Below are positions 1 through 64,000 of a DNA stretch of 64,000 nt, piece by piece. The notes below the pieces were generated by a model that was not told where the DNA came from, made no database searches, and saw only the letters and a program-made list of their open reading frames with translations. Both the position numbers and the translations under genes were made by a program. Each line of letters opens with the position of its first letter. Within the stretch, counting starts at the first letter, position 1. Source of the DNA: Sipunculus nudus (taxonomy: Eukaryota > Annelida > Sipuncula > Golfingiida > Sipunculidae); the NCBI GenBank assembly GCA_026874595.1, contig CM049316.1, positions 29,495,339 to 29,559,338 on the forward strand. Reading direction: 5' to 3'.

Positions 1-1579
1 TCACATGGCTCATATTTGAAATTGAGGATTTTTAGGCACCACCTACATCGACCTGTTTTTATGGGCATAAACCTTGTAATTTTAGCCCCTTTTAGCTTCT
101 GCATTCAAAATGTTTCATGATTAAACTATCAAGCCAAATAGTTTAATTTTTCACAAGCATTTCACTCAGGTAGGGTTCTCTCATTTCTCTAAGAATAGAT
201 GTAGTTCATTGATTTTTGGTAGATTCATGGAAAGCTCAAATTTGTCTTGTGGCCAAGTATGCCTACATCAAAATGAGAGCTGCAATAGTCTTCTTCTGCA
301 AAATTGATGTTTCAAATTCTGTAACTTTGCACAAAAACTATTCTTAGGTGGCCTTTATTCAAGTTGACTTAAAAAAATGATTTTTGGCTGAATTACAGGA
401 CAGTTAAAGGACTGTTGTGGTAGTAGACTTAGCTCTGTGGGTATATAAGCAGAAATGTACAGGCAACATAGATAATTGGTGTCCATCCAACTTATGTGTA
501 AGATAAATCCATTAATGAAATGTACATGCATTCTGATTTTGCTTTTAATAGGCATCTATTATTATACTTAACAATTTTGATAAAAAAATCTTATGAAAAT
601 GTCAGCATGAAAAAAGCATTATAGCTGGTCTCTCAGTAAACAGATTTTGCAACAGGCCAAGATTTTCTCTGTACCTATGAATTGCTTGGCAGACTGCCAA
701 CTGTTTCAGGTTTGGCAATAGGCCAAGTTTCAGTCTATCTGTTTATAGCTTTTGCAGACTGCAAATTTATCTCAGACTAGGTAACAAGTCAAGATTTTAT
801 TAAGTGCAGCCAGGTGCAGGTCATCAAGAGTTCACTCAGTGCAGTAGCTGCACATGCAAATTAAGTTACAGTTCACTGGGGTGTAAGTGCCCATCTCAGT
901 TGAGCTTGGTCCTCTGAGTGCACCTATACATCTTAGAAACTTCATCATATACAAGACTGGTGGCACCACTTACAATAATATTTGCACAGTCTATGTCCCT
1001 GCTTATTTCGAAGGAGGGATTTGACATATATCAGCCTGAAATTGTACATATCTATACATCTTGGATAGCTTCAACTGCACAAGACTGGTTGTGCCACTAA
1101 TTTTTTTTTTTTGCACAGTGTACGGCCCTGCCTATTTCTTAGGAGTGATTTGACATGTCAACCTAAAATTTGGCATGTCAATACATCTCAAATAGTTTTG
1201 TTGTTTATGACTTGTGGCGCCACCTACAATTTTTTTGGTGTTTCATGCTGTCTGTGCACATAGCTTAAGAGTGGTTTGAAGTATTTTCCTGAAATTTTGA
1301 ATGTCCATGCATCTTTGAGGGCCCAAAAACGGATGGTGCCACCTACATCACTTTGTGTTGTGTCCATCCATGTCAGTATTTTAGGAGTGATGTTTGTGTA
1401 ATTGGTGCTTGTACTCGGGTCCAAAATATTTAGTACTTGCACTGTACATGTACATGTCACAAATGTACTTGAAAAGTAATAAAGTACTTTTCAAATAATA
1501 GTCAAGCATGTTATCATGGAAGCATTATACCTGATGTTTATCCCTTTGCTCAGGTTCACAGTGGGTCTGTAGGCCTTGT
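1..1579 (+). repeat. Family B repeat element, 3' part, cut by the window edge
   Basis: Non-coding repeat. It ends at about 1550-1579 in a sequence like the other family B 3' ends (CAGGTTC..., then CTGTAGGCCTTGT), also seen at 10549-10575 and 45455-45483. The body resembles 9300-10570, with variants of the box GTGGCACCACCTAC and blocks rich in 'gcagccaggtgcaggtca'. No open frame of interest lies in it. It belongs to the intron or flank before the exon at 1854. The 5' end lies outside the window. Confidence 0.6.
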
Positions 1580-1853
1580 ACAAGATTACAAACAGATTGA
1601 ATATCAAGAATCATAGCAGCTAATTAGATGACGGCATGGCTTTTAGTTGGTAACTTATGGCCTTAACCTATGTTGCTCTATAATGAGTATAAAAAACTGA
1701 TGTTGTTATACTTTTAAGCCCTCTAATGCTGTGAATACCTCTAAGAGAGCTGTGGAATCAATTTTAGGAAAATGCTCCAGCTTGAAATATTTTGGACATT
1801 TCAGTGAGAATGTCCATTTGAAAATAATTTACATTAACTTTTCTTTATTATAG

Positions 1854-3592
1854 GTTCTCAAGTACAGGATAACAGGGTTTTTGTGACTCAATTAACAGGA
1901 AGTGTCAGTCAACACAATCTTAATCGTGGTATGCTTTCAGGAATCCAGGCCAATTCAGCTCTTCCAGCTCAAACATCAGTTTCCACTGGACATGGCCAGT
2001 GTTTTGCCACACCAGCTCACAGACACATGAACCATGCAGATTTTATGCCAAGAGCAAATCAGAATTTCAATAAAACACCAAACTATAATTCTTTAAAACC
2101 TGCTGTACCAAATCATGCAACACAGCTGATCAGAGCACCTGTGGTGGATTTATGTGACGATGAACCTATTGTTGTAAAGATAGAAACAGAAGATGATTCC
2201 CTCACCACATCAAACCAGTCTTCTCACGATCATGCAGAAAATTCAAAGACCAACAATCATCAGTTAAAGAATAATCATAAATTATGTAGTGAAAATCAAA
2301 GTACAGAAAAGCATTGCAGGTCAGCCTCAGAATCTCCTGTCATCCAAACAGAACCTGTGACAAGCATTTCAGAGCATGCTTGTGATGAGAGGAATTTTGA
2401 ATTTGACAGAACTCGCATATCACTCAAAAACAGTGACAGTTCCAGCAAGCAGGATGTCAAAACACCAAACACACAAATCTGGAAGAGACCTGCTCAAGAT
2501 TGGGCTATGATTGAAAATAAAATTAAAAGACTCAAAGAAGATCTGCTTGGTCCAGTAACTCAGAATGTTTGTGACTCACAAATAACTAATTCAGGTTCTG
2601 CTGCAGATATGGATTCCTTGGAAGAAAATGAAGTAAACTTGAGTCATCATCAAGATGCACAATGCAACGAATCAATGACGGTTACACATCCAGATGAGCC
2701 GACCAAAGAAATCAAAGTTTGTCAAGCACAAACAGAATATAGTGAAGCACACCTGGATGAAGCCAAGAAGGTCGAACATTCCCAGTTTCCAGAACCACAA
2801 TTCAGTGATTCTGAAGAGGTTCATCATCTGGAAGTACACAACAGTAAATCTAAGGAGGGAAAGCAATCAGATAGACAGTTCTCTAAATTCAAACAGGTGC
2901 AACAGTCAGAAGAACAATTCAAGGAGACTGAATTTCAGTATCCACAAACAAAGTTCCCTGAAGCATGTGAGGTTCAACACCCAGACACACCATTTACTGA
3001 GATAAGAAAAGTACAAAATCCAGAAGAAGCACAGTTCAAAAGCAAGAAAGTTGAACACCATGAATTACAAGCTCCACAGAAAAGAGATTCTGAACATATG
3101 CAGTCCAGTGATGATGACGAAGATAACAGTGAAAGTGGTCATCATACTCCTTCCGCTCCAAATTTCTGTGTTTCAAAAGCCTCTAGTCCAGGTATTTTAG
3201 GAACATCCCTTTCTCATGGATTTAGCAGCACACATATTAACGCAGCACCTAAAACAAATGATGAAACTGAACCTTGGGTTTTTCCTGATATGTTGGAGAA
3301 TGTTAATCAAACAGCATTAACAGCCATCACTTCTAAGCTGTACCACATACAGCAAAGGCTTCATAACCTTAGAGAGCCTGCAGACAATCTCATGCTACTT
3401 ATTGCAATTCAGAATCAGGTGCAAAGCTTGGATAGCCTGGTGTTATGTCTTGAGGAAATGTCAAAACCTGAGCAACCTGAAACACAAGTGGGGCATCGAC
3501 TCAGTAAAATAGAAGAAAAACTGGGCACTTTGGACAGTATATGGAATGCACTTAGGGAACTGAAAGGTGAAAATAATGTAAGGAAGTCTTAG
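1854..3592 (+). CDS. Terminal coding exon of an unrecognised, probably nuclear protein
   Basis: An open frame of 578 codons runs from a good splice acceptor (T-rich tract, then TTATTATAG ending at 1853) to TAG at 3590-3592. The first two bases complete a codon split by the intron, so upstream exons lie outside the window. No ATG or GTG in it need be the start. Composition is polar, rich in Q, S, E and H, and disordered in appearance. A VVDLCDDE stretch (nt 2141-2164) fits a SUMO-interaction motif. It is followed by VKIE (nt 2174-2185), a psi-K-x-E sumoylation consensus. Basic K/R-rich patches occur near nt 2515-2545. At about nt 2730-3080 a degenerate repeat of roughly 20 residues recurs (EV/KV-x-H/Q-x-E...QF). 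The last 100 residues (nt 3285-3590) have heptad-like leucines, suggesting a coiled coil. I do not recognise the family. A chromatin or SUMO-linked role is inference only. Confidence 0.8.
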
Positions 3593-3886
3593 GTAGAATC
3601 ATTTAGCTTTTAAATGCAATATTACGGTAAATAATTGGGATAATGCAAATTTCACATTTACTGAACATAGTACACTGTCCCATTTAAGAAAAATAAGGAT
3701 TGTCTTTTTAAATTTATCTGAGGGAGGGCAACTTTATGCCATTTGTTATATTCTGATTAAACCATGATTTATAAGCATCTGGCTTATTTTTTACTGGTAC
3801 ACATTTACTGAGGTATTTTTATCTCACTTTAGGACACTTTGCTACTATCTGCTCCTTTAATCCACAAAGAAGGGTGATGCATGTGG
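3593..3886 (+). other. Likely 3' UTR of the 1854-3592 exon
   Basis: AT-rich unique sequence follows the TAG stop. A candidate polyadenylation signal ATTAAA lies at 3756-3761, about 165 bp after the stop. A family B repeat begins right after, at about 3887. No other coding sign is seen. Confidence 0.4.
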
Positions 3887-5225
3887 ATTTTTAGCGAACC
3901 TGTGAGCTTATGCGATGGTGTGGCATCGTCCGGCGTCTGTATTCTGTACGTTAACCTATACTATCTTGAAAATGGCAAGAGTTAGCATCACAAAATTTTA
4001 TGCAAAATATTAGTCATCTAAAAAACTCTATCGGATTTTGCTTATTTTTGACAAATTGCATTTTCTTAGATTTTATAGGTAAAAAGCTTTAAAAATCTTC
4101 TTCTCTGAAACTGTTCAGCCAAATTGTCCAGTATTTCACAGAAATGATTCCTGGAACAATCTCTCTCAAGTTTGTTCGAATGGTTTAAGTTCCATTATTT
4201 TTGGCCAAGTTACAGGATGTTGAACTTAGTCATCCGTCCAAAAAAGCATACTAAAATTACAATCTCAGAAATGGCTGGAGCTATCATCACCAAATTTTAT
4301 GCCAATGTTGGTCACATGAGTCATATCTGAAATTGAGGTATTGGTGGATCCACCTGCATTGGCCTTTTTTGTAGGGGGGTCATCAGTGCCCCTATCCATA
4401 TGGCCAAATTGTTTAATATCGCACAGAAATGATCCTAGGGTAGTGCTTTCTGAAGTTTGTTCAAATGGTCTCAGTTCAGTGACTTTTGGCTGAGTTATGG
4501 GAAGCTGAATTTAGTCATATGCCATAACAGCCCATTTTAGCTCAGTGGCTACAAAGAACATCTTCTCAAAAACCACTGGGCCAAATTCTTAAATCTCACA
4601 CATAAATTATCCTTAGATGCTGATAATTCAAGTTTGTTCAAATGGTTCTGGTTCAGTAAATTTTGGCTGAGTTATCAGAAGCTTAACTTAGCCATTTTGC
4701 TGTATTTTCCCATACGAGTTATAAACCTGCAAAACTTTTTTTGACTGACACCACTGAGGCCAATTTGTTTAATATTTTACAGGAATAATCCCCTGAATAA
4801 TTCTTATAATAATTGTCTTTTATGGTTCCAAAGAATAAATTTTGGCTGAATTATAAAGATTGAATCGAGTCATTTTACCATACATGTTAGTTGTGTGAAG
4901 CAGATACATCTAGCCTGGCACCAGTTTATCAGCATCCGTTACAGAATGCCTCTTGACATTTAGATTTCAGGTTATCTATGGTTAATATTGACAAGAATTT
5001 TTTTTCAAGAAATGACAAAGCTTTTAAAAAATGTTGATTTATGATTTTACATATTCCTCATGCCAGGCAATGTTTACAATCACAGGTATACAGCTCTCTG
5101 TGGGTGTATAAAGACGGCTGTACATTGATTATAAATAATTGGTATCCATCCTCAACTTTATTCAAGATTTTGCCATCAGTGAGATGTATCTGTATTATAA
5201 TTTTGCATTCAATATGCATCTGTAG
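3887..5225 (+). repeat. Family B element, 5' part (copy B1)
   Basis: Begins with the family B 5' end TTTTTAGCGAACCTGTGAGC, followed by a CGTCCG-rich stretch. The body includes the shared block 'ccaaattgtccagtatttcacagaaatg', also seen near 8840 and 43290. The tail at 5085-5225 resembles 430-555 of the copy at the window start. A second family B 5' end interrupts it at 5226. No 3' end that clearly belongs to this copy was found. Confidence 0.6.
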
Positions 5226-5379
5226 TAATTTTTAGCGAACTTGTGAGGTAATGCGATGGTTTGGCATAGTCTGTCATCAACGTTAACCCATACTATTTCG
5301 AAAACAACTGGAGCTAGTATCATTAAATTTAATGAAAAAAATTAGCCAAATGAAAAACTGCATTTTCTTAGATTTTTTA

Positions 5380-7430
5380 GCTCAGCTGACTGAAAGTCAT
5401 CTGAGCTATAGCGATCACTCTTTGTCCGTCGTCCGTCTGTCCGTCTGTCCGTCCGTTAACCAGGCACAAATCGTAACCGCTGGACCTAGAACCTTGTAAC
5501 TTGGGATTCTGAGAGGTCCATAAAAAATCTCCTTGGAAACCAGAAATTAGGTCTCTGTTACCCATATCCTTCGAGCTATGTGGCCCCAAAGTACCCCCCA
5601 GAAAAGTAAAAAATTTCATACAAAAACTTCAATATCTCATTAACTACTTGACTGATGGTCATGATTTTTGGCATACATATTGATCATGAGATGTTACATC
5701 ACTTCCTGCAGACTGGTGGCGCCACCTGTATTTTTCGATTTTTTACGAATTTTTTTCTCTATTTTTGAGACCTTTAAAAATGTGAACATCTGTTAACAAG
5801 GCACAAATCATAAAGACTGGACTTAGAATCTTAATTCTTGACACACTGAGAGGTCCATGAAAAATCTCCTTGGAAACCAGAAATTAGGTCTCTGTTACCC
5901 ATATCCTTTGAGCTATGGGGCCCCAAAGTACCCCCCAGAATAGTAAAAAATTTCATACAAAAACTTCAATATCTCAATAACTACATCACTGATGGTCTTC
6001 ATTTTTGGCATACATATTGATCATGAGATGTTCGATCAGTTCCTGCAGACTGGTGGCGCCATCTGTACTGTTTGATTTTTTACGATTTTTTTCCTCTATT
6101 TTTGAGACCTTTGAGGATGCTGTCATCTGTTACATGGCACAATTCATAACGACTGGACCTAGAATCTTCATTTTCGACACACTGAGAGACCTATGAAAAG
6201 TCTCCATGGAAACCAGAAATTAGGTCTCTGTTACCCATATCCTTCGAGCTATGGGGCCCAAAATTCCCCCCCAGAATAGTCAAAAATTTCATACAAAAAC
6301 TTCAATATCTCATTAACTACATCACTGATGGTCATGACTTTCGACATACATATTGATCATGAGATGTTTCATCAGTTTGTGCAGACTGGTGGCGCCACCT
6401 GTATTTTTCAATGTTCACGAATTGTTTTCTCCATTTTTGAGACCTTTAAGGATGTAGTTATCTGTCAACAGGGTACAAATCGTAACGACTGGACCTAGAA
6501 TCTTCGTTCTTGACACACAGGGAGACCCATGATAAGTCTCCATGGAAACCTGAAATTTGGTCTCTGTTACCCATATCCTTTGAGCTATGGCACTCCAAAG
6601 TACAGCTCAGAATAATGGAAAATTTGATACAAAAGCTAAAGTATCTGAACAACTAATGCAGAGATAACCATAATTGTTTGCATGGATATTGATCATGGAG
6701 TGTTTCATAAGTTTCTGCAGACTGGTGGCACCACCTGTATTTGTTCGGTTTTTTTTACGAAATTTTTCTGTATTTTTGAGACCTTTAAAGATATGAACAT
6801 CTGTTAACAGGGCACAAATCATAAAAACTGGACCAAGAATCTTCATTCTTGACACACAGGGAGACCCATGAAAAGTCTCCATGGAAACTTGAAATTAGGT
6901 CTCTGTTACCCATATTCTTTAAGTTGTATGGGTCCAAAATACCCCCCCCCCCCCCAGAATAATGGAAAATTTGATACAAAAACTGCAGTATTTCAATAAC
7001 TACAACACTGATGGTCATGATTTTTGGCATACATATTTATCATGAGCTGTTCCATCAGTTTCTGCAGACTGGGTGTGCCACCTCTATTTTTTTTTTCAAA
7101 TTTTTACGAATTTTTTTCTTTTTTTTGAGACCTTTAAAGATGTGGTTATCTGTCAACAGGGTACAAATCGCAACAACTGGACCTAGAATCTTCATTCTTG
7201 TCATGCAAGGAGGCCCATGAAAGGTGCCTGTGGAAACTTGAAATTAAGTCTCTGTTACCCATATCCTTCAAGCTATAGGACTCAGAAGTATCCCTCAGAA
7301 TAATGGACAATTTGATACAAAAACTGAAGTATCTGAACAACTAATGCAGAGATCACCATGATTTTTTGCATGGATATTGACCATTAAGTGTTTTTATTAG
7401 TTTCTTCAGACTGGTGGAGCCACCTGTATT
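5380..7430 (+). repeat. Tandem array, about 336-bp unit, six copies
   Basis: The marker 'gagctatggggcccc' and its variants recur near 5575, 5912, 6248, 6584, 6923 and 7272, giving steps of 336-348 bp. Each unit contains 'caatatctcattaacta', the box CTGGTGGCGCCACCTGT or a variant, 'ctctatttttgagacc' and 'ctagaatcttcattcttgacac'. It is the central array of element A1. The short open frames in it are not conserved as proteins. Confidence 0.85.
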
Positions 7431-7433
7431 TTT

Positions 7434-8618
7434 GTATCCGCCAAAACGAAGTTTTGCGGATACTATGTTTTTGACCGAGTTCCTCCGCCGCCGTGGCGTT
7501 CGTTTCCAGAGAGCTCCTCGGAGACTAATGGACCGATTTTTCCCAAACTTACACCTATTATCGGGTCACATGTGAACTGGTGCCTAACCAATTTGCATTG
7601 ACCTCTGACCTTTCCTCTCTAACCAGTGTCCATTTGTGGGTCTGTTTCCACTCATAAACCCTCATATCTCGGGAACCGTTTGACCGATCAGGAAATAAAA
7701 TTGATACAAATGTAGCCCTTGGATTGCTTTATAACATACACAAAAAATGGTGGCGCCACCTGTAACCATGTTTGCACAGTGTCCATCTGTTCATCTGCCT
7801 TGGGTTAAAATCACTCATATCTCTGCAGTGAATTGACTAATTCACCTGAAATTCGTCATGTGTATACATCCAGGATAGCTTTCTTGATTTTATGACAGGT
7901 GGCGCCACCTACGTTCATGTTCACGCTGATGACATCCAAGCTTATATCTTGGGAACCGTTTGACCGATCAGGAAATAAAATTTATACAAATGTAGCCCTT
8001 TGATAGCTCTGTAACATACACAAAAAATGGTGGCGCCACCTGTAACAATGTTTGCACAGCGTCTGTCTGTTAGTCTGCCGTGGCCTAAAATTACTCATTT
8101 CTCTGTAGTGGATCGACATAACTGCCTAAAATTTTGCAGGTTTATACATCGTGGACAGCTTTCTTGATTTTATGACAGGTGGCGCCACCTACATTCTAGT
8201 TAACGCTGGACGCATCCAAGCTCATATCTCAGGAACCATTTGACCGATTGGGCCAAAATTGTGCATGTGTTTAGATCTCACATAGGTCTTTATCATACAC
8301 AAAACTGGAGGGGTTACCTGGAAAGATTTTTGCACAGTGTTTGTCTGTTTGTCTGCCATGGGCAAAAATTGCTCATATACATGTAGTGGTTTGACTTTTC
8401 TGCCTAAAATTTTGCAGGTGTATACAACTTGGACAGCTTTCTGGATTTGTGGTAGGTGGCACAACCTACATACACATTTAGGCTGCAGACATCCATGCTA
8501 ATATGCAACATACCTCACTCTATTTCCCCTTGCCACTCAATCCATGCCTCACTATCTGATTTTGGCAGATACATGTAGTCACTTGTCGGTTACCCGTATT
8601 CTAGTTTTAAAAGTTTAC
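7434..8618 (+). mobile_element. Family D repeat element nested in the 336-bp array
   Basis: Starts with an inverted hairpin, GTATCCGCC...GCGGATAC (7436-7470), and ends near 'tcggttacccgtattctagtttt'. The inside is a tandem of about 290 bp (two half units) built around TGGTGGCGCCACCTGTAAC and CAGGTGGCGCCACCTAC. The related array of element A2 (34201-34262) runs from 'agccacctgtattttttt' straight to 'agatatattaatacagac'. That marks this segment as an insertion. Inverted or partial copies lie near 15196-16050, 31610-31845 and 45200-45320. Confidence 0.6.
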
Positions 8619-10575
8619 ACATTTTTCTCTATTTTTGAGATATATAAATACAGACTAAATCTTGGCCTGTTGGTTAATCTGTTTGATGCTTCAGTTGAAT
8701 GGGTATATACTACCATTCTGATGATAAAATTTCCTTTTGCGAATCTCTTCCCAGTCAGCTGAGCGTCATGACCCATGGGTCACTTGTTAGAGAAAAAGCT
8801 AAAAAAACTTTTAAAATTTGTCCTCCAAAACAGTCAAGCCAAATTGTTCAGTATTTCACAGAAATAATCTTTTATACCATCTCTCTCAAGTTTGTTCGAA
8901 TGGTTCAAATTCTATGAATTTTGGCTGAGTTACAGGAAGTTAAACTTAGCTAACTGTCCAAAAAATTATATTAATATAATTTCTCAGGAATAGCAGGAGC
9001 TATCCTCCTTAGATTTAATGCAATAATCTGTCACATATCCAGTGTTGTGGTATTCAGCTTATTTATTTGCTATCTGCATTTACTTAGATTTTATAGGGAA
9101 AAAGCTGAAAAACCTTTAAAAGTCTTCTTATTTTACAAAAATGATCCCAGAGGCAAGCCCTCTCAGGTTTGTTCAAATGGTTTGCATTTGATGAATTTTA
9201 GTGGTGTTACACAAATTTGAACAGTCATTTTGCCTATAAAGCATACTGACATAGTAATCTCAGAAATGACAGAAGCTAGCATTACCAAGTATTGTGCAAA
9301 TGTTGGTCACATGACTCATATTTAAAGTTGCAGACTTTGTGGTGCCACCTACATTGACCTGTTTTTTATGGGCAAAAACCTCATAATTTTAGCCTCTTTC
9401 AGCTTAAAATGTTTGTGATGAAACTGTCAAGTTGAATCGTTCAATTTTTCAAAAGAATTATCCTAGGACATGGTTATTTCAATCATATCAGAAAAGCTTA
9501 AGTTGGTCTTATGGCTATTTCAAATTGAAAATTATTTTCAATTATAACTTTTGTAACATTGCACAAAAATTATTCATAGGTGGCCTTTGTTCAAGTTAAC
9601 TTGAATGATTTTTGGCATAATTATTGGACCTTTAACAATGAAAGAAAAAAAGATATTTTGATAACAAGTTTATGAATATGTCAGCTTGAAAAAAAAGCAT
9701 TTTAGCCAAAGCCTTTCAATATGTGTAAACAGATTTATACCAACAGACCAATATTGTGTTTGTATCTTTAAATAGGTTGAGAAACTGCCAACTTTTTCAG
9801 ATTTGGCAACAGATCAAGAGTTCATTCAGTGCAGCCAGATATAGGTCAAGAGTTCAGTCAGTGCAACCAAGCACAAGGCATGTGATCACCTCATTAGTGA
9901 CATGTGAACACCTCATGGCCACCATGTGATCACCTCATGGGTGTCATGCCCCTCAGGGCTGCATGTGGACTACCAACTGTGTCAGATTATGCAACAGGTC
10001 AAGAGTTCACTCAGTGCAGCCAGGTACAGGTCGAAAGTTCACTCAGTCTAGCCAGGTGCAGGTCATGAGTTCTCTTAGTGCAGTAGCCTGAGCCAGCTGG
10101 CAAATTTGTCACAGTTCACTCGGGGGAACTGCCTTTCTCACCTAAGCCTGGTCAGCCCCATGCATCAGACTCAAGGTAAGTTTGATGTATTGGCCTGATG
10201 TTTTGACCTGTCTATGTGTCTTTGATGGCTTTCTCGTTCACTAGACAGGTGTCGCCACCTACAATGGCTTTTGCAAAATGTATGTGCCTGCTTATTTCTA
10301 CAGAGGAATTTGATATATCAGCCTTAAAATGGGCATATATATATATCTCTGATAGCTTCATTGTTTACAAGACTGATGGTGCCAGCTACAATATTTTTGT
10401 GTTGTGTGCACCCATGCCAGAATTTCAGCAGTGATGTTTGTGTAATTTTTTTCTTATTCAAAATGTTTAGTATTTGCATTGTTCATATACATGAGAAGTA
10501 ATGGTCCAGCATTGAAGCATTATACTTGGTGTATTTCCCAATGCACAGGTTCGCACTAGGCCTGTAGGCCTTGTT

Positions 10576-11470
10576 TATGAAGACATATCAAAATATTTCA
10601 CTCTGCTGCAAGCAGACCTGGGTAATATGATTTTAAATAAACATCCAGATTTATTTGGGTTTCTAGGTACCTGTGGTTTGTGGCATGACCATGGAAATGA
10701 AAATGAAGTTTTGCATGAGTGATGTGTATATAAGTCACGGAACCTCCAGGTATTTGAGAGCACAGACCACAAATATTATTTTCTTTTTGTCTGAAAATAA
10801 GTTTGTCTGGGATTTAAATGAGCAATGGGCTGACAAGGAACTCTGTTCTTTGTGGGAATTTGTGGATAAATTGCAGTGTGTAAGTGTATGGATGAAGACA
10901 AATGTGAAAACTAATCCAAAGGAGCATTCTTATCAAACTGTAGTATGAAACTAATTAAATCCTTGAAATGTCATTATGTTTGGAACACCGATGCATATTG
11001 TGCCACAGATAAACCGGAGATGCATGTAGCAGCCAGCACACTTGTCAAACACCGATATACTGCTACTTCAGTAAAAGAATAGCTCATGAAATATATTTGT
11101 AGGGGGGGGGGGTATTCAAATGAGCTAATACACAAACGGTCAGGTGGGCACAGGAATAGGTTATCCTGGATTGTTTTGTCCAACATGGTTACTACCAGTT
11201 ATGAAACCAGGGAACTGAGAGATTGCTATGGGGACTCATTTGGGGTTGAAAGGTTGTGGCATCCCTTGAAGCCAGCATTCTATCAATAAATATTTAATAT
11301 TTGTTGTATTTTCAACTCAGAGTCTAGTTAATGTGTTGATTTAATCATTGATTTTATTTAATTATATCAGTGTTTATAGTGGGTTTCACAAGTCAGGTAA
11401 TTCTTTTATGGTTCGCTGCTTGTAACCCTGGTATATACCACAATTCCAAGTATACCACACATCATTTAAT
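10576..11470. other. No gene seen
   Basis: Unique-looking AT-rich sequence with a poly-G run near 11102. Open frames of up to about 90 codons occur on both strands. None shows a recognisable domain or splice context. Confidence 0.5.
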
Positions 11471-11692
11471 TTATACTGTTTAGCTGAAATCTGAACCTTC
11501 AAGAACAATGATATTACAGTTAATCAAAAATGTTTGTAAGAAAATAAAATAATTCTGGAAAGCATCAGGTTTTGACATCATTTATACTGTTTAGCTGAAA
11601 TCTGAACCTTCAAGAACAATGATACTACAGTTAATCAAAAATGATTTTAAGAAAGTAAAATAATTCTGGAAAGCACCAGGTTTTGACAGGAT
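11471..11692 (+). repeat. Two-copy tandem duplication, 111-bp unit
   Basis: Copy one is 11471-11581 and copy two 11582-11692. Both begin 'ttatactgtttagctgaaat' and differ at only a few bases ('gatatt' vs 'gatact', 'tgtttgtaag' vs 'tgattttaag', 'gcatcagg' vs 'gcaccagg'). Non-coding. Confidence 0.9.
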
Positions 11693-14600
11693 GAAATTTT
11701 CAATCAAAGTTAACTGGATATTTTGTGCACAGACATTCATGAAGTCTGCTAAACATATATGGACCAGAGTTCTCTGTGCATATGACTAAATGAGATGGGT
11801 TTGTTTAAAGCCATTGCATAATGATTTATTCACAAATTTCAAGCGGACAATGCAATAATAAAATATAGTTTATTGTATTCATTACATGCATAACTACATC
11901 ATAACAAAACATACTTTGGCACTTACAAGTGACTTCTACATATGCAACAATATTAAACCAACTTATACCCAAATTATACACAATAAACTGCATAGGAAAC
12001 ATACCAAGCTCACAAAGACTTTAAGCAGAGCATATCCTGTTGTGCTGATCATCACATTTTAATTTAAATATCCTCTTAAGGATGCCTGAATGATGGCCTA
12101 ATATCAAGGGCAACAATACAGGGGGGATGGGGGTTTATATATAAACCCCCCACTTTTTAGCAAGGGTGGATGGTCGATGTAATCACCCCCCCCCCCTTCA
12201 TATTCAGAGAACAATATATATATATATATATATATATTGGAAATTAAATATATTAATAATTAGAATTATAGACTTTGGTTCAATTTCTGAGTTTAATATA
12301 ATATATATTATACATCTAAACCTGATTTAGAATTAAAATATACATGAAACATAATACCTTATTTTTAAAACCTTAAACTTGATTGTAATATATTCAAAAT
12401 GTGACATATCATGGACAATAAAAGGTATATATGTAATAATATACATATATATATATGTGTGTGTGTGTGTATTTGAAAAAAAAGTTAAGAGTCATCACCC
12501 TCCCCTTGAAGACAAAATGATGCCACTGCCTATTATTCAAATAAATATCAGTTGTCCAGAACATGGATGTAGTATATATCTATATACCCTTAACAGAAAG
12601 ATAATATTTAAAATAATCACTATAATGGTTAATTTTAATTAATTACACTGGTCACAAAATGAATTTTTATTTTATAGTTCAGAAAAACAATTGTCCAAAA
12701 AGGTATTTAAATATCTGTTAACACAAAGTCTAGTATGTTCTTAAATTCTAAGTAAATCTCTGTGAGATGCCATTATGTGCCAACATATAAGAAACATTTT
12801 GTTTTTAATTCCCAGTATATAGAGCATTAGGGTATATATAGCAGGATTCAACATAAATGATGACAACAACATAACAATTGAATAATATCAGTTTATATAC
12901 ATATAAATGTATAAAATGTTTTTAATGGTCTCACATGCTGATGATACATAACAATGTTGTCATTTCAATATCACTGAATAAGTTATACTTTGGGCGGATT
13001 ATATCCACAGGTACCCCTCCATTAAAGTATCCTAACATGGAGGTATAATAATACTCTAATTATACCTCTATGATCATAACCACCATAAACCTTTACAGTA
13101 TCAGTGCCTTTAGGCTGACTGGTCACTGGTGTATCATGCTGAATGATAACCCTTTATGAAAGTCTATTTTTATTCTCAAACAAGAGTAAGAGTATTGGCT
13201 TTGGTTACAATCGACATTTTAAGTGCTGCAATAATTCAGCTATTTAAATAATAAACCACTCTTGAACATGCCAGTAAAGCAAAATTTGTGTCCATTTTTT
13301 TTCTGTAACTAAAAATAATTATGGTGCAAATACAAAAATATTGCTAACATGTATCAAAATGTAACACAATTAAGACCTGTTAAATAGCAACAATAAGAAA
13401 TTTATACAGTCCTTTGTTATTCAAGCACTTAATTGTCAGCTTATTGTCTGGCTTATATAGATATTTGTACCTTTAACATCTTGTTAATTCAGGTAGGTAT
13501 CAAATCAATACATACAGATCATGTTACTTGTTATGGAAGATTAAAGACAGAACATTTAAGTATGAACTACAGACAAAATGACAGAGAAGGCAACATCATA
13601 GGTGAAATGGCTTTGTAATGCAGTGCACATAAACAACTGCTTTTATATGATCCCCTTTTCAGACATCAATAAACTTATCAGATAAGCAGACCTATATGTC
13701 ATCAGGTCAAGGAATATAACAGATGTGGTGAAAATGTTACTCTCCTATAAAAGAGTAACATAAGGAGTTACCAGTATACATAGTTTTCAAACAGAAACAG
13801 TTGAGAAAACCTTAAAATTCTGTTGTTTTCCCTTGGAGTTGTGCAAGATTAATTAACCCAGTCTGTGGGATAAATAGGTTACCATTTATATTTAAAAGGC
13901 TTCAGAACTGGGTTGGTATGGAGGATGGGAAGCCCTACTAAAATCATTGTAACCAGAGGGGTCCCTCTGAACACCTGAAACACCAGTTTGTAGGGTACCT
14001 GTGATGAAACACTCATTCAAATTTAAATTTGAAGCAACATACTGGCATCAGTTGATAAATTATCATCTTTTGAATATGTCAATGCAGTATTGTGCCAACA
14101 CTTAGAAAAATAAAAGAAAACAAAAAGTGTTTTGTACAACTGGCTTTTTGGCTTCAAATTTTAAGTTAAGTGTTCCATGGTGTTTCCTGAAGGGTACCCA
14201 AAACACTGGTGTTTAGAGGGACTGTTACCAGAGCACTAAAGATGAAAGAAGTTATAGTTCATTATGGTCCAGTGAAGGCCGTGGTTATTTATATGATCAC
14301 AATAAATTTGTAATGACTTTATATTGGTAATAACATAGTTGAATCTGTCCAAACCACAGACCTGTTTACTCATGGTTGTGACACAGACAGACAGAACAGT
14401 AATGATAAAATATATGTAACAGGATGCAGAAACTGACATACAGGCTAGTTTCCAAGAGGCTTAGACTACTAAAAGTTAACAATAAATGCCATAATAATTA
14501 CAAAACAGAAGTACAGTATTGCAACTTTGTAAATGAACACAATTTATAATCTCATCACATCATACCAGCAAAACACCAGGCAATTAATAACAGATAAGAC

Positions 14601-15195
14601 TGAGCACTCCGTTATTGTAATGGTCTCTCTGGAATGTTAATTTATCTACTCTCATGGAAGCTTCATTCCTGAAAGGTCTCAGCACTCTATAAACAAAATA
14701 AGTGATTATTATTAAAACCCCATGATGTACATCTGTCACATAAAAGAAATGATTAAGGGGGGGGGGGGGGCATAACTTACATACATTATGTTCTATGATT
14801 TATGGATTATTCCTAGCTCTGTATACACCCTTAATCCTGAAGGCTTAATATTACATATCATTCTTGACATAAAGTTACCTTCATTCTCATGACATAGACA
14901 ATATCACCTACATGCCATGGACCCATCTTTATCACAAAAAAATAATAATGGCTGAGAAGGAACATATACCAAAATTAAAATGTTAAGATACTATCTCATG
15001 CCCCTCAGGCTGCCTTTAAATGTGCTGTGTTTGAATTTTTATTCAGGGGTGTTTCAAATTCGCAATATTTGCGAAAGGATCGTTATTGCAAAAATGAAAC
15101 TGTCGTGAAAATATAACCACAGATATAACATACAATATATTTTATAAACAGTACCAGTAAATCAAAAATTGACATTTTAATTTATACTGACATAA
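11693..15195. other. Gene-free stretch, unassigned
   Basis: AT-rich, mostly single-copy sequence with short poly-G and AT runs (14758-14770, 12211-12239). It holds one dispersed repeat (12107-12380). No convincing exon was found on either strand; one candidate is discussed under rejected items. Confidence 0.5.
12107..12380 (+). repeat. Dispersed repeat shared with 21450-21845
   Basis: A G-rich then C-rich stretch is followed by 'tattcagagaacaata', 'ggaaattaaatatattaataatt', 'gactttggttcaatttctgag' and 'cctgatttagaattaa'. Two adjacent copies of the same text occur at 21473-21658 and 21659-21836. Confidence 0.7.
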
Positions 15196-16050
15196 CAAAC
15201 TAGAATACGGGTAGTCGACATGTGACTACACAGGGGCGGATCCAGGATTTAGGAAAAGGGGGGGTCCAACCCAGGAGGACTTATGAAAATCCTAAAAAAA
15301 AGGTCATCACGTCTGGAAAAAGGGGGGGTCGAGGCCGCAAAATTACGTCTAAATCCCCTTAAAAAAAGGTTGCTTCGGGTGAAAAAGAGGGGGTCCGGAC
15401 CCCCTGGACCCCCCCCTGGATCCGCTTCTGCTACATGTATCTGCCAAAATTAGAGTGGGACGGGTGAAGTGAGGCATGGATTGAGTGGCAAGGGGAAATA
15501 AAGCGAGGTGTGTTGCATATTAGCATGGATGTCTGCAGCTGAAATGTGTATGTAGGTGGCTCCACCAGCCATAAAATCCTAAAAGTTATCCAAATTGTGT
15601 ACAATTGCAAAATTTTAGGCAGATAAGTCAAACCACTGCCAAGATACGAGTGATTTTATCCCTGGGCAGACAAACAGATGGATGCTGTGCAAAAATGGTT
15701 GCAGGTGGTGCTACCAGTAATGCTTTTGATAAAGAGCTATGTGAGATCTATACACATGCAAATTTTCAGGAGGATACATCAAATCAGTCCTGAGATATAA
15801 GCCTGGATGTCTGCAGCCTGAAAGTAAAAGTAGGTGGCGCGACCTGCCACAAAATCAAGAAAGCTATCCAAGATGTATAAACCTGACAAATTTTACGCAG
15901 ATAAGTCAAACCACTGCTGACATATGAGTGATTTTATCCCACGGCAGACAAACAGACAGACGCTGTGCAAAAATGGCTGCAGGTGGCATCACCATTTTTG
16001 TGTATGATAAAGAGCTATGTGAGATCGATACACATGCAAAATTTTAGGAG
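15196..16050 (-). repeat. Family D-related repeat, inverted copy
   Basis: Read on the minus strand it ends '...cgactacccgtattctagtt', as at 45295 and 8600. It contains AGGTGGCGCGACCTGCC and AGGTGGCATCACCATT boxes spaced as in other D copies. A 200-bp DNA transposon (15231-15430) is inserted close to its end. Confidence 0.6.
15231..15430 (+). mobile_element. 200-bp non-autonomous DNA transposon (hAT-like) with 5-bp target duplication
   Basis: Terminal inverted repeats are CAGGGGCGGATCCAGG at the left and CCTGGATCCGCTTCTG at the right. The direct repeat CTACA flanks it exactly (15226-15230 and 15431-15435). A second copy at 56234-56431 has a different 5-bp flank, GTGGC, so the duplications are real target sites. 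The ends resemble hAT MITEs; a 5-bp duplication occurs in some hAT subgroups. Non-coding. Confidence 0.85.
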
Positions 16051-16342
16051 GAAACGACAAACCTTAGTCACTGACTTGCTGAACACTATTAAATATGTGG
16101 CCAAATATACAGTCACAAACTCCCATGCAGACAAGTAGTGTTAATTTTAAGATACTTGGATATTGTGTAGTAAACTGTATACAAAACACTGGCATTTATA
16201 TGTGGGCATATGTAATAAGTAATCGGCAGTAAACATATGTCTTTGTTTGCAACCAAAATTAACCCTCTTTCCCTCATCCGTAGCGGACTTACCTGTGTAT
16301 TTACTGCTATGAATATCAACAATTTCACTTTATGAACAAATG

Positions 16343-16343
<1 letters not shown>

Positions 16344-16392
<49 letters not shown>
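16344..16392. repeat. (TA)n microsatellite
   Basis: About 24 uninterrupted TA units. Confidence 0.95.
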
Positions 16393-16395
<3 letters not shown>

Positions 16396-17802
16396 AATAA
16401 ATATGTTTATAAATTATACAAATAAGCAATCAGCAACAATCATATCTTACTTTGTTTAAAACTGTAACCTTTTCTCTATCATTCACTGACAACTGACTCA
16501 CATTAACCTAGATCTTTTTTTTTTTATTGATAAATGTCTGAAAATACAGTCATATAGCATAGTTGTTTTACAGGAAAATTTCTTATCAAATGCTAATACA
16601 CTGGGTAATTTGACCTTTACAAACTTAGCACATTTGTGACTTCTCTATTAATAGATTTCAGGCAAGCTTGCTGACTGACCAACACAAAATACAAATTATA
16701 ATTTTGTATTACCTGTATTAATAACAATAATTAATAACTTTTTAGAAATCTTTTACCTTGGAGCATGGACCGATGGCACATTGTTCACATGGTTAATTTA
16801 CATTCGCCAATTAAAGAATAATAAAATTAGTAAATTGTGATTTTTGAGGTAAAATTATCAGCAACTATTAAAATAATGTTATCCTGAATTCATGCACACA
16901 CACACACAGTTACACACAAACACAGTCTATAGTCTGACCAGACCCATCTCATCAATTTTAAAATCACTTTCCTTGTATCCTTGTATATTACATAAAGTTA
17001 AACACCAATGCCTTACATGCACAGAGCTGATACTGTTGTCTACCATACTGGTATTACAGCTAATTATAGCCCTTTCACGCTACAAGCACATTGAATATGA
17101 TTTCCCCCCGATACCAAATTCAACATCTGGTACAGTATTAAATACAACTGCACCAGAAAATTAGCTTTTTCAATACTGTATTTGATAGGTATTTGATTCA
17201 CTTCTCATGTTTGCAGTTATAGGGCATGTATGCACATATTGTGTATGCATTAAGTAAATGGTATTTGAAACGCACGCATTCAATCAACGCATGTCTACAC
17301 TGCATTGACATGAATACTGTAATAATGAATTTGGTATCAAACTACCTCTTGATGTGGTTTCGCCAATGCCAGAAGAAAAAGGGAAGAATACAGGTGTACT
17401 GTGAACAGAACGTGGATTTGGACGTAGTGAAACATTGTCTGATACAGTATTCAGTGAATATGGGTGTACTGTGTAGTGTGAACACAGCTTATGTGGACAC
17501 ACAGTATTTACATGTGCACACTCTCATGACACATGCATATGTGTATATCACTTGTTTCATTTTGAGGTCTGTATTTATTCATTGTTCAACAAGTGATACT
17601 TAGATGACACAACAATGTCCATATATAGAGCAACATCCCGTTCTCACAAGCTGTGCAAACATAGTTTCATGAATATATGTTCGTAAATATATGTATGTAT
17701 GTATACTATAAACTAAATAGAAAACTTATGACACATCACAAGTTCAACACAAATGGTTTTACCTTGCCATATTTTAACAAATCTTTGCAGACATTTTGAA
17801 CA
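16393..17802. other. No gene seen
   Basis: AT-rich single-copy sequence, including a short (CA)n run near 16893. A minus-strand AATAAA occurs at about 17573-17578 and could serve as the TMEM170 polyadenylation signal. Confidence 0.4.
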
Positions 17803-17990
17803 TACAATGGAACCTGTCTGAAAGACCACCTGTCTAATAAGACCACCTGTCTAATAAGACCACCTGTCTTTTAAGACCACCTTCACTGGAACCAAACACA
17901 TTACATTGGTTATAACTGACCTGTCTTATAAGACCATAAGTCAATTTAGACCAGCCACATGGACGGTCTTGAGACACAGGTTCACTGTAT
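17803..17990 (+). mobile_element. Mariner-like MITE
   Basis: The left end TACAATGGAACCTGTCTGAA and the right end (inverted, TACAGTGAACCTGTGTCTCA) are imperfect inverted repeats beginning with TA. Inside, a short minisatellite (AAGACCACCTGTCTAAT, three to four units) and its inverse 'ggtcttgagacac' give the element a palindromic character. TA-flanked ends fit Tc1/mariner-derived MITEs. Confidence 0.65.
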
Positions 17991-19291
17991 TACCGGTACT
18001 TAATTCCAAACAGAGTACATGTATTTGACTCAAACAAGTTTGACACCAACAGTTTTTACTGTGTACACACATATGTATACTTGATTGACAACCCCAATAA
18101 TATGATGACTGCATTATAATGACCATAATGATTGGTCCCAACCAAGAATTTGACAATTATTCATAGACTACTACCATGCCTACCATGACCACTTGAGTTA
18201 CATAACTGCATGTTATGGATGGTTCCCCAGGTGGCTAGGCAGACTGAGGTTTCACTCACTGGACTCTTTGGTACAGGGATGTACTTAAGGCCGTAGGTAA
18301 ACTTATGTTTCAAGCATAATTTCCCGCATATATCATTTACAAGTTCTGTAAAATTACAAAAGGGCACACTGATCAGTATTTTCTGCATATATAGTCAAGC
18401 AACCCTTGCCCATGTTAGTTTTCACTGCCATGCACAAAAATCTAATATCAATGCAATTATGATTCATGAAAGCAGGGAAGAATACAACAAGTGCTTCAGA
18501 ATTGGAGGGGGGGGGGGGGGGGGGATAGGAGGCTCATACATCCAGGCCCAGATTAATGCTTTGGAAAAGGATGAATATGTTAAACAGTCTGGTGCTGATT
18601 TTCAGGATTAAGCATATATTGTTCTATTTCACAGATTTTTTTAGGTCAAAAAGGGGGGGGGGGCAGGTCCCCTGCATCCTCCTCTAAATCCCCCTAGATA
18701 GGATATATTTATGTATATTTTGAGTTTATAAAATCACCTTCCATCCAATGAACAAAATCATCAATGCATCTATACATGAAAAGTAAACAATACTGACACA
18801 ATATCTGACTAGGTACTGTGATGTATCAGTGAAATTGTGTATTATTGCCTCTTCCAGGAGGGTATGTGTTCATCCCTGTTTGTGTGTACAACATAACTCC
18901 TGCAATCATGAACAGAATCTAATGACATTTTACGGCATTTTGAGAATTGGTAAAGGTAATTAAATTTTAGTGTGGGTCTGGCACATAACCTGGATTCAGG
19001 AACATTATCAAAGAATATCAACAAATGTAAAATCACTCATGCATGAATGAATACGGGAATATGGGCTGAATAAGTGAATGCCCATGCATTGTAGGCTTGT
19101 ATTCTTAAGAATCCAGATTTCTGGTTACATCATTAAATAACAAACTCAGTGCTTCTGTATTACACAATAAACCACAGTAGTGGAGACTACACTGAAACAC
19201 GGTACCATTTTTGAGCAGACTCAAAAGAGTTGTCATACCCTGTTCTTTGACCCAGACTGACACACATGGCGTTATCGCTGACAGTTCCCGG
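17991..19291. other. Possible TMEM170 3' UTR / downstream region
   Basis: Lies just downstream of the TMEM170 stop on the minus strand. It has two poly-G runs (18509-18526 and 18653-18663) and no open frame of interest. Whether it is transcribed cannot be told from sequence. Confidence 0.3.
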
Positions 19292-19422
19292 TTACAATGT
19301 GGCGAGGATGCGCGTAAAGGAGATGAAGATGACTGTGATGGTCTGTCCAACGCCCCACACCATCGAATAAAGAGGATTCATATCAAACCCTGATGCCCAA
19401 TACACACCTGCGATGGCGGCAC
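19292..19422 (-). CDS. TMEM170: TMEM170 coding exon 3 (terminal)
   Basis: The acceptor is CTCTTCCAG, ending at 19423. The first two bases (GT) complete an AGT codon begun in exon 2. It encodes AAIAGVYWASGFDMNPLYSM and then ...VWGVGQTITVIFISFTRILATL. The stop TAA is at 19294-19292. It carries the last transmembrane segments. Confidence 0.95.
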
Positions 19423-22400
19423 CTGGAAGAGAAAAGTATGGCATAAAATAATTAATCATCACACAATATCATTTAATTTATTCTGCCAAAGAGCTTACAT
19501 TTTCAACAAAGTATGTTTGTTTATTAGCAGTTCAGCATAAAAACTACTGAGCCAATTTGTTGTTGTGTTTGACATGAACCAGAGAAGACCCCAGCAAATA
19601 TTTTTCCTGTGCAGGGCTTGGATGGTTGAGTGGTAAAACACTTTGCTCTCTCCTCTGCTTATCCAGGTGTGATTCTAGCAGTGCTATGAGAATGGGCTGT
19701 AGTACAGTGGCCCATTCAAGGACAGTGGGTTTCTAAGGGTCCTCCTGTTTCCTCCACGCCTACACACAACTGAGTGCCACCATCCAAGACATGGAGAGCG
19801 CCTCATATTAACTGAGCGACTCTGTAGAGCAGAGACCATGCTTCAGCAAGCCCTGGAACATGAAATATCAACAGGAAAATTGAACCAATCAATTGGCTCA
19901 CATACTGCCCATCTACATGATGGTGAAAGACTATTTTACGCTATTTTAATCATCCAATGATGGTAGACATTATTGAGAATCTGACCAATGGCAATCATCT
20001 TGTAGACCTGGTGAGTTTCAGGTGCCTGTGTTCTTGTTGCTTAGGCATGGGAACAGTTTTGATTTTGTTTACAGTTTACTTTTGTAACAATGGATTATAA
20101 TGGCCATTATGATTTCATTAACATTTGTTCATAATTCATGATACTGCATACCAGGAGGCATGATGAATCAAGGTCTCTGCTGGACAGAGTCAGAGATCTA
20201 GCTCCCTGGATGATCCTTGTGGCACCGGCATGTGGGTCTAAGTACAGCATAAATATACACATTCAGAAATATTGGTAATGCAGGGGAGGGAGCTGTTTCC
20301 CATTTTATAGTCAATCACCAGTTCCAGGAATGACTGATTAATATTCGGTGAGTTATTAATTACGGTCCATTAAAAACATAACATTAATTGCCTAACTGGT
20401 AAATTTTTGGCATTTTAATATAGTACTATATTTTGCTATTTAAATCTCACCTAAAAACTCTGCATACTATCATGGTAATTCTCAGGTTAACTGCTCAGAT
20501 TTTTCAGGGGAATGTCAAAACATTTCTTTGACTGGGGTGATTTGATTTTATTTGGGTGGCCATTATTTTTTTTACGCCTTATGATAAAATTGATGGTTGC
20601 TTTTAGTAACTGAGCACAAGAAATTGGAAAAGTAGCGACCAACTTGTGACAAAACTCAATAATCACTATGTCATTAGTAAAGCTAATTATACATTAATAT
20701 AAATTTGCATATACAATTGATGAACCGATTAAAGTTGTAGATGTAATATTTTGGACAGTCGTGAGGTTTAAAACTTTGCTCTCTCCACTGACAACTAGGT
20801 TCGATCCCCAGCACTGCAAATGAGATTGGGTTTGTAGATGCCTGTTCAAGGTTGGTGGTGTTCTCCGGGTTCCTCCATCCTCATACATCTGAATGTCACC
20901 ATCCAGGCCATGGAGAGTGGCTCGTATTAGTAATTATAACCAGCTTTACAATACATGTTAAATAAATAAAGTTTATAATTACAAGAAGCACACTTACTTG
21001 TAACAGTGCCCCCTGTTAGGGGAGAGACAAAGCCCATGACCAGGATGAAGACTGGTATGAAACGTGCCAGCTTGTGTCTCCTGAGGCGGCCAAACGCAAT
21101 GGCCGCTGCAACCACATGAACCAGCACTGAGGAGAAGAGGGCCCACAGGAATACCCACAGCCACATGTCTGTAATACAAAAGCCATATTTGTTATACAAG
21201 CCACACCTGTAATATACAGATGTAATTATAGCAACATGGCTGTAATGCACAAGGAGAGAAGAGGACAATTTACATGAATACCCAGAGCAATATCTCTGTA
21301 ATACAAAAGCCACATCATGTAATAAAAGCCACATGTGTAATATATGGGTGTACTGTAGTTATAAAAACATGGACAAAATGTACAAGCACAGACGAAAACA
21401 AGGCCTACAGGAACACCTAAAGCAAAGTCTCTGTAATCAATGGCATCAATATGGGGGGGGGGGGGGGATGTAAAGGTCAATGTAAGCACCCCCTCCCCAA
21501 TATTCAAAGAATAATATTCATATGTTGGAAATGAAATATATTTATAATTAGAATTAAAGACTTTGGTTCCATTTCTGAGTTTACTATGAATTATTATATA
21601 TCAAGACCTGGTTTAGAATTAACATATACTGGTAACATATTACCTTATTTTTAAGGGAAGGTCAATGTAAGCACCCCCTCCCCAATATTCAGAATATAAT
21701 ATTCATATATTGGAAATGAAATATATTAATTATTAGAATTAAAGACTTTGGTTCCATTTCTGAGTTTACTATGAAATATTATATATCAAGACCTGGTTTA
21801 GAATTAACATATACTGGTGACATATTACCTTATTTTTTCCTTATTTGTAATTGTAATGTATTTGATATGTGTCACAGAGATAATAATAGGTGTGGGGTTA
21901 TAAAAAATTTGTCCCAACTTTGATAACCCTCCCACACCTGTGAGTCATCCTGTCCACCCATAAAGATAAATTGACACCACTGTCTGTAATACAGAAACTG
22001 TATAGGTTTCAGAAACCACATGAGTACAGGTACTATGAATGGAGATCACAATCATTTACAATGTGACTGGCAGGGTGCAGGGATCCCGTTTTATAATCAT
22101 TCAGTTTAGCTCAGTCTTAACATCGGCCATAATGAGATTTCCAAGGCTCTGCACCAATAACCATGAGAAATTCTATGACTTTTCCAGGACTTTTAATAAC
22201 CTAACCAACAATTTTCAAGGGCTTAAGTTACATAACAAGTGAGCCATGGGACATGACGCTCAGCTGACTGACATGTTGACAATATGTCCTTGCAAAGGCA
22301 ACTAATTGAGATAACGCAGGTGGTATCACAGTTCATGCAAATAACCTCAAGTTCATTAAGACCCATAACCAGACCAAATTTGATGACAATCCATTCAGCT

Positions 22401-25400
22401 GTTCCTGAGGAATCTGGCAATTTGTGTGTATGTTGCATTATTTCTCGGGCTCTCAAACATGGCCTGTCACAGTGACCTAATATCAGGTTTCTGAGGAGAA
22501 CTTTTGAGGAACTCTCAGGATGTCAAGTAAGAAGATTCAAGGTACAGTGGTTATGATTTGTGTCCTGTTACCAGACAATCACATCTTTAAATGATTAAAA
22601 AATAGAGAAAAAAATGCTTATAAATTAAAAAAGGCCAGATGGCGCCAACTGTCTGCAGAAACTGATGAAACACTCCATGATGAATATGCATGCACAGAAT
22701 CATGGTAATAAATACCAGGGTTGGGGCCAGGTACTTGTACCTGTACCTGGGTACACATTTCAGAGTACCTGTACCTGTACCTGCCAGTCATGAGTAGGAA
22801 GTACCTTGTACCTGTACCTGTACCTGGAACTAAAGTACCTGTACCTGGTACAAGGTACTCCAGGTACATTTTCATATTTTCATTTTTTTAGTTTTTTTTT
22901 CTCTTTTAGTATTAAATTTGGTTACCTGTAGTGTAAAATAATCAGCAAGCCATCAGTGTGATAAACTGCTCATGAATTGAATTGTTATCACACCTCCAGA
23001 ATGGTCACATGTGTGAAATCAGCTGTAACCACTTATTAAGCAAATCATTTGATTATACTATACTTGGTGCACTTAATGAACATTTAGTACACAAATATCC
23101 TGTTTGTGAAGTATGGTTTCAGAATAAACCCTGTCTTACTGTACTTGGTGTACTTAAAGGACTTTCAGTAGACTTAAATTTCATGTTTGTGAATGTATGG
23201 CATCATACGCTACTTGGTGCACTTAATGGACTTTTAATACACTTACATATTTTTTTTGTGAACGTATGGTGCCATACAGTTAATAAGTTCTAAAAAAAAT
23301 ATACTTTAGTAAATGACTTCGGTAGTGTTTGATAGAAAAAAGGCATGTTAACTTGCATATACTTAAATATATGCCGTAAAAGTGTCTTTGAAGTGATCCT
23401 TAAATAAATGTACCTGTACCTGTACCTAGGTACTTTCTAAAGTACCTGTACCTGTACCTAGGTACTCTGTGAAAATCAAGTACCTGTACCTGTACCTGGC
23501 CAATTCACAAGTACCTGTACCTGTACCTAGGTACTTTCACTTGTACCTTCCCCCAACCCTGATAAACACATCAGTTGTTCAGCTATCTGAGCTTTTGTAT
23601 CAAATTTTTAATTATTGTATGGGGGGTTCTCTTGAGCCCAATAGCTCCGAGGATATGGGTTACAGAGACCTAATTTTATGTTTCCTTGGAGAAATTTCAT
23701 AGACCTCCGAGGATGGCAAGATAGAAGATTCTAGGTCAAGTGATTATGATTTGTGCCCTGTTAACAGACGACCACATCTTTAAAGGTCTCAAAAATAGAA
23801 AAAAAATGTGTAAAAATTACAAAAAACTAGATGTGTCGGAACAACACAAATGCCCCCGCCTGGGGCAAATTAAAAAAATTTGTTAAATTTTGTAAAATTT
23901 TTTAAGTTCAGGAGGTGTTGTATGGTCAAAAGTAGGTCAACAAGGGCAAAATGCAAACTCGATCTGTAAAGGGTCATTATCAAGCAACACACCAAAAATC
24001 AGGCCAGTATCTGCAGGCATTGTGAAAAAAAGTCCATATATGTGCATTTTTCATGAAAATTTCTGTCTTTCATGAAATTTTCTATGTTCAGGATCTGTCA
24101 TATGGTGAAAAATAGGTTAACTGGGACGAAACGCGAACTCGATCTGTAAGTGGTCATTATGCCCCCACAGACCAAACATTAGGCCAGTATCTGTAAGCAT
24201 TGCATTGCGAATCTAGAATATTAGCAAAAGTTGATAATCATTTATAAATTTAAATTGAAGAGGTATATACCATGTTTCATAACCATCCACCAAATGTTTC
24301 CTGAGAAATAAGCTCCTAAATACTAAGCTCTGTGACCTTGAAAAGTAGATCAAGATCACCCATCTTTGAACTTGACCAAGATTTTGTAAATATAATGCAA
24401 TAGCACTGAAGAAATGAAGTTCCTGTGTTGAATACCTTTGGAGATATCCTGCACAAAAGGCCAAAATTGAAAAAATCCGATAAAATTTCATTAAAAAATC
24501 AGAAATTGCAGGTGGCGCCACCAAAATTGTGCAGCACATACAGACCATCAGTCCCAATGATTATAATAAGTTTTGTGAAAATCCACACAATGGTTCCTGA
24601 GATATCAATTTAACTTCTGAGTGTTTTTCTATAATCAGCTCTAAAATGTAGAAAAATGGGTCAAGGTCACCCATCTTCGAACTTGACCGAGATTTTATCG
24701 ATATACATCTTCACTGATGAAATAAAATTCCAACGGTGAATCCTTTTAGAGATATCCCGCTCACAAGGTAAAAGTTAACAGACGCGGAACTGACAGACAC
24801 CCGACAGACAGATGGACGGACAGACAGACAGACAGCTTGGGTGACGACAATAGCCCATCAGCCTATGAGCTGAGGGCAAAAAACGGCTGTACATGTGTAT
24901 TTGTCATGAAAATTTCTATTTTTCATGAATTTTTCTAAGTTTAGGAGCCGTAAAACAGTCAAAAGTAGGTCAACCGGGACGAAACGCGAACTCGATCTGT
25001 AACTGGTCATTATCTGCCCACACACAAAAAATCAGGCCAATATCTGCATGCAGGCATTGCGAAAAAAAGTCCGTACATGTGTATTTGTCATGAAAATTTC
25101 TATTTTTCATGAAATTTTCTAAGTTTAGGAGCCGTAAAATGGTCAAAAGTAGGTCAACCGAGACGAAGCGCGAACTCGATCTGTAACTGGTCATTATCTG
25201 CCCACACACCATAAATCAGGCCAATATCTGCAGGCATTGCGAAAAAAAGTCCGTACAACTGTTTGATTTCGGAATGTCGGAAGGACGGAAGGACAGACAT
25301 GGGTAAAACTATATGCCCAAGCCACTTTGTGGCGGGGGCATAAAAATCCAGGTGGCACCACCTGTCTGCAGAAACTGATGAAACACTCCATAATCTATAT

Positions 25401-26716
25401 GTATACAAAAAATCATGGTGATCAATGCATTAGCTGTTCAGATACTGGAGCTTTTGTATCAAATTTTTAATTATTATTGGGGTACTTCTGAGCCCCATAG
25501 CTCGGAGGATATGGGTAACAGGGACCTAATTTCAGGTTTCCAAGGAGATTTTTCATGGACCTACCTGGATGTCAAGTTAGAAGTATCTAGGTCCAGTGGT
25601 TATGATTTGTGCCCTGTTAACGGACAGACAGATGGACAGACAGACGGAGACAAACAAAGAGTGATCGCTATTGCTCAGATGACTCTCAGTCAGCTGAGCT
25701 AAAAACTTTGTTCCAGACTATAAGATGAAAAGACTAATTCTATTTAATTTACATTCTGGCACTGTGAATATACAAAGAGCAAAACGATCATACTGCAGTC
25801 AAATATTTACACTGGGCATCAAATGAATTATACAAGGCATGTAAGACCAGTTAAGCATACCTGAAATTTGCAGATTTATTCACCCTCAACGTCAAAATTG
25901 AATACTGAACCCAAATTTCCACGACTTTCAAGGCCTTAAATTTTATGTTTTATGACTATCCAGGTTTTCAAGGACCAGCAGAAACCAAGGATTTCTTGAT
26001 CTTAAATAAGTGATGAACAGCAATACAGCAGCTTAAGAGACACATGAATTGAAATCCTTGATATTCCTTTTTATTCAGTAAGTTTTAATAATGTTTCTGA
26101 TATTAATATGTTATTTCCAAATTTCCATGACTTTCAAGGCCTTAAATTTTATGTTTTATGACTATCCAGGTTTTCAAGGACCAGCAGAAACCAAGGATAT
26201 TCCTTTTTATTCAGTAAGTTTTAATAATGTTTCTGATATTAATATGTTATCTGTTCACAGGGAAACATCATTTGTTATCGCCCAACTGTGAATAAAACTT
26301 TTCTATCAAATTTTGCTGATTCTCTTTTACTAACAAAATTGAAAAAAAAAATATTGATAACAAATCCCCAAAAACTGGGTGAATAATAAATATGAAAATG
26401 AATCCAATTAGCCAGCCCTTAAGACTAATGTAGCATGTCTGAGGGAATGAATCCAAGTTTTTCAAAGACCCTCAGTTCTGTAAATCATTCATTCTTTATT
26501 CTAAACATCATGTTTATTCACTTAAAATTAATATACTGGCAACACTGTCCCTTTTCCTCCGAAAAACATTTCACCAAGCCAAATCAGCAGGCAACTTTAG
26601 ATTTACAAACTACACTTTGAAGAAGTTGTCTCACCTTTAAATTCCTTGAGTGGACCTCGACCAGAAAATAGAAGCACATTATCACCAGATTCAGAGGTCT
26701 CGTAATTGACAGTCAT
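19292..26716 (-). CDS. TMEM170: TMEM170 family membrane protein, three coding exons
   Basis: Exons 26716-26635, 21168-20998 and 19422-19292 join with GT-AG introns and consistent phase into a 127-residue protein, close to the family's usual 130-145. After an acidic N terminus (1-28), a hydrophobic segment starts MWLWVFLWALFSSVLVHVV (29-47), the family signature. Next come the basic loop GRLRRHKLARF and a second hydrophobic segment (PVFILVMGFVSPLTG). The stretch TSAAIAGVYWASG and the C terminus ending SFTRILATL are diagnostic. Vertebrate TMEM170A is an ER/nuclear-envelope membrane protein linked to ER sheet shape; that role is transferred by homology. The C-terminal GVGQT recalls TMEM170B, so A versus B is not settled. 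Introns are large (5.5 and 1.6 kb). The long one hosts a Helentron-like element, a hAT-like element and other repeats. Confidence 0.93.
19611..19862 (+). repeat. tRNA-derived SINE-like sequence
   Basis: The head resembles a tRNA: an A-box-like TGGTTGAGTGGT and a B-box-like GGTGTGATTCTAGC about 45 bp later. The body 'gttcaaggacagtgggt...cctcctgtttcctccac' and 'gagtgccaccatccaag...catggagag' recurs near 20790-20935. It lies in TMEM170 intron 2. Confidence 0.6.
20740..20935 (+). repeat. Second SINE-like copy
   Basis: A B-box-like AGGTTCGATCCCC at about 20799-20811 is followed by 'gcctgttcaaggttggtggt', 'ctccgggttcctccatcc' and 'atgtcaccatccaggccatggagag', parallel to the 19611 copy. The A box is eroded. 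Confidence 0.6.
20998..21168 (-). CDS. TMEM170: TMEM170 coding exon 2
   Basis: The acceptor is TGTATTACAG, ending at 21169. The first bases AC complete a GAC codon from exon 1. The exon encodes MWLWVFLWALFSSVLVHVVA onward through the second hydrophobic segment to ...LTGGTVT plus one base. The donor GTAAGT starts at 20997. Length 171 bp. Confidence 0.96.
21450..21845 (+). repeat. Direct tandem pair of a dispersed repeat (about 185 bp each)
   Basis: Copies at 21473-21658 and 21659-21836 both read 'ggtcaatgtaagcacccc', 'tggaaatgaaatata', 'gactttggttccatttctg' and 'caagacctggtttagaatt'. A diverged single copy lies at 12107-12380. A poly-G run precedes the first copy. Confidence 0.85.
22716..23561 (+). 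mobile_element. 846-bp hAT-like element with 8-bp target duplication
   Basis: The ends CAGGGTTGGGG and CCCCAACCCTG are perfect inverted repeats. The flanks ATAAATAC (22708-22715) and ATAAACAC (23562-23569) match at 7 of 8 bases, as expected for hAT target duplications. Both ends carry arrays of GTACCT/AGGTAC (for example CTGTACCTGTACCTAGGTAC). The centre (23040-23275) has about three units built on 'tacttggtgcacttaatg' and 'tttgtgaa...gtatgg'. It interrupts a 336-bp array unit. No transposase frame is present. Confidence 0.85.
23829..25345 (-). mobile_element. Family C repeat element nested in A3
   Basis: The left edge 'gtgtcggaacaacacaaatg' precedes an inverted hairpin TGCCCCCGCCTGGGGCA. 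The right edge has 'ccactttgtggcgggggcata'. Inside is a tandem array of about 180 bp, roughly five units, each with 'gtcaaaagtaggtcaac', 'cgaactcgatctgtaa' and 'aggccagtatctgc'. A region at 24240-24800 carries an exact GGTGGCGCCACC box. A stretch of GACGGACAGAC repeats lies at 24810-24833. Flanking sequence on both sides belongs to the family A array. Confidence 0.6.
25914..26252 (+). repeat. Local direct duplication, second copy lacking a middle part
   Basis: The block 'ctttcaaggccttaaatttt...aggaccagcagaaaccaagga' occurs at about 25922-25995 and 26131-26198. The block 'tattcctttttattcagtaa...gatattaatatgttat' occurs at about 26060-26113 and 26199-26250. In the second copy the two blocks abut directly. 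In the first they are separated by about 65 bp. Confidence 0.85.
26635..26716 (-). CDS. TMEM170: TMEM170 coding exon 1 (initiator)
   Basis: ATG at 26716-26714, followed by TVNYETSESGDNVLLFSGRG and PLKEFK plus one base. The donor GTGAGA starts at 26634. An in-frame TGA lies upstream in the same exon (26752-26750) with no other in-frame ATG after it, which fixes the start. A separate ATG (about 26745) opens an 8-codon upstream frame ending in TGA. The exon's own acceptor (poly-T then CAG) ends at 26761, so at least one 5' non-coding exon lies further upstream. Confidence 0.93.
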
Positions 26717-26761
26717 TCTCAGCCGATACCACAAACTTTCTGCATGACTTCAAGGGTATTC

Positions 26762-27401
26762 TGAAAAAAAAAAACAGCAACATTTTCTTATTTTTACAAA
26801 ATGTTTAAAAAATAATCAGAGGGAGTAAAATGAGTCAGTGTTGTTACATTTTGTTTAAACTGACAGCACACCGGCCCAGCACCCTGTGTGCATAGGCCCA
26901 TGTATCCATGGTGTAAGCAAAAAAATGCCAAAATATAGCAACACTGGCTGCAGGATGGTCCTCCCTGGGGTGGTATCTATTTCGGTAGATGGACGTTTCA
27001 GACATGGAAGTTCTCGACTAGGACATTCCAGACTAGGACATTCCAGATGAACTTATCGGACAGGCCTTTTGCAAGGGAGGATGTTTTGGAAAGATAAATT
27101 TTTTACCTGAAAATGACCTTTAGTCACTATAATTTTTAGTGTATCCATGTGCCCATATGTTTAATGTTGTCTGAAATGTCCTACATTCATGTATTTTGCT
27201 GGTGAAGGGAACATGACTACAAAAAAATAAATGTCATAAATGGTCAAGAGGGAGTGTGATAAACCTATTGTTTAATAAGCGACTACATCCCCACATTAAA
27301 TTTAGCTGTTCAAATACAAATGATTCTCCAGTTACATGACAGTTACAACACCTCTGCATATATATACAGGATATGAATTTTGATTCGACATTGCTTACAG
27401 G
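26762..27401. other. TMEM170 5' intron sequence with one dispersed repeat
   Basis: The repeat at about 26838-26960 ('actgacagcaca...gcccagcaccc...gcaacactggctgc') resembles the left flank of the long-TIR element at 41275-41390. Nothing else was recognised. Confidence 0.5.
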
Positions 27402-30400
27402 AACAAGTGGCCCATGGGCAATGACCCGCAGCTAATTTTGATTGGGTGCTCATGTTTTTTTATTAATGTTATATACTGTCTGTGAGAAGTGCCTATGGCT
27501 AAGGTTACAATGTCATGTTAGAAGAGTCTAGGGCTATTGGATACAATTTGTGCCTCGTCTTTCTGGGTTGCCAAATCCATTTTTCAGCCCATAGGTCACA
27601 CAATATAGGTCACCATGACCTAATTTCAGGTTTCCACAATCAATTGACTAGGACCTTCCTGGATTTTATGTTAAAAGATTCTAGGCCTTATGGATACAAT
27701 TTGAGCCCTGTCTGACTGTCAGGGTGCTTATATGACATCTTTTCTGATAGGTTGCAAAATATAGGTCATGGTGACCTAATTTCAGTTTTCCAAGGACAAT
27801 GACCAAGGGCATCTCAGAATGTTATATTAGAAGATTCTAGGCCTAACAGATACAATGTGTGCCATGACTGACTGTCTGGGTGTCTATGTGACTTCTTTTC
27901 CTAAAAGGTCACAAAATATAGGTCATGGTGACCTAAATTCAGTTTTCCAAAGACATTTGCCACGGACGTGTCAGAATGTTACATTAGAAGATTTTAGGCT
28001 TAACAAATACAATATGTGCCCTGCCTGACTTTCTGGGTGCTCAAAATCCTGTTTTCGGCCTGTAGGTCACAAAATATAGGTCACCATGACCAAATTTCAG
28101 GTTTCCTAGATTTGCCTAGGACCTCCCATGATGTTGCATTAGAATATTCTAACTGTATGATTTGTGCCGATCTAACATTCAGGAGTCTCAAAATCAGGTT
28201 TTTGTCTTGTAGGTAAAACAAGGGACCTATGGGTCACTGTGCTCAGCTGAAGTTGACCTTGAAGGTAAAAATATAAAATAATATCAAATGGAGATCAAGT
28301 GTAAGAGGAAGAGGTAATAAAGGCCATGGTTGGTTTATATGATTGGTTTGTATTGATTAGCAAGAAATTGTTGCAAATAATATTTTGTGACCTGACCATG
28401 TGTTTCCTAATGTTGAAACTGAAGCATGTGAGCAGTTTGTGAACAAATGATCTGTACTATTACCATGATTAACTATTGACATTTCAGTAGTTTACAAATT
28501 TGTTTAATTGAATCTATTTTTTGGTATAATATATATTATTAATTATATACGTATTTTTTTATGAAATGTATACAGATGAAATATAACTAATTAACAACAT
28601 AAAACAGGGCAAACAAAGCCTGTTCTCAAATTCTGCTGTGGCAGGAAAATTATGAACCAATGTTTGTATTAAATCCTAATTTTTTTATCACATCAATTTT
28701 TTTTTTAATTAAGTTTATATTTCTATACATTTCCAATAAAACAGATACATCTGAATATAAAAGTTGATTCATAATTCTCAACTGCATCATCATAAATCTC
28801 AATCTTGTCATATAACACCACACCATGCATACAAATGTTTATTTATTTTTTACCACAAAAATATATCTTTTAAATCTGCAAAACAATAAATATCTAAAAA
28901 TACTTGATTTAGATTTCACAATTTTGCGGGGTTTGCAGGGGGGGGGGGGGGGGATTGGGGTGGTGATATTAGAATAACTGTACACCTGTCACAGCAGGGG
29001 GTCTCCCCCAGTGACTGTAACAAATCAGAAACCTTGGCAAAGCCCGACTTCCAGTGACCTGGAGTTGGACCCTGCATCTGTAATCTGTTATCAAAGCAAA
29101 TGACTACAGTAGAGCCTCAAGAAAATAAATCAATAACTAGCTTAATTTTCAAGCTTTTATTTTCAAATTTCAGATTTAAACAAATTAAATATTTATGTTT
29201 ACATGCTGTGAACATTAAATCAATGGTACATACAGGAGAAAAATGTGCCATGGTCAAAGTTGGGCTAAATTTAAGGTACTGATTTTATTTTAATGCTAAT
29301 AACTTAAAAAATTTACAAAATTCAGATCTAATTTTGGGTAAACAATTGAAATCTTAATTAAACATAGTTATATACTTGGGAAAATAGACTCTAATTTCAA
29401 AATTATTCATGTTAAGTGAGTAAATATTTTTCGTGATTTTTTACAAAGTCTATTATGTTTAGGCCCATAACTTAAAGAATTTATACTTAACAGACTTAAT
29501 TCCTGGCATGTACATAGGAACTATATAGAAGAATATTTATGGTAAATATGAGGAAAAACAGATGAGTGGTTTTGATATTAGGCAGTCCTGAAGAGTGAAA
29601 ATAGGTTTTTAATAAAAATTTGAGGTTTTTCCTTAATTTCTCAAAGGAACGAAGTCGCAAAGACCCAGTTTTCGGCTTGGTAGGGGATCTTGGGGACATC
29701 TAACATTATGCTGAATTTTGGATTCCTAAGTCTTACGGTTTCAAAACGTGCCACATCTACGGACCGACGGACAGACGGACGGACGACGGACAATGGACCA
29801 CGACTATAGCTCAGATGACTTATAGTCAGCTGAGCTAAAAATGTAGGTCACCATGACCAAATTTCAGATTTCTAAGGAGATTTGATGTAGCATTAGAAGA
29901 TTCTAGGCCTGACAGATTTTGTCACCATCTGACATTCAGGGTGTTCATAAAACATCTTTTTCCTATAAGTCACAGAACACAGGTCACAGTTTCCTAATTT
30001 CAGGTTTCTAAGGACATTTGCCTAGGACCTCCCTTAATATCATGTTGGAAGATTCTAGGCCTAATGGATACTATTTGTGCCCAATCTGACTGTCTGGGTG
30101 CTCACAATCATGTTTTCTGCCTGTAGGTCACAAAATATAGGTCACCATGACCTAATTTCAGGTTTCCATGGAGATTTGCCTAGAAACCCCCAGGATATTG
30201 AGTGAGAAGATTCTAGGCCTCACATATATGATTTCTCCCCATCTGACATTCAGGGTGCTCAAAATCATGTTTTCCACCTGTGGGTTACAAAATATAGGTC
30301 ACCATGACCTGATTTCAGGTTTCCAAGGAGATTTGCATAGGACCTTCCTAAATGTCACGTTGGAGGATTCTAGGCCCTATCGATTCAATTTGTGCCCAGT

Positions 30401-30978
30401 CTGACTGTCTGATGCTAAAAAAACCTTGTTTTCTGCCTGAAGGTCATAAATTATGGGTCACCATAACCAAATTTCAGGTTTCCAAGGAGGTTTGCCAAGA
30501 AATTCCAGGGATATTGTGTTAGAAGATTCTAGGCCTCACAGATATGATCTGTCCCAATCTGACATTCAGGATGCTCATATGACATCTTTTTCCCTATAGG
30601 TGGCAGAATATAGGTCACAGTGACCTAGTTCCAGTTTTCCAAGGACAATTGCCTAGGATATCCCAAAATGTCAGGTTAGAGGTTTCTAGGCCTAATGGAT
30701 ACAATTTGTGCCCCGCCTGACTGTCGGTGTGCTCGAAATCATGTTTCCGGCACGTCGGTCACAAAATATGTCACCATGACCTAATTTCGGGTTTCCAAGG
30801 AGATTTTTTATCCAGGACCTCCCTGAATGTACAGTTAGAAGTTTCTAGGTCTAATGGTTACGATTTGTGCCTTGATAATGGACAGACTGCTGGACAGCTG
30901 GACCGCCTGACAACCAGATGGACGCCTGACAAAGGGTGATCACTAGAGCTCAGATGACTTACAGTCAGCTGAGCTAAA
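27402..30978 (-). mobile_element. Family A element (copy A4) with a 157-bp array
   Basis: On the minus strand the 5' end TTTTAGCTCAGCTGACTGTA is near 30978-30959, followed by TTGTCAGGCG/GTCCAGC-type repeats. The 3' end is at 27402-27432 and is degenerate (GGGTCA...CTTGTT). The centre is a tandem of about 157 bp: 'ggtcaccatgacctaatttcagg' recurs near 27609, 27766, 27921 and 28079, then near 29850 and about six more times to 30790. The array is split by element A5. Non-coding. Confidence 0.6.
28213..29845 (-). mobile_element. Family A element (copy A5) nested in A4
   Basis: The minus-strand 5' end TTTTAGCTCAGCTGACTATA (29845-29826) and GTCCGTCCGTCTG tract are clear. The 3' end at 28213-28250 reads TTCAGCTGAGC, then ACAGTGACCC and CCTTGTTTT. 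Outside both ends the 157-bp array text ('cttgtaggt' / 'tgtaggtcaccatg') can be joined, which shows insertion into the array. Its body (29280-29750) is a different sequence, shared in inverted form with 48119-50195. Confidence 0.65.
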
Positions 30979-31609
30979 AACGAGGGACCTGTGGGTCACA
31001 GCTCACAGCTGAAATTCATTCTGAGAATGTTTGTATAAAATCCTTGTGGTTGTGTAGACTGTGCTCTTGTGTAGACTGGACTACATGAAAGACGCAGGAG
31101 CCTCTCATTAATAGAAACATGTATTTGTGAAAGTTTCAGTGTTTCAGCTAAGTGACTGTAATATGCATGTAATATATCCACTGGGAACAAACAAAACCCA
31201 GCAAATTATAGAATAATGGACATGAACTGAGACATAAAAATATACACATTCAAGTTATTAACTGAAATAAAATGCTGTTATATAACTGAAATTTTCCAAT
31301 TTCAAATGGGCATAAAATAAATTTGATAAGCAAGTAAAACACAAGTCAATCAGGTATACATTGCATATGCACTGTGTAATTTACGAAACTTGTAGCCTGA
31401 AACCATTTAATGATTCTATAATGGAAAAATATTGTTTTTAGCATATATCCATTTTTTGGCATGAATAGTTTTTACCATATTCAATTTTTTTTTAAATTTA
31501 CAAATTTTAAAATTTGAATAATAGAAAAATTCTGAAAATACAAGTTAATTCAGAATTGTAAGTTGCATCATTATTTATCCTTAGTGTGGCTCACATCAGG
31601 TTCAACAAG

Positions 31610-31845
31610 AATACGGATAGTCGACAAGCCACTACAGTCATCCGCCGAAATCAGAATGGTACAGGTGAAGTGAGGCATGGATCAAGTGGTAAGGGTAAAT
31701 TAAGCGAGATGTGTTGGATATTCGCTAGGATGTCTGTCAGGTAAACATTGCTGAATAGGATGCCACCTGCCATTTGAACAAGAAAACTATCTGAGATGTA
31801 TACACATGATAAATTTCAGGCGGATCAGTCAAACCACTGCTGAGA
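31610..31845 (-). repeat. Family D fragment
   Basis: 'gaatacggatagtcgacaag', 'cgccgaaatcagaatgg' and 'gtgaagtgaggcatggat' match 15205-15530 and, inverted, 45200-45315. The stretch before it (30979-31609) holds a second family A 3'-end motif near 30977-31010 and no gene. Confidence 0.5.
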
Positions 31846-31849
31846 ATCT

Positions 31850-32168
31850 TGTCGAATAATTGGGTTAATATCATCCTAGCATTATCGCTGCTGTGTCCTT
31901 GAAAAATGTTACAAGGTCATCTGTGTTCCCACATGACCTAGGTTGCAGGTTTTGCGACTGTACCTCAAATTCTTATCGAGTTATTGCGTTAACTCCATTT
32001 TAGCATTATTGCTGATGTGACCATGAAAAATGCTTCAAGGTCATCCGTATTCTTACTTGACCTAGTGCTTGATAAAGTGCATCAATGGTGTAAGTTTTTG
32101 TGATTGTACCTCAAATTCTTTTCGAGTTATTGCATTGACATCATTTTAGCAGTTATTGCATTGACATC
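31850..32168 (+). repeat. Tandem of about 130 bp, interrupted copy
   Basis: Units contain 'attcttatcgagttattgcg', 'ccattttagcattattgctg' and 'ctgtgacc'. The array continues at 34403 ('ttaacgttatcactgctgtgacc') after element A2. It is the inverse of the 35140-36100 array. Confidence 0.6.
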
Positions 32169-34402
32169 ATTAGCTCAGCTGACTTTCAGTCATGTTGAGC
32201 TATAGCGATCACTCTTTGTCCGTCGTCCATCTGTCTGTCTGTCTGTTCATTAACCAGGCACAAATCGTAACCGCTGGACCTAGAATCTTGTAACTTGACA
32301 TTCTGAGAAGTCCATAAAAAATCTCCTTGAAAACCAGAAATTAGGTCTCTGTTACCCATATCCTTTGAGCTATGGGGCCCCAAAGTACCCAGCCAGAATA
32401 GTGAATACAAAAAGCCAGAATACAAAAACTTCAATATCTCATTAACTACATCACTGATTGTCATGATTTTTGTCATACTTATTGATCATGAGATGTTCCA
32501 TCAATTCCTGCAGACTGGTGGCACCACCTGTATTTTTCGATTTTTTACGATTTTTTTCTCTATTTTTGAGACTTTTAAAAATGTGGACATCTGTTAAAAG
32601 GGCACAAATTGTAAAGACTGGACCTAGAATCTTCATTCTTGACATTCTGAGAGACCTATGAAAAGTCTCCATGGAAACCAGAAATTAGGTCTCTGTTACC
32701 CATATCCTTTGAGCTATGGGGCCCCAAAGTACCCCCCGGAATAGTGCAAAATTTCATACAAATACTTCAATATCTCATTAACTACATCACTGATGGTCAT
32801 GATTTTTGGCATAAATATCGAGCATGAGATGTTTCATCAGTTTCTGCAGACTGGTGGTGCCACCTGTATTTTTCGATTTTTTACGAACTGTTTTCTCTAT
32901 TTTTGAGACCTTTAAAAATGTGGACACCTGTTAACAGGGCACAAATCGTAAAGACTGGACCTAGAATCTTCATTCTTGACATTCCAAGAGGCCTATGAAA
33001 AACCTCCAAGGAAATCAGAAATTAGGTCTCTGATACCCATATCCTTCGAGCTATGGGGCCCAAAAGTACCCCCCCAGAATAGTCAAAAATTTCATAAAAA
33101 AACTTCAATATCTGATTAACTACATCACTGATGGTCATGATTTTTGCATACATATTGATCATGAAATGTTTCATCAGTTTCTGGAGACTGGTGGCACCAC
33201 CTGTATTTTTCAAATTTTTACAATTTTTTTTTTCTCTATTTTTGAGACCTTTAAGGATGTAGTAATCTGTCAACAGGATTCAAATTGTAATGACTGGACC
33301 TAGAATCTTCATGCTTGACACACAGGGACACCCATGAAAAGACTCCATGGTAACCTGGAATTAGGTCTCTGCTACCCATATTCTTTGAGATATGGTACTC
33401 CAAAGTAAAGCTCAGAATAATGGAAAATTTGATACAAAAGCTGAAATTATCTGAACAACTAATGCAGAGATCACCGTAATTGTTTGCATATATATTAATC
33501 ATGGAGTGTTTCATCAGTTTCTGCAGCCTGGGTGCACCACCTCTATTTTTTTCGATTTTTTACGAATTTTTGTCTCTATTTTTGAGACTTTTAAAAATGT
33601 GGACACCTGTTAACAGGGCACAAATCGTAAAGACTGGACCTAGAATCTTCATTCTTGACATTCCAAGAGGCCTATGAAAAACCTCCAAGGAAATCAGAAA
33701 TTAGGTCTCTGATACCCATATCCTTCGAGCTATGGGGCCCCAAAGTACCCCCCAGAATAGTGAAAAATTTCATACAAAAACTTCAATATCTCAATAACTA
33801 CATCACTGATGGTCATGATTTTTGGCATACATATTGATCCTGAGATGTTTCATCAGTTTCTGCAGATTCGTGGCGCCATCTGTATTTTTCGATTTTTTAC
33901 TAATTTTTTTCTCTATTTTTGAGACATTTAAAGATATGAACTTCTCTTAACAGGGCAGAAATCATAACAACTGGACCTAGAATCTTCATTCTATACACAC
34001 AGGGAGACCCATAAAAAAATCACCATGGAAACCTGAAATTAGGTCTCTGTTACCCATATCCTCCAAGCTATAGGACTCCAAAGTATCCCTCAGAATAATG
34101 GAAAATTTGATACAAAAGCTGAAGTATCTGAACAACTAATCCAGAGACCATCATGCTTCTTTGCATGGATATTGACCATTAAGTGTTTTTATTAGTTTCT
34201 GCAGATTGTGGAGCCACCTGTATTTTTTTTTAATTTTCTTCTCAATTTTTTAGATATATTAATACAGACACAATCTCAGCCTGTTTGTTAATCTGTTTGG
34301 TGCTTCAGTTGAATGGTTATATACTACCATTCAGATGATAAAATTTCCTTTGGCAAATCTCTTCCCAGTCAGCTGAGCGTCATGACCCATGGGTCAATTG
34401 TT
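32169..34402 (+). mobile_element. Family A element (copy A2)
   Basis: The 5' end ATTAGCTCAGCTGACTTT is at 32169, followed by 'gagctatagcgatcactctttg' and (GTCTGTCT)n. The 3' end at 34368-34402 is CAGTCAGCTGAGCG, the palindrome TGACCCATGGGTCA and ATTGTT. The centre is the 336-bp array in six copies (markers near 32369, 32713, 33050, 33389, 33729 and 34067). It is the sister of A1 but lacks the family D insertion. It sits in a 130-bp tandem unit whose halves flank it. Confidence 0.7.
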
Positions 34403-34713
34403 TTAACGTTATCACTGCTGTGACCTGATTATAGGTCGTGCCACCTGTGCGGTGAGGAAAGGTCAGAGGTCAATCAATAATGAGGGTGCAACCGTGCAAC
34501 AGTTCAAATGTGACCCGCTTATAATTCTGAGTTTCGTAAAATTCTGTAGAGTGGTTATGGAGTTCTTCAGAAACCTATGCAGCTGCAGCAGAGGTGGCCG
34601 GATGAAAAGATATTATTTGCAAAACTCTGTTTTGGCAGATACAATTATGCATACATATATATAATCACAAAATGTTTAAACTGAATCCAATTTTTTTTTA
34701 GGAAAATATCACT

Positions 34714-35098
34714 TACACAAGGGACCCATGGGTCATGGCTCTCAGCTGATTTTTTTTTAATTTTGCAAATATAAAATATAGCTGAAATTATTAAAATTTT
34801 AAGTTAAACAAGTGCAAAATATACTTATATCATTTTTTTAAACATAAATTGGCACTTGAAAAGCTAAGAAGAAATGGCTCTGCTACCTGGTGATAATAAA
34901 ATACTAAATATGTTTGCCAAACTAATACTGAACACTTTAATGGACTATTTTAAAGATACAGCCTTTCATGATCAAATATTTCAAGAAGTATTGGTATTTC
35001 AGCTATGTGACAGTAATATGTGCATAAATAACCAGTCCACAGAGAATGTATTAACCCCTGTCAATTATAGAATAAGGAAGAAAGTAGAAGTCAGCTGA
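34714..35098 (-). repeat. Family A 3'-end fragment and adjoining sequence
   Basis: 'acaagggacccatgggtcat' followed by 'ctcagctga' marks a family A 3' end in minus orientation. No matching 5' end was found nearby. A 74-codon open frame at 34874-35098 has no recognisable domain. Confidence 0.45.
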
Positions 35099-35139
35099 AG
35101 TATATCAATCTATATATTAATAGTGCAACACGACTTGTG

Positions 35140-36105
35140 TGTTTTTCGTATCTCATTTGATACCACCGTACAGATTGCCTTGATTTTCAACCTACACATG
35201 CTCAGGGTTTGTCCCAAGATGTTCCATCCACCTTATTTTGCAATATTTGCATAACAAAGGCTAGGTCAAGTCCGAACATGGATGACCTTGACACATTTAT
35301 AAGGTCATAGCGGCAAAAATGCTGATATGATGTTAATGCAAATAACTAGAAAAAAATTTGAGATACAGTCACCAAACTTGCAGCATTGACAAACCTTATC
35401 AAGAGCTATTGCAGCATTTTTAAAGGTCACAGTGGCAAAAATGCTAAAACGATGTTAACACAAAGAATTTGTGGTACAGTCACCAAACTTGCAGCATTGA
35501 TGAACCTTATAAAAGGCTAGATGAAGTTCGAACATAGATGATCTTGACGCATATTCCAAGGTCACAGTGGTGACAATGCTGAAATGATGTTAACACAATA
35601 ACTCAAAAAGAATTTGAGGCACAGTCACCAAGCTTGCAGCATTGATGGATCTTATCAAGGGCTAGATCAAGTTCGAACATGGATGACCTTTATGTATTTT
35701 TCAAGGTCACAGCGGTGATAATCCTAAAATGATGTGAATGCAACAACTTTAAAAGAATTTCAGGTACAGTCACCAAACCAGCAGAATTGATGCATTTTTT
35801 CAAGGGCCAGTCACGTCCAAAGATGGATGACTTTGAAGCATTTTTCAAGATCACAGCAGCGATAATGCTAAAATGATGTTAATGCAATAACTCCAAAAGA
35901 ATTTGAGGCCAGTCACTAAACTTGCTGCATTGATGCACTTTATCAAGGGCTAGTTATAGTTTTAACATGAATGACCTTCACACATTTTTCAAGGTCACAG
36001 GATAATGCTAAAATGATGTTAACGCAATAACTCGAAAAGAATTCCTGGTAAAGTCACCAAACTAGCAGGATTAATGAACCTTATCAAATTACGAAGACAA
36101 ATTGC
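35140..36105 (+). repeat. Tandem array, about 130-150-bp unit, roughly seven copies
   Basis: The units share 'cacagtcaccaaacttgcagcattgatg', 'tttatcaagggctag', 'gttcgaacatggatgacctt' and 'aaggtcacagcggtgataatgctaaaatgatgtta'. One further unit lies at 63725-63840. Non-coding. Confidence 0.8.
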
Positions 36106-36501
36106 TCAGGGGAAAACATTGGGCCAATCCCGGTTTCAAACCCATGTTGGTGGCACACAATTCTGGCATACCAACTGCTTCGCTAGAAAAGCAAGCTTCA
36201 CTAAGTAGACAGTTCTGTCCCCTTTTTGTGCACCCTGTTACACACCCCCTCTTAAGATTGTTCTACTCTCAGAACAAGACTAATTATCCCAGGAGTCACA
36301 CTTTGGTGAGCTTATTCCCTGGGCCACAAACTTTACCGTTATCCCGGATGAGCCCCCATTTTGCTACGAAATACAATTATAAGGTATTCACTCAATGTCT
36401 CCGTTTCAGTCAAATGTAACTGGTGAGAATCCAGGATATACAAGTTTCACAAATTTAAATAACGATCATAAGTACCGGGTTTTATGCATTAATTTATAAA
36501 A

Positions 36502-38040
36502 ACAAGTGACCCATGGGTCATGACGCTCAGCTGCCAAGCATGACCTGTGACATCATGGGCTGAGATTCACAACTTCCAGTCAAATTTTGAAGAACCAATT
36601 TGCCAATTTGTTGAAATTTTCTACGACAACAGAAATATATATATCACCTATGTCTGGTTAAAACACAGTGAATTGATGGTCTGAGGAAAATGTATGATTG
36701 TTAAGGTATCCAGAACTATTCCCATAGCTTACTTGATACCTGTCAGTCTCAAAAGGAACACCACAAAGGGCAAATATAAAATCAAAATATATAGCAAAAA
36801 ATCAAGGAAATCCATGCAAGAATTATTGAGAAACAGGTGCTTCTGTATGAATTTTTATTTAATACAAGCCAACTGTACTGCACTTTCATATATGATGATA
36901 ATATTTATTAAGAAATATTAGACCCAATCCTTTGCAAGATTACATTAATATACGTCCGATTGCCTTCACTTTAACAGTTCTTGAGATAATATGATCAAAA
37001 GGAATTTAAAGATAGTTGCCTGGTGGCCATTTTGGACTTCTGACAGGTCTGAAATCAGACAACAACCATTCTCTAAATCAGACCAAAAATTGAAGGTAAA
37101 TAACTGAAACTGTAATTACTTGGCAACCAATGAGTGAATAATTTAGACCTGCAACCTTTAACCTCCTGACCAGCTGACCTCAAAATCAATTAGTTTTTTC
37201 TTCATGCAAAAAGACCCATAAATATGAAGTTTGAATCACATTCAGTGATGCATAGATGTGGCATATGTGAAAGACTGAAGGTTTGGGTTGAACAGTTTTA
37301 CTTGAAATATGTTCACAAGCATTTAGAACAATATTGTGACCTTGACCTTTGAACTTTTGAACTCAACATCAATAGGCTTCTTCCCCTATTGGTAGGTAAG
37401 CCATATATGACAGATGGAAAGTATAGATTGAAAAGTTTGCCTGAAAATGACTCCACGCAAGAAGAGGGTGCTGTGAACTTGACCTTTGACCTCAAAATCA
37501 ACCGGTCTTTTCCCCTGTTAGCAGAGAAGTGATATCAGTGCTGAAAGGTTTGGAATGAAAGGTCTAGCTTGAAATGTGTCCACAACCTTTTCAAAGAAGT
37601 GGATCCTGTGACCCTGACCTATGACCTTGTGACCTTAACATCTATAGGATTCTTCTCCCACTTAGTAGGTGAGCTATATGTGAAAGATCAAAGAATTGGG
37701 ATGAAAGGTTTGGCTTAAAATGCATCCACAGGCTTTTCAAAGAAGTTGGTACTGTGACCTTGACCTTTGACCTTGTGACCTCAAAATAATTATGGTTCTT
37801 CCCATGTTGGTAGGTGAGCTGTATGTGAAAGATGGAAGGTTTTGGATGAAAATTTTGGCTAAAAGAATTATTTCTGGGGGGTGCAAACACACCCCATAAC
37901 TTCGAGAATATAGGTCGCAGTGACCTAATTTCAGGTTTGCAAGGAGATCTTTTTAGAACCTCTAAGACTGCATAGGGTTCATGGCCCTAGCCCCTACGGT
38001 TACGATTTGTGCCCTGCTAACGGACGGACTATGCTTAGCT
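36502..38040 (-). mobile_element. Family A-like element with a 160-bp tandem array
   Basis: The 3' end (minus strand) at 36502-36535 is intact: GCTCAGCTG preceded outward by the TGACCCATGGGTCA palindrome and CTTGTTTT. At 37080-37870 about four to five tandem units share 'ctgtgaccttgacctttgacc', 'cttcccctgttggtagg' and 'gaaaggtttggcttgaaatg'. The 5' end is eroded near 38010-38040 ('ctaacggacggactatgcttagct'). Confidence 0.5.
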
Positions 38041-40130
38041 ATGAAACTAATACATGTGTTAAAAATAACCCAAAGGGTCAAAACACCTATATATTATACA
38101 TGAGCAAACTGGGGTTGGGCGTGTTAAATTTAATTAACTGAATTAAAGGAATCAGTACTATAAATTTTATTATTTTAAGGCTAGTCCTACCCCTTGGACA
38201 GTATTCATCTTAACTGTTCAACTGAAGACTACCCCAATGAGCCCCACAGTCACACCCAAGTCACTTTCTCAGACACCCAAAGGGTTTGTTTGCATATCCT
38301 TTACATTATAAAGTTTGTAAAAACAATCCCCCTGATTTGTACTGACATGAAAGGTCAAAATACCTTTTGAAAAACAAAAATGACGTATGTTGTGACTGTA
38401 TTTCTTCCCAGGGAAGAAAGTATTTCTTCCCTTCCCTTCCTTTCCCTCTCGGAAGGTTGTGCCAACCCTGACTATTTACCTAGTATCATGTAACAACTGA
38501 TACAGCCATGAGTCTTATTTAATATGATCAACTGCACACTTGTCATTCATTTATTTGCTTCATATAAGCCCTAATAGTAAACAATTTAATTAATTATATA
38601 TATTTCATTTTTTATGATTGAAATGAAAAATACCCTATGGTGACTGCATGGTGTCATTTTGGAATACATTTTTGGCCATCAATGGAAGATCCATAAGTAA
38701 CTGCAAGGTAATTCCCTGTTACTTAATAACTATAAAATTCCTTTTCCATTAATTTTTCTTAAAGTTGTTATTATGAACCAATAATTTTTTTTTAAATTAT
38801 TGTTTATTGTTATGTTTTTTCGCCAAAACAACTACAGGATAGGGTGTGGACAGTAAGATCCGTAAGTAGCATGGGCAATTGTTAGTATACTTTAAATTTA
38901 TTAACTGAAATGAATTCTGTAATAATAAAAACTTTCCATTTTTAAATGAGAATAAACTAAATCTGATAAAAGCTTATTGCACTGTGCAAAACATGAAAAC
39001 TGTGACCCAAAACCACTAATAATGCAATCAGGAAAAAACATATGATGCCATTTTCTGTCAAATTTTCTGATTATGATGCTATATTTTAAGTATATATGTT
39101 CAATAGGAGCACATTTGTAACATTTTTCATGCTTCCAACATCTTATAATAAGGTAGCAGCTTAAATATTGATGAATTATTTTATAAAATTGAAAAAAATA
39201 TGACCATAAAATATTATTTAAAAAACAATCATGATTGTTACACAACAGCTAAATTGAATTTTGGAAAATATGTCACCTGGAAGATACTGAAAATGCTTGA
39301 CACACATGCTGACGAATTGATGACCAGTGCATGGCCGGGGCTTCCAAGTTTTACACATTTGGACTACAACCCGGTAGGGCTAAAACGGGTACAAAATTTT
39401 GGACTCGAGTATCCAATAGGCATTACCTGACTCAGACTTGAGTACTTGTTACCGTGGCAACACTGTGAAGATAATACGAACATCTGTTTACAGATGCAAA
39501 ATATGCATAAATTTGACTTAGTGACGGCTTAACTTTATTGCAACGAAGGAATAGATATATGTCATAACAAGACCTCAATTAATTTGACTAGCATATGTTT
39601 AGAGCCCTACGCCAGGCTACGACAATGGATAAATAATCCTACAGACTGTCCTAAAATTTGAAGTAATATACATATATGCATGTACATACAAGAGTACTCG
39701 AGTGCAAATCTTGGACTCAAGTACTCGGTAAGTATTACCCGGACTGGAGTACTCGAGTACTCCTTTCAGCCCTACAACTGGGCACTTCCGAGTGACTTCC
39801 GAGCACAAAATTGTCTACGTTATAAATTTCAGATTAGAGAACGGATAACTATTGTTATTCATCGAATGATAGAACAGACCTTAATTAGGTGAATAAAAAT
39901 CGAAAAAGTATTGATATGGTATCACTTTGTATATGCATTATCGCTTTATTAAAAAAAATACTTGGCTTCCGACTTCTGATCTCCGAGTTTACAGACAGCC
40001 ACCACATACAGACTGGAGCCTCAATCAGTCAGTGCCTACTAAAACAACTTTGAATTGTGGTTTTATTACTAGTGTGTGTGTTGGAATGCAAGTTTTTCTT
40101 AGTATATAAATAAGTTGAAGGAAGTAATGA
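38041..40130. other. No gene seen
   Basis: AT-rich sequence. Repeated 'gagtactcgagtgcaaat'-type stretches occur near 39360-39470 and 39690-39770 (direct and inverted ACTCGAGTACT). No exon is recognised. Confidence 0.4.
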
Positions 40131-40171
40131 TCGTAAGGGAAGTATGAACTGTCACCTAATGAGCGTATTAC

Positions 40172-40260
40172 CTTCGTCTGTGACAACACGGCTAATACTG
40201 CTATGTTCCACTCTCGCGAGCAGTCTCAACCTTGACCTTGATGCACCTACTCGTGTATCC
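40172..40260 (-). other. TMEM170: Candidate 5' non-coding exon of TMEM170
   Basis: On the minus strand a good donor (GAAG|GTAATA, GT at 40171-40170) follows a GC-richer stretch that contains TCTCGCGAG at 40212-40220, a near match to the TCTCGCGAGA core promoter element. TMEM170 needs an upstream leader exon, because its first coding exon starts at an acceptor. The link is inferred; the transcription start is not defined. Confidence 0.3.
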
Positions 40261-41040
40261 GTAACTACTAACATCTCGACCTACTCGTAGCTACTGTTTC
40301 GACTGGTACCCTGCTCAGCAGGGCGTTATAATGGTAAATGTCAACGCAGTTACATCCCATGCTTGTTGCGGAATCCACAACTGTGATAAGATTGATGGAG
40401 AGGAGCAGAGCGAATCGGAATAAAGCGTCTTGGGACGAGACAAATCCCATGCCATATCCATTTGATCTCTCTCTATCTCTCTCTCTATAAATATATATAT
40501 ATGTACACACATAAATATATATATATATTCAATAGAATGAAATAAGCCAATATATATTATATACCAGTTATACATCTAATAAGTAATAAGAAATATTTTA
40601 CACATTTTATTTGCATTGTATGCTGTCAGTGAGCTGTATGAAAAGTGAATAATTCTAATAAATAGTTCTCAAACTTAAACCAAATTTCAATTAGTATCTA
40701 CGGTTTAAAATGCATTTATTGCGAAGTAACTCAATGATAATGATTCATTGAGTCATAATTTTACTTTTTTTTTGCAAATATGAAACGGTGGGTAGCTCAC
40801 ATTGAGTTATATTCTATACACGTGGGAACTAATAGAATGGTATATCCGTTAATTAATGACGAATGTCTAGCTGGCCAGGCACCCAGCGTGAAATCCCATT
40901 CGCCATCCGACGTACTACATCTGGATTTTCGTCCGTACCTTTAGGTACGGGATAACTTTGTTACAGGCTGTCGAAGTTACGGATCAAGCCACAGTCGTAC
41001 ATTCGCGTGTGCCCACACCGGCGTGCACAACAGCATCAAA
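40261..41040. promoter_or_regulatory. Probable CFDP1 promoter, perhaps shared with TMEM170
   Basis: It precedes the CFDP1 ATG at 41041. The final 200 bp are GC-richer and CpG-bearing ('cgtgtgcccacaccggcgtgc') and contain the palindrome GTACCTTTAGGTAC (about 40936-40949). The ATG has A at -3 (atcaaaATGT). Short (TA)n and CTCT runs lie at 40470-40530. No TATA box at a convincing distance. Confidence 0.35.
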
Positions 41041-41098
41041 ATGTCTGATGAGGAAGACTACTCGTCTGACTCAAGTGATCAAGATTATGTCCCGTGTG
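41041..41098 (+). CDS. CFDP1: CFDP1 coding exon 1
   Basis: Encodes [19 protein letters not shown] plus one base, ending at the donor G|GTGAGA. The D-x-D-YVP motif and acidic serine-rich start are typical of BCNT proteins. Confidence 0.9.
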
Positions 41099-41779
41099 GT
41101 GAGATGAATTTTTTAATTCACCTATTTCAAACTATTCCGATGAACAGACTGCCTCTTCTCACGTCATCAATTGCTCAGGGCATTCGTTGAACCCAATGAC
41201 AATGTTCACCAGTTCAGTTGATGGGTTTACCATGATAAAAAAAAAAAGGGGGGGGGGGAGCAGTGAATGTGAGCCAATGTTGTAATTTTTGTTGAAACTG
41301 ACCATGCACCAGCACAGCACCCCACATGCATAAACCCTGTTTGCTAACAGGGTATAAGCATAAAGGTAACAAGACTGGCTCCAGGGCAGTCATAGACCCA
41401 GTTGTGGCTCTGTTAAATGAACAGAGCCACAGCGCTTCGCCTTCATTCACTTAGCGTCCGGTCATACATTGAGTCAAACTTTTCTGTCTGACAAGAAAAT
41501 TACGCTCCGTCAACTTCTTATTTCTAGGCCTACCTTGGCTTAAGATGATATGCACCCATCGGCCAAAAAAATTTGAACTGTCAATCTATTTTAACCATTT
41601 TGTACAGAAAGGGAAGAACAAAACAAACAAATCTGAATGTGAACCAATATATTTACCAATTTAAAAAAAAAAAGTTTTAACCTTTCAAGTGAAAACAGGT
41701 TTGTTAGCATCACTGCTCCCTCACTGTCACTATGAATACGTATAAACAATAAAGATGTGTGTATATAAAAATAAATATG

Positions 41780-41816
<37 letters not shown>

Positions 41817-41877
41817 AATTGAATGTGAACCAAAGTTTGCTCCTTATAATTGTTTTAGGGAATGCTATTTTACTCTC

Positions 41878-41947
<70 letters not shown>

Positions 41948-42458
41948 AGGAAAAACTATATATAACTGTAAATATATAACTTTATTGTATAACAAAAATG
42001 CATGGGAACTAATAATTTTGCTGAACTGCATGTGAAGTTAATATTACTCTGAAGAAAAACAACACTGTTAATGCACAACAGTCTGTTTCACGGGATGCGA
42101 CCCGATCATCAGGTGAATGTGGTTGGAATACATATATATATTTATATTGGTTATTTATATATATATATATATGTATAACTATATATAACTGTTTATGTAT
42201 AACTATATTGTATAACAAAATTGCATGGGAACTAATAATTTTGCTGAACTGCATGTGAAGTGAATATTATGGGGGGGGGCAATAGTACACTTACAAATAT
42301 TTATATATATATATATATATAAATATGTACATGTATATGTGCATAAATATATATATTTATATTTTATATATAACTTTGTATACTGAACTGAATGTGAACC
42401 AATAAGTTTGCTCATTAAAATTGACAAAAGGTGTGTTATGGTGAATGCTCTCTCACTG

Positions 42459-42515
<57 letters not shown>

Positions 42516-45500
42516 TTGACAATATAGATGTGTCTACATATAAATATATATAATATATATTATATATATATGTATATATATAATATATATATAATGTATA
42601 TATATATATAATATATATATATATTCATGCTTTGTGTCTGAAATACGCGACTCGATTAAACAATGAGGCACATTCCGACCTGGCTTAAGGAGGTGTACAG
42701 GTACCAGGGAAGTTATTGGTGAACTGACAAGGTGTCCCCAGTTCTTAGGACACTAGCAAAACGTGACATTATTTTCATTTATAAATTACAGAGATTATGG
42801 CGTAAAACCTAAAATTGTTCTCTAATTTATTACAGAGAATATGGAGTCCCCCTTATAATGCATATATATATATAAGAATATATGTATATATATAAATATA
42901 TTTATATATATATGCACATAAACGTATACATATTTATATATATATATATATAAATATTTGTAAGTGTACTATTGCCCCCCCCCCTCCCCCATTATATTAA
43001 CTTCACAAGCAGTTCAGCAAAATTATTAGTTCCCAAGCATTTTTAGTGAACCTGTGAGCTTATGCGATGGCGCAGCGTCGTCCGTCCGCCGTCCAGGGCT
43101 GGCTTTCCGTAATCCATGGCTGTAAGTCAGAAACGGTCGGAACTAGCAGCTCCAAATTACATGTAAGAATTCTTCACATGTGAAACTTGGTGCCCTGGAG
43201 CTTATTATTGGGTATCTGCATTAATTTAGATTTTATAGAGAAAAAGCTTAAAAACCTTTCAAAATCTTCTTCTCTGCAACTGTCCAGCCAAATTGTCCAA
43301 TATTTCACAGAAATGATCCCTGGAACAATCTCTCTCAAGTTTGTTCGAATGGTTCCAGTTCGGAGATTTTTGGCCGAGTTACATGAGGTTGAACTTAGTC
43401 ATCTGTCCAAAAAAGCACACTAAAATTAAAATCTCAGAAACGGCTAGAGCTATAATGACCAAATTTTATACCAATGTTTGTCACATATGTCATATCTGAT
43501 TTTGAGGTATTGGTGGCACCACCTACATTGATGTGTTTTTTACAAGCGAAAATGTAATTTTAAACTCTTCTAGCTTATACACTGATTTATGATGAAACTG
43601 TTCAGCTGATTGGTTTAAACTTTACAAGAATTATTCTATGGTAAGGTTCTGCCAGTTTTATAAGAATAGATTGGGTAAATACAGTTTTAAAAAAGCATTG
43701 TAGCCAATTGAAAAAGGCTTTCTTTATTTGAAAACAGATTTGACTTCATGCAGCCAAGTCAAGAGGTCACTCAGTACAAACAGGTGGGGTCCAGACATCA
43801 CCATGGCAACTGACCTGGCTGGGGGGGGGGGTGTCTAGGCAATGTGTCTAGACGTCTAGACACAGCGTCTAGACGTCTGGACACAATGTTTAGATGCAGA
43901 ATTCCCAGATTATTGGAACTATATCTTTCAACTGTTTGAAAAACTTGGTTTGCATTTTAAGCGAATCGGGTTTATCATTAGGTCACATGTGAACTTCTGC
44001 GCCTTCATTTTTGGTTGACCTCTGACCTTTCCTTGCTGCCCAGTGTCCATTTGTGCGTCTGTTTCCACACATAAACCCACATATCTCGGGAACTGTTTGA
44101 CCGATCAGGCTAAAAATTTTGCACAAATGTAGCCCTTTGATAGCTTTATAACATACACTAAAAATGGTGGCGCCACCTGCAACCAATTTTGCACAGTGTC
44201 CATCTGTTCATCTGCCTTGGGATAATATTACTCATATCTCAGCAGTGGTTTGACTTATCCACCTGAAATTTTGCAGGTTTATACATCCTGGACAGCTTTC
44301 TCAATTTCATGACAAGTGGCGCCACCTACATTCACATTTTCTCTGTAGACATCCAAGCTCATATCTCGGGAACCGTTTGACCGATTGGGCAAAAGGTTTG
44401 CATGTGTATAGATCTTACATAGCTCTTCATCATAGGCAAAACTGGTGGTGCCACCTGCAACCACTTATGCACAGAGTCCATCTGATCTTCTGCCTTTGGA
44501 TATAATCACTCATATCTCAGCAGTGGTTTGACTTATCCACCTGAAATTTTGCAGTTTTATACATCCTGGACAGGTTTCTCGATTTTATGACAGGTGTCGC
44601 CACCTACATTCACATTTACTCTGCAGACATCCAAGCTCATATCTTGGGAACCGTTTGACGGATTAGGCCAAAATTTTGCATGTGTATAGATCTCACATAT
44701 CTCTTCATCATAGGCAAAACGGGTGGTGCCACCTGCAACTATTTATGCACAGCGTCCATCTGTTCATCTGCCTTAGGTTAAAATCACTCATATCTCAGCA
44801 GTGGTTTGACCTTGCCACCTGAAATTTTGCAGGTTTATACATCATGGACAGGTTTCTCGATTTTATGACAGGTGGCGCCACCTATATTCACAATTACTCT
44901 GCAGACATCCAAGCTCATATCTCGGGAACTGTTTGACTGATTGGGCCAAAATTTTGCTTGTGTATAGATCTCACATAGCTCTTCATCATAGGCAAAACTG
45001 GTGGCGCCACCTGCAACCACTTATGCACAGCATCCATCTGTTCATCTGCCTTTGGATAATATCACTCATATCTTGGCAGTGGTTTGACTTATCCACCTGA
45101 AATTTTGCAGGTTTATACATCCTGGACAATTTTCTTGATTTTATGACAGGTGGCACCACCTACATTCACGTTTAAGCTGCAGACATCCATGCTTATATGC
45201 AACACACCACGCTCTATTCCCCTTGCCACTTAATCCATGCCTCACGTCACCCGTCCCACTCTGATTTCTGCGGATACACATAGTGGCTTGTCGACTACCC
45301 ATATTCTGGTTTTAAAATGTCCTAGTCCGAAACTTGCAGGTCAGAAACGTCCATTTTGCTGAAATCATAATGACTAAGGTAGATATGCAGGACTTAGGAG
45401 GATCAATATTAAATTTAAAAAATAAACCTCCATTCATACACCTAAACTTTGCACAGGTTCCCATTAGGCCTGTAGGCCTTGTTGTTATACAATATAGTTA

Positions 45501-45532
45501 TATATAGTATATATATGCAGTTATATATAGTT

Positions 45533-45628
<96 letters not shown>

Positions 45629-45700
45629 TAAAATAGCAATCCCTAAAACACACCCTTCTGTCAGTTTTAAGGAGCAAACTTTGGTTCACATTCAGTTATG

Positions 45701-45768
<68 letters not shown>

Positions 45769-48700
45769 CATATTTATTTTTATATACACACATCTTTATT
45801 GTTTATACGTATTCATAGTGACAGTGAGGGAGGAGTGACGCTAACAAACCTGTTTTCAATTGAAAGGTTAAAATTTTTTTTCTTTAAATTGGTAAATATA
45901 TTGGTTTACATTCAGATTTGTTTGTTTTGTTCTTCCCTTTCTGTATAAAATGTGTGAGTACAAACAATTTTATTGGGTAAAATTGCTTACAAACGCATTT
46001 TATGGCACTGCCCCTAACGGTGTTAAGCTTGTGGCACCCTTAGCCTGCCTGCCACGGCACTGGTAGCTGTTGGGTATTAAAGACACATTGCAATGGGCGC
46101 CATGCAGAAAGCACTATGGGAAGCAAGCCGGTCAGCTATCACGTGAACAGAGGCCAAGGTGAAGGTGAGCGTTGACACCTGTCTACGTACATCCAGTACT
46201 CCCCAAGTGGTATTTACCCTGTAACATGGTTAAAATAGATGGACAGTTCAAATTTTTTTGGCCGATGGGTGCATAATCATCTTAAGCCAAGGTAGGCCTA
46301 GAAATAAGAAGTTGACGGAGCATAATTTTCTGGTCAGACAGAAAAGTTTGACTCAATGTATGACCGAACGCTAAGTGAATGAAGGCGAAGCACTGTGGCT
46401 CTGTTCATTTAACAGAGCCACAACTGGGTCTAGGGCAGTCATTGCTGTACTGGTTGTTGACCCAGGTTTGGCCCTGTAGTACAGCCGAAGCCATTTATTC
46501 TCAAGTCCGTTAACCGAAAATGCAGATTATTTGCAAGCAATTATGAAAACTAAAACCATTTCCCAAATGTTATTATTAAAAATGCCCTGCTTAAGCGGAA
46601 GCCTCATAATCGCCAAATTGTTATTAACACAAGTAAAAATATGGGCAGAAAAGTAGAAAACTCACATTAACTGCAAGTATCTACCTGAGCCTGTGATTTG
46701 TTTTTCGTAATCCTCAGAATTATCAATGACTGGAACCCAAAGGATGGCACTATGATAAGTGCAGATGCAATATAGAGAAAGAGGGACAATACATGTGCAC
46801 AAAGGGCCTTAATTACCCTGTTCTCAGTGAGGCATTTCTGTACAGTCAAACACGCTTCTTTTTGAAGCAAGTTAACAATGGCAGATCAAAATCACCTCAC
46901 ACATTTCAAACAACTTGATCACAAGAGCAATTCTAAATAAGCTCAAGTTTTATTAAGTCTTTTTTATGACAAACTTTGTATGCTAGCTGTCTTATAGTAC
47001 GTTTCTTTGACGATACTTGTAAGAAAAATTTTAGAAGGCACTGATATAAACTTGAATTGTTAACCCATCTGTTCATTATGTGCTGTCAAAACATTTCTGC
47101 TCAAAAACACCAGGGAATAACAAATCACATCACATTCAGTTATCGGTGGTTATGTGTGTCAATTGCATATGCACAATCTTTCCTTAGCTGATAGGCAACA
47201 AGTTATCAATATTTGTGAAACCCAAAAAATGCAAAAAGGTCCAATCCACCATTTGGCTTCCCCTTACACATGGTAAAGGTGTACTTCGCCATAACGCGAC
47301 TTCTGTTTATTGCAATTAATTTGCTTGACCAAAGCTTCTTGCAAATAAGGGGCTGCGTCTGTATATAGAGCCATATGTTTTCAATAAAGGCTGTTACAAT
47401 TGACTTGTCCATTAACTATCAAGAGTTTGCGGTCTATTTATGAAATTTGAGCACAAATTTTTTTGGGGCAATTTTTTATTTCCTAATGAATTTTACAGGG
47501 CAAAATGTTTGCAAACAGATTTGGGTATTGCCGTCCTGTATAGTGAATTGGTTTGTTTTCTGAGCTGCCTGGCAATACACAGCCCTATTTTCGATGATGA
47601 TGCTTCCATTGCATCCTTAAGTTATGACCGGCGGGTCTATTGTTTCATTGTGGTGTTTTGTGCTTTTGTTTGCCGAGCCTGATGATATATTTTTTTTTAT
47701 ACATGAAGGACTTGAATAGAAGGCCGTCCTTTTTAGAAGCAAGATCAGAAAAAAATATACACTGGATCGTCATATCAAGGAAATATGATAGTACTGTTTT
47801 ACTTCATCTGCCTTTGAACAAACAAATATAACATTGGACTAAAAAAAGAATATTGATAATACAAACAGAAGTCATCAAAAGATACACGTCCAATAAATGA
47901 ATAGAGATACTAATCCTTGTTGTTACATTTACTTGCAGCAGGCGAAGTGGTGAGCGAGGAAGAAGAATCAGGAGAGGATGAACAGCTGAGTCTGGGAGAT
48001 GATGCACAGGATGGACAGAAGAACAAAGGGAAGAAAAGGAAGAGGAAACCTGCCAAACAGGAGACATTTGCTAGGTAAAGAGCAACTGTAGGAGTTGTAT
48101 TATGATATTTGTATTGGGGTTTATGGCTCAGCTGACTATAGGTCAACTTAGCCATAGTCACAGTCCCTTGTCCATCTGTCTATCCTTTCATCAGACTTCA
48201 ACACATTTTGAAATCATTAGACCTATGAATCCGAAATTTGGCATACTGTTAGATGTCCCCAAAATCTTCTTACAAACCACAAATTGGGTCATTGCATCTC
48301 AGTTGAGGAAAAACATTAATTTTCTATTAAAAACCTATTATCACACTTAAGGGCTGCCTAATATCAAAACTACTTACCTGTTTTTTCATAATATTTACCA
48401 TAGATTTTCTTATATATATTTCCTACATACATGCCATAAATGAAATCTGTATTGTGCAGTTTCCTATTGGTCCATTTTCCGTCATCTGGCTGGATGTCCA
48501 TTGTAAGACTGGCACGTTTCGACACCATTGCACCTACAAAAATGAAATTCAGCATACACATAGATGTCCCAAAAATCTCCTACTATGCCAAAAATTGGGT
48601 CAATAGGACTTTGTTCCTTCAAATTATAAGAAAAAAACTCAATTTTTTATTAAAAATCTATTTTCACACTTCAGGACTACCTAATATCAAATCCACTCAT

Positions 48701-50627
48701 CTGGTTTTCTTCATATTTGCCATGAATATTCCTCTTTATATAGTTCCTTTGTACATGTCAGAAATTAAGTCAGAATTATATAATTAAAAAAAGTTACAGG
48801 CCCAAACATAATGGATTTTGTAAAAAAAATCAGGAAAGATATTTGGTCACTTTAGAGATGAAGTGTTATAGCTAGCGCCTTTTTTTCAGTAATTAAACTT
48901 TAATTTATCAAAATTTAATTGCATACCAAAAATTAGATCAAAATCTGTTCAATGTTTTTAAATATTGGCAAAAATATAAAATTGGTACCTTAAATTTTGC
49001 CCAAGTTTGACCATGGCACGCTTTTCTCTTGTAAGAACATTTGATTTACTTTTCACAGTCCGTATATATGTAGATTTTATCTGTTAAATTCTGAAATTTG
49101 AAAGTAAAAGCTTAAAAATTATTCTAGTTATTGAAGTTTTTCTGAGGCTCTAATGTATTTACATTTTGAACCTCCAGACCAGCCTTGTCTGGGTAAACAT
49201 ATTAGTGATGAAACACTGCTTTTACAAATATAGAAAGAATCACATGTGGCACCCCCCCCCCCCCCCCCCCCCCCCCCGACTTAACCAGATATGGTAGATT
49301 ACTTACATTCTTTAACCGATTGCTGTTTCCGATCCAATGTATACAACTTTTCCAATCCTGAATTAAGTGTTATTTACAGATAATTATTATTTTGCAAATT
49401 TACATAATATATTTTTAGAAAAAATAAATACAACAGTGTTTCTATTAAAAATCTATTTTCATACTTAAGGACTGCCTAATATAAAAAAAACACTCATCTG
49501 TTTTTTTTTCATATTTACCATAAATATTCCTCTATATTATTCCTATGTACATGCCAGAAATTAAGTCTGTAAATTTTAAAAAAATTATGGGCCCAAACAT
49601 ATGGACTTTGTAAAATAATATTTATTTGGTCACTTAAGACAATGAATATATTTGCCAGATTATTTTTGTATGTAACCAATACATTTACCATAAATAAAAT
49701 GGCACCTTTTTTAGTGCAACAGGGAACCTAGTCAGATCACAAGATATTATAAGCAACAATCCCCCATTCTTCAATTCAGATCAAACATGGCAACTTCTCA
49801 TAGCATAATCTACCATTTCTTCTCTATAGATACTTTTTGAGACATTCTGTTTCCTCTCCTATTCAACAACAACTGCTTCCCTAAGCATATCAGTTTTCTA
49901 CTTTTCCTTGATTATTTTGATTTATTAAATATGTTTTTTTATACTTGCAAATCTCCACTTCCTTCCCCTGCAATTCAAAACATTTGGTCATTCCCAATGC
50001 AATATTTTAGACACACATTCTTGTACAAATTTGAAATACTGATACTGCTATATTTCTTTTCTGCTCAACTGTGTATTTAATACAAAAAATTACATATGTC
50101 AAAATGAAATCTTACAGACCTATCATACAACATTGGTGATACAGTTATATATGTGTCACATTCAGCTGAGGGCTGTGACCCATGGGTACTTTGTTATTGT
50201 TTGCACTGTATCACCGTAATTGTAATGCTGTTTCCACTAGAATAAAGAAAACTTTTCTTGAAATAATAATTCAAGCAGTAATCCAGTAGAAGCCATGTTC
50301 TGGTAATGCAGCAATTTAAAGAACTATTTTCTTTAAGATAACTTTAATTAATTCAAATATAATTAAACCTATCAGTATGCATAAATTGATAATATAAGAG
50401 CCAAATTGTGGATGAATAAAGGTATAATTTAAAATTCTGAATTCTGAATCAAGTGTTATTTCCAGATATTTGTTTTGCGAATTTAAAAAAGATTTTTGTG
50501 ATAAAAAATAAATAATTTTTTTTTATTCATATCTTTTAAATACATTTGTTTGCATAATGTGATGTTATCTTACAAGATTGAGATTTATGATAATGCAATT
50601 AAAAATTATGGATGAACTTGTATATTC

Positions 50628-50662
<35 letters not shown>

Positions 50663-53600
50663 ATATTGGAAATGTATAAAATTTTAAACTTGAAAAAAAT
50701 CATATAATAAAAAAAATGAAGATCTAATGCAAACAATTGTTCATTATTTTCCTGCCTGTTGTAGCCTCCATACGACCACCACCAAATCTGTGTGCCTGTG
50801 GACTGGAGACGTTGGTTACAGTGCATCGATAATTTTAGAGTTTATATATAAATATATAATATATATATATTTTAATATTATATGTTAAAAAATCGATCTT
50901 ATTGAGCAGATATGTACACTGCTGAAATGTCAACAATTTATCAAAAAGCCAACCAATGATAATGGTATATGTAATTATAATTTGTATGGATCTTATGTTC
51001 ACAAACTGGCACATGCTTCAATTTCAACATTAGGAAACTCATGGTCTTGTCACAAAAATATTATTTTGCAAAAATATCTGAATCAACAATACAAACAAAT
51101 AATATCTACCAACCATGGCCTTTATTACCCCTTCCTCTCAGACTTTGTCTCCATTATATTATTTTATAATTTTACCTTTGAGCTCAACTTCAGCTGAGCA
51201 CAGTGACCCATGGGTCCCTTGTTTAGACCTTCAAATGAAGCAGTCGGTCCATTAATAGGATGCAAACTGTTACCGTTAGAATTGGAAACTTTAAATGTTC
51301 TGTACATCCAGGGAGCTTCTAGACAATTTCCTTGGAAAGCTGAAATCAGGTAATAATGACCTATATTTTGTGATCTATGGGCTGAAAACATGATTTGGAG
51401 TATCCAGTGTCAGAGGGGGCACAAATTGTTTCCTTTGATTTCTGAAGTTAGGTCACTGTGACCTGTGTTCTGTGAGCTACCAGCAGAATACCTAATTTTG
51501 AGCACCCAAAAATTCACAAAGGGTACAAATCTTTACTGTTGGAGTTAGAAATGTCTTTCTTAATGTAAACAGAGGTCATTGTATTGTTTGCTTAGATATC
51601 CAGAATAAGGTCACTATGACCTATATTCTTCAAGCTATGCGAAAGAACATGATTTGAGTGTTTGAATATTGATGTATAAACTTCTAACTTAGCATCTAGG
51701 GAATTCGTAGTAAAATCTTCTTTGAAACCTTACATTAGGTCACAGGTGACTGTTACCTATTTTTATACCAAGACAAATTTGAGTGCTGGTTTAATTTACG
51801 GATATTGGCAAGCAAGTTGAGGTGGTCATAGCAGTATCAGAATATATAAACTTTAAATATTAATCATTGCATTGTTCTGTGTGTTATAACTATATTCAGG
51901 GATTATTTTTACTTTGAATTTATTTTTTTTTGTAAACATACAAATTGATTGCAGTTTGGGGTAGTAAATAACCAAAGTTTCATTGTTCTTTAAGAACTTT
52001 TGTGCTGGTTGGTGGGTTGCAAATGAAAGTATTATGCTGGTTCTTTAAGCTGTCCCGGCTACCCCTGACCAGCACGGACCAGCATGGCAATAACCCTGCT
52101 AAAGACTATGGACAAAAAATCACATGATTTTGAGCATACAGCAAGTCATTTTACCCATAGTTCAAGATTTCTTAACAGATGAACATTAATCATTAATACA
52201 TACATCACCTGTAATTCAATTTCAGCTGAGCGTCATGGCCCATGGGCCACTAGTTTTACAATTTACCTGTTATCTTATGCAGGAAGAGGACAGGGGGCAT
52301 TAAATTAGAAGATGAAGAGGAACAGGAGGCAGAGAAGGATGATGACAACTACAGTAAAGGGCTGGAAGCACAGATGGAGGAAGAGAAGAAGGTGAAGAAA
52401 GTGGAGCAAGAGAAGCAGAGAACTGATGATCTTTGGTCCAGCTTCCTCACAGATGTTGGGCAGAAACCCAAACCCAAACCTGCACCAGTCTCCAGTGATA
52501 GAGGTGTACAAGCTCCATCTAGTGTCAAGAAGGTAAAGTTTAGGAGAGCTTATACCGAACCCCAGGGTTAAAGTTTTAGGTTAACTCTATATAACTCGAC
52601 AACCACTTACCCGATTACTTTCATATAACACATATGTATGCCATTGGTGGCAGGGAATTCCCCTTATGATTTGGGGATCAAAAAGTCAAAGGGCAATTTA
52701 ACAGGCCTCCATTGTTCATGAACAAGTCAGGTTAAAATTTTTTTGTAAGGCTCATTTTTCCATTGCTAATGAAGACATTCTAATAAAATCTTAATACACT
52801 GATGAACAGTGACAATACCCAGCATAGCCATTAAATTTCCCCATCTTTTAATTTCTGGACCAGTTATTAGCACTTAACAACAAAATTTGCACAGTGAGGT
52901 CCAAACTCAGCTTAACATTTTGAGATAAATCTTTATAACTCAACAACCACTCACAATATAGCTTTCATATTTCATGTATATACTGTATAGGGAATAAGGA
53001 ATACCCCTTGTGATTTGGGGGTCAAAAGGTCAAATGTCACAGGTCACCTCTGTTCATGGAAAACTCAGGTTAAAGTTTTTTGTTGGGTTTATTGCTCCAT
53101 TGCTAAGGAAGATGTTTCTATTAAACTTAGTACATTGATGTTCTGTGACATTAACCATAGATTAATTAGGTTGGGTTTTATAATAGGCAAAACCCTCAAA
53201 TTTAATGAGATCCGAGGTCACCAAGCTGCTTTAATGGTGTCACTGTGATAACTTAGCAGGAGAGTGATTGATTTTGTTGAAACTCAACAGATATATTAAC
53301 CAATATAATATCTTGCCTAAATTTGATTCCCAGCAAAATTCACTAATATTCAATGAGGTCAGAGGTCCTGGCCTACTTTATGGTGTAGCTACTATCACTT
53401 AGCAGTTATAAAATGGATTTTCTTGAAACACAATAGAAATATTAACCAGAATAATGTTTCGCATAAGTTTCATTCCTGCTAAAATTGATGCATATTTAAT
53501 GAGATCATAGGTCACAAGAAATATGATGGGCATATCACACACCAATGTGGTACTCCTTGTTTTCTGAATGCCCTGTACTGGCGAGCTGTTGTCCTCAGAT

Positions 53601-56600
53601 GACTTGCAAGTGACATGGCTTTGTATTTGTAGGCTGCAAAGCCACCAGAGGTCACCACTGCAGTCCCAAAGAAAGAGAGCAAGGTTACCATTACAAAGGA
53701 GTTTGACTTTGCTGGTGAAACCGTGAGGTGAGGCATTGATTACAGAAAGCTCTACATCTGGGTCTCCCCACCACCTCTTGTGAACACCATAATTTTTTAA
53801 CCACTTTTCATTTCTTTCAGAAAATTTTAAATATAAGTTGTTTCTACCAAAACTTCGGCTGAATTTTAAAATCTGGTGGCCCTGTCCTTCATCTTATTGT
53901 TTTTACGGTTTCGTAAAAACATGATAACTTTTTGAAGCAGAGCATATTCTTTCCTCAAATATGATACATGAATTAAAGTGTTTCATGCAATCTGGAAAAC
54001 TGGTGACCTTGTTCTGTAGGGTCATATCTATCAAAATATATAAATTCTTCAATACCTTAACTGCTTATTTTTTTTTTCAAATTTAGGGATGGTGGCCCAT
54101 GGGGACGGCAGACATTTGTTTGGATTTTGCAATTGTAAATTCAAATCCATTCGAGTGTCATTCATATTATTTAGATGTTTTGTAGATGTGGTGTGTACAA
54201 ACAATCTCAAATATTGTTTCAGAGGTAATAGATTTAGAATATATGTGGAGGTAAATTCAGGGTGAAATATTATGGCGACAGCGAACAAGTTATAATGTTT
54301 TTAATGAAAAAAGCAGTAATGGTGACATCTTGCAAGACACAGTTCAGATGAAAGCATGTTTTGTAAATCTCATAAACATATGTGGAGGAAACTGGAGGAC
54401 CAAGAGTAAACACTTACCTTTAATCCCTGGCATAGCTGTGAGGATGGGTTGTAGTTGAATGTCTAGAGTCTGTGGTTTTCTCTGGGTCCTCAACTTTCCT
54501 ACACACTATTAACTCAGGTTGCCAGTGGAGAGCAGCAAGCATTATAACACTCCACTGTCCTCAGCTGTCCATTTTGTACATGGAGACAACAGCATAAAAA
54601 AGAACTCCATGTATTAAAGAAAACTTTATAAAAAAAGATGCAGGTGCAGTAAGACATGCAATTATTGTTACAGGATTACAAAGGAAGTTGATGCAGACTC
54701 TAAAGAAGCCAAAGCAGAACTGAAGAAGAAGGAACAGAGTGAGAAGACCAGTGAGAAAGCCAGCACCACCAAAACGTTCACACCTGGGTAAAGATAAAAT
54801 TATGTAAAGTGGGATAATCAGATCCAGGAAATCAATGCGTACTGGCATTTAGAGAAATATTTATTTTAATTTTCCAGTGATCAGTGATCTTGAATATCTA
54901 GGAATTTGAATTTGAGGAAGATCAACCCCTCCATGTGACTAAACAACCCTGAAATTCAAAAGGCTTCATAATAACCTATAATCAGTTGTAATGTGCCTTC
55001 CTCCATCCAGCTGTTATAGTGTGCAAGTCACATTATTTATTATTAGGATAGAGATGTTGCAGTAAATAGGTTTTCAGTATATAAAACATATCTTACTTGA
55101 ATCTACAATCAGTATTTATCTTTGCTGACTACTTTATTTGCAGGGTCAGGAAGTTTGGTGGAGGCCTTGGCAGTGTACTCGGCAAGATTAACAAGAATCC
55201 AACAATGAGCACCTTGGTGAGTAGAACATAGGGGGTTATACTGAAACTGTAATATGGATATGTAGGCACTGTCTGACACAATTACTGCTGCATTTAGTAC
55301 CTGTTGGCATTTTGTGGCAGTTGGTTTTCTTAAAGGGGCCTATTCACCTATAAAGCATGTTGAATAAACACCAAAAATAGCTTCTGTCCTTTCAAATAAA
55401 TCTGTACCTGCCAAAATATAGCCTTGAAAAATTGCCATTTGCTTACTCCTTTACACGAGTGTTTAAAACATTGGACCTGGCACGATCACAGATGTCAACA
55501 TAAACACAGGGCATGGTGCTGTGTGCATCGTGGCCACAACACATTTCAGTCAGGAGATACCCTGACTGACGTGGCCCATAAAATGTAATATATGTTCCCA
55601 CTGGCTGAAACAACACTTGTTGCAGCTCACTGTCAACCTCTGGTCAGAGTCAGCCTTCTTATAGTAAACTGACACACATGGAATGTGTTAACAACATGCA
55701 GTGCCGTAACAAGGTGTTAAACAGCTGTATGCAAGGTACTGAGACTGTGTGCAGGGATGGTTTTCCTTAGAAAATTTTGTATATAGCAAACTGTACTGAA
55801 AGTGTGAAAGAATAGGCATAATATTGCTCCTGATTATGTCCCCCTTAAGAAGAAATCCATATGTGCATGGGCAGGGTCGCACAAGTGCAGTGCAGCTATT
55901 CATCATGCCACTGTCTGCATAGTTCATGAAAGCTCTGGTCTCAGCCTGTCTGTAACTAAGCCAATATATAAAACAGAGGACCGGCTAGGTTATTGACGTT
56001 GGCCATGTCGGGATAAAACCACCAGTTGCTGCCAAACACTAGCTTTTACCACTTTTGGTACCATGTGCACATCACAGCAAATGAAATTTCAGAAGTATTT
56101 TTTAACAGGCTGTTTATATGCATAGAAAAATTAATAAAATGGGTGTCTGACTTATAAATTCATACATTATTAAACTATTTTTCTTCTCCAAAAGGCATAC
56201 TTTGGAGGGATTCAGGCCAAAATGCATAGTGGCCAGGGGCGGATCCAGGATTTAGGAAAAGGGGGGGTCCAACCCAGGAGGACTAATGAAATTCCTGAAA
56301 AAAAGGTCATCAGGTTTGGAAAAGGGGGGGTCCAGCCCGCAAAATTACGTCCAAAACCCCTTAAAAAAGGTTGCTTCGGGTGAAAAAGGGGGGGTCCAGA
56401 CCCCCTGGACCCATCCCTTGATCCGCTTCTGGTGGCTGTAGTGATGTTATTATATCTCTATTTTATCTTCAGGAGAAAAAAGAAAGAAATGATCATTCTG
56501 ATTATGACTTATTTCCTGATGCTCATATGGGATTCTCTTGTATTCTTGTGAATATAGGAAAAATCACGGCTTGACTGGAACAGCTTCAAACAAGATGAAG

Positions 56601-56643
56601 GTATTGAAGAGGAACTGCAGATACACAACCGAGGGAAAAAAGG
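41041..56643 (+). CDS. CFDP1: CFDP1 / BCNT (Swc5 homologue), seven of probably eight coding exons
   Basis: Exons 41041-41098, 47942-48074, 52283-52532, 53633-53727, 54674-54787, 55144-55216 and 56558-56643 join in phase into about 270 residues. The order of features matches the family: an acidic serine-rich N terminus with DYVPCG, a lysine-rich NLS-like [11 protein letters not shown], the conserved [12 protein letters not shown] (about 116-127), [29 protein letters not shown], a glycine-rich link and the start of BCNT-C (MSTL, then [20 protein letters not shown] and QIHNRGKKG). BCNT/Swc5 is a subunit of the SRCAP/SWR1 complex that exchanges H2A for H2A.Z. The final exon (usually YIERKAFLDRVD...) is not in the window. 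Introns are swollen by transposons: long-TIR element, intron 1; family A, intron 2; SINE, intron 4; hAT-like, intron 6; DIRS, intron 7. Confidence 0.95.
41384..41392 (+). repeat. 9-bp target-site duplication, left
   Basis: GGGCAGTCA directly precedes the left inverted repeat; the same 9 bp follow the right one at 46433-46441. Confidence 0.9.
41393..41880 (+). repeat. Left long terminal inverted repeat
   Basis: Pairs with 45622-46432. Near its outer end it holds a hairpin, GTGGCTCTGTT-aaatg-AACAGAGCCAC (41404-41430), repeated in inverse form at 46395-46421. Shared text includes 'ggcctaccttggcttaag' and 'cactatgaatacgtataaac'. Confidence 0.9.
41881..41936. repeat. (TA)n microsatellite
   Basis: About 28 TA units at the inner edge of the left inverted repeat. 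Further (TA)n runs in the same element lie at 42461-42509, 42540-42625, 45541-45622 and 45702-45772. Confidence 0.95.
43035..45483 (+). mobile_element. Family B element (copy B3), complete
   Basis: The 5' end TTTTTAGTGAACCTGTGAGC is followed by CGTCGTCCGTCCGCCGTCC. The 3' end at 45455-45483 is GCACAGGTTCCCATT, the hairpin AGGCCTGTAGGCCT and TGTT. The central array has four units of about 280 bp, with GTGGYGCCACCTGCAACC near 44166, 44447, 44727 and 45000. The flanks rejoin ('cccaagcattttt' + 'gttatacaatatag'), matching inverted text at 41985-42010. The join supports insertion between T residues. Confidence 0.7.
45622..46432 (-). repeat. Right long terminal inverted repeat
   Basis: Pairs with 41393-41880. 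It is longer because about 276 bp (45953-46228) have no partner in the left arm. Pairing stops after 'ctgtataaaatg' and resumes at 'gttaaaatagat'. Confidence 0.9.
46433..46441 (+). repeat. 9-bp target-site duplication, right
   Basis: GGGCAGTCA, identical to 41384-41392. Confidence 0.9.
46442..47938. other. CFDP1: CFDP1 intron 1, distal part; no gene seen
   Basis: Single-copy-looking intron sequence. Short open frames lack domains or splice context. Confidence 0.5.
47942..48074 (+). CDS. CFDP1: CFDP1 coding exon 2
   Basis: Encodes (G)[20 protein letters not shown], then [20 protein letters not shown] and TFA plus two bases. The donor is AG|GTAAAG. The acceptor is the tandem GCAGCAG, with AGs ending at 47938 and 47941, so use of the upstream AG would add one alanine. 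It carries the acidic stretch and the basic NLS-like cluster. Confidence 0.9.
48119..50195 (+). mobile_element. Family A element (copy A6)
   Basis: The 5' end TTTATGGCTCAGCTGACT is at 48119, followed by 'cttgtccatctgtctatcc'. The 3' end at 50162-50195 is TTCAGCTGAGGGCTG, then TGACCCATGGGTA and CTTTGTT. The body has about three tandem units of roughly 330-450 bp with 'attaaaaatctattttcacactt', 'ggactgcctaatatcaaa' and 'tatgggcccaaacat'. Its inverse forms the body of A5. A further copy hosts the DIRS element at 62161. It lies in CFDP1 intron 2. Confidence 0.6.
49252..49277. repeat. Poly-C run
   Basis: About 26 consecutive C, the longest homopolymer in the window; its length is prone to sequencing error. 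Confidence 0.9.
50196..52282. repeat. CFDP1 intron 2 remainder with family A 3' ends
   Basis: Two further family A 3' ends in plus orientation lie at about 51183-51224 (CAGCTGAGCACAG, palindrome, CCTTGTT) and 52222-52255. Text at 51230-51760 is the inverse of the 157-bp array unit of element A4 ('gacctatattttgtga', 'aggtcactgtgacc'). A (TA)n run lies near 50630-50660. Their 5' ends were not located, and no gene is seen. Confidence 0.5.
52283..52532 (+). CDS. CFDP1: CFDP1 coding exon 3
   Basis: The acceptor TTATGCAG ends at 52282 and the donor is AAG|GTAAAG. It encodes 83 full codons: [20 protein letters not shown], a charged helix-like stretch ([14 protein letters not shown]), the family motif [12 protein letters not shown], and a lysine-proline run (QKPKPKPAP) ending SSVKK. 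Confidence 0.95.
52580..53520 (+). repeat. Two small tandem repeats in CFDP1 intron 3
   Basis: The first is about 345 bp, two copies (52585-52915 and 52920-53165: 'ataactcgacaaccact', 'gatttgggg-tcaaaa', 'ttcatg-aa-aa-tcaggttaaa'). The second is about 165 bp, two copies (53235-53397 and 53398-53520: 'cagatatattaaccaatataat', 'ttaatgagatcataggtc'). Confidence 0.65.
53633..53727 (+). CDS. CFDP1: CFDP1 coding exon 4
   Basis: The acceptor ATTTGTAG ends at 53632 and the donor is AG|GTGAGG. It encodes [20 protein letters not shown], then [11 protein letters not shown] plus two bases. The phrase K-V-x-I-T-K-x-FDFAGE is conserved in the family. Confidence 0.95.
54391..54545 (+). repeat. SINE-like fragment in CFDP1 intron 4
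   Basis: Resembles the non-tRNA part of the 19611 and 20740 copies: 'gaggatgggttgtagt', 'gtggttttctctgggtcctc', 'ttcctacacac' and 'gccagtggagagcagc'. The tRNA-like head is weak. Confidence 0.4.
54674..54787 (+). CDS. CFDP1: CFDP1 coding exon 5
   Basis: The acceptor TTGTTACAG ends at 54673 and the donor is GG|GTAAAG. It encodes (R)[19 protein letters not shown], then [18 protein letters not shown] and part of a glycine. It is the expected continuation of the EVRVTKEVDA-type family segment. Confidence 0.95.
55144..55216 (+). CDS. CFDP1: CFDP1 coding exon 6
   Basis: The acceptor TATTTGCAG ends at 55143 and the donor is TTG|GTGAGT. It encodes [20 protein letters not shown] and MSTL: the glycine-rich link and first residues of the BCNT-C domain. 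Confidence 0.93.
55217..56557. other. CFDP1: CFDP1 intron 6
   Basis: Mostly unique sequence, holding a 198-bp DNA transposon at 56234-56431. No other gene is seen. Confidence 0.6.
56234..56431 (+). mobile_element. 198-bp non-autonomous DNA transposon, second copy
   Basis: The ends CAGGGGCGGATCCAGG and TTGATCCGCTTCTG and the body ('gggggggtccaacccaggag', 'ttgcttcgggtgaaaaag') match the 15231 copy at most positions. The 5-bp GTGGC flanks it on both sides (56229-56233 and 56432-56436). Confidence 0.85.
56558..56643 (+). CDS. CFDP1: CFDP1 coding exon 7
   Basis: The acceptor GTGAATATAG ends at 56557 and the donor is GG|GTTAGT. It encodes [20 protein letters not shown] and QIHNRGKK plus two bases. 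This is the highly conserved BCNT-C core (LDW-x-x-F, EEL-x-x-HN-R-G-K-x-G). The next exon should begin with the rest of a glycine and a YIERK-like sequence. Confidence 0.96.
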
Positions 56644-56821
56644 GTTAGTACAACTTGTACCACAACATTATATGACATTTAGTGAACTAATTAATGTGCA
56701 TGAGTTTCCAAAATAGACAAATTGCATGCTATCAAATTCCCCTGCCTGAAATGGTCCACCCTTTATTTATGAGTTCCTTTAAGATATTAAGGGAAAACCT
56801 ATGTTTTATTACGTAAACATA

Positions 56822-56980
56822 ATTGTGAGCTGTTTCTGTATTAATGAGAATTTTCTCTGTTAAAGTTTATACGCCAGAGTAAGCCAACCGAAAATTTTCC
56901 CTTATTGGGCCTATTATCGCCCATCCCGCCTCGTTCTCGTGTATCTAGGTCACACTTCCGTTACCCATAATCACATTTTC
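56822..56980 (+). repeat. DIRS left inverted terminal repeat
   Basis: The reverse complement of 61952-62109, identical by eye except for a one-base indel near the outer edge (GAAACAGCTC vs GAAAAGCTC). The outermost parts beyond it differ between the two ends, as usual for DIRS elements. Confidence 0.95.
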
Positions 56981-57116
56981 TTCTGGCGTTCGCCATGATG
57001 GACGTGTGATCCCGCTCTGCGAGATTCGTCCACTGTTGGGTTTGTACTAATGAGTTTGCCAACTGAACTGTAAGTTGTCTTCTTTCCCTTGCCCGCCATG
57101 TTGAACCCCACTTATT

Positions 57117-58800
57117 GTGGCTCTTGTGGTTCTTAATCCCGGTTGGGACTCCCACCCCCCTTGTTTTCATTGCCGCTCCAACATTGACTCCTGCCGTGTT
57201 CCGGCTGATCCTTGTTTTCACTGCCAGACTTGGACGTCTGACCAGTGGGCCCTTCCCGGATTGGGCTCATTCCCCGGTACTTGGGGGTTCACCCTCCTGT
57301 GTTCCATTGTCTGTCCTGTGGTTGTCTCCGTGGGGGGGGGCCGCTCTCGTCCCAGGCCGTTCTTGTCGCCGGCTCCTCGCCGGATTCCTTCCTTATCCCC
57401 GGGGCCGGCTGGAGCCATCCCACTGGATCGCCCGGACCTTCCTGGTGTGCAGGTAAGTGCGTCGGCCCCTACTGCCTCCATTCGGGGCTGCCGGCCTCGC
57501 CTCCGGTTCCTCCGTCTGCCGTCGTTACTTAACAGCCGGCCGGCTCTTTTTTTCAGTTACCATCTGCTGTGCGGCCTGTGGCTCCGGTTCCTGTGCCTTC
57601 CCGGATGGTTCCTGCTACTGCTCGTTCCCCGGCTTCCGGTTTCCAGCCTCCCGTGGCTCCGGCTCAGCGGGTCTCTCTGGCTCCCCCTACACGGGGTTCT
57701 CCAGCGTCCCCGACTGCTCAGTCAGCCGATCCCGCCCTGGCATATGACCAGTGGTCGGCGATCGCGCTGCGCCGCCAGGCTTGGCGTCCGCGCAAATCTG
57801 CTCAGTCAGCCGATCCCGCCCTGGCCCAAGACCAGTGGTCGGCGATCGCGCTGCGCCGCCAGGCTTGGCGTCCGCGCCGATCTGCGCTTATGGACCTGGA
57901 GGCTACCTCCACACAGGAGGCTAACCCTAGTGGTCTGAAGTTCCGTAGGTACAACCTCGGACTTCCTCGGCGTCGGCGGCCAGTTCTTCTTTGAATCCTG
58001 GCCCCTTCATTCGCCCTCCGCCGCGCCCGCCGTGTGTCTGGTATTACTGACCGCACGGGGGATCTCTTCCGTGGGCGCCCGTGGTGGTCTCGGGGTCTCG
58101 CTCTACTGGGGCCCCGCTTTCGCCGGGTTCGGATACACCTTGGTCCCCCGATACCCTCGGGGGTTCCCTTGGGTACCGGGCTCCCGGGCTACCTGTTCGT
58201 TCGCTTGCTCCCTTCTCCTGAGCTCCCTAATGTTCAGTTTGCTCCGCTGCGTCTCGTGTCCGGCCTGGCGCAGCCGTTTGCGGACGTCAATCTTTATTTC
58301 CATCCAGTTTTCCGATCGTCACCTGTAGGATCTGGAGGGGCTCGGCCGGCATGCGTCCTGTATGGTTTACGACTTGCCGGCTGTCCCTTGCTTGCTCGCC
58401 GTTTCCGGACACGCTCACTCTCCCCGCCTTATGGCAGGCTTCTGCCCATTCTGGCGCTGTGTTCCATTCAGGTCGTTGGCGCCCGGTTGTTCATTGCATC
58501 TTGTTACTCCGCCCGGCTTGCATTCAGTCATTTATGCACTTACAGCCGCGGCTTCTCCGACGGAGTTAACCGAGCTTTATTCTCCGCCTTTCCCGGTTCC
58601 CTGCTGTTTGGCGGCCGGTTACGGCCTCTCTTTGACCGCGCCTTGGCGCGCTCGGATCGTCAGGCCTGCCTCCGCTCGACCTCCCTGGCGCCTCGGCCTT
58701 CCTTCAGCGTTCCCCGCCTTCGGCCTCCGGTTGCAGCTTCCGCTCAACCGCGTCGCGCATCTGCTACCTCGTCACGTCCTTCAGGACGTTCCAGCCTTCT
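57117..58800 (+). pseudogene. DIRS Gag-like region
   Basis: Lies where DIRS elements encode Gag. The frame at 57569-57994 gives a proline/alanine-rich chain (for example PASGFQPPVAPAQRVSLAP) with two copies of a 28-residue unit. Downstream, 58362-58847 is open in another frame. Gag proteins are poorly conserved and several frames are open here because of the base composition, so the true frame and start are not certain. Confidence 0.4.
57716..57883 (+). repeat. 84-bp in-frame tandem duplication in the Gag-like region
   Basis: Units 57716-57799 and 57800-57883 both begin 'gctcagtcagccgatcccgc' and differ at about seven bases ('atat' vs 'ccaa', 'aaa' vs 'cga'). They encode QSADPALA, then Y/Q and DQWSAIALRRQAWRPR. 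Confidence 0.95.
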
Positions 58801-58809
58801 CCGCCTTTT

Positions 58810-60290
58810 GTGGTCGCTCCTCCCAACGAGGTTCGACCGAGAAATGACTCTCTAGCTCCGGTCGGCGCTCGGCTCAGCGACCGTTTACCCGCGTGGGCAG
58901 GTTTCACCTCCCAGGGGTTAATTCTCAGCGCCCTCCAGTTCGGGTTCTGTCTTACGTTTAGCACACTCCGCCTCCGTCCGATACGGCAAAACGCCTCGCT
59001 TGGCGGAGGCCCTTCAATCTATGTTTGACAATTGGGCAATTTCGAGGTTTCCCCATTTACCGTCGGGTTTCCCTCTCGCCTTTTCTTGTTCCCGAACCGC
59101 ACGGCCGTTGGCGCCCGATCATGGCCCTGAAGCGCCTCAATTCGGTCATCCGTCCGCCCCCGTTTCGGATGTTCATTATCCATGCTGTACCCAGCATTGT
59201 TCTGCGGGTGGATTAGGCGTTCAAATATAGACCTTACGGATGCCTAAATTCACGTTTCCATTCCGGGTCCCTCCGTTCGAGATCCACGTGGCCCCCTGGA
59301 ATTTACCATCTTTGTTCCCGCGTCCCGAGTTCTCTCCGTTCACCGGGCATTTCTGTGCTCCCTTATCTGGACGATGGCTTGTCCATGCGGCCGCATCGCA
59401 TCGCATCGCTCCCGGGTTCTCAACTTACTTCGGAACCTTGGCTTCCTGGTCATTGCTGCGAAATCTCTTCTCACTCCCACCCAGTCCCTCCAATTTCTGG
59501 GTGTCATGCTCGCTTTGGCGTCCGGCACAGCGTCGCTCCCGCGCGATTTTACTCTCACGCTCCGCCGCCTGATTCATTCCTTTCTCACAAGGCGCCGTGT
59601 AGACTCGCGCACTGCGGTTTCTCTCCACGGTGCTCTCACCCGGGCCGCGTCTTTCATCCCGTTCGGCTGCCTGTACCTGCGTCCGATTCAGTATATCTTG
59701 CGCCGTCACGGCCTTCTCCGGTTAACCTCCGTTAGTCCTACGATCCTCCCGTTTCGGCGCACCTGGCGGTCCCTTCGTCCCTGGATGGACCTTTCCTGTC
59801 TCCTGCGCGGCATTCCTTTTTCCAGGGATGTCGTTTGCACCGTCTATACCGATGCGTCTCTCCTCGGTTGGGGGGCCCATCTCGCCGATCTTCGCGCTTC
59901 CGGGATCTTGTCCCCGTTGGTACGTCTGCTCCATATCAATTTCCTCGACCTGCGTGCCGTCCGTCGCGCGATCTCCCACTGGTCTCCCCGCTTGATCGGA
60001 CGTCCCATTCTCGTCCGGCCCGACGTTCCCACGGTTGTGGCATATATCAACAAGCAGGGCGGGACTTGGTCTACCTCGCTCATGCAGGAGACTTACCTTT
60101 TGTTCGATCTATGCCTCTCTCTCCGGGCGTCAGTTCGTGCATCCCATCTTCCGGGCGTGTCGAACATCCTAGCGGACGCCCCTTCTGCATCTGGCGTCTC
60201 TTCCTTCCCAACCGCTCCTTCCGCTCCCGGTTATTCGGAGTGTTTCGCTCACCTGGGGCGGCCGGAATTCGATCTGTTCGATTTTCCGTC
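58810..60290 (+). pseudogene. DIRS reverse transcriptase and RNase H, frameshifted
   Basis: Recognisable pieces follow in order but in different frames. They are the N-terminal VGARLSDRLPAWAGF segment (58810-59020); FLVPEPHGRWRPIMALKRLN and RPPPFRMF (59060-59190); motif A, IDLTDA (59228-59245), preceded by TAG (59214) and followed by TAA (59246); HVAPW (59287 on); the catalytic YLDD (59364-59375); thumb text SLLTPTQSLQFLGVML; and RNase H with VYTDASLLGWGAHL (59842-59883), LDLRAV, VVAYINKQGGT and LPGVSNILADA. At least four or five frame changes are needed, so no functional enzyme can be made. In RNase H, LDLRAV and RPDVPT replace the usual LELRAV and SDN. Confidence 0.9.
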
Positions 60291-60599
60291 CCCCCCCCCC
60301 CCGTTCTCGTGCCTTCTGAGACGCGTCTCCGTCCCCTCGCGACCGTCTCCCCGACACGCCACTGTCCGGGTGGTCTCACCGGTTTCTCTTGTGTTTCCAG
60401 CGCCTCCTCTCCTCCGCCGTGTCCTTCTCCGCGTGTCCCGCGCGGACCAGACTACCCTGCTTCTCATCCTTCCGTTTCAACCTGCGGCTCCATGGTTTCC
60501 TCTGTGGCGCTCGCTTCTCTCTCGCCCCCTGCCTATACTACCGCTCCGCATCGCGCTCCCGTCGTTCCCTCGAGCGCGTCGCCCGTTCGGTCGTGCCCT

Positions 60600-61740
60600 C
60601 TATGCGCATGCGTGCTCTCATCGGACACCTCAAGGATCAGGGCATTTCAAGTCCGGCTGCTCTCAGTGCCTCGGCTCCCCGTTGCCGTTCTTCGGACCGC
60701 ATCTACGACTCCTGGTGGCGTCTCATCACGGAGTGGGCGTCTTCCCGCGGAATCTCCCCTTTAGATCTGTCGCTTGTGGCTGTTTTGGATTTTTTCGTGT
60801 TCTTACTGCAGGATAAACATTTATCCTATCCCTCTCTGCGTGGCTGTTGCGCCGCCCTGCTGTCGGTGCTTCGTCTGCTGGGTCACGATCGTGTCCTTCC
60901 TCACCCGTTGGTGTCGGACTTTCTCAGGGGGGTTCATGCCCGTGCGTCTCGTCCACGGTATGTTGCGCCTTCCTGGCGCCTGGACGTCGTCTTCAGTCAC
61001 CTCCGGGAACCCCTTATGAGCCGTTGCGTTCGGCCCATCTTCTCCATTTGTCTCGGTAAACGGTTTTCCTCCTTGCTCTTGCCTCGGCTGGTCGCCGTTC
61101 TGAGCTTCCTGCCCTCGTGGCTGATTCGAAATTCACGCATATTGCGGCCGACGGTTCGTCGGCCACTCTACATTTTCCTCCGGACTTTTATAGGAAATAT
61201 CACAATTTGGATGACCCTCCATCAGCTTGGCACGTTCCGGCCCTCCCTACCGGTCCGTACCGTTCTGGGGATACCCCTTGCCCAGTTCGTGCGTTGCGTT
61301 ATTATCTACACGCTCCTCCTTCTTTATGGGGGGGGGGGTGCCAGAAGTTGTTTATTTCTACAAAAGTCACATCTTCCAATTAGGTGATTAGCCCTTTCAC
61401 CATTAGTGTGTGACTCAACGCTACTATCGTCGCCGCATATGAATCAGCTTCTCATTCCCCATTAGACCAACTTTACTTCATGGCCCATGACATTCGAGCT
61501 ATTTCGCCTTCCTTGGCCCATTTCTCCAGGATCTCACCTAATCTGTTGGTCAAGATGGGATACTGGATATCCCCATCTCCGTACACACGCTTCTATCTGA
61601 AAGATGTTCAGCTCCAGGCTTCGGGCCTCTCCTCCATGGGCCCTGTGATCGCGTCGGGTGAGGTCCTACAATTTTCCAGGCCTTCTTCTTCCTCTCCGTC
61701 GGTCCCGCCACCGACGTGGACTGCTGCTCCATCACCGCAC
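60600..61740 (+). pseudogene. DIRS tyrosine recombinase, broken
   Basis: The N-terminal part (ALIGHLKDQGISSPAALS through SDFLRGVHARASR) is in one frame to about 61005. The catalytic part is in the next frame. The first arginine box ASAGRRSEL lies at 61084-61107, AHDIRA (H-x-x-R) at 61483-61500 and the catalytic tyrosine in TRFYLKD (Tyr codon 61594-61596). All catalytic residues can be seen, but a frameshift near 61010 and stops at 61057 (TAA), 61381 (TAG) and 61411 (TGA) interrupt it. Confidence 0.9.
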
Positions 61741-61810
61741 TGAGATTCCTCGTTCCAGCGTTACAGGTAGGTGCCCCCTCCCCAAGGCATGTCTGTTTTT
61801 TTCTCATAAA

Positions 61811-61912
61811 TACAGAAACAGCTCACAATTATGTTTACGTAATAAAACCCCCCCATTCCCTCCCTGTGAATGGTGGTTTTGTTAGTAAACTGTTGTGAGC
61901 TTTTCTGTATTA
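61811..61912 (+). repeat. DIRS internal complementary region
   Basis: 61811-61848 is the reverse complement of the element's left edge (56803-56840). 61842-61912 is the reverse complement of the right edge (62090-62160). The two parts meet over a single ATAAAAC. This is the template that closes the circle in the accepted DIRS replication model. Confidence 0.93.
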
Positions 61913-61951
61913 CAAACATCGCTCCCTCCCAGTCCTCTTCCTTACGCCTTC

Positions 61952-62109
61952 GAAAATGTGATTATGGGTAACGGAAGTGTGACCTAGATACACGAGAACG
62001 AGGCGGGATGGGCGATAATAGGCCCAATAAGGGAAAATTTTCGGTTGGCTTACTCTGGCGTATAAACTTTAACAGAGAAAATTCTCATTAATACAGAAAA
62101 GCTCACAAC
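61952..62109 (-). repeat. DIRS right inverted terminal repeat
   Basis: Inverse of 56822-56980. Beyond it, 62110-62160 is a right-end-specific edge with a G8 run, ending in GTTTTAT. Confidence 0.95.
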
Positions 62110-62160
62110 AGTTTACTAACAAAACCACCATTCACAGGGAGGGAATGGGGGGGGTTTTAT

Positions 62161-62660
62161 ATTAAAAACCAATTTTTACACTTCACGACTGCCTAATATC
62201 AAAACCCCTGATCTGTTTTTGATCATATTTAGTATGCATATTCTTCTATACATTTTCTGTGTACATACCAAAAATTAGGTCAGTATTGCGTAATGTGTTG
62301 AAGTTATGGGCCTGAACCTTGCAAAAAATGCACCTTGAAAAAAATAAAAAAATATATTTATTCACTTCACATAAAAATCGATGAAGCTAGAGACTTTTTT
62401 TCAGGGATATAACTTCATTTAATCAAGATTCAATTGTTTGCCCAAAATTAGATCTGAATTTTGCAAATTTTTTAAGCATAAATAAAAATCAGTACATATA
62501 ATTCAAATGTTGTCCAACTTTGGCCACTGCACTTTTTTTCCCTGTAAGCACTGTTGATTTAAATTTCACAGCATATATACATAAGGATTTAATCTTTTAA
62601 AATCTGAAATTTCAAAGGAATTGATTGAAAAGAGTAGCTTTTATTTAAGTGTTCATACAC
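62161..62660 (+). repeat. Continuation of a family A-body repeat split by the DIRS element
   Basis: Begins 'attaaaaaccaatttttaca' and continues 'gactgcctaatatcaaaacc' and 'gttatgggcctgaacc', as in 48320-49020. The 5' half of the same repeat unit ends at the left border ('gggaaaacctat', 56791-56802). Confidence 0.6.
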
Positions 62661-63067
62661 CATGTCAAGTGTTGTTCACATCAAGCCCACCAAGTACAGC
62701 CTTCACCTGTGTTATGTAACACACTCCAGGCAGCTTGCCTATGATCAGCTTGGCCACATCGGCAGGCTTCCCCTCTGCCCTGCACCCCCCCCCCTCCGAT
62801 GGTGCATAAACTAAATGAATGTTATTATTTTCTGTACTTGATTCATTCTTATTCCAGGCTTTTGCAATATTTTAAATTTTGTATTGTACCACTAGGGTTA
62901 AAATGATTATGAAGTGCACATTTATTTGTGTCCACAAAATGGTGTATTGCTATGAAAGTGTGGATGTTCATCAGATGAGGAATTCCTTACTTCAGAAGAG
63001 TAAAAACTTCACCAGGTGTGAAATTGAATATTAATTCCAGTAATAAATTATAGCTGAGATAGTAATT
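62661..63067. other. No gene seen
   Basis: Unique-looking intron sequence with a poly-C run near 62786-62795. No match to the expected last CFDP1 exon was found. Confidence 0.4.
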
Positions 63068-63724
63068 GTATCCCCAGACAAAGTCGGGGGGATACTATGT
63101 TTTCATAACAGTCCCCCCGCCACTGCTGCATATAAATCTTGTTGGCGCGATAACTCAGAAATATTTCACGGATCTTTACCAAACTTGGTATATGTATAGA
63201 TATGGGTGAGAGGACGATGCCTATTTAAAATGAGGTCATGATCTTAACTAGGAGAGTGTCCTTGACCTTGAATAAGTCCAATTTTGGGGAAAATCACACC
63301 ATTTCATAAATATCTCAAGAAACCTTGCATGGTTTGATCCCAAAATCAAGTTGATCGAAGATCATGGATAGGGTTTAGGGTTCCAGAAACTGTTGGCGCC
63401 ACCTATTATTTTTTACTTGTTTTCGTGCCTATTAATACCCCCAAAATTGCCACTTGACAGTACTGTTAGCATTATAAGTCAAAAACTAATGGACAGATAT
63501 ACATAGATATGGTTTATGGGATGATGTTTATTTAAATTGGGGTCATGACCTTTCCTATGAGAGTGGCCTTGACCTTGAATATTCCCATATTTGGTTAAAT
63601 TCACACAAAATCTTTAATATTTCAGTAAAGGACATGGAATGATCCAAAAATCAAATTGACCAAAGATCTTTGATAGCTTTGTTTTTTGCTGAAGATAGGT
63701 GGTGCCACCTTGTGTTGTTTTCTT
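63068..63724 (+). repeat. Family D-like element fragment
   Basis: Starts with an inverted hairpin, GTATCCCC...GGGGATAC (63069-63096), followed by 'actatgtttt' as at 7465. Two units of about 290-300 bp share 'aaacttggtatatgtatagat' or 'gacagatatacatagatatgg', 'gatgcctatttaaa' and 'gtccttgaccttgaa', and end in GTTGGCGCCACCTATT and AGGTGGTGCCACCTTG. Confidence 0.5.
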
Positions 63725-63840
63725 GTTAAAATGATGTTAACGCAATTACTTTGTAAGAATTTGAGGTACAGTCACCAAACCCACAGGTTTGATGCATCTT
63801 ATCAACGGCTAGGTCAAGTTCAAACATGGATGACCTTGAT
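63725..63840 (+). repeat. Single unit of the 35-36 kb tandem repeat
   Basis: 'aaaatgatgttaacgcaatt', 'tttgaggtacagtcaccaaa' and 'caaacatggatgaccttgat' match the 35140-36100 array. Confidence 0.75.
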
Positions 63841-63844
63841 GCAT

Positions 63845-64000
63845 TTTTAGTTCACTCGGTGAACTTATGCCATGGCGCAGCGTCCGCCGTCCACTGTCAA
63901 CTGTCCACCGTCCACCGTCTGTTACCAAATATCTCAACAGCCTTAGCAGCTACCATCATGAAACTTTGCAGAATTAATGATCATGGGATGGACATGCAAA
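63845..64000 (+). repeat. Family B-like 5' end, runs out of the window
   Basis: 'tttttagttcactcggtgaa' and 'cttatgccatggcgcagcgtccgccgtcc' resemble the 5' ends at 3887 and 43035, with a variant insertion (TTCACTCG) after TTTTTAG. CCACCGTCCACCGTC repeats follow. Confidence 0.55.

What the first reader, a model, noticed from the sequence alone, without database searches (positions are those of the whole stretch)
5374..8788. Family A: a modular Helentron-like family whose members keep the ends and swap the central array
At least six copies (5374-8788, 22234-25704 inverted, 27402-30978 inverted, 28213-29845 inverted, 32169-34402, 48119-50195) share a 5' end with GCTCAGCTGACT followed by GTCCGTC repeats. 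Their 3' end has the inverse AGTCAGCTGAGC, a 14-bp palindrome TGACCCATGGGTCA and CTTGTT. The centres differ: a 336-bp array, a 157-bp array, or the 'attaaaaatctattttcac' repeat. Subterminal inverted repeats, simple-repeat tract, central tandem array and 3' hairpin are the hallmarks of Helentron-associated (HINE/DINE-1/pearl) elements. Swapping of whole array modules between common ends is the part I would follow up.
Basis: partly seen in the sequence, partly recalled or inferred. Interest (0 to 1): 0.75.

Follow-up and report, generated by a model that had tools for sequence, protein, structure and literature searches.

The report
Rolling-circle transposons stacked inside each other
These are abundant non-coding jumping elements that look like a known rolling-circle type, and in the clearest case the extra centre came from another such element that jumped in and was then copied along, rather than from a swap of centres.

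Summary
Six copies with such ends are present, one nested in another. A 30-base 3' end occurs at 12,337 places in the 1.43 Gb genome; the reversed control finds none.

The family (A) has non-autonomous Helentron (HINE/pearl-like) architecture: 5' subterminal repeat plus hairpin, GTCY tract, satellite-like array, 3' subterminal repeat, palindrome, CTTGTT, T-rich target, no target duplication seen. No autonomous partner was found, so membership rests on structure.

The "array swap" is mostly something else. The 336-, 166- and 157-bp arrays share one block. 5'-end variants predict content: 10 of 12 GAA-loop elements carry the second (280-bp) array, 0 of 10 others do.

That second array is a different HINE (B, with its own hairpin ends) inserted in a T-run of the last 336-bp monomer. 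Empty sites show no duplication, and the A|B junction recurs at 2,226 places. A third family (C) sits at the corresponding T-run in 22234-25701, and one fetched stretch holds C and B one monomer apart. So HINE arrays can act as landing pads, and a composite has spread as a unit.

Two-array HINEs and related flanks with unrelated arrays are known in oyster; the resolved nesting is the added value.

The parts
5378..8788 (+). A1: family-A HINE, composite form (336-bp array plus nested family B with 280-bp array)
   Evidence: 98.8% identical to the L049 copy
5379..5407 (+). A1 5' subterminal repeat plus inverted repeat (hairpin AGCTCAGCTGACT-GAA-AGTCATCTGAGCT)
   Evidence: DNA fold -9.6 kcal/mol, z -3.6
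5423..5453 (+). GTCY microsatellite-like tract
5455..7433 (+). 336-bp array of A1, 5.8 copies
7434..8604 (+). Family B HINE nested in the T-run of the last 336-bp monomer; begins GTATCCGCCAAAAC..., ends ...TATTCTAG
   Evidence: A|B junction at 2,226 places genome-wide
7434..7463 (+). Family B 5' hairpin (subterminal repeat plus inverted repeat)
   Evidence: DNA fold -10 kcal/mol, z -6.5
7664..8504 (+). 280-bp array carried by B, 3 copies
8558..8572 (+). Family B 3' subterminal repeat GATTTTGGCAGATAC (imperfect inverse of the B 5' repeat)
8753..8788 (+). A1 3' end: AGTCAGCTGAGC, palindrome TGACCCATGGGTCA (8769-8782), CTTGTT
32171..34402 (+). A2: family-A HINE, 336-bp array only, no B; 5' loop TTC
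22234..25701 (-). A4: family-A HINE with pieces of 336-type monomers interrupted by nested family C and an hAT-like element
23827..25341 (-). Family C HINE nested in the corresponding T-run of a 336-type monomer; begins ATGCCCCCGCCAC, ends CACATCTAG; carries 184-bp repeats
27402..30976 (-). A5: family-A HINE (5' loop GTA) with 157-bp array, split by A6
28217..29837 (-). A6: gamma-type HINE (5' loop ATA) nested in the A5 array; joined flanks align to the 157-bp monomer with no duplication
48124..50195 (+). A3: diverged gamma-like HINE, no tandem array; old internal duplications
15431..16063 (-). 280-bp-array relative of family B outside any recognised family-A element, no B 5' end recognised
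43973..45311 (+). 280-bp-array relative of family B with B-like 3' end, no B 5' end recognised

Best explanation
Family A is a very abundant set of non-autonomous Helentron-type (HINE) elements. They are probably moved in trans by a rolling-circle Rep/helicase that recognises the 5' hairpin end and stops at the 3' repeat plus palindrome, inserting in T-runs without duplicating the target. Only the ends are constrained, so the cargo varies by lineage. Two processes make the cargo differ. (1) A repeat of about 160 bp diverged and was re-amplified into 157-, 166- and 336-bp units (shared block shown; order inferred). (2) T-runs inside the arrays are insertion sites for other HINEs. Family B, with its own ends and 280-bp array, landed in a T-run of the last 336-bp monomer of one A lineage, and that composite then multiplied as one unit; its left junction is at 2,226 places. 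Family C landed in the corresponding T-run of other monomers. SHOWN: anatomy, shared junctions, empty sites, copy numbers. INFERRED: rolling-circle mechanism, trans-acting enzyme, direction of monomer evolution.
For: Ends. T-rich target (T at -1/-2/-3/-4 in 29/26/28/29 of 31 pairs) and no TSD. Uninterrupted relatives of the joined flanks for 12 of 31 pairs in the sample (which removes one false case from the 13); 5 of 31 align across the junction to a HINE monomer; A6 in A5. B bounded by its own hairpin and CTAG ends. Empty site CCACCTGTA-T8/9-AAGTTT or AAAGTTT in three elements without B (L039_7800, L050_895, L035_895). B-type ends in another context (L046:4379-5523) and at a different position of a 336-type monomer (L035). 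Same B site in 14 of 19 sampled A 3' regions, with the left junction in 12 copies. A|B junction at 2,226 places, control 0; 15 of 21 exact junctions on the first 27 Mb of C1 have an exact A 3' end 1,294-1,334 bp downstream on the same strand (0.23 expected). A|C junction at 39 places with at most 1 mismatch (13 exact), control 0. L055: C 3' end, one 336-bp monomer, then the A|B junction. Shared block of 336/166/157 monomers. 5'-loop class against B presence, 10 of 12 against 0 of 10.
Against: No autonomous element with family-A ends was found; only 1 of 143 Helitron_like_N places was inspected and it lacked the ends. Gamma elements share about 30 bp of 5' end and the 3' motif with alpha elements but have unrelated centres, which nested insertion does not explain. 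Same-strand 5' ends also lie downstream of 13 of 25 3' ends, so end co-occurrence is weakly specific. The sample is biased: 20 loci on one contig chosen by an exact alpha 3' end; 5 of those 20 anchors had no 5' partner within about 9 kb. Shared junctions are not independent events, so the Fisher P of 1e-4 overstates. The 3' hairpins do not fold much better than shuffles (z -0.3 to -1.4). The L046 B copy lies beside other 280-bp-array sequence, and the other B relatives with arrays in the window lack a recognised 5' end. Two of 14 composites (L037, L044) lack the left junction. The genome-wide count of the empty site did not complete.
Confidence: 0.83

Rival explanations
1. Array modules are swapped between common ends by recombination or template switching during rolling-circle replication.
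For: Alpha and gamma elements share terminal motifs with unrelated centres; the oyster paper reports related flanks with unrelated repeats (PMC7492417).
Against: 336/166/157-bp arrays share a block; the 5' loop predicts content; the one clear module gain has insertion-type empty sites and its own ends.
Confidence: 0.15
2. The 280-bp array is captured satellite (filler) DNA, not a transposon insertion.
For: 280-bp arrays also occur without recognised A ends and without a recognised B 5' end (15431-16063, 43973-45311); capture of host DNA by Helitrons is discussed in PMC7492417 and PMC12628747.
Against: The block starts with a 30-nt hairpin and ends in its inverse repeat plus CTAG, splits a T-run without loss or gain, and similar ends bound a B copy elsewhere.
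Confidence: 0.08
3. Composite copies spread by segmental or tandem duplication rather than by transposition.
For: Copies share identical internal junctions; some elements abut head to tail (30976/30979; L035 2385/2388).
Against: Printed flanks differ between copies and are T-rich at the 5' side; the 100 listed exact junctions are scattered over C1 and part of C2; 12 of 31 elements have uninterrupted relatives of their flanks in the sample.
Confidence: 0.04
4. Cut-and-paste MITE or foldback element.
For: Inverted subterminal repeats.
Against: Repeats are subterminal and asymmetric, 3' palindrome present, no target duplication.
Confidence: 0.02

Closest known systems
Cg_HINE elements of Crassostrea gigas (PMC7492417; parts 1-4 of 7 read)
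   Same: LF (subTIR, complementary IR, microsatellite, often GTCY) - satellite-like array (mostly 140-180 bp) - RF (subTIR, palindrome); TT insertion, no TSD; two-array elements; related flanks with unrelated arrays; autonomous partner not identified.
   Different: Here the second array belongs to a second HINE nested at a resolved T-run with empty sites and a junction at 2,226 places; a 336-bp unit with a non-homologous second half. The paper leaves the origin of double arrays open (recombination, junction fragment, or multiple insertions).
Pearl elements (CvA, CvE, CvG), MgE and DTC84 of bivalves (as described in PMC7492417, PMC5139131 and PMC11136912; original papers not read)
   Same: Same modular plan; central repeats about 160 bp.
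   Different: Sequence relation was not tested: no pearl or BIV160 sequence was held.
DINE-1 and HINE-Mo elements with Helentron partners (PMC4067079; passages read)
   Same: Subterminal repeats that are themselves palindromic (HINE-Mo), IR a few bases from the 5' subTIR (DINE-1), 3' palindrome, T-rich target.
   Different: There autonomous partners were found, with more than 95% identity in the Culex passage; here none was found.

Membership tests
Helentron non-autonomous element (HINE) | 12-15 bp subterminal inverted repeats at both ends | tested here: met
   AGCTCAGCTGACT and AGTCAGCTGAGC, the 3' one exact in 3 of 6 window copies
Helentron non-autonomous element (HINE) | Inverted repeat close to the 5' subTIR (DINE-1 type) | tested here: met
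   Hairpin with 3-nt loop
Helentron non-autonomous element (HINE) | Short palindrome near the 3' end | tested here: met
   TGACCCATGGGTCA and variants. Fold energy alone is not above shuffles
Helentron non-autonomous element (HINE) | Insertion in T-rich/TT sites without target duplication | tested here: met
   the exact cut within a T-run cannot be placed
Helentron non-autonomous element (HINE) | Microsatellite and/or central tandem repeats (present in some copies) | tested here: met
   Most alpha/beta elements have arrays; one search lists none of period 25+ for the 9 gamma elements, some of which show a GTCC tract
Helentron non-autonomous element (HINE) | Autonomous Rep/helicase(/endonuclease) partner sharing the ends | tested here: inconclusive
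   143 Helitron_like_N matches in the genome; 1 inspected, no family-A ends in the stretches held
Canonical Helitron | 5' TC, 3' CTRR, insertion between A and T (PMC4067079 passage) | tested here: not met
   Family A: AGCTCAG... and CTTGTT in T-runs. Families B and C do end in CTAG, which fits CTRR, but start GTATCC/ATGCCC and split T-runs
Pearl family | Sequence relation to CvA/CvE/CvG or BIV160 repeats in a mollusc | not testable with these tools
   No reference sequences held; genome unnamed; protein look-ups did not name the host
Cut-and-paste MITE | Target site duplication | tested here: not met
   1 of 31 pairs with a 5+ bp match, shuffles 0.87

The most novel reading that the evidence does not exclude
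Satellite-like arrays inside HINEs act as built-in landing pads (T-runs repeated once per monomer) for other HINE families, so rolling-circle elements evolve by stacking: A gains B, A+B gains C, and each composite can still be copied by the outer ends, carrying several complete, possibly still mobile, elements and their arrays in one hop. This would be a general route by which new satellite arrays enter and spread through a genome.
Probability: 0.45. Interest if true: 0.6.

Novelty: new variant of a known kind. Interest (0 to 1): 0.45.

Why it matters
How HINEs acquire and exchange their satellite-like arrays is left open in the oyster paper I read (recombination, junction fragments or multiple insertions; PMC7492417). 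Here one acquisition is resolved to a T-run, with empty site, donor family and later multiplication, and a second family uses the corresponding T-run. That makes 'nested insertion, then co-amplification' a concrete, countable mechanism that can be tested in any genome with such elements, and links transposon target preference to the origin of dispersed satellite DNA.

Tried and rejected
Whole-genome DNA search with the 101-bp 5' end returned no candidates, because the tool skips very common words; uninformative. Rfam: nothing at gathering score. Autonomous partner: Helitron_like_N gave 143 matches, a lower bound. That 336 bp is a dimer of homologous halves was rejected (self-half score 17, shuffle maximum 23). 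Naming the host by protein look-ups failed: the retroelement ORF's named hits are a coelacanth, a turtle and an oyster, the 584-aa ORF at 1838 has none, and the C8 ORF's best named hit is Antedon mediterranea. A paper looked up by DOI was not held. The genome-wide counts of the empty site, of B ends and of the CCACCTCT-C junction did not complete.

Rows dropped: the 30 loci L001-L030 (3 kb each) were not used in the element analysis. Of 78 5'-profile hits, 38 under 30 bits were dropped; they are the hairpin matching itself on the other strand where I looked. pairing required matching 5' and 3' classes; 9 5' ends and 20 3' ends stayed unpaired. One search repeats the association without that constraint: alpha/beta 3' ends had an alpha/beta 5' end nearest in 17, gamma in 6, none in 10; gamma 3' ends had gamma in 9, alpha/beta in 1, none in 3. 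The end profiles were built from the sequences they were used on. One search counted 13 empty sites; one search shows that one (L035_895) is a match to its own 3' end, leaving 12. At 3 mismatches many of the 99 A|C matches have left flanks unlike the A monomer, so I count the 39 with at most 1 mismatch; whether those lie in A arrays was checked only for the window copy and L055.
Full report
WHAT IS THERE. The window is a 64-kb piece (C11:29495339-29559338) of an unnamed assembly of 1.43 Gb in 153 contigs. Their boundaries, from the T before AGCTCAG to the last T of CTTGTT or its variant, are 5378-8788, 22234-25701 (-), 27402-30976 (-), 28217-29837 (-), 32171-34402 and 48124-50195. The exact 12-mer occurs nine times on the two strands, against 0.003 expected. 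Further unpaired 3' ends lie at 30979 (-), 34716 (-), 36501 (-), 51223 (+) and 52255 (+). Genome-wide, the A-type 30-mer 3' end has 12,337 matches at up to two mismatches and the 28217-type has 5,489; the reversed control has none.

SAMPLE. I fetched 20 loci of 9.9 kb (L031-L050), 20 of the first 100 listed exact matches, all on contig C1, and analysed them with the window. End profiles gave 40 5' ends (78 hits, 38 under 30 bits dropped) and 51 3' ends; class-aware pairing gave 31 complete elements, leaving 9 and 20 ends unpaired. Choosing loci by an exact 3' end favours the alpha lineage. Five of the 20 anchor 3' ends had no 5' partner within reach.

HOW IT MOVES. For 46 3' ends with at least 4 kb of upstream sequence, a same-strand 5' end lies within 4.5 kb in 33 and an opposite-strand one in 8. 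A same-strand 5' end lies downstream for 13 of 25, so this test is only weakly specific. The four bases before the 5' boundary are T in 29, 28, 26 and 29 of 31 elements (positions -4 to -1). Matches of five or more bases between flanks occur in 1 of 31 pairs, shuffled mean 0.87. Joined flanks find an uninterrupted relative elsewhere in the sample for 12 of 31 (correcting the 13), the first listed at 80-99% identity with 1-14 gap positions, and 5 of 31 align across the junction to a HINE monomer. For 28217-29837, nested in the 157-bp array of 27402-30976, the joined flanks restore a monomer without gain or loss at the junction in the best alignment. The 5' end folds as a strong DNA hairpin (z -3.6); the 3' palindrome does not fold better than shuffles on energy alone. 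These are the structural features listed for HINE and DINE-1 elements (PMC4067079, passages) and for Cg_HINE elements (PMC7492417). The rolling-circle mechanism itself is inferred from that resemblance.

ARE ARRAYS SWAPPED? Three results speak against free swapping. First, the arrays are related. The first half of the 336-bp monomer is homologous to the 166-bp monomer of L050_4888 (score 213, shuffle maximum 26) and shares a block with the 157-bp monomer of 27402-30976 (56 against 25). The two halves of the 336-bp unit are not homologous to each other (17 against 23), so it is not a simple dimer. Second, end variants predict contents. Of 22 alpha/beta elements, 10 of 12 with the GAA 5' loop contain the 280-bp module and 0 of 10 others do; copies related by descent are not independent, so this shows linkage, not many events. 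Third, gamma elements (5' loop ATA) have their own cores, with no array by the settings; looser settings show short weak repeats and there are old internal duplications. Their similar ends with unrelated centres remain the one pattern that swapping, or deep divergence with constrained ends, must explain.

THE SECOND ARRAY IS ANOTHER ELEMENT. In 5378-8788 the 280-bp array lies in a block, 7434-8604, that starts with a 30-nt hairpin, GTATCCGCCAAAACGAAGTTTTGCGGATAC (z -6.5), and ends with the imperfect inverse repeat GATTTTGGCAGATAC and CTAG. It sits inside the last 336-bp monomer: CCACCTGTATTTTT, then B, then TTTTAAAAGTTTACAC. Three elements without B (L039_7800, L050_895, L035_895) read CCACCTGTA, eight or nine T, then AAGTTT or AAAGTTT at the same place. 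The T-run is split with no duplication beyond the ambiguity of T-run length. The same B site is present in 14 of 19 sampled A 3' regions and absent from 5; the left junction is seen in 12 copies and is missing in L037 and L044. A B copy with similar ends lies at L046:4379-5523, beside other 280-bp-array sequence, and another is inserted at a different position of a 336-type monomer in L035. The A|B junction occurs at 2,226 places, control 0. Of 21 exact junctions on the first 27 Mb of C1, 15 have an exact A 3' end 1,294-1,334 bp downstream on the same strand, 0.23 expected by chance. The composite has therefore multiplied as a unit.

THE SAME LANDING SITE AGAIN. In 22234-25701 a third family, C (window 23827-25341; hairpin ATGCCCCCGCCAC-AAA-GTGGCTTGGGCAT, z -3.9; end ...GGCGGGGGCAT...CACATCTAG), is inserted at the corresponding T-run of a 336-type monomer. 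The A|C junction pattern has 39 matches at no more than one mismatch, 13 of them exact, and 99 at up to three; many of the last have left flanks unlike the A monomer, that is, C in other T-runs. The variety of left flanks suggests repeated insertion rather than one large expansion. Two C1 loci have a C junction 1,645 and 1,646 bp upstream of an A|B junction, and a third 1,480 bp (positions). The 441 bases fetched at the first (L055) read: C 3' end, T-run, one 336-bp monomer, then the A|B junction; from the T-run on they are 98.4% identical to 5378-8788. So C and B lie one monomer apart in one A array there; its outer ends were not fetched. Gamma elements are also nested in 336-type monomers of L044 and L035, in the T-rich part near this site, and in a 280-bp monomer of L034.

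WHAT MOVES IT. Helitron_like_N has 143 matches in this genome. The one long ORF I inspected (C8, 2,250 aa; DUF6570 and OTU domains in the part held) has no family-A ends in 80135500-80139100 or 80143250-80148300. The autonomous partner is unknown, as the oyster paper also reports for its elements.

COMPARISON WITH WHAT IS KNOWN. The oyster study describes the same architecture, two-array elements, and related flanks with unrelated arrays, and discusses recombination, junction fragments and multiple insertions as origins (PMC7492417, parts 1-4 of 7). A 2025 review says that in C. [quoted passage not shown] In the passages read, and in the listings of searches, I did not see a HINE family whose copies carry a second HINE with its own ends at a fixed, resolved site; the source cited by that review was not held. 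The family itself is therefore, by structure, of a known kind; the composite is a variant of it.

Noticed in passing
window 56833-62099: Retroelement with 148-bp, 100% identical inverted terminal repeats and overlapping ORFs; the ORF at 59248-60816 is related to proteins with PF00078 and PF17917 domains. Looks like a DIRS-type element (recalled label); identical arms suggest it is young.
   Followed up: partly
window 22716-23561 (-): Element with CAGGGTTGGGG inverted termini and near-identical 8-bp flanks (GTGTTTAT/GTATTTAT), hAT-like (recalled label), nested in the 22234-25701 element.
   Followed up: no
window 24877 (-): 5' end of what looks like a fourth HINE-like family (GCCCTCAGC...GCTGATGGGC hairpin plus GTCY tract) inside family C.
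   Followed up: no
window 30976/30979; L035:2385/2388: Two family-A elements start directly at the terminal T-run of another element's 3' end, forming head-to-tail neighbours.
   Followed up: no
336-bp and 280-bp monomers: Both contain the 12-bp palindrome GGTGGCGCCACC although otherwise barely similar (scores 29-34, shuffle maxima 25-27).
   Followed up: no
window 41393-41810 and 45738-46432: Inverted repeats of 157 and 215 bp, 97% complementary, around about 4-5 kb that includes TA-rich tracts and a 280-bp-array element.
   Followed up: no
window 1838-3592: Open frame of 584 aa with no match at E 0.001 in the protein collection.
   Followed up: partly
L054 and L052 (C8:80143250-80145300): Downstream of the OTU/Helitron-type ORF an AT-rich array of about 310-bp units runs for about 2 kb, seen by eye.
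   Followed up: no
window 35462-36087, 63727-63812: 145-bp tandem array with a related single unit about 27 kb away, not attributed to any element.
   Followed up: no
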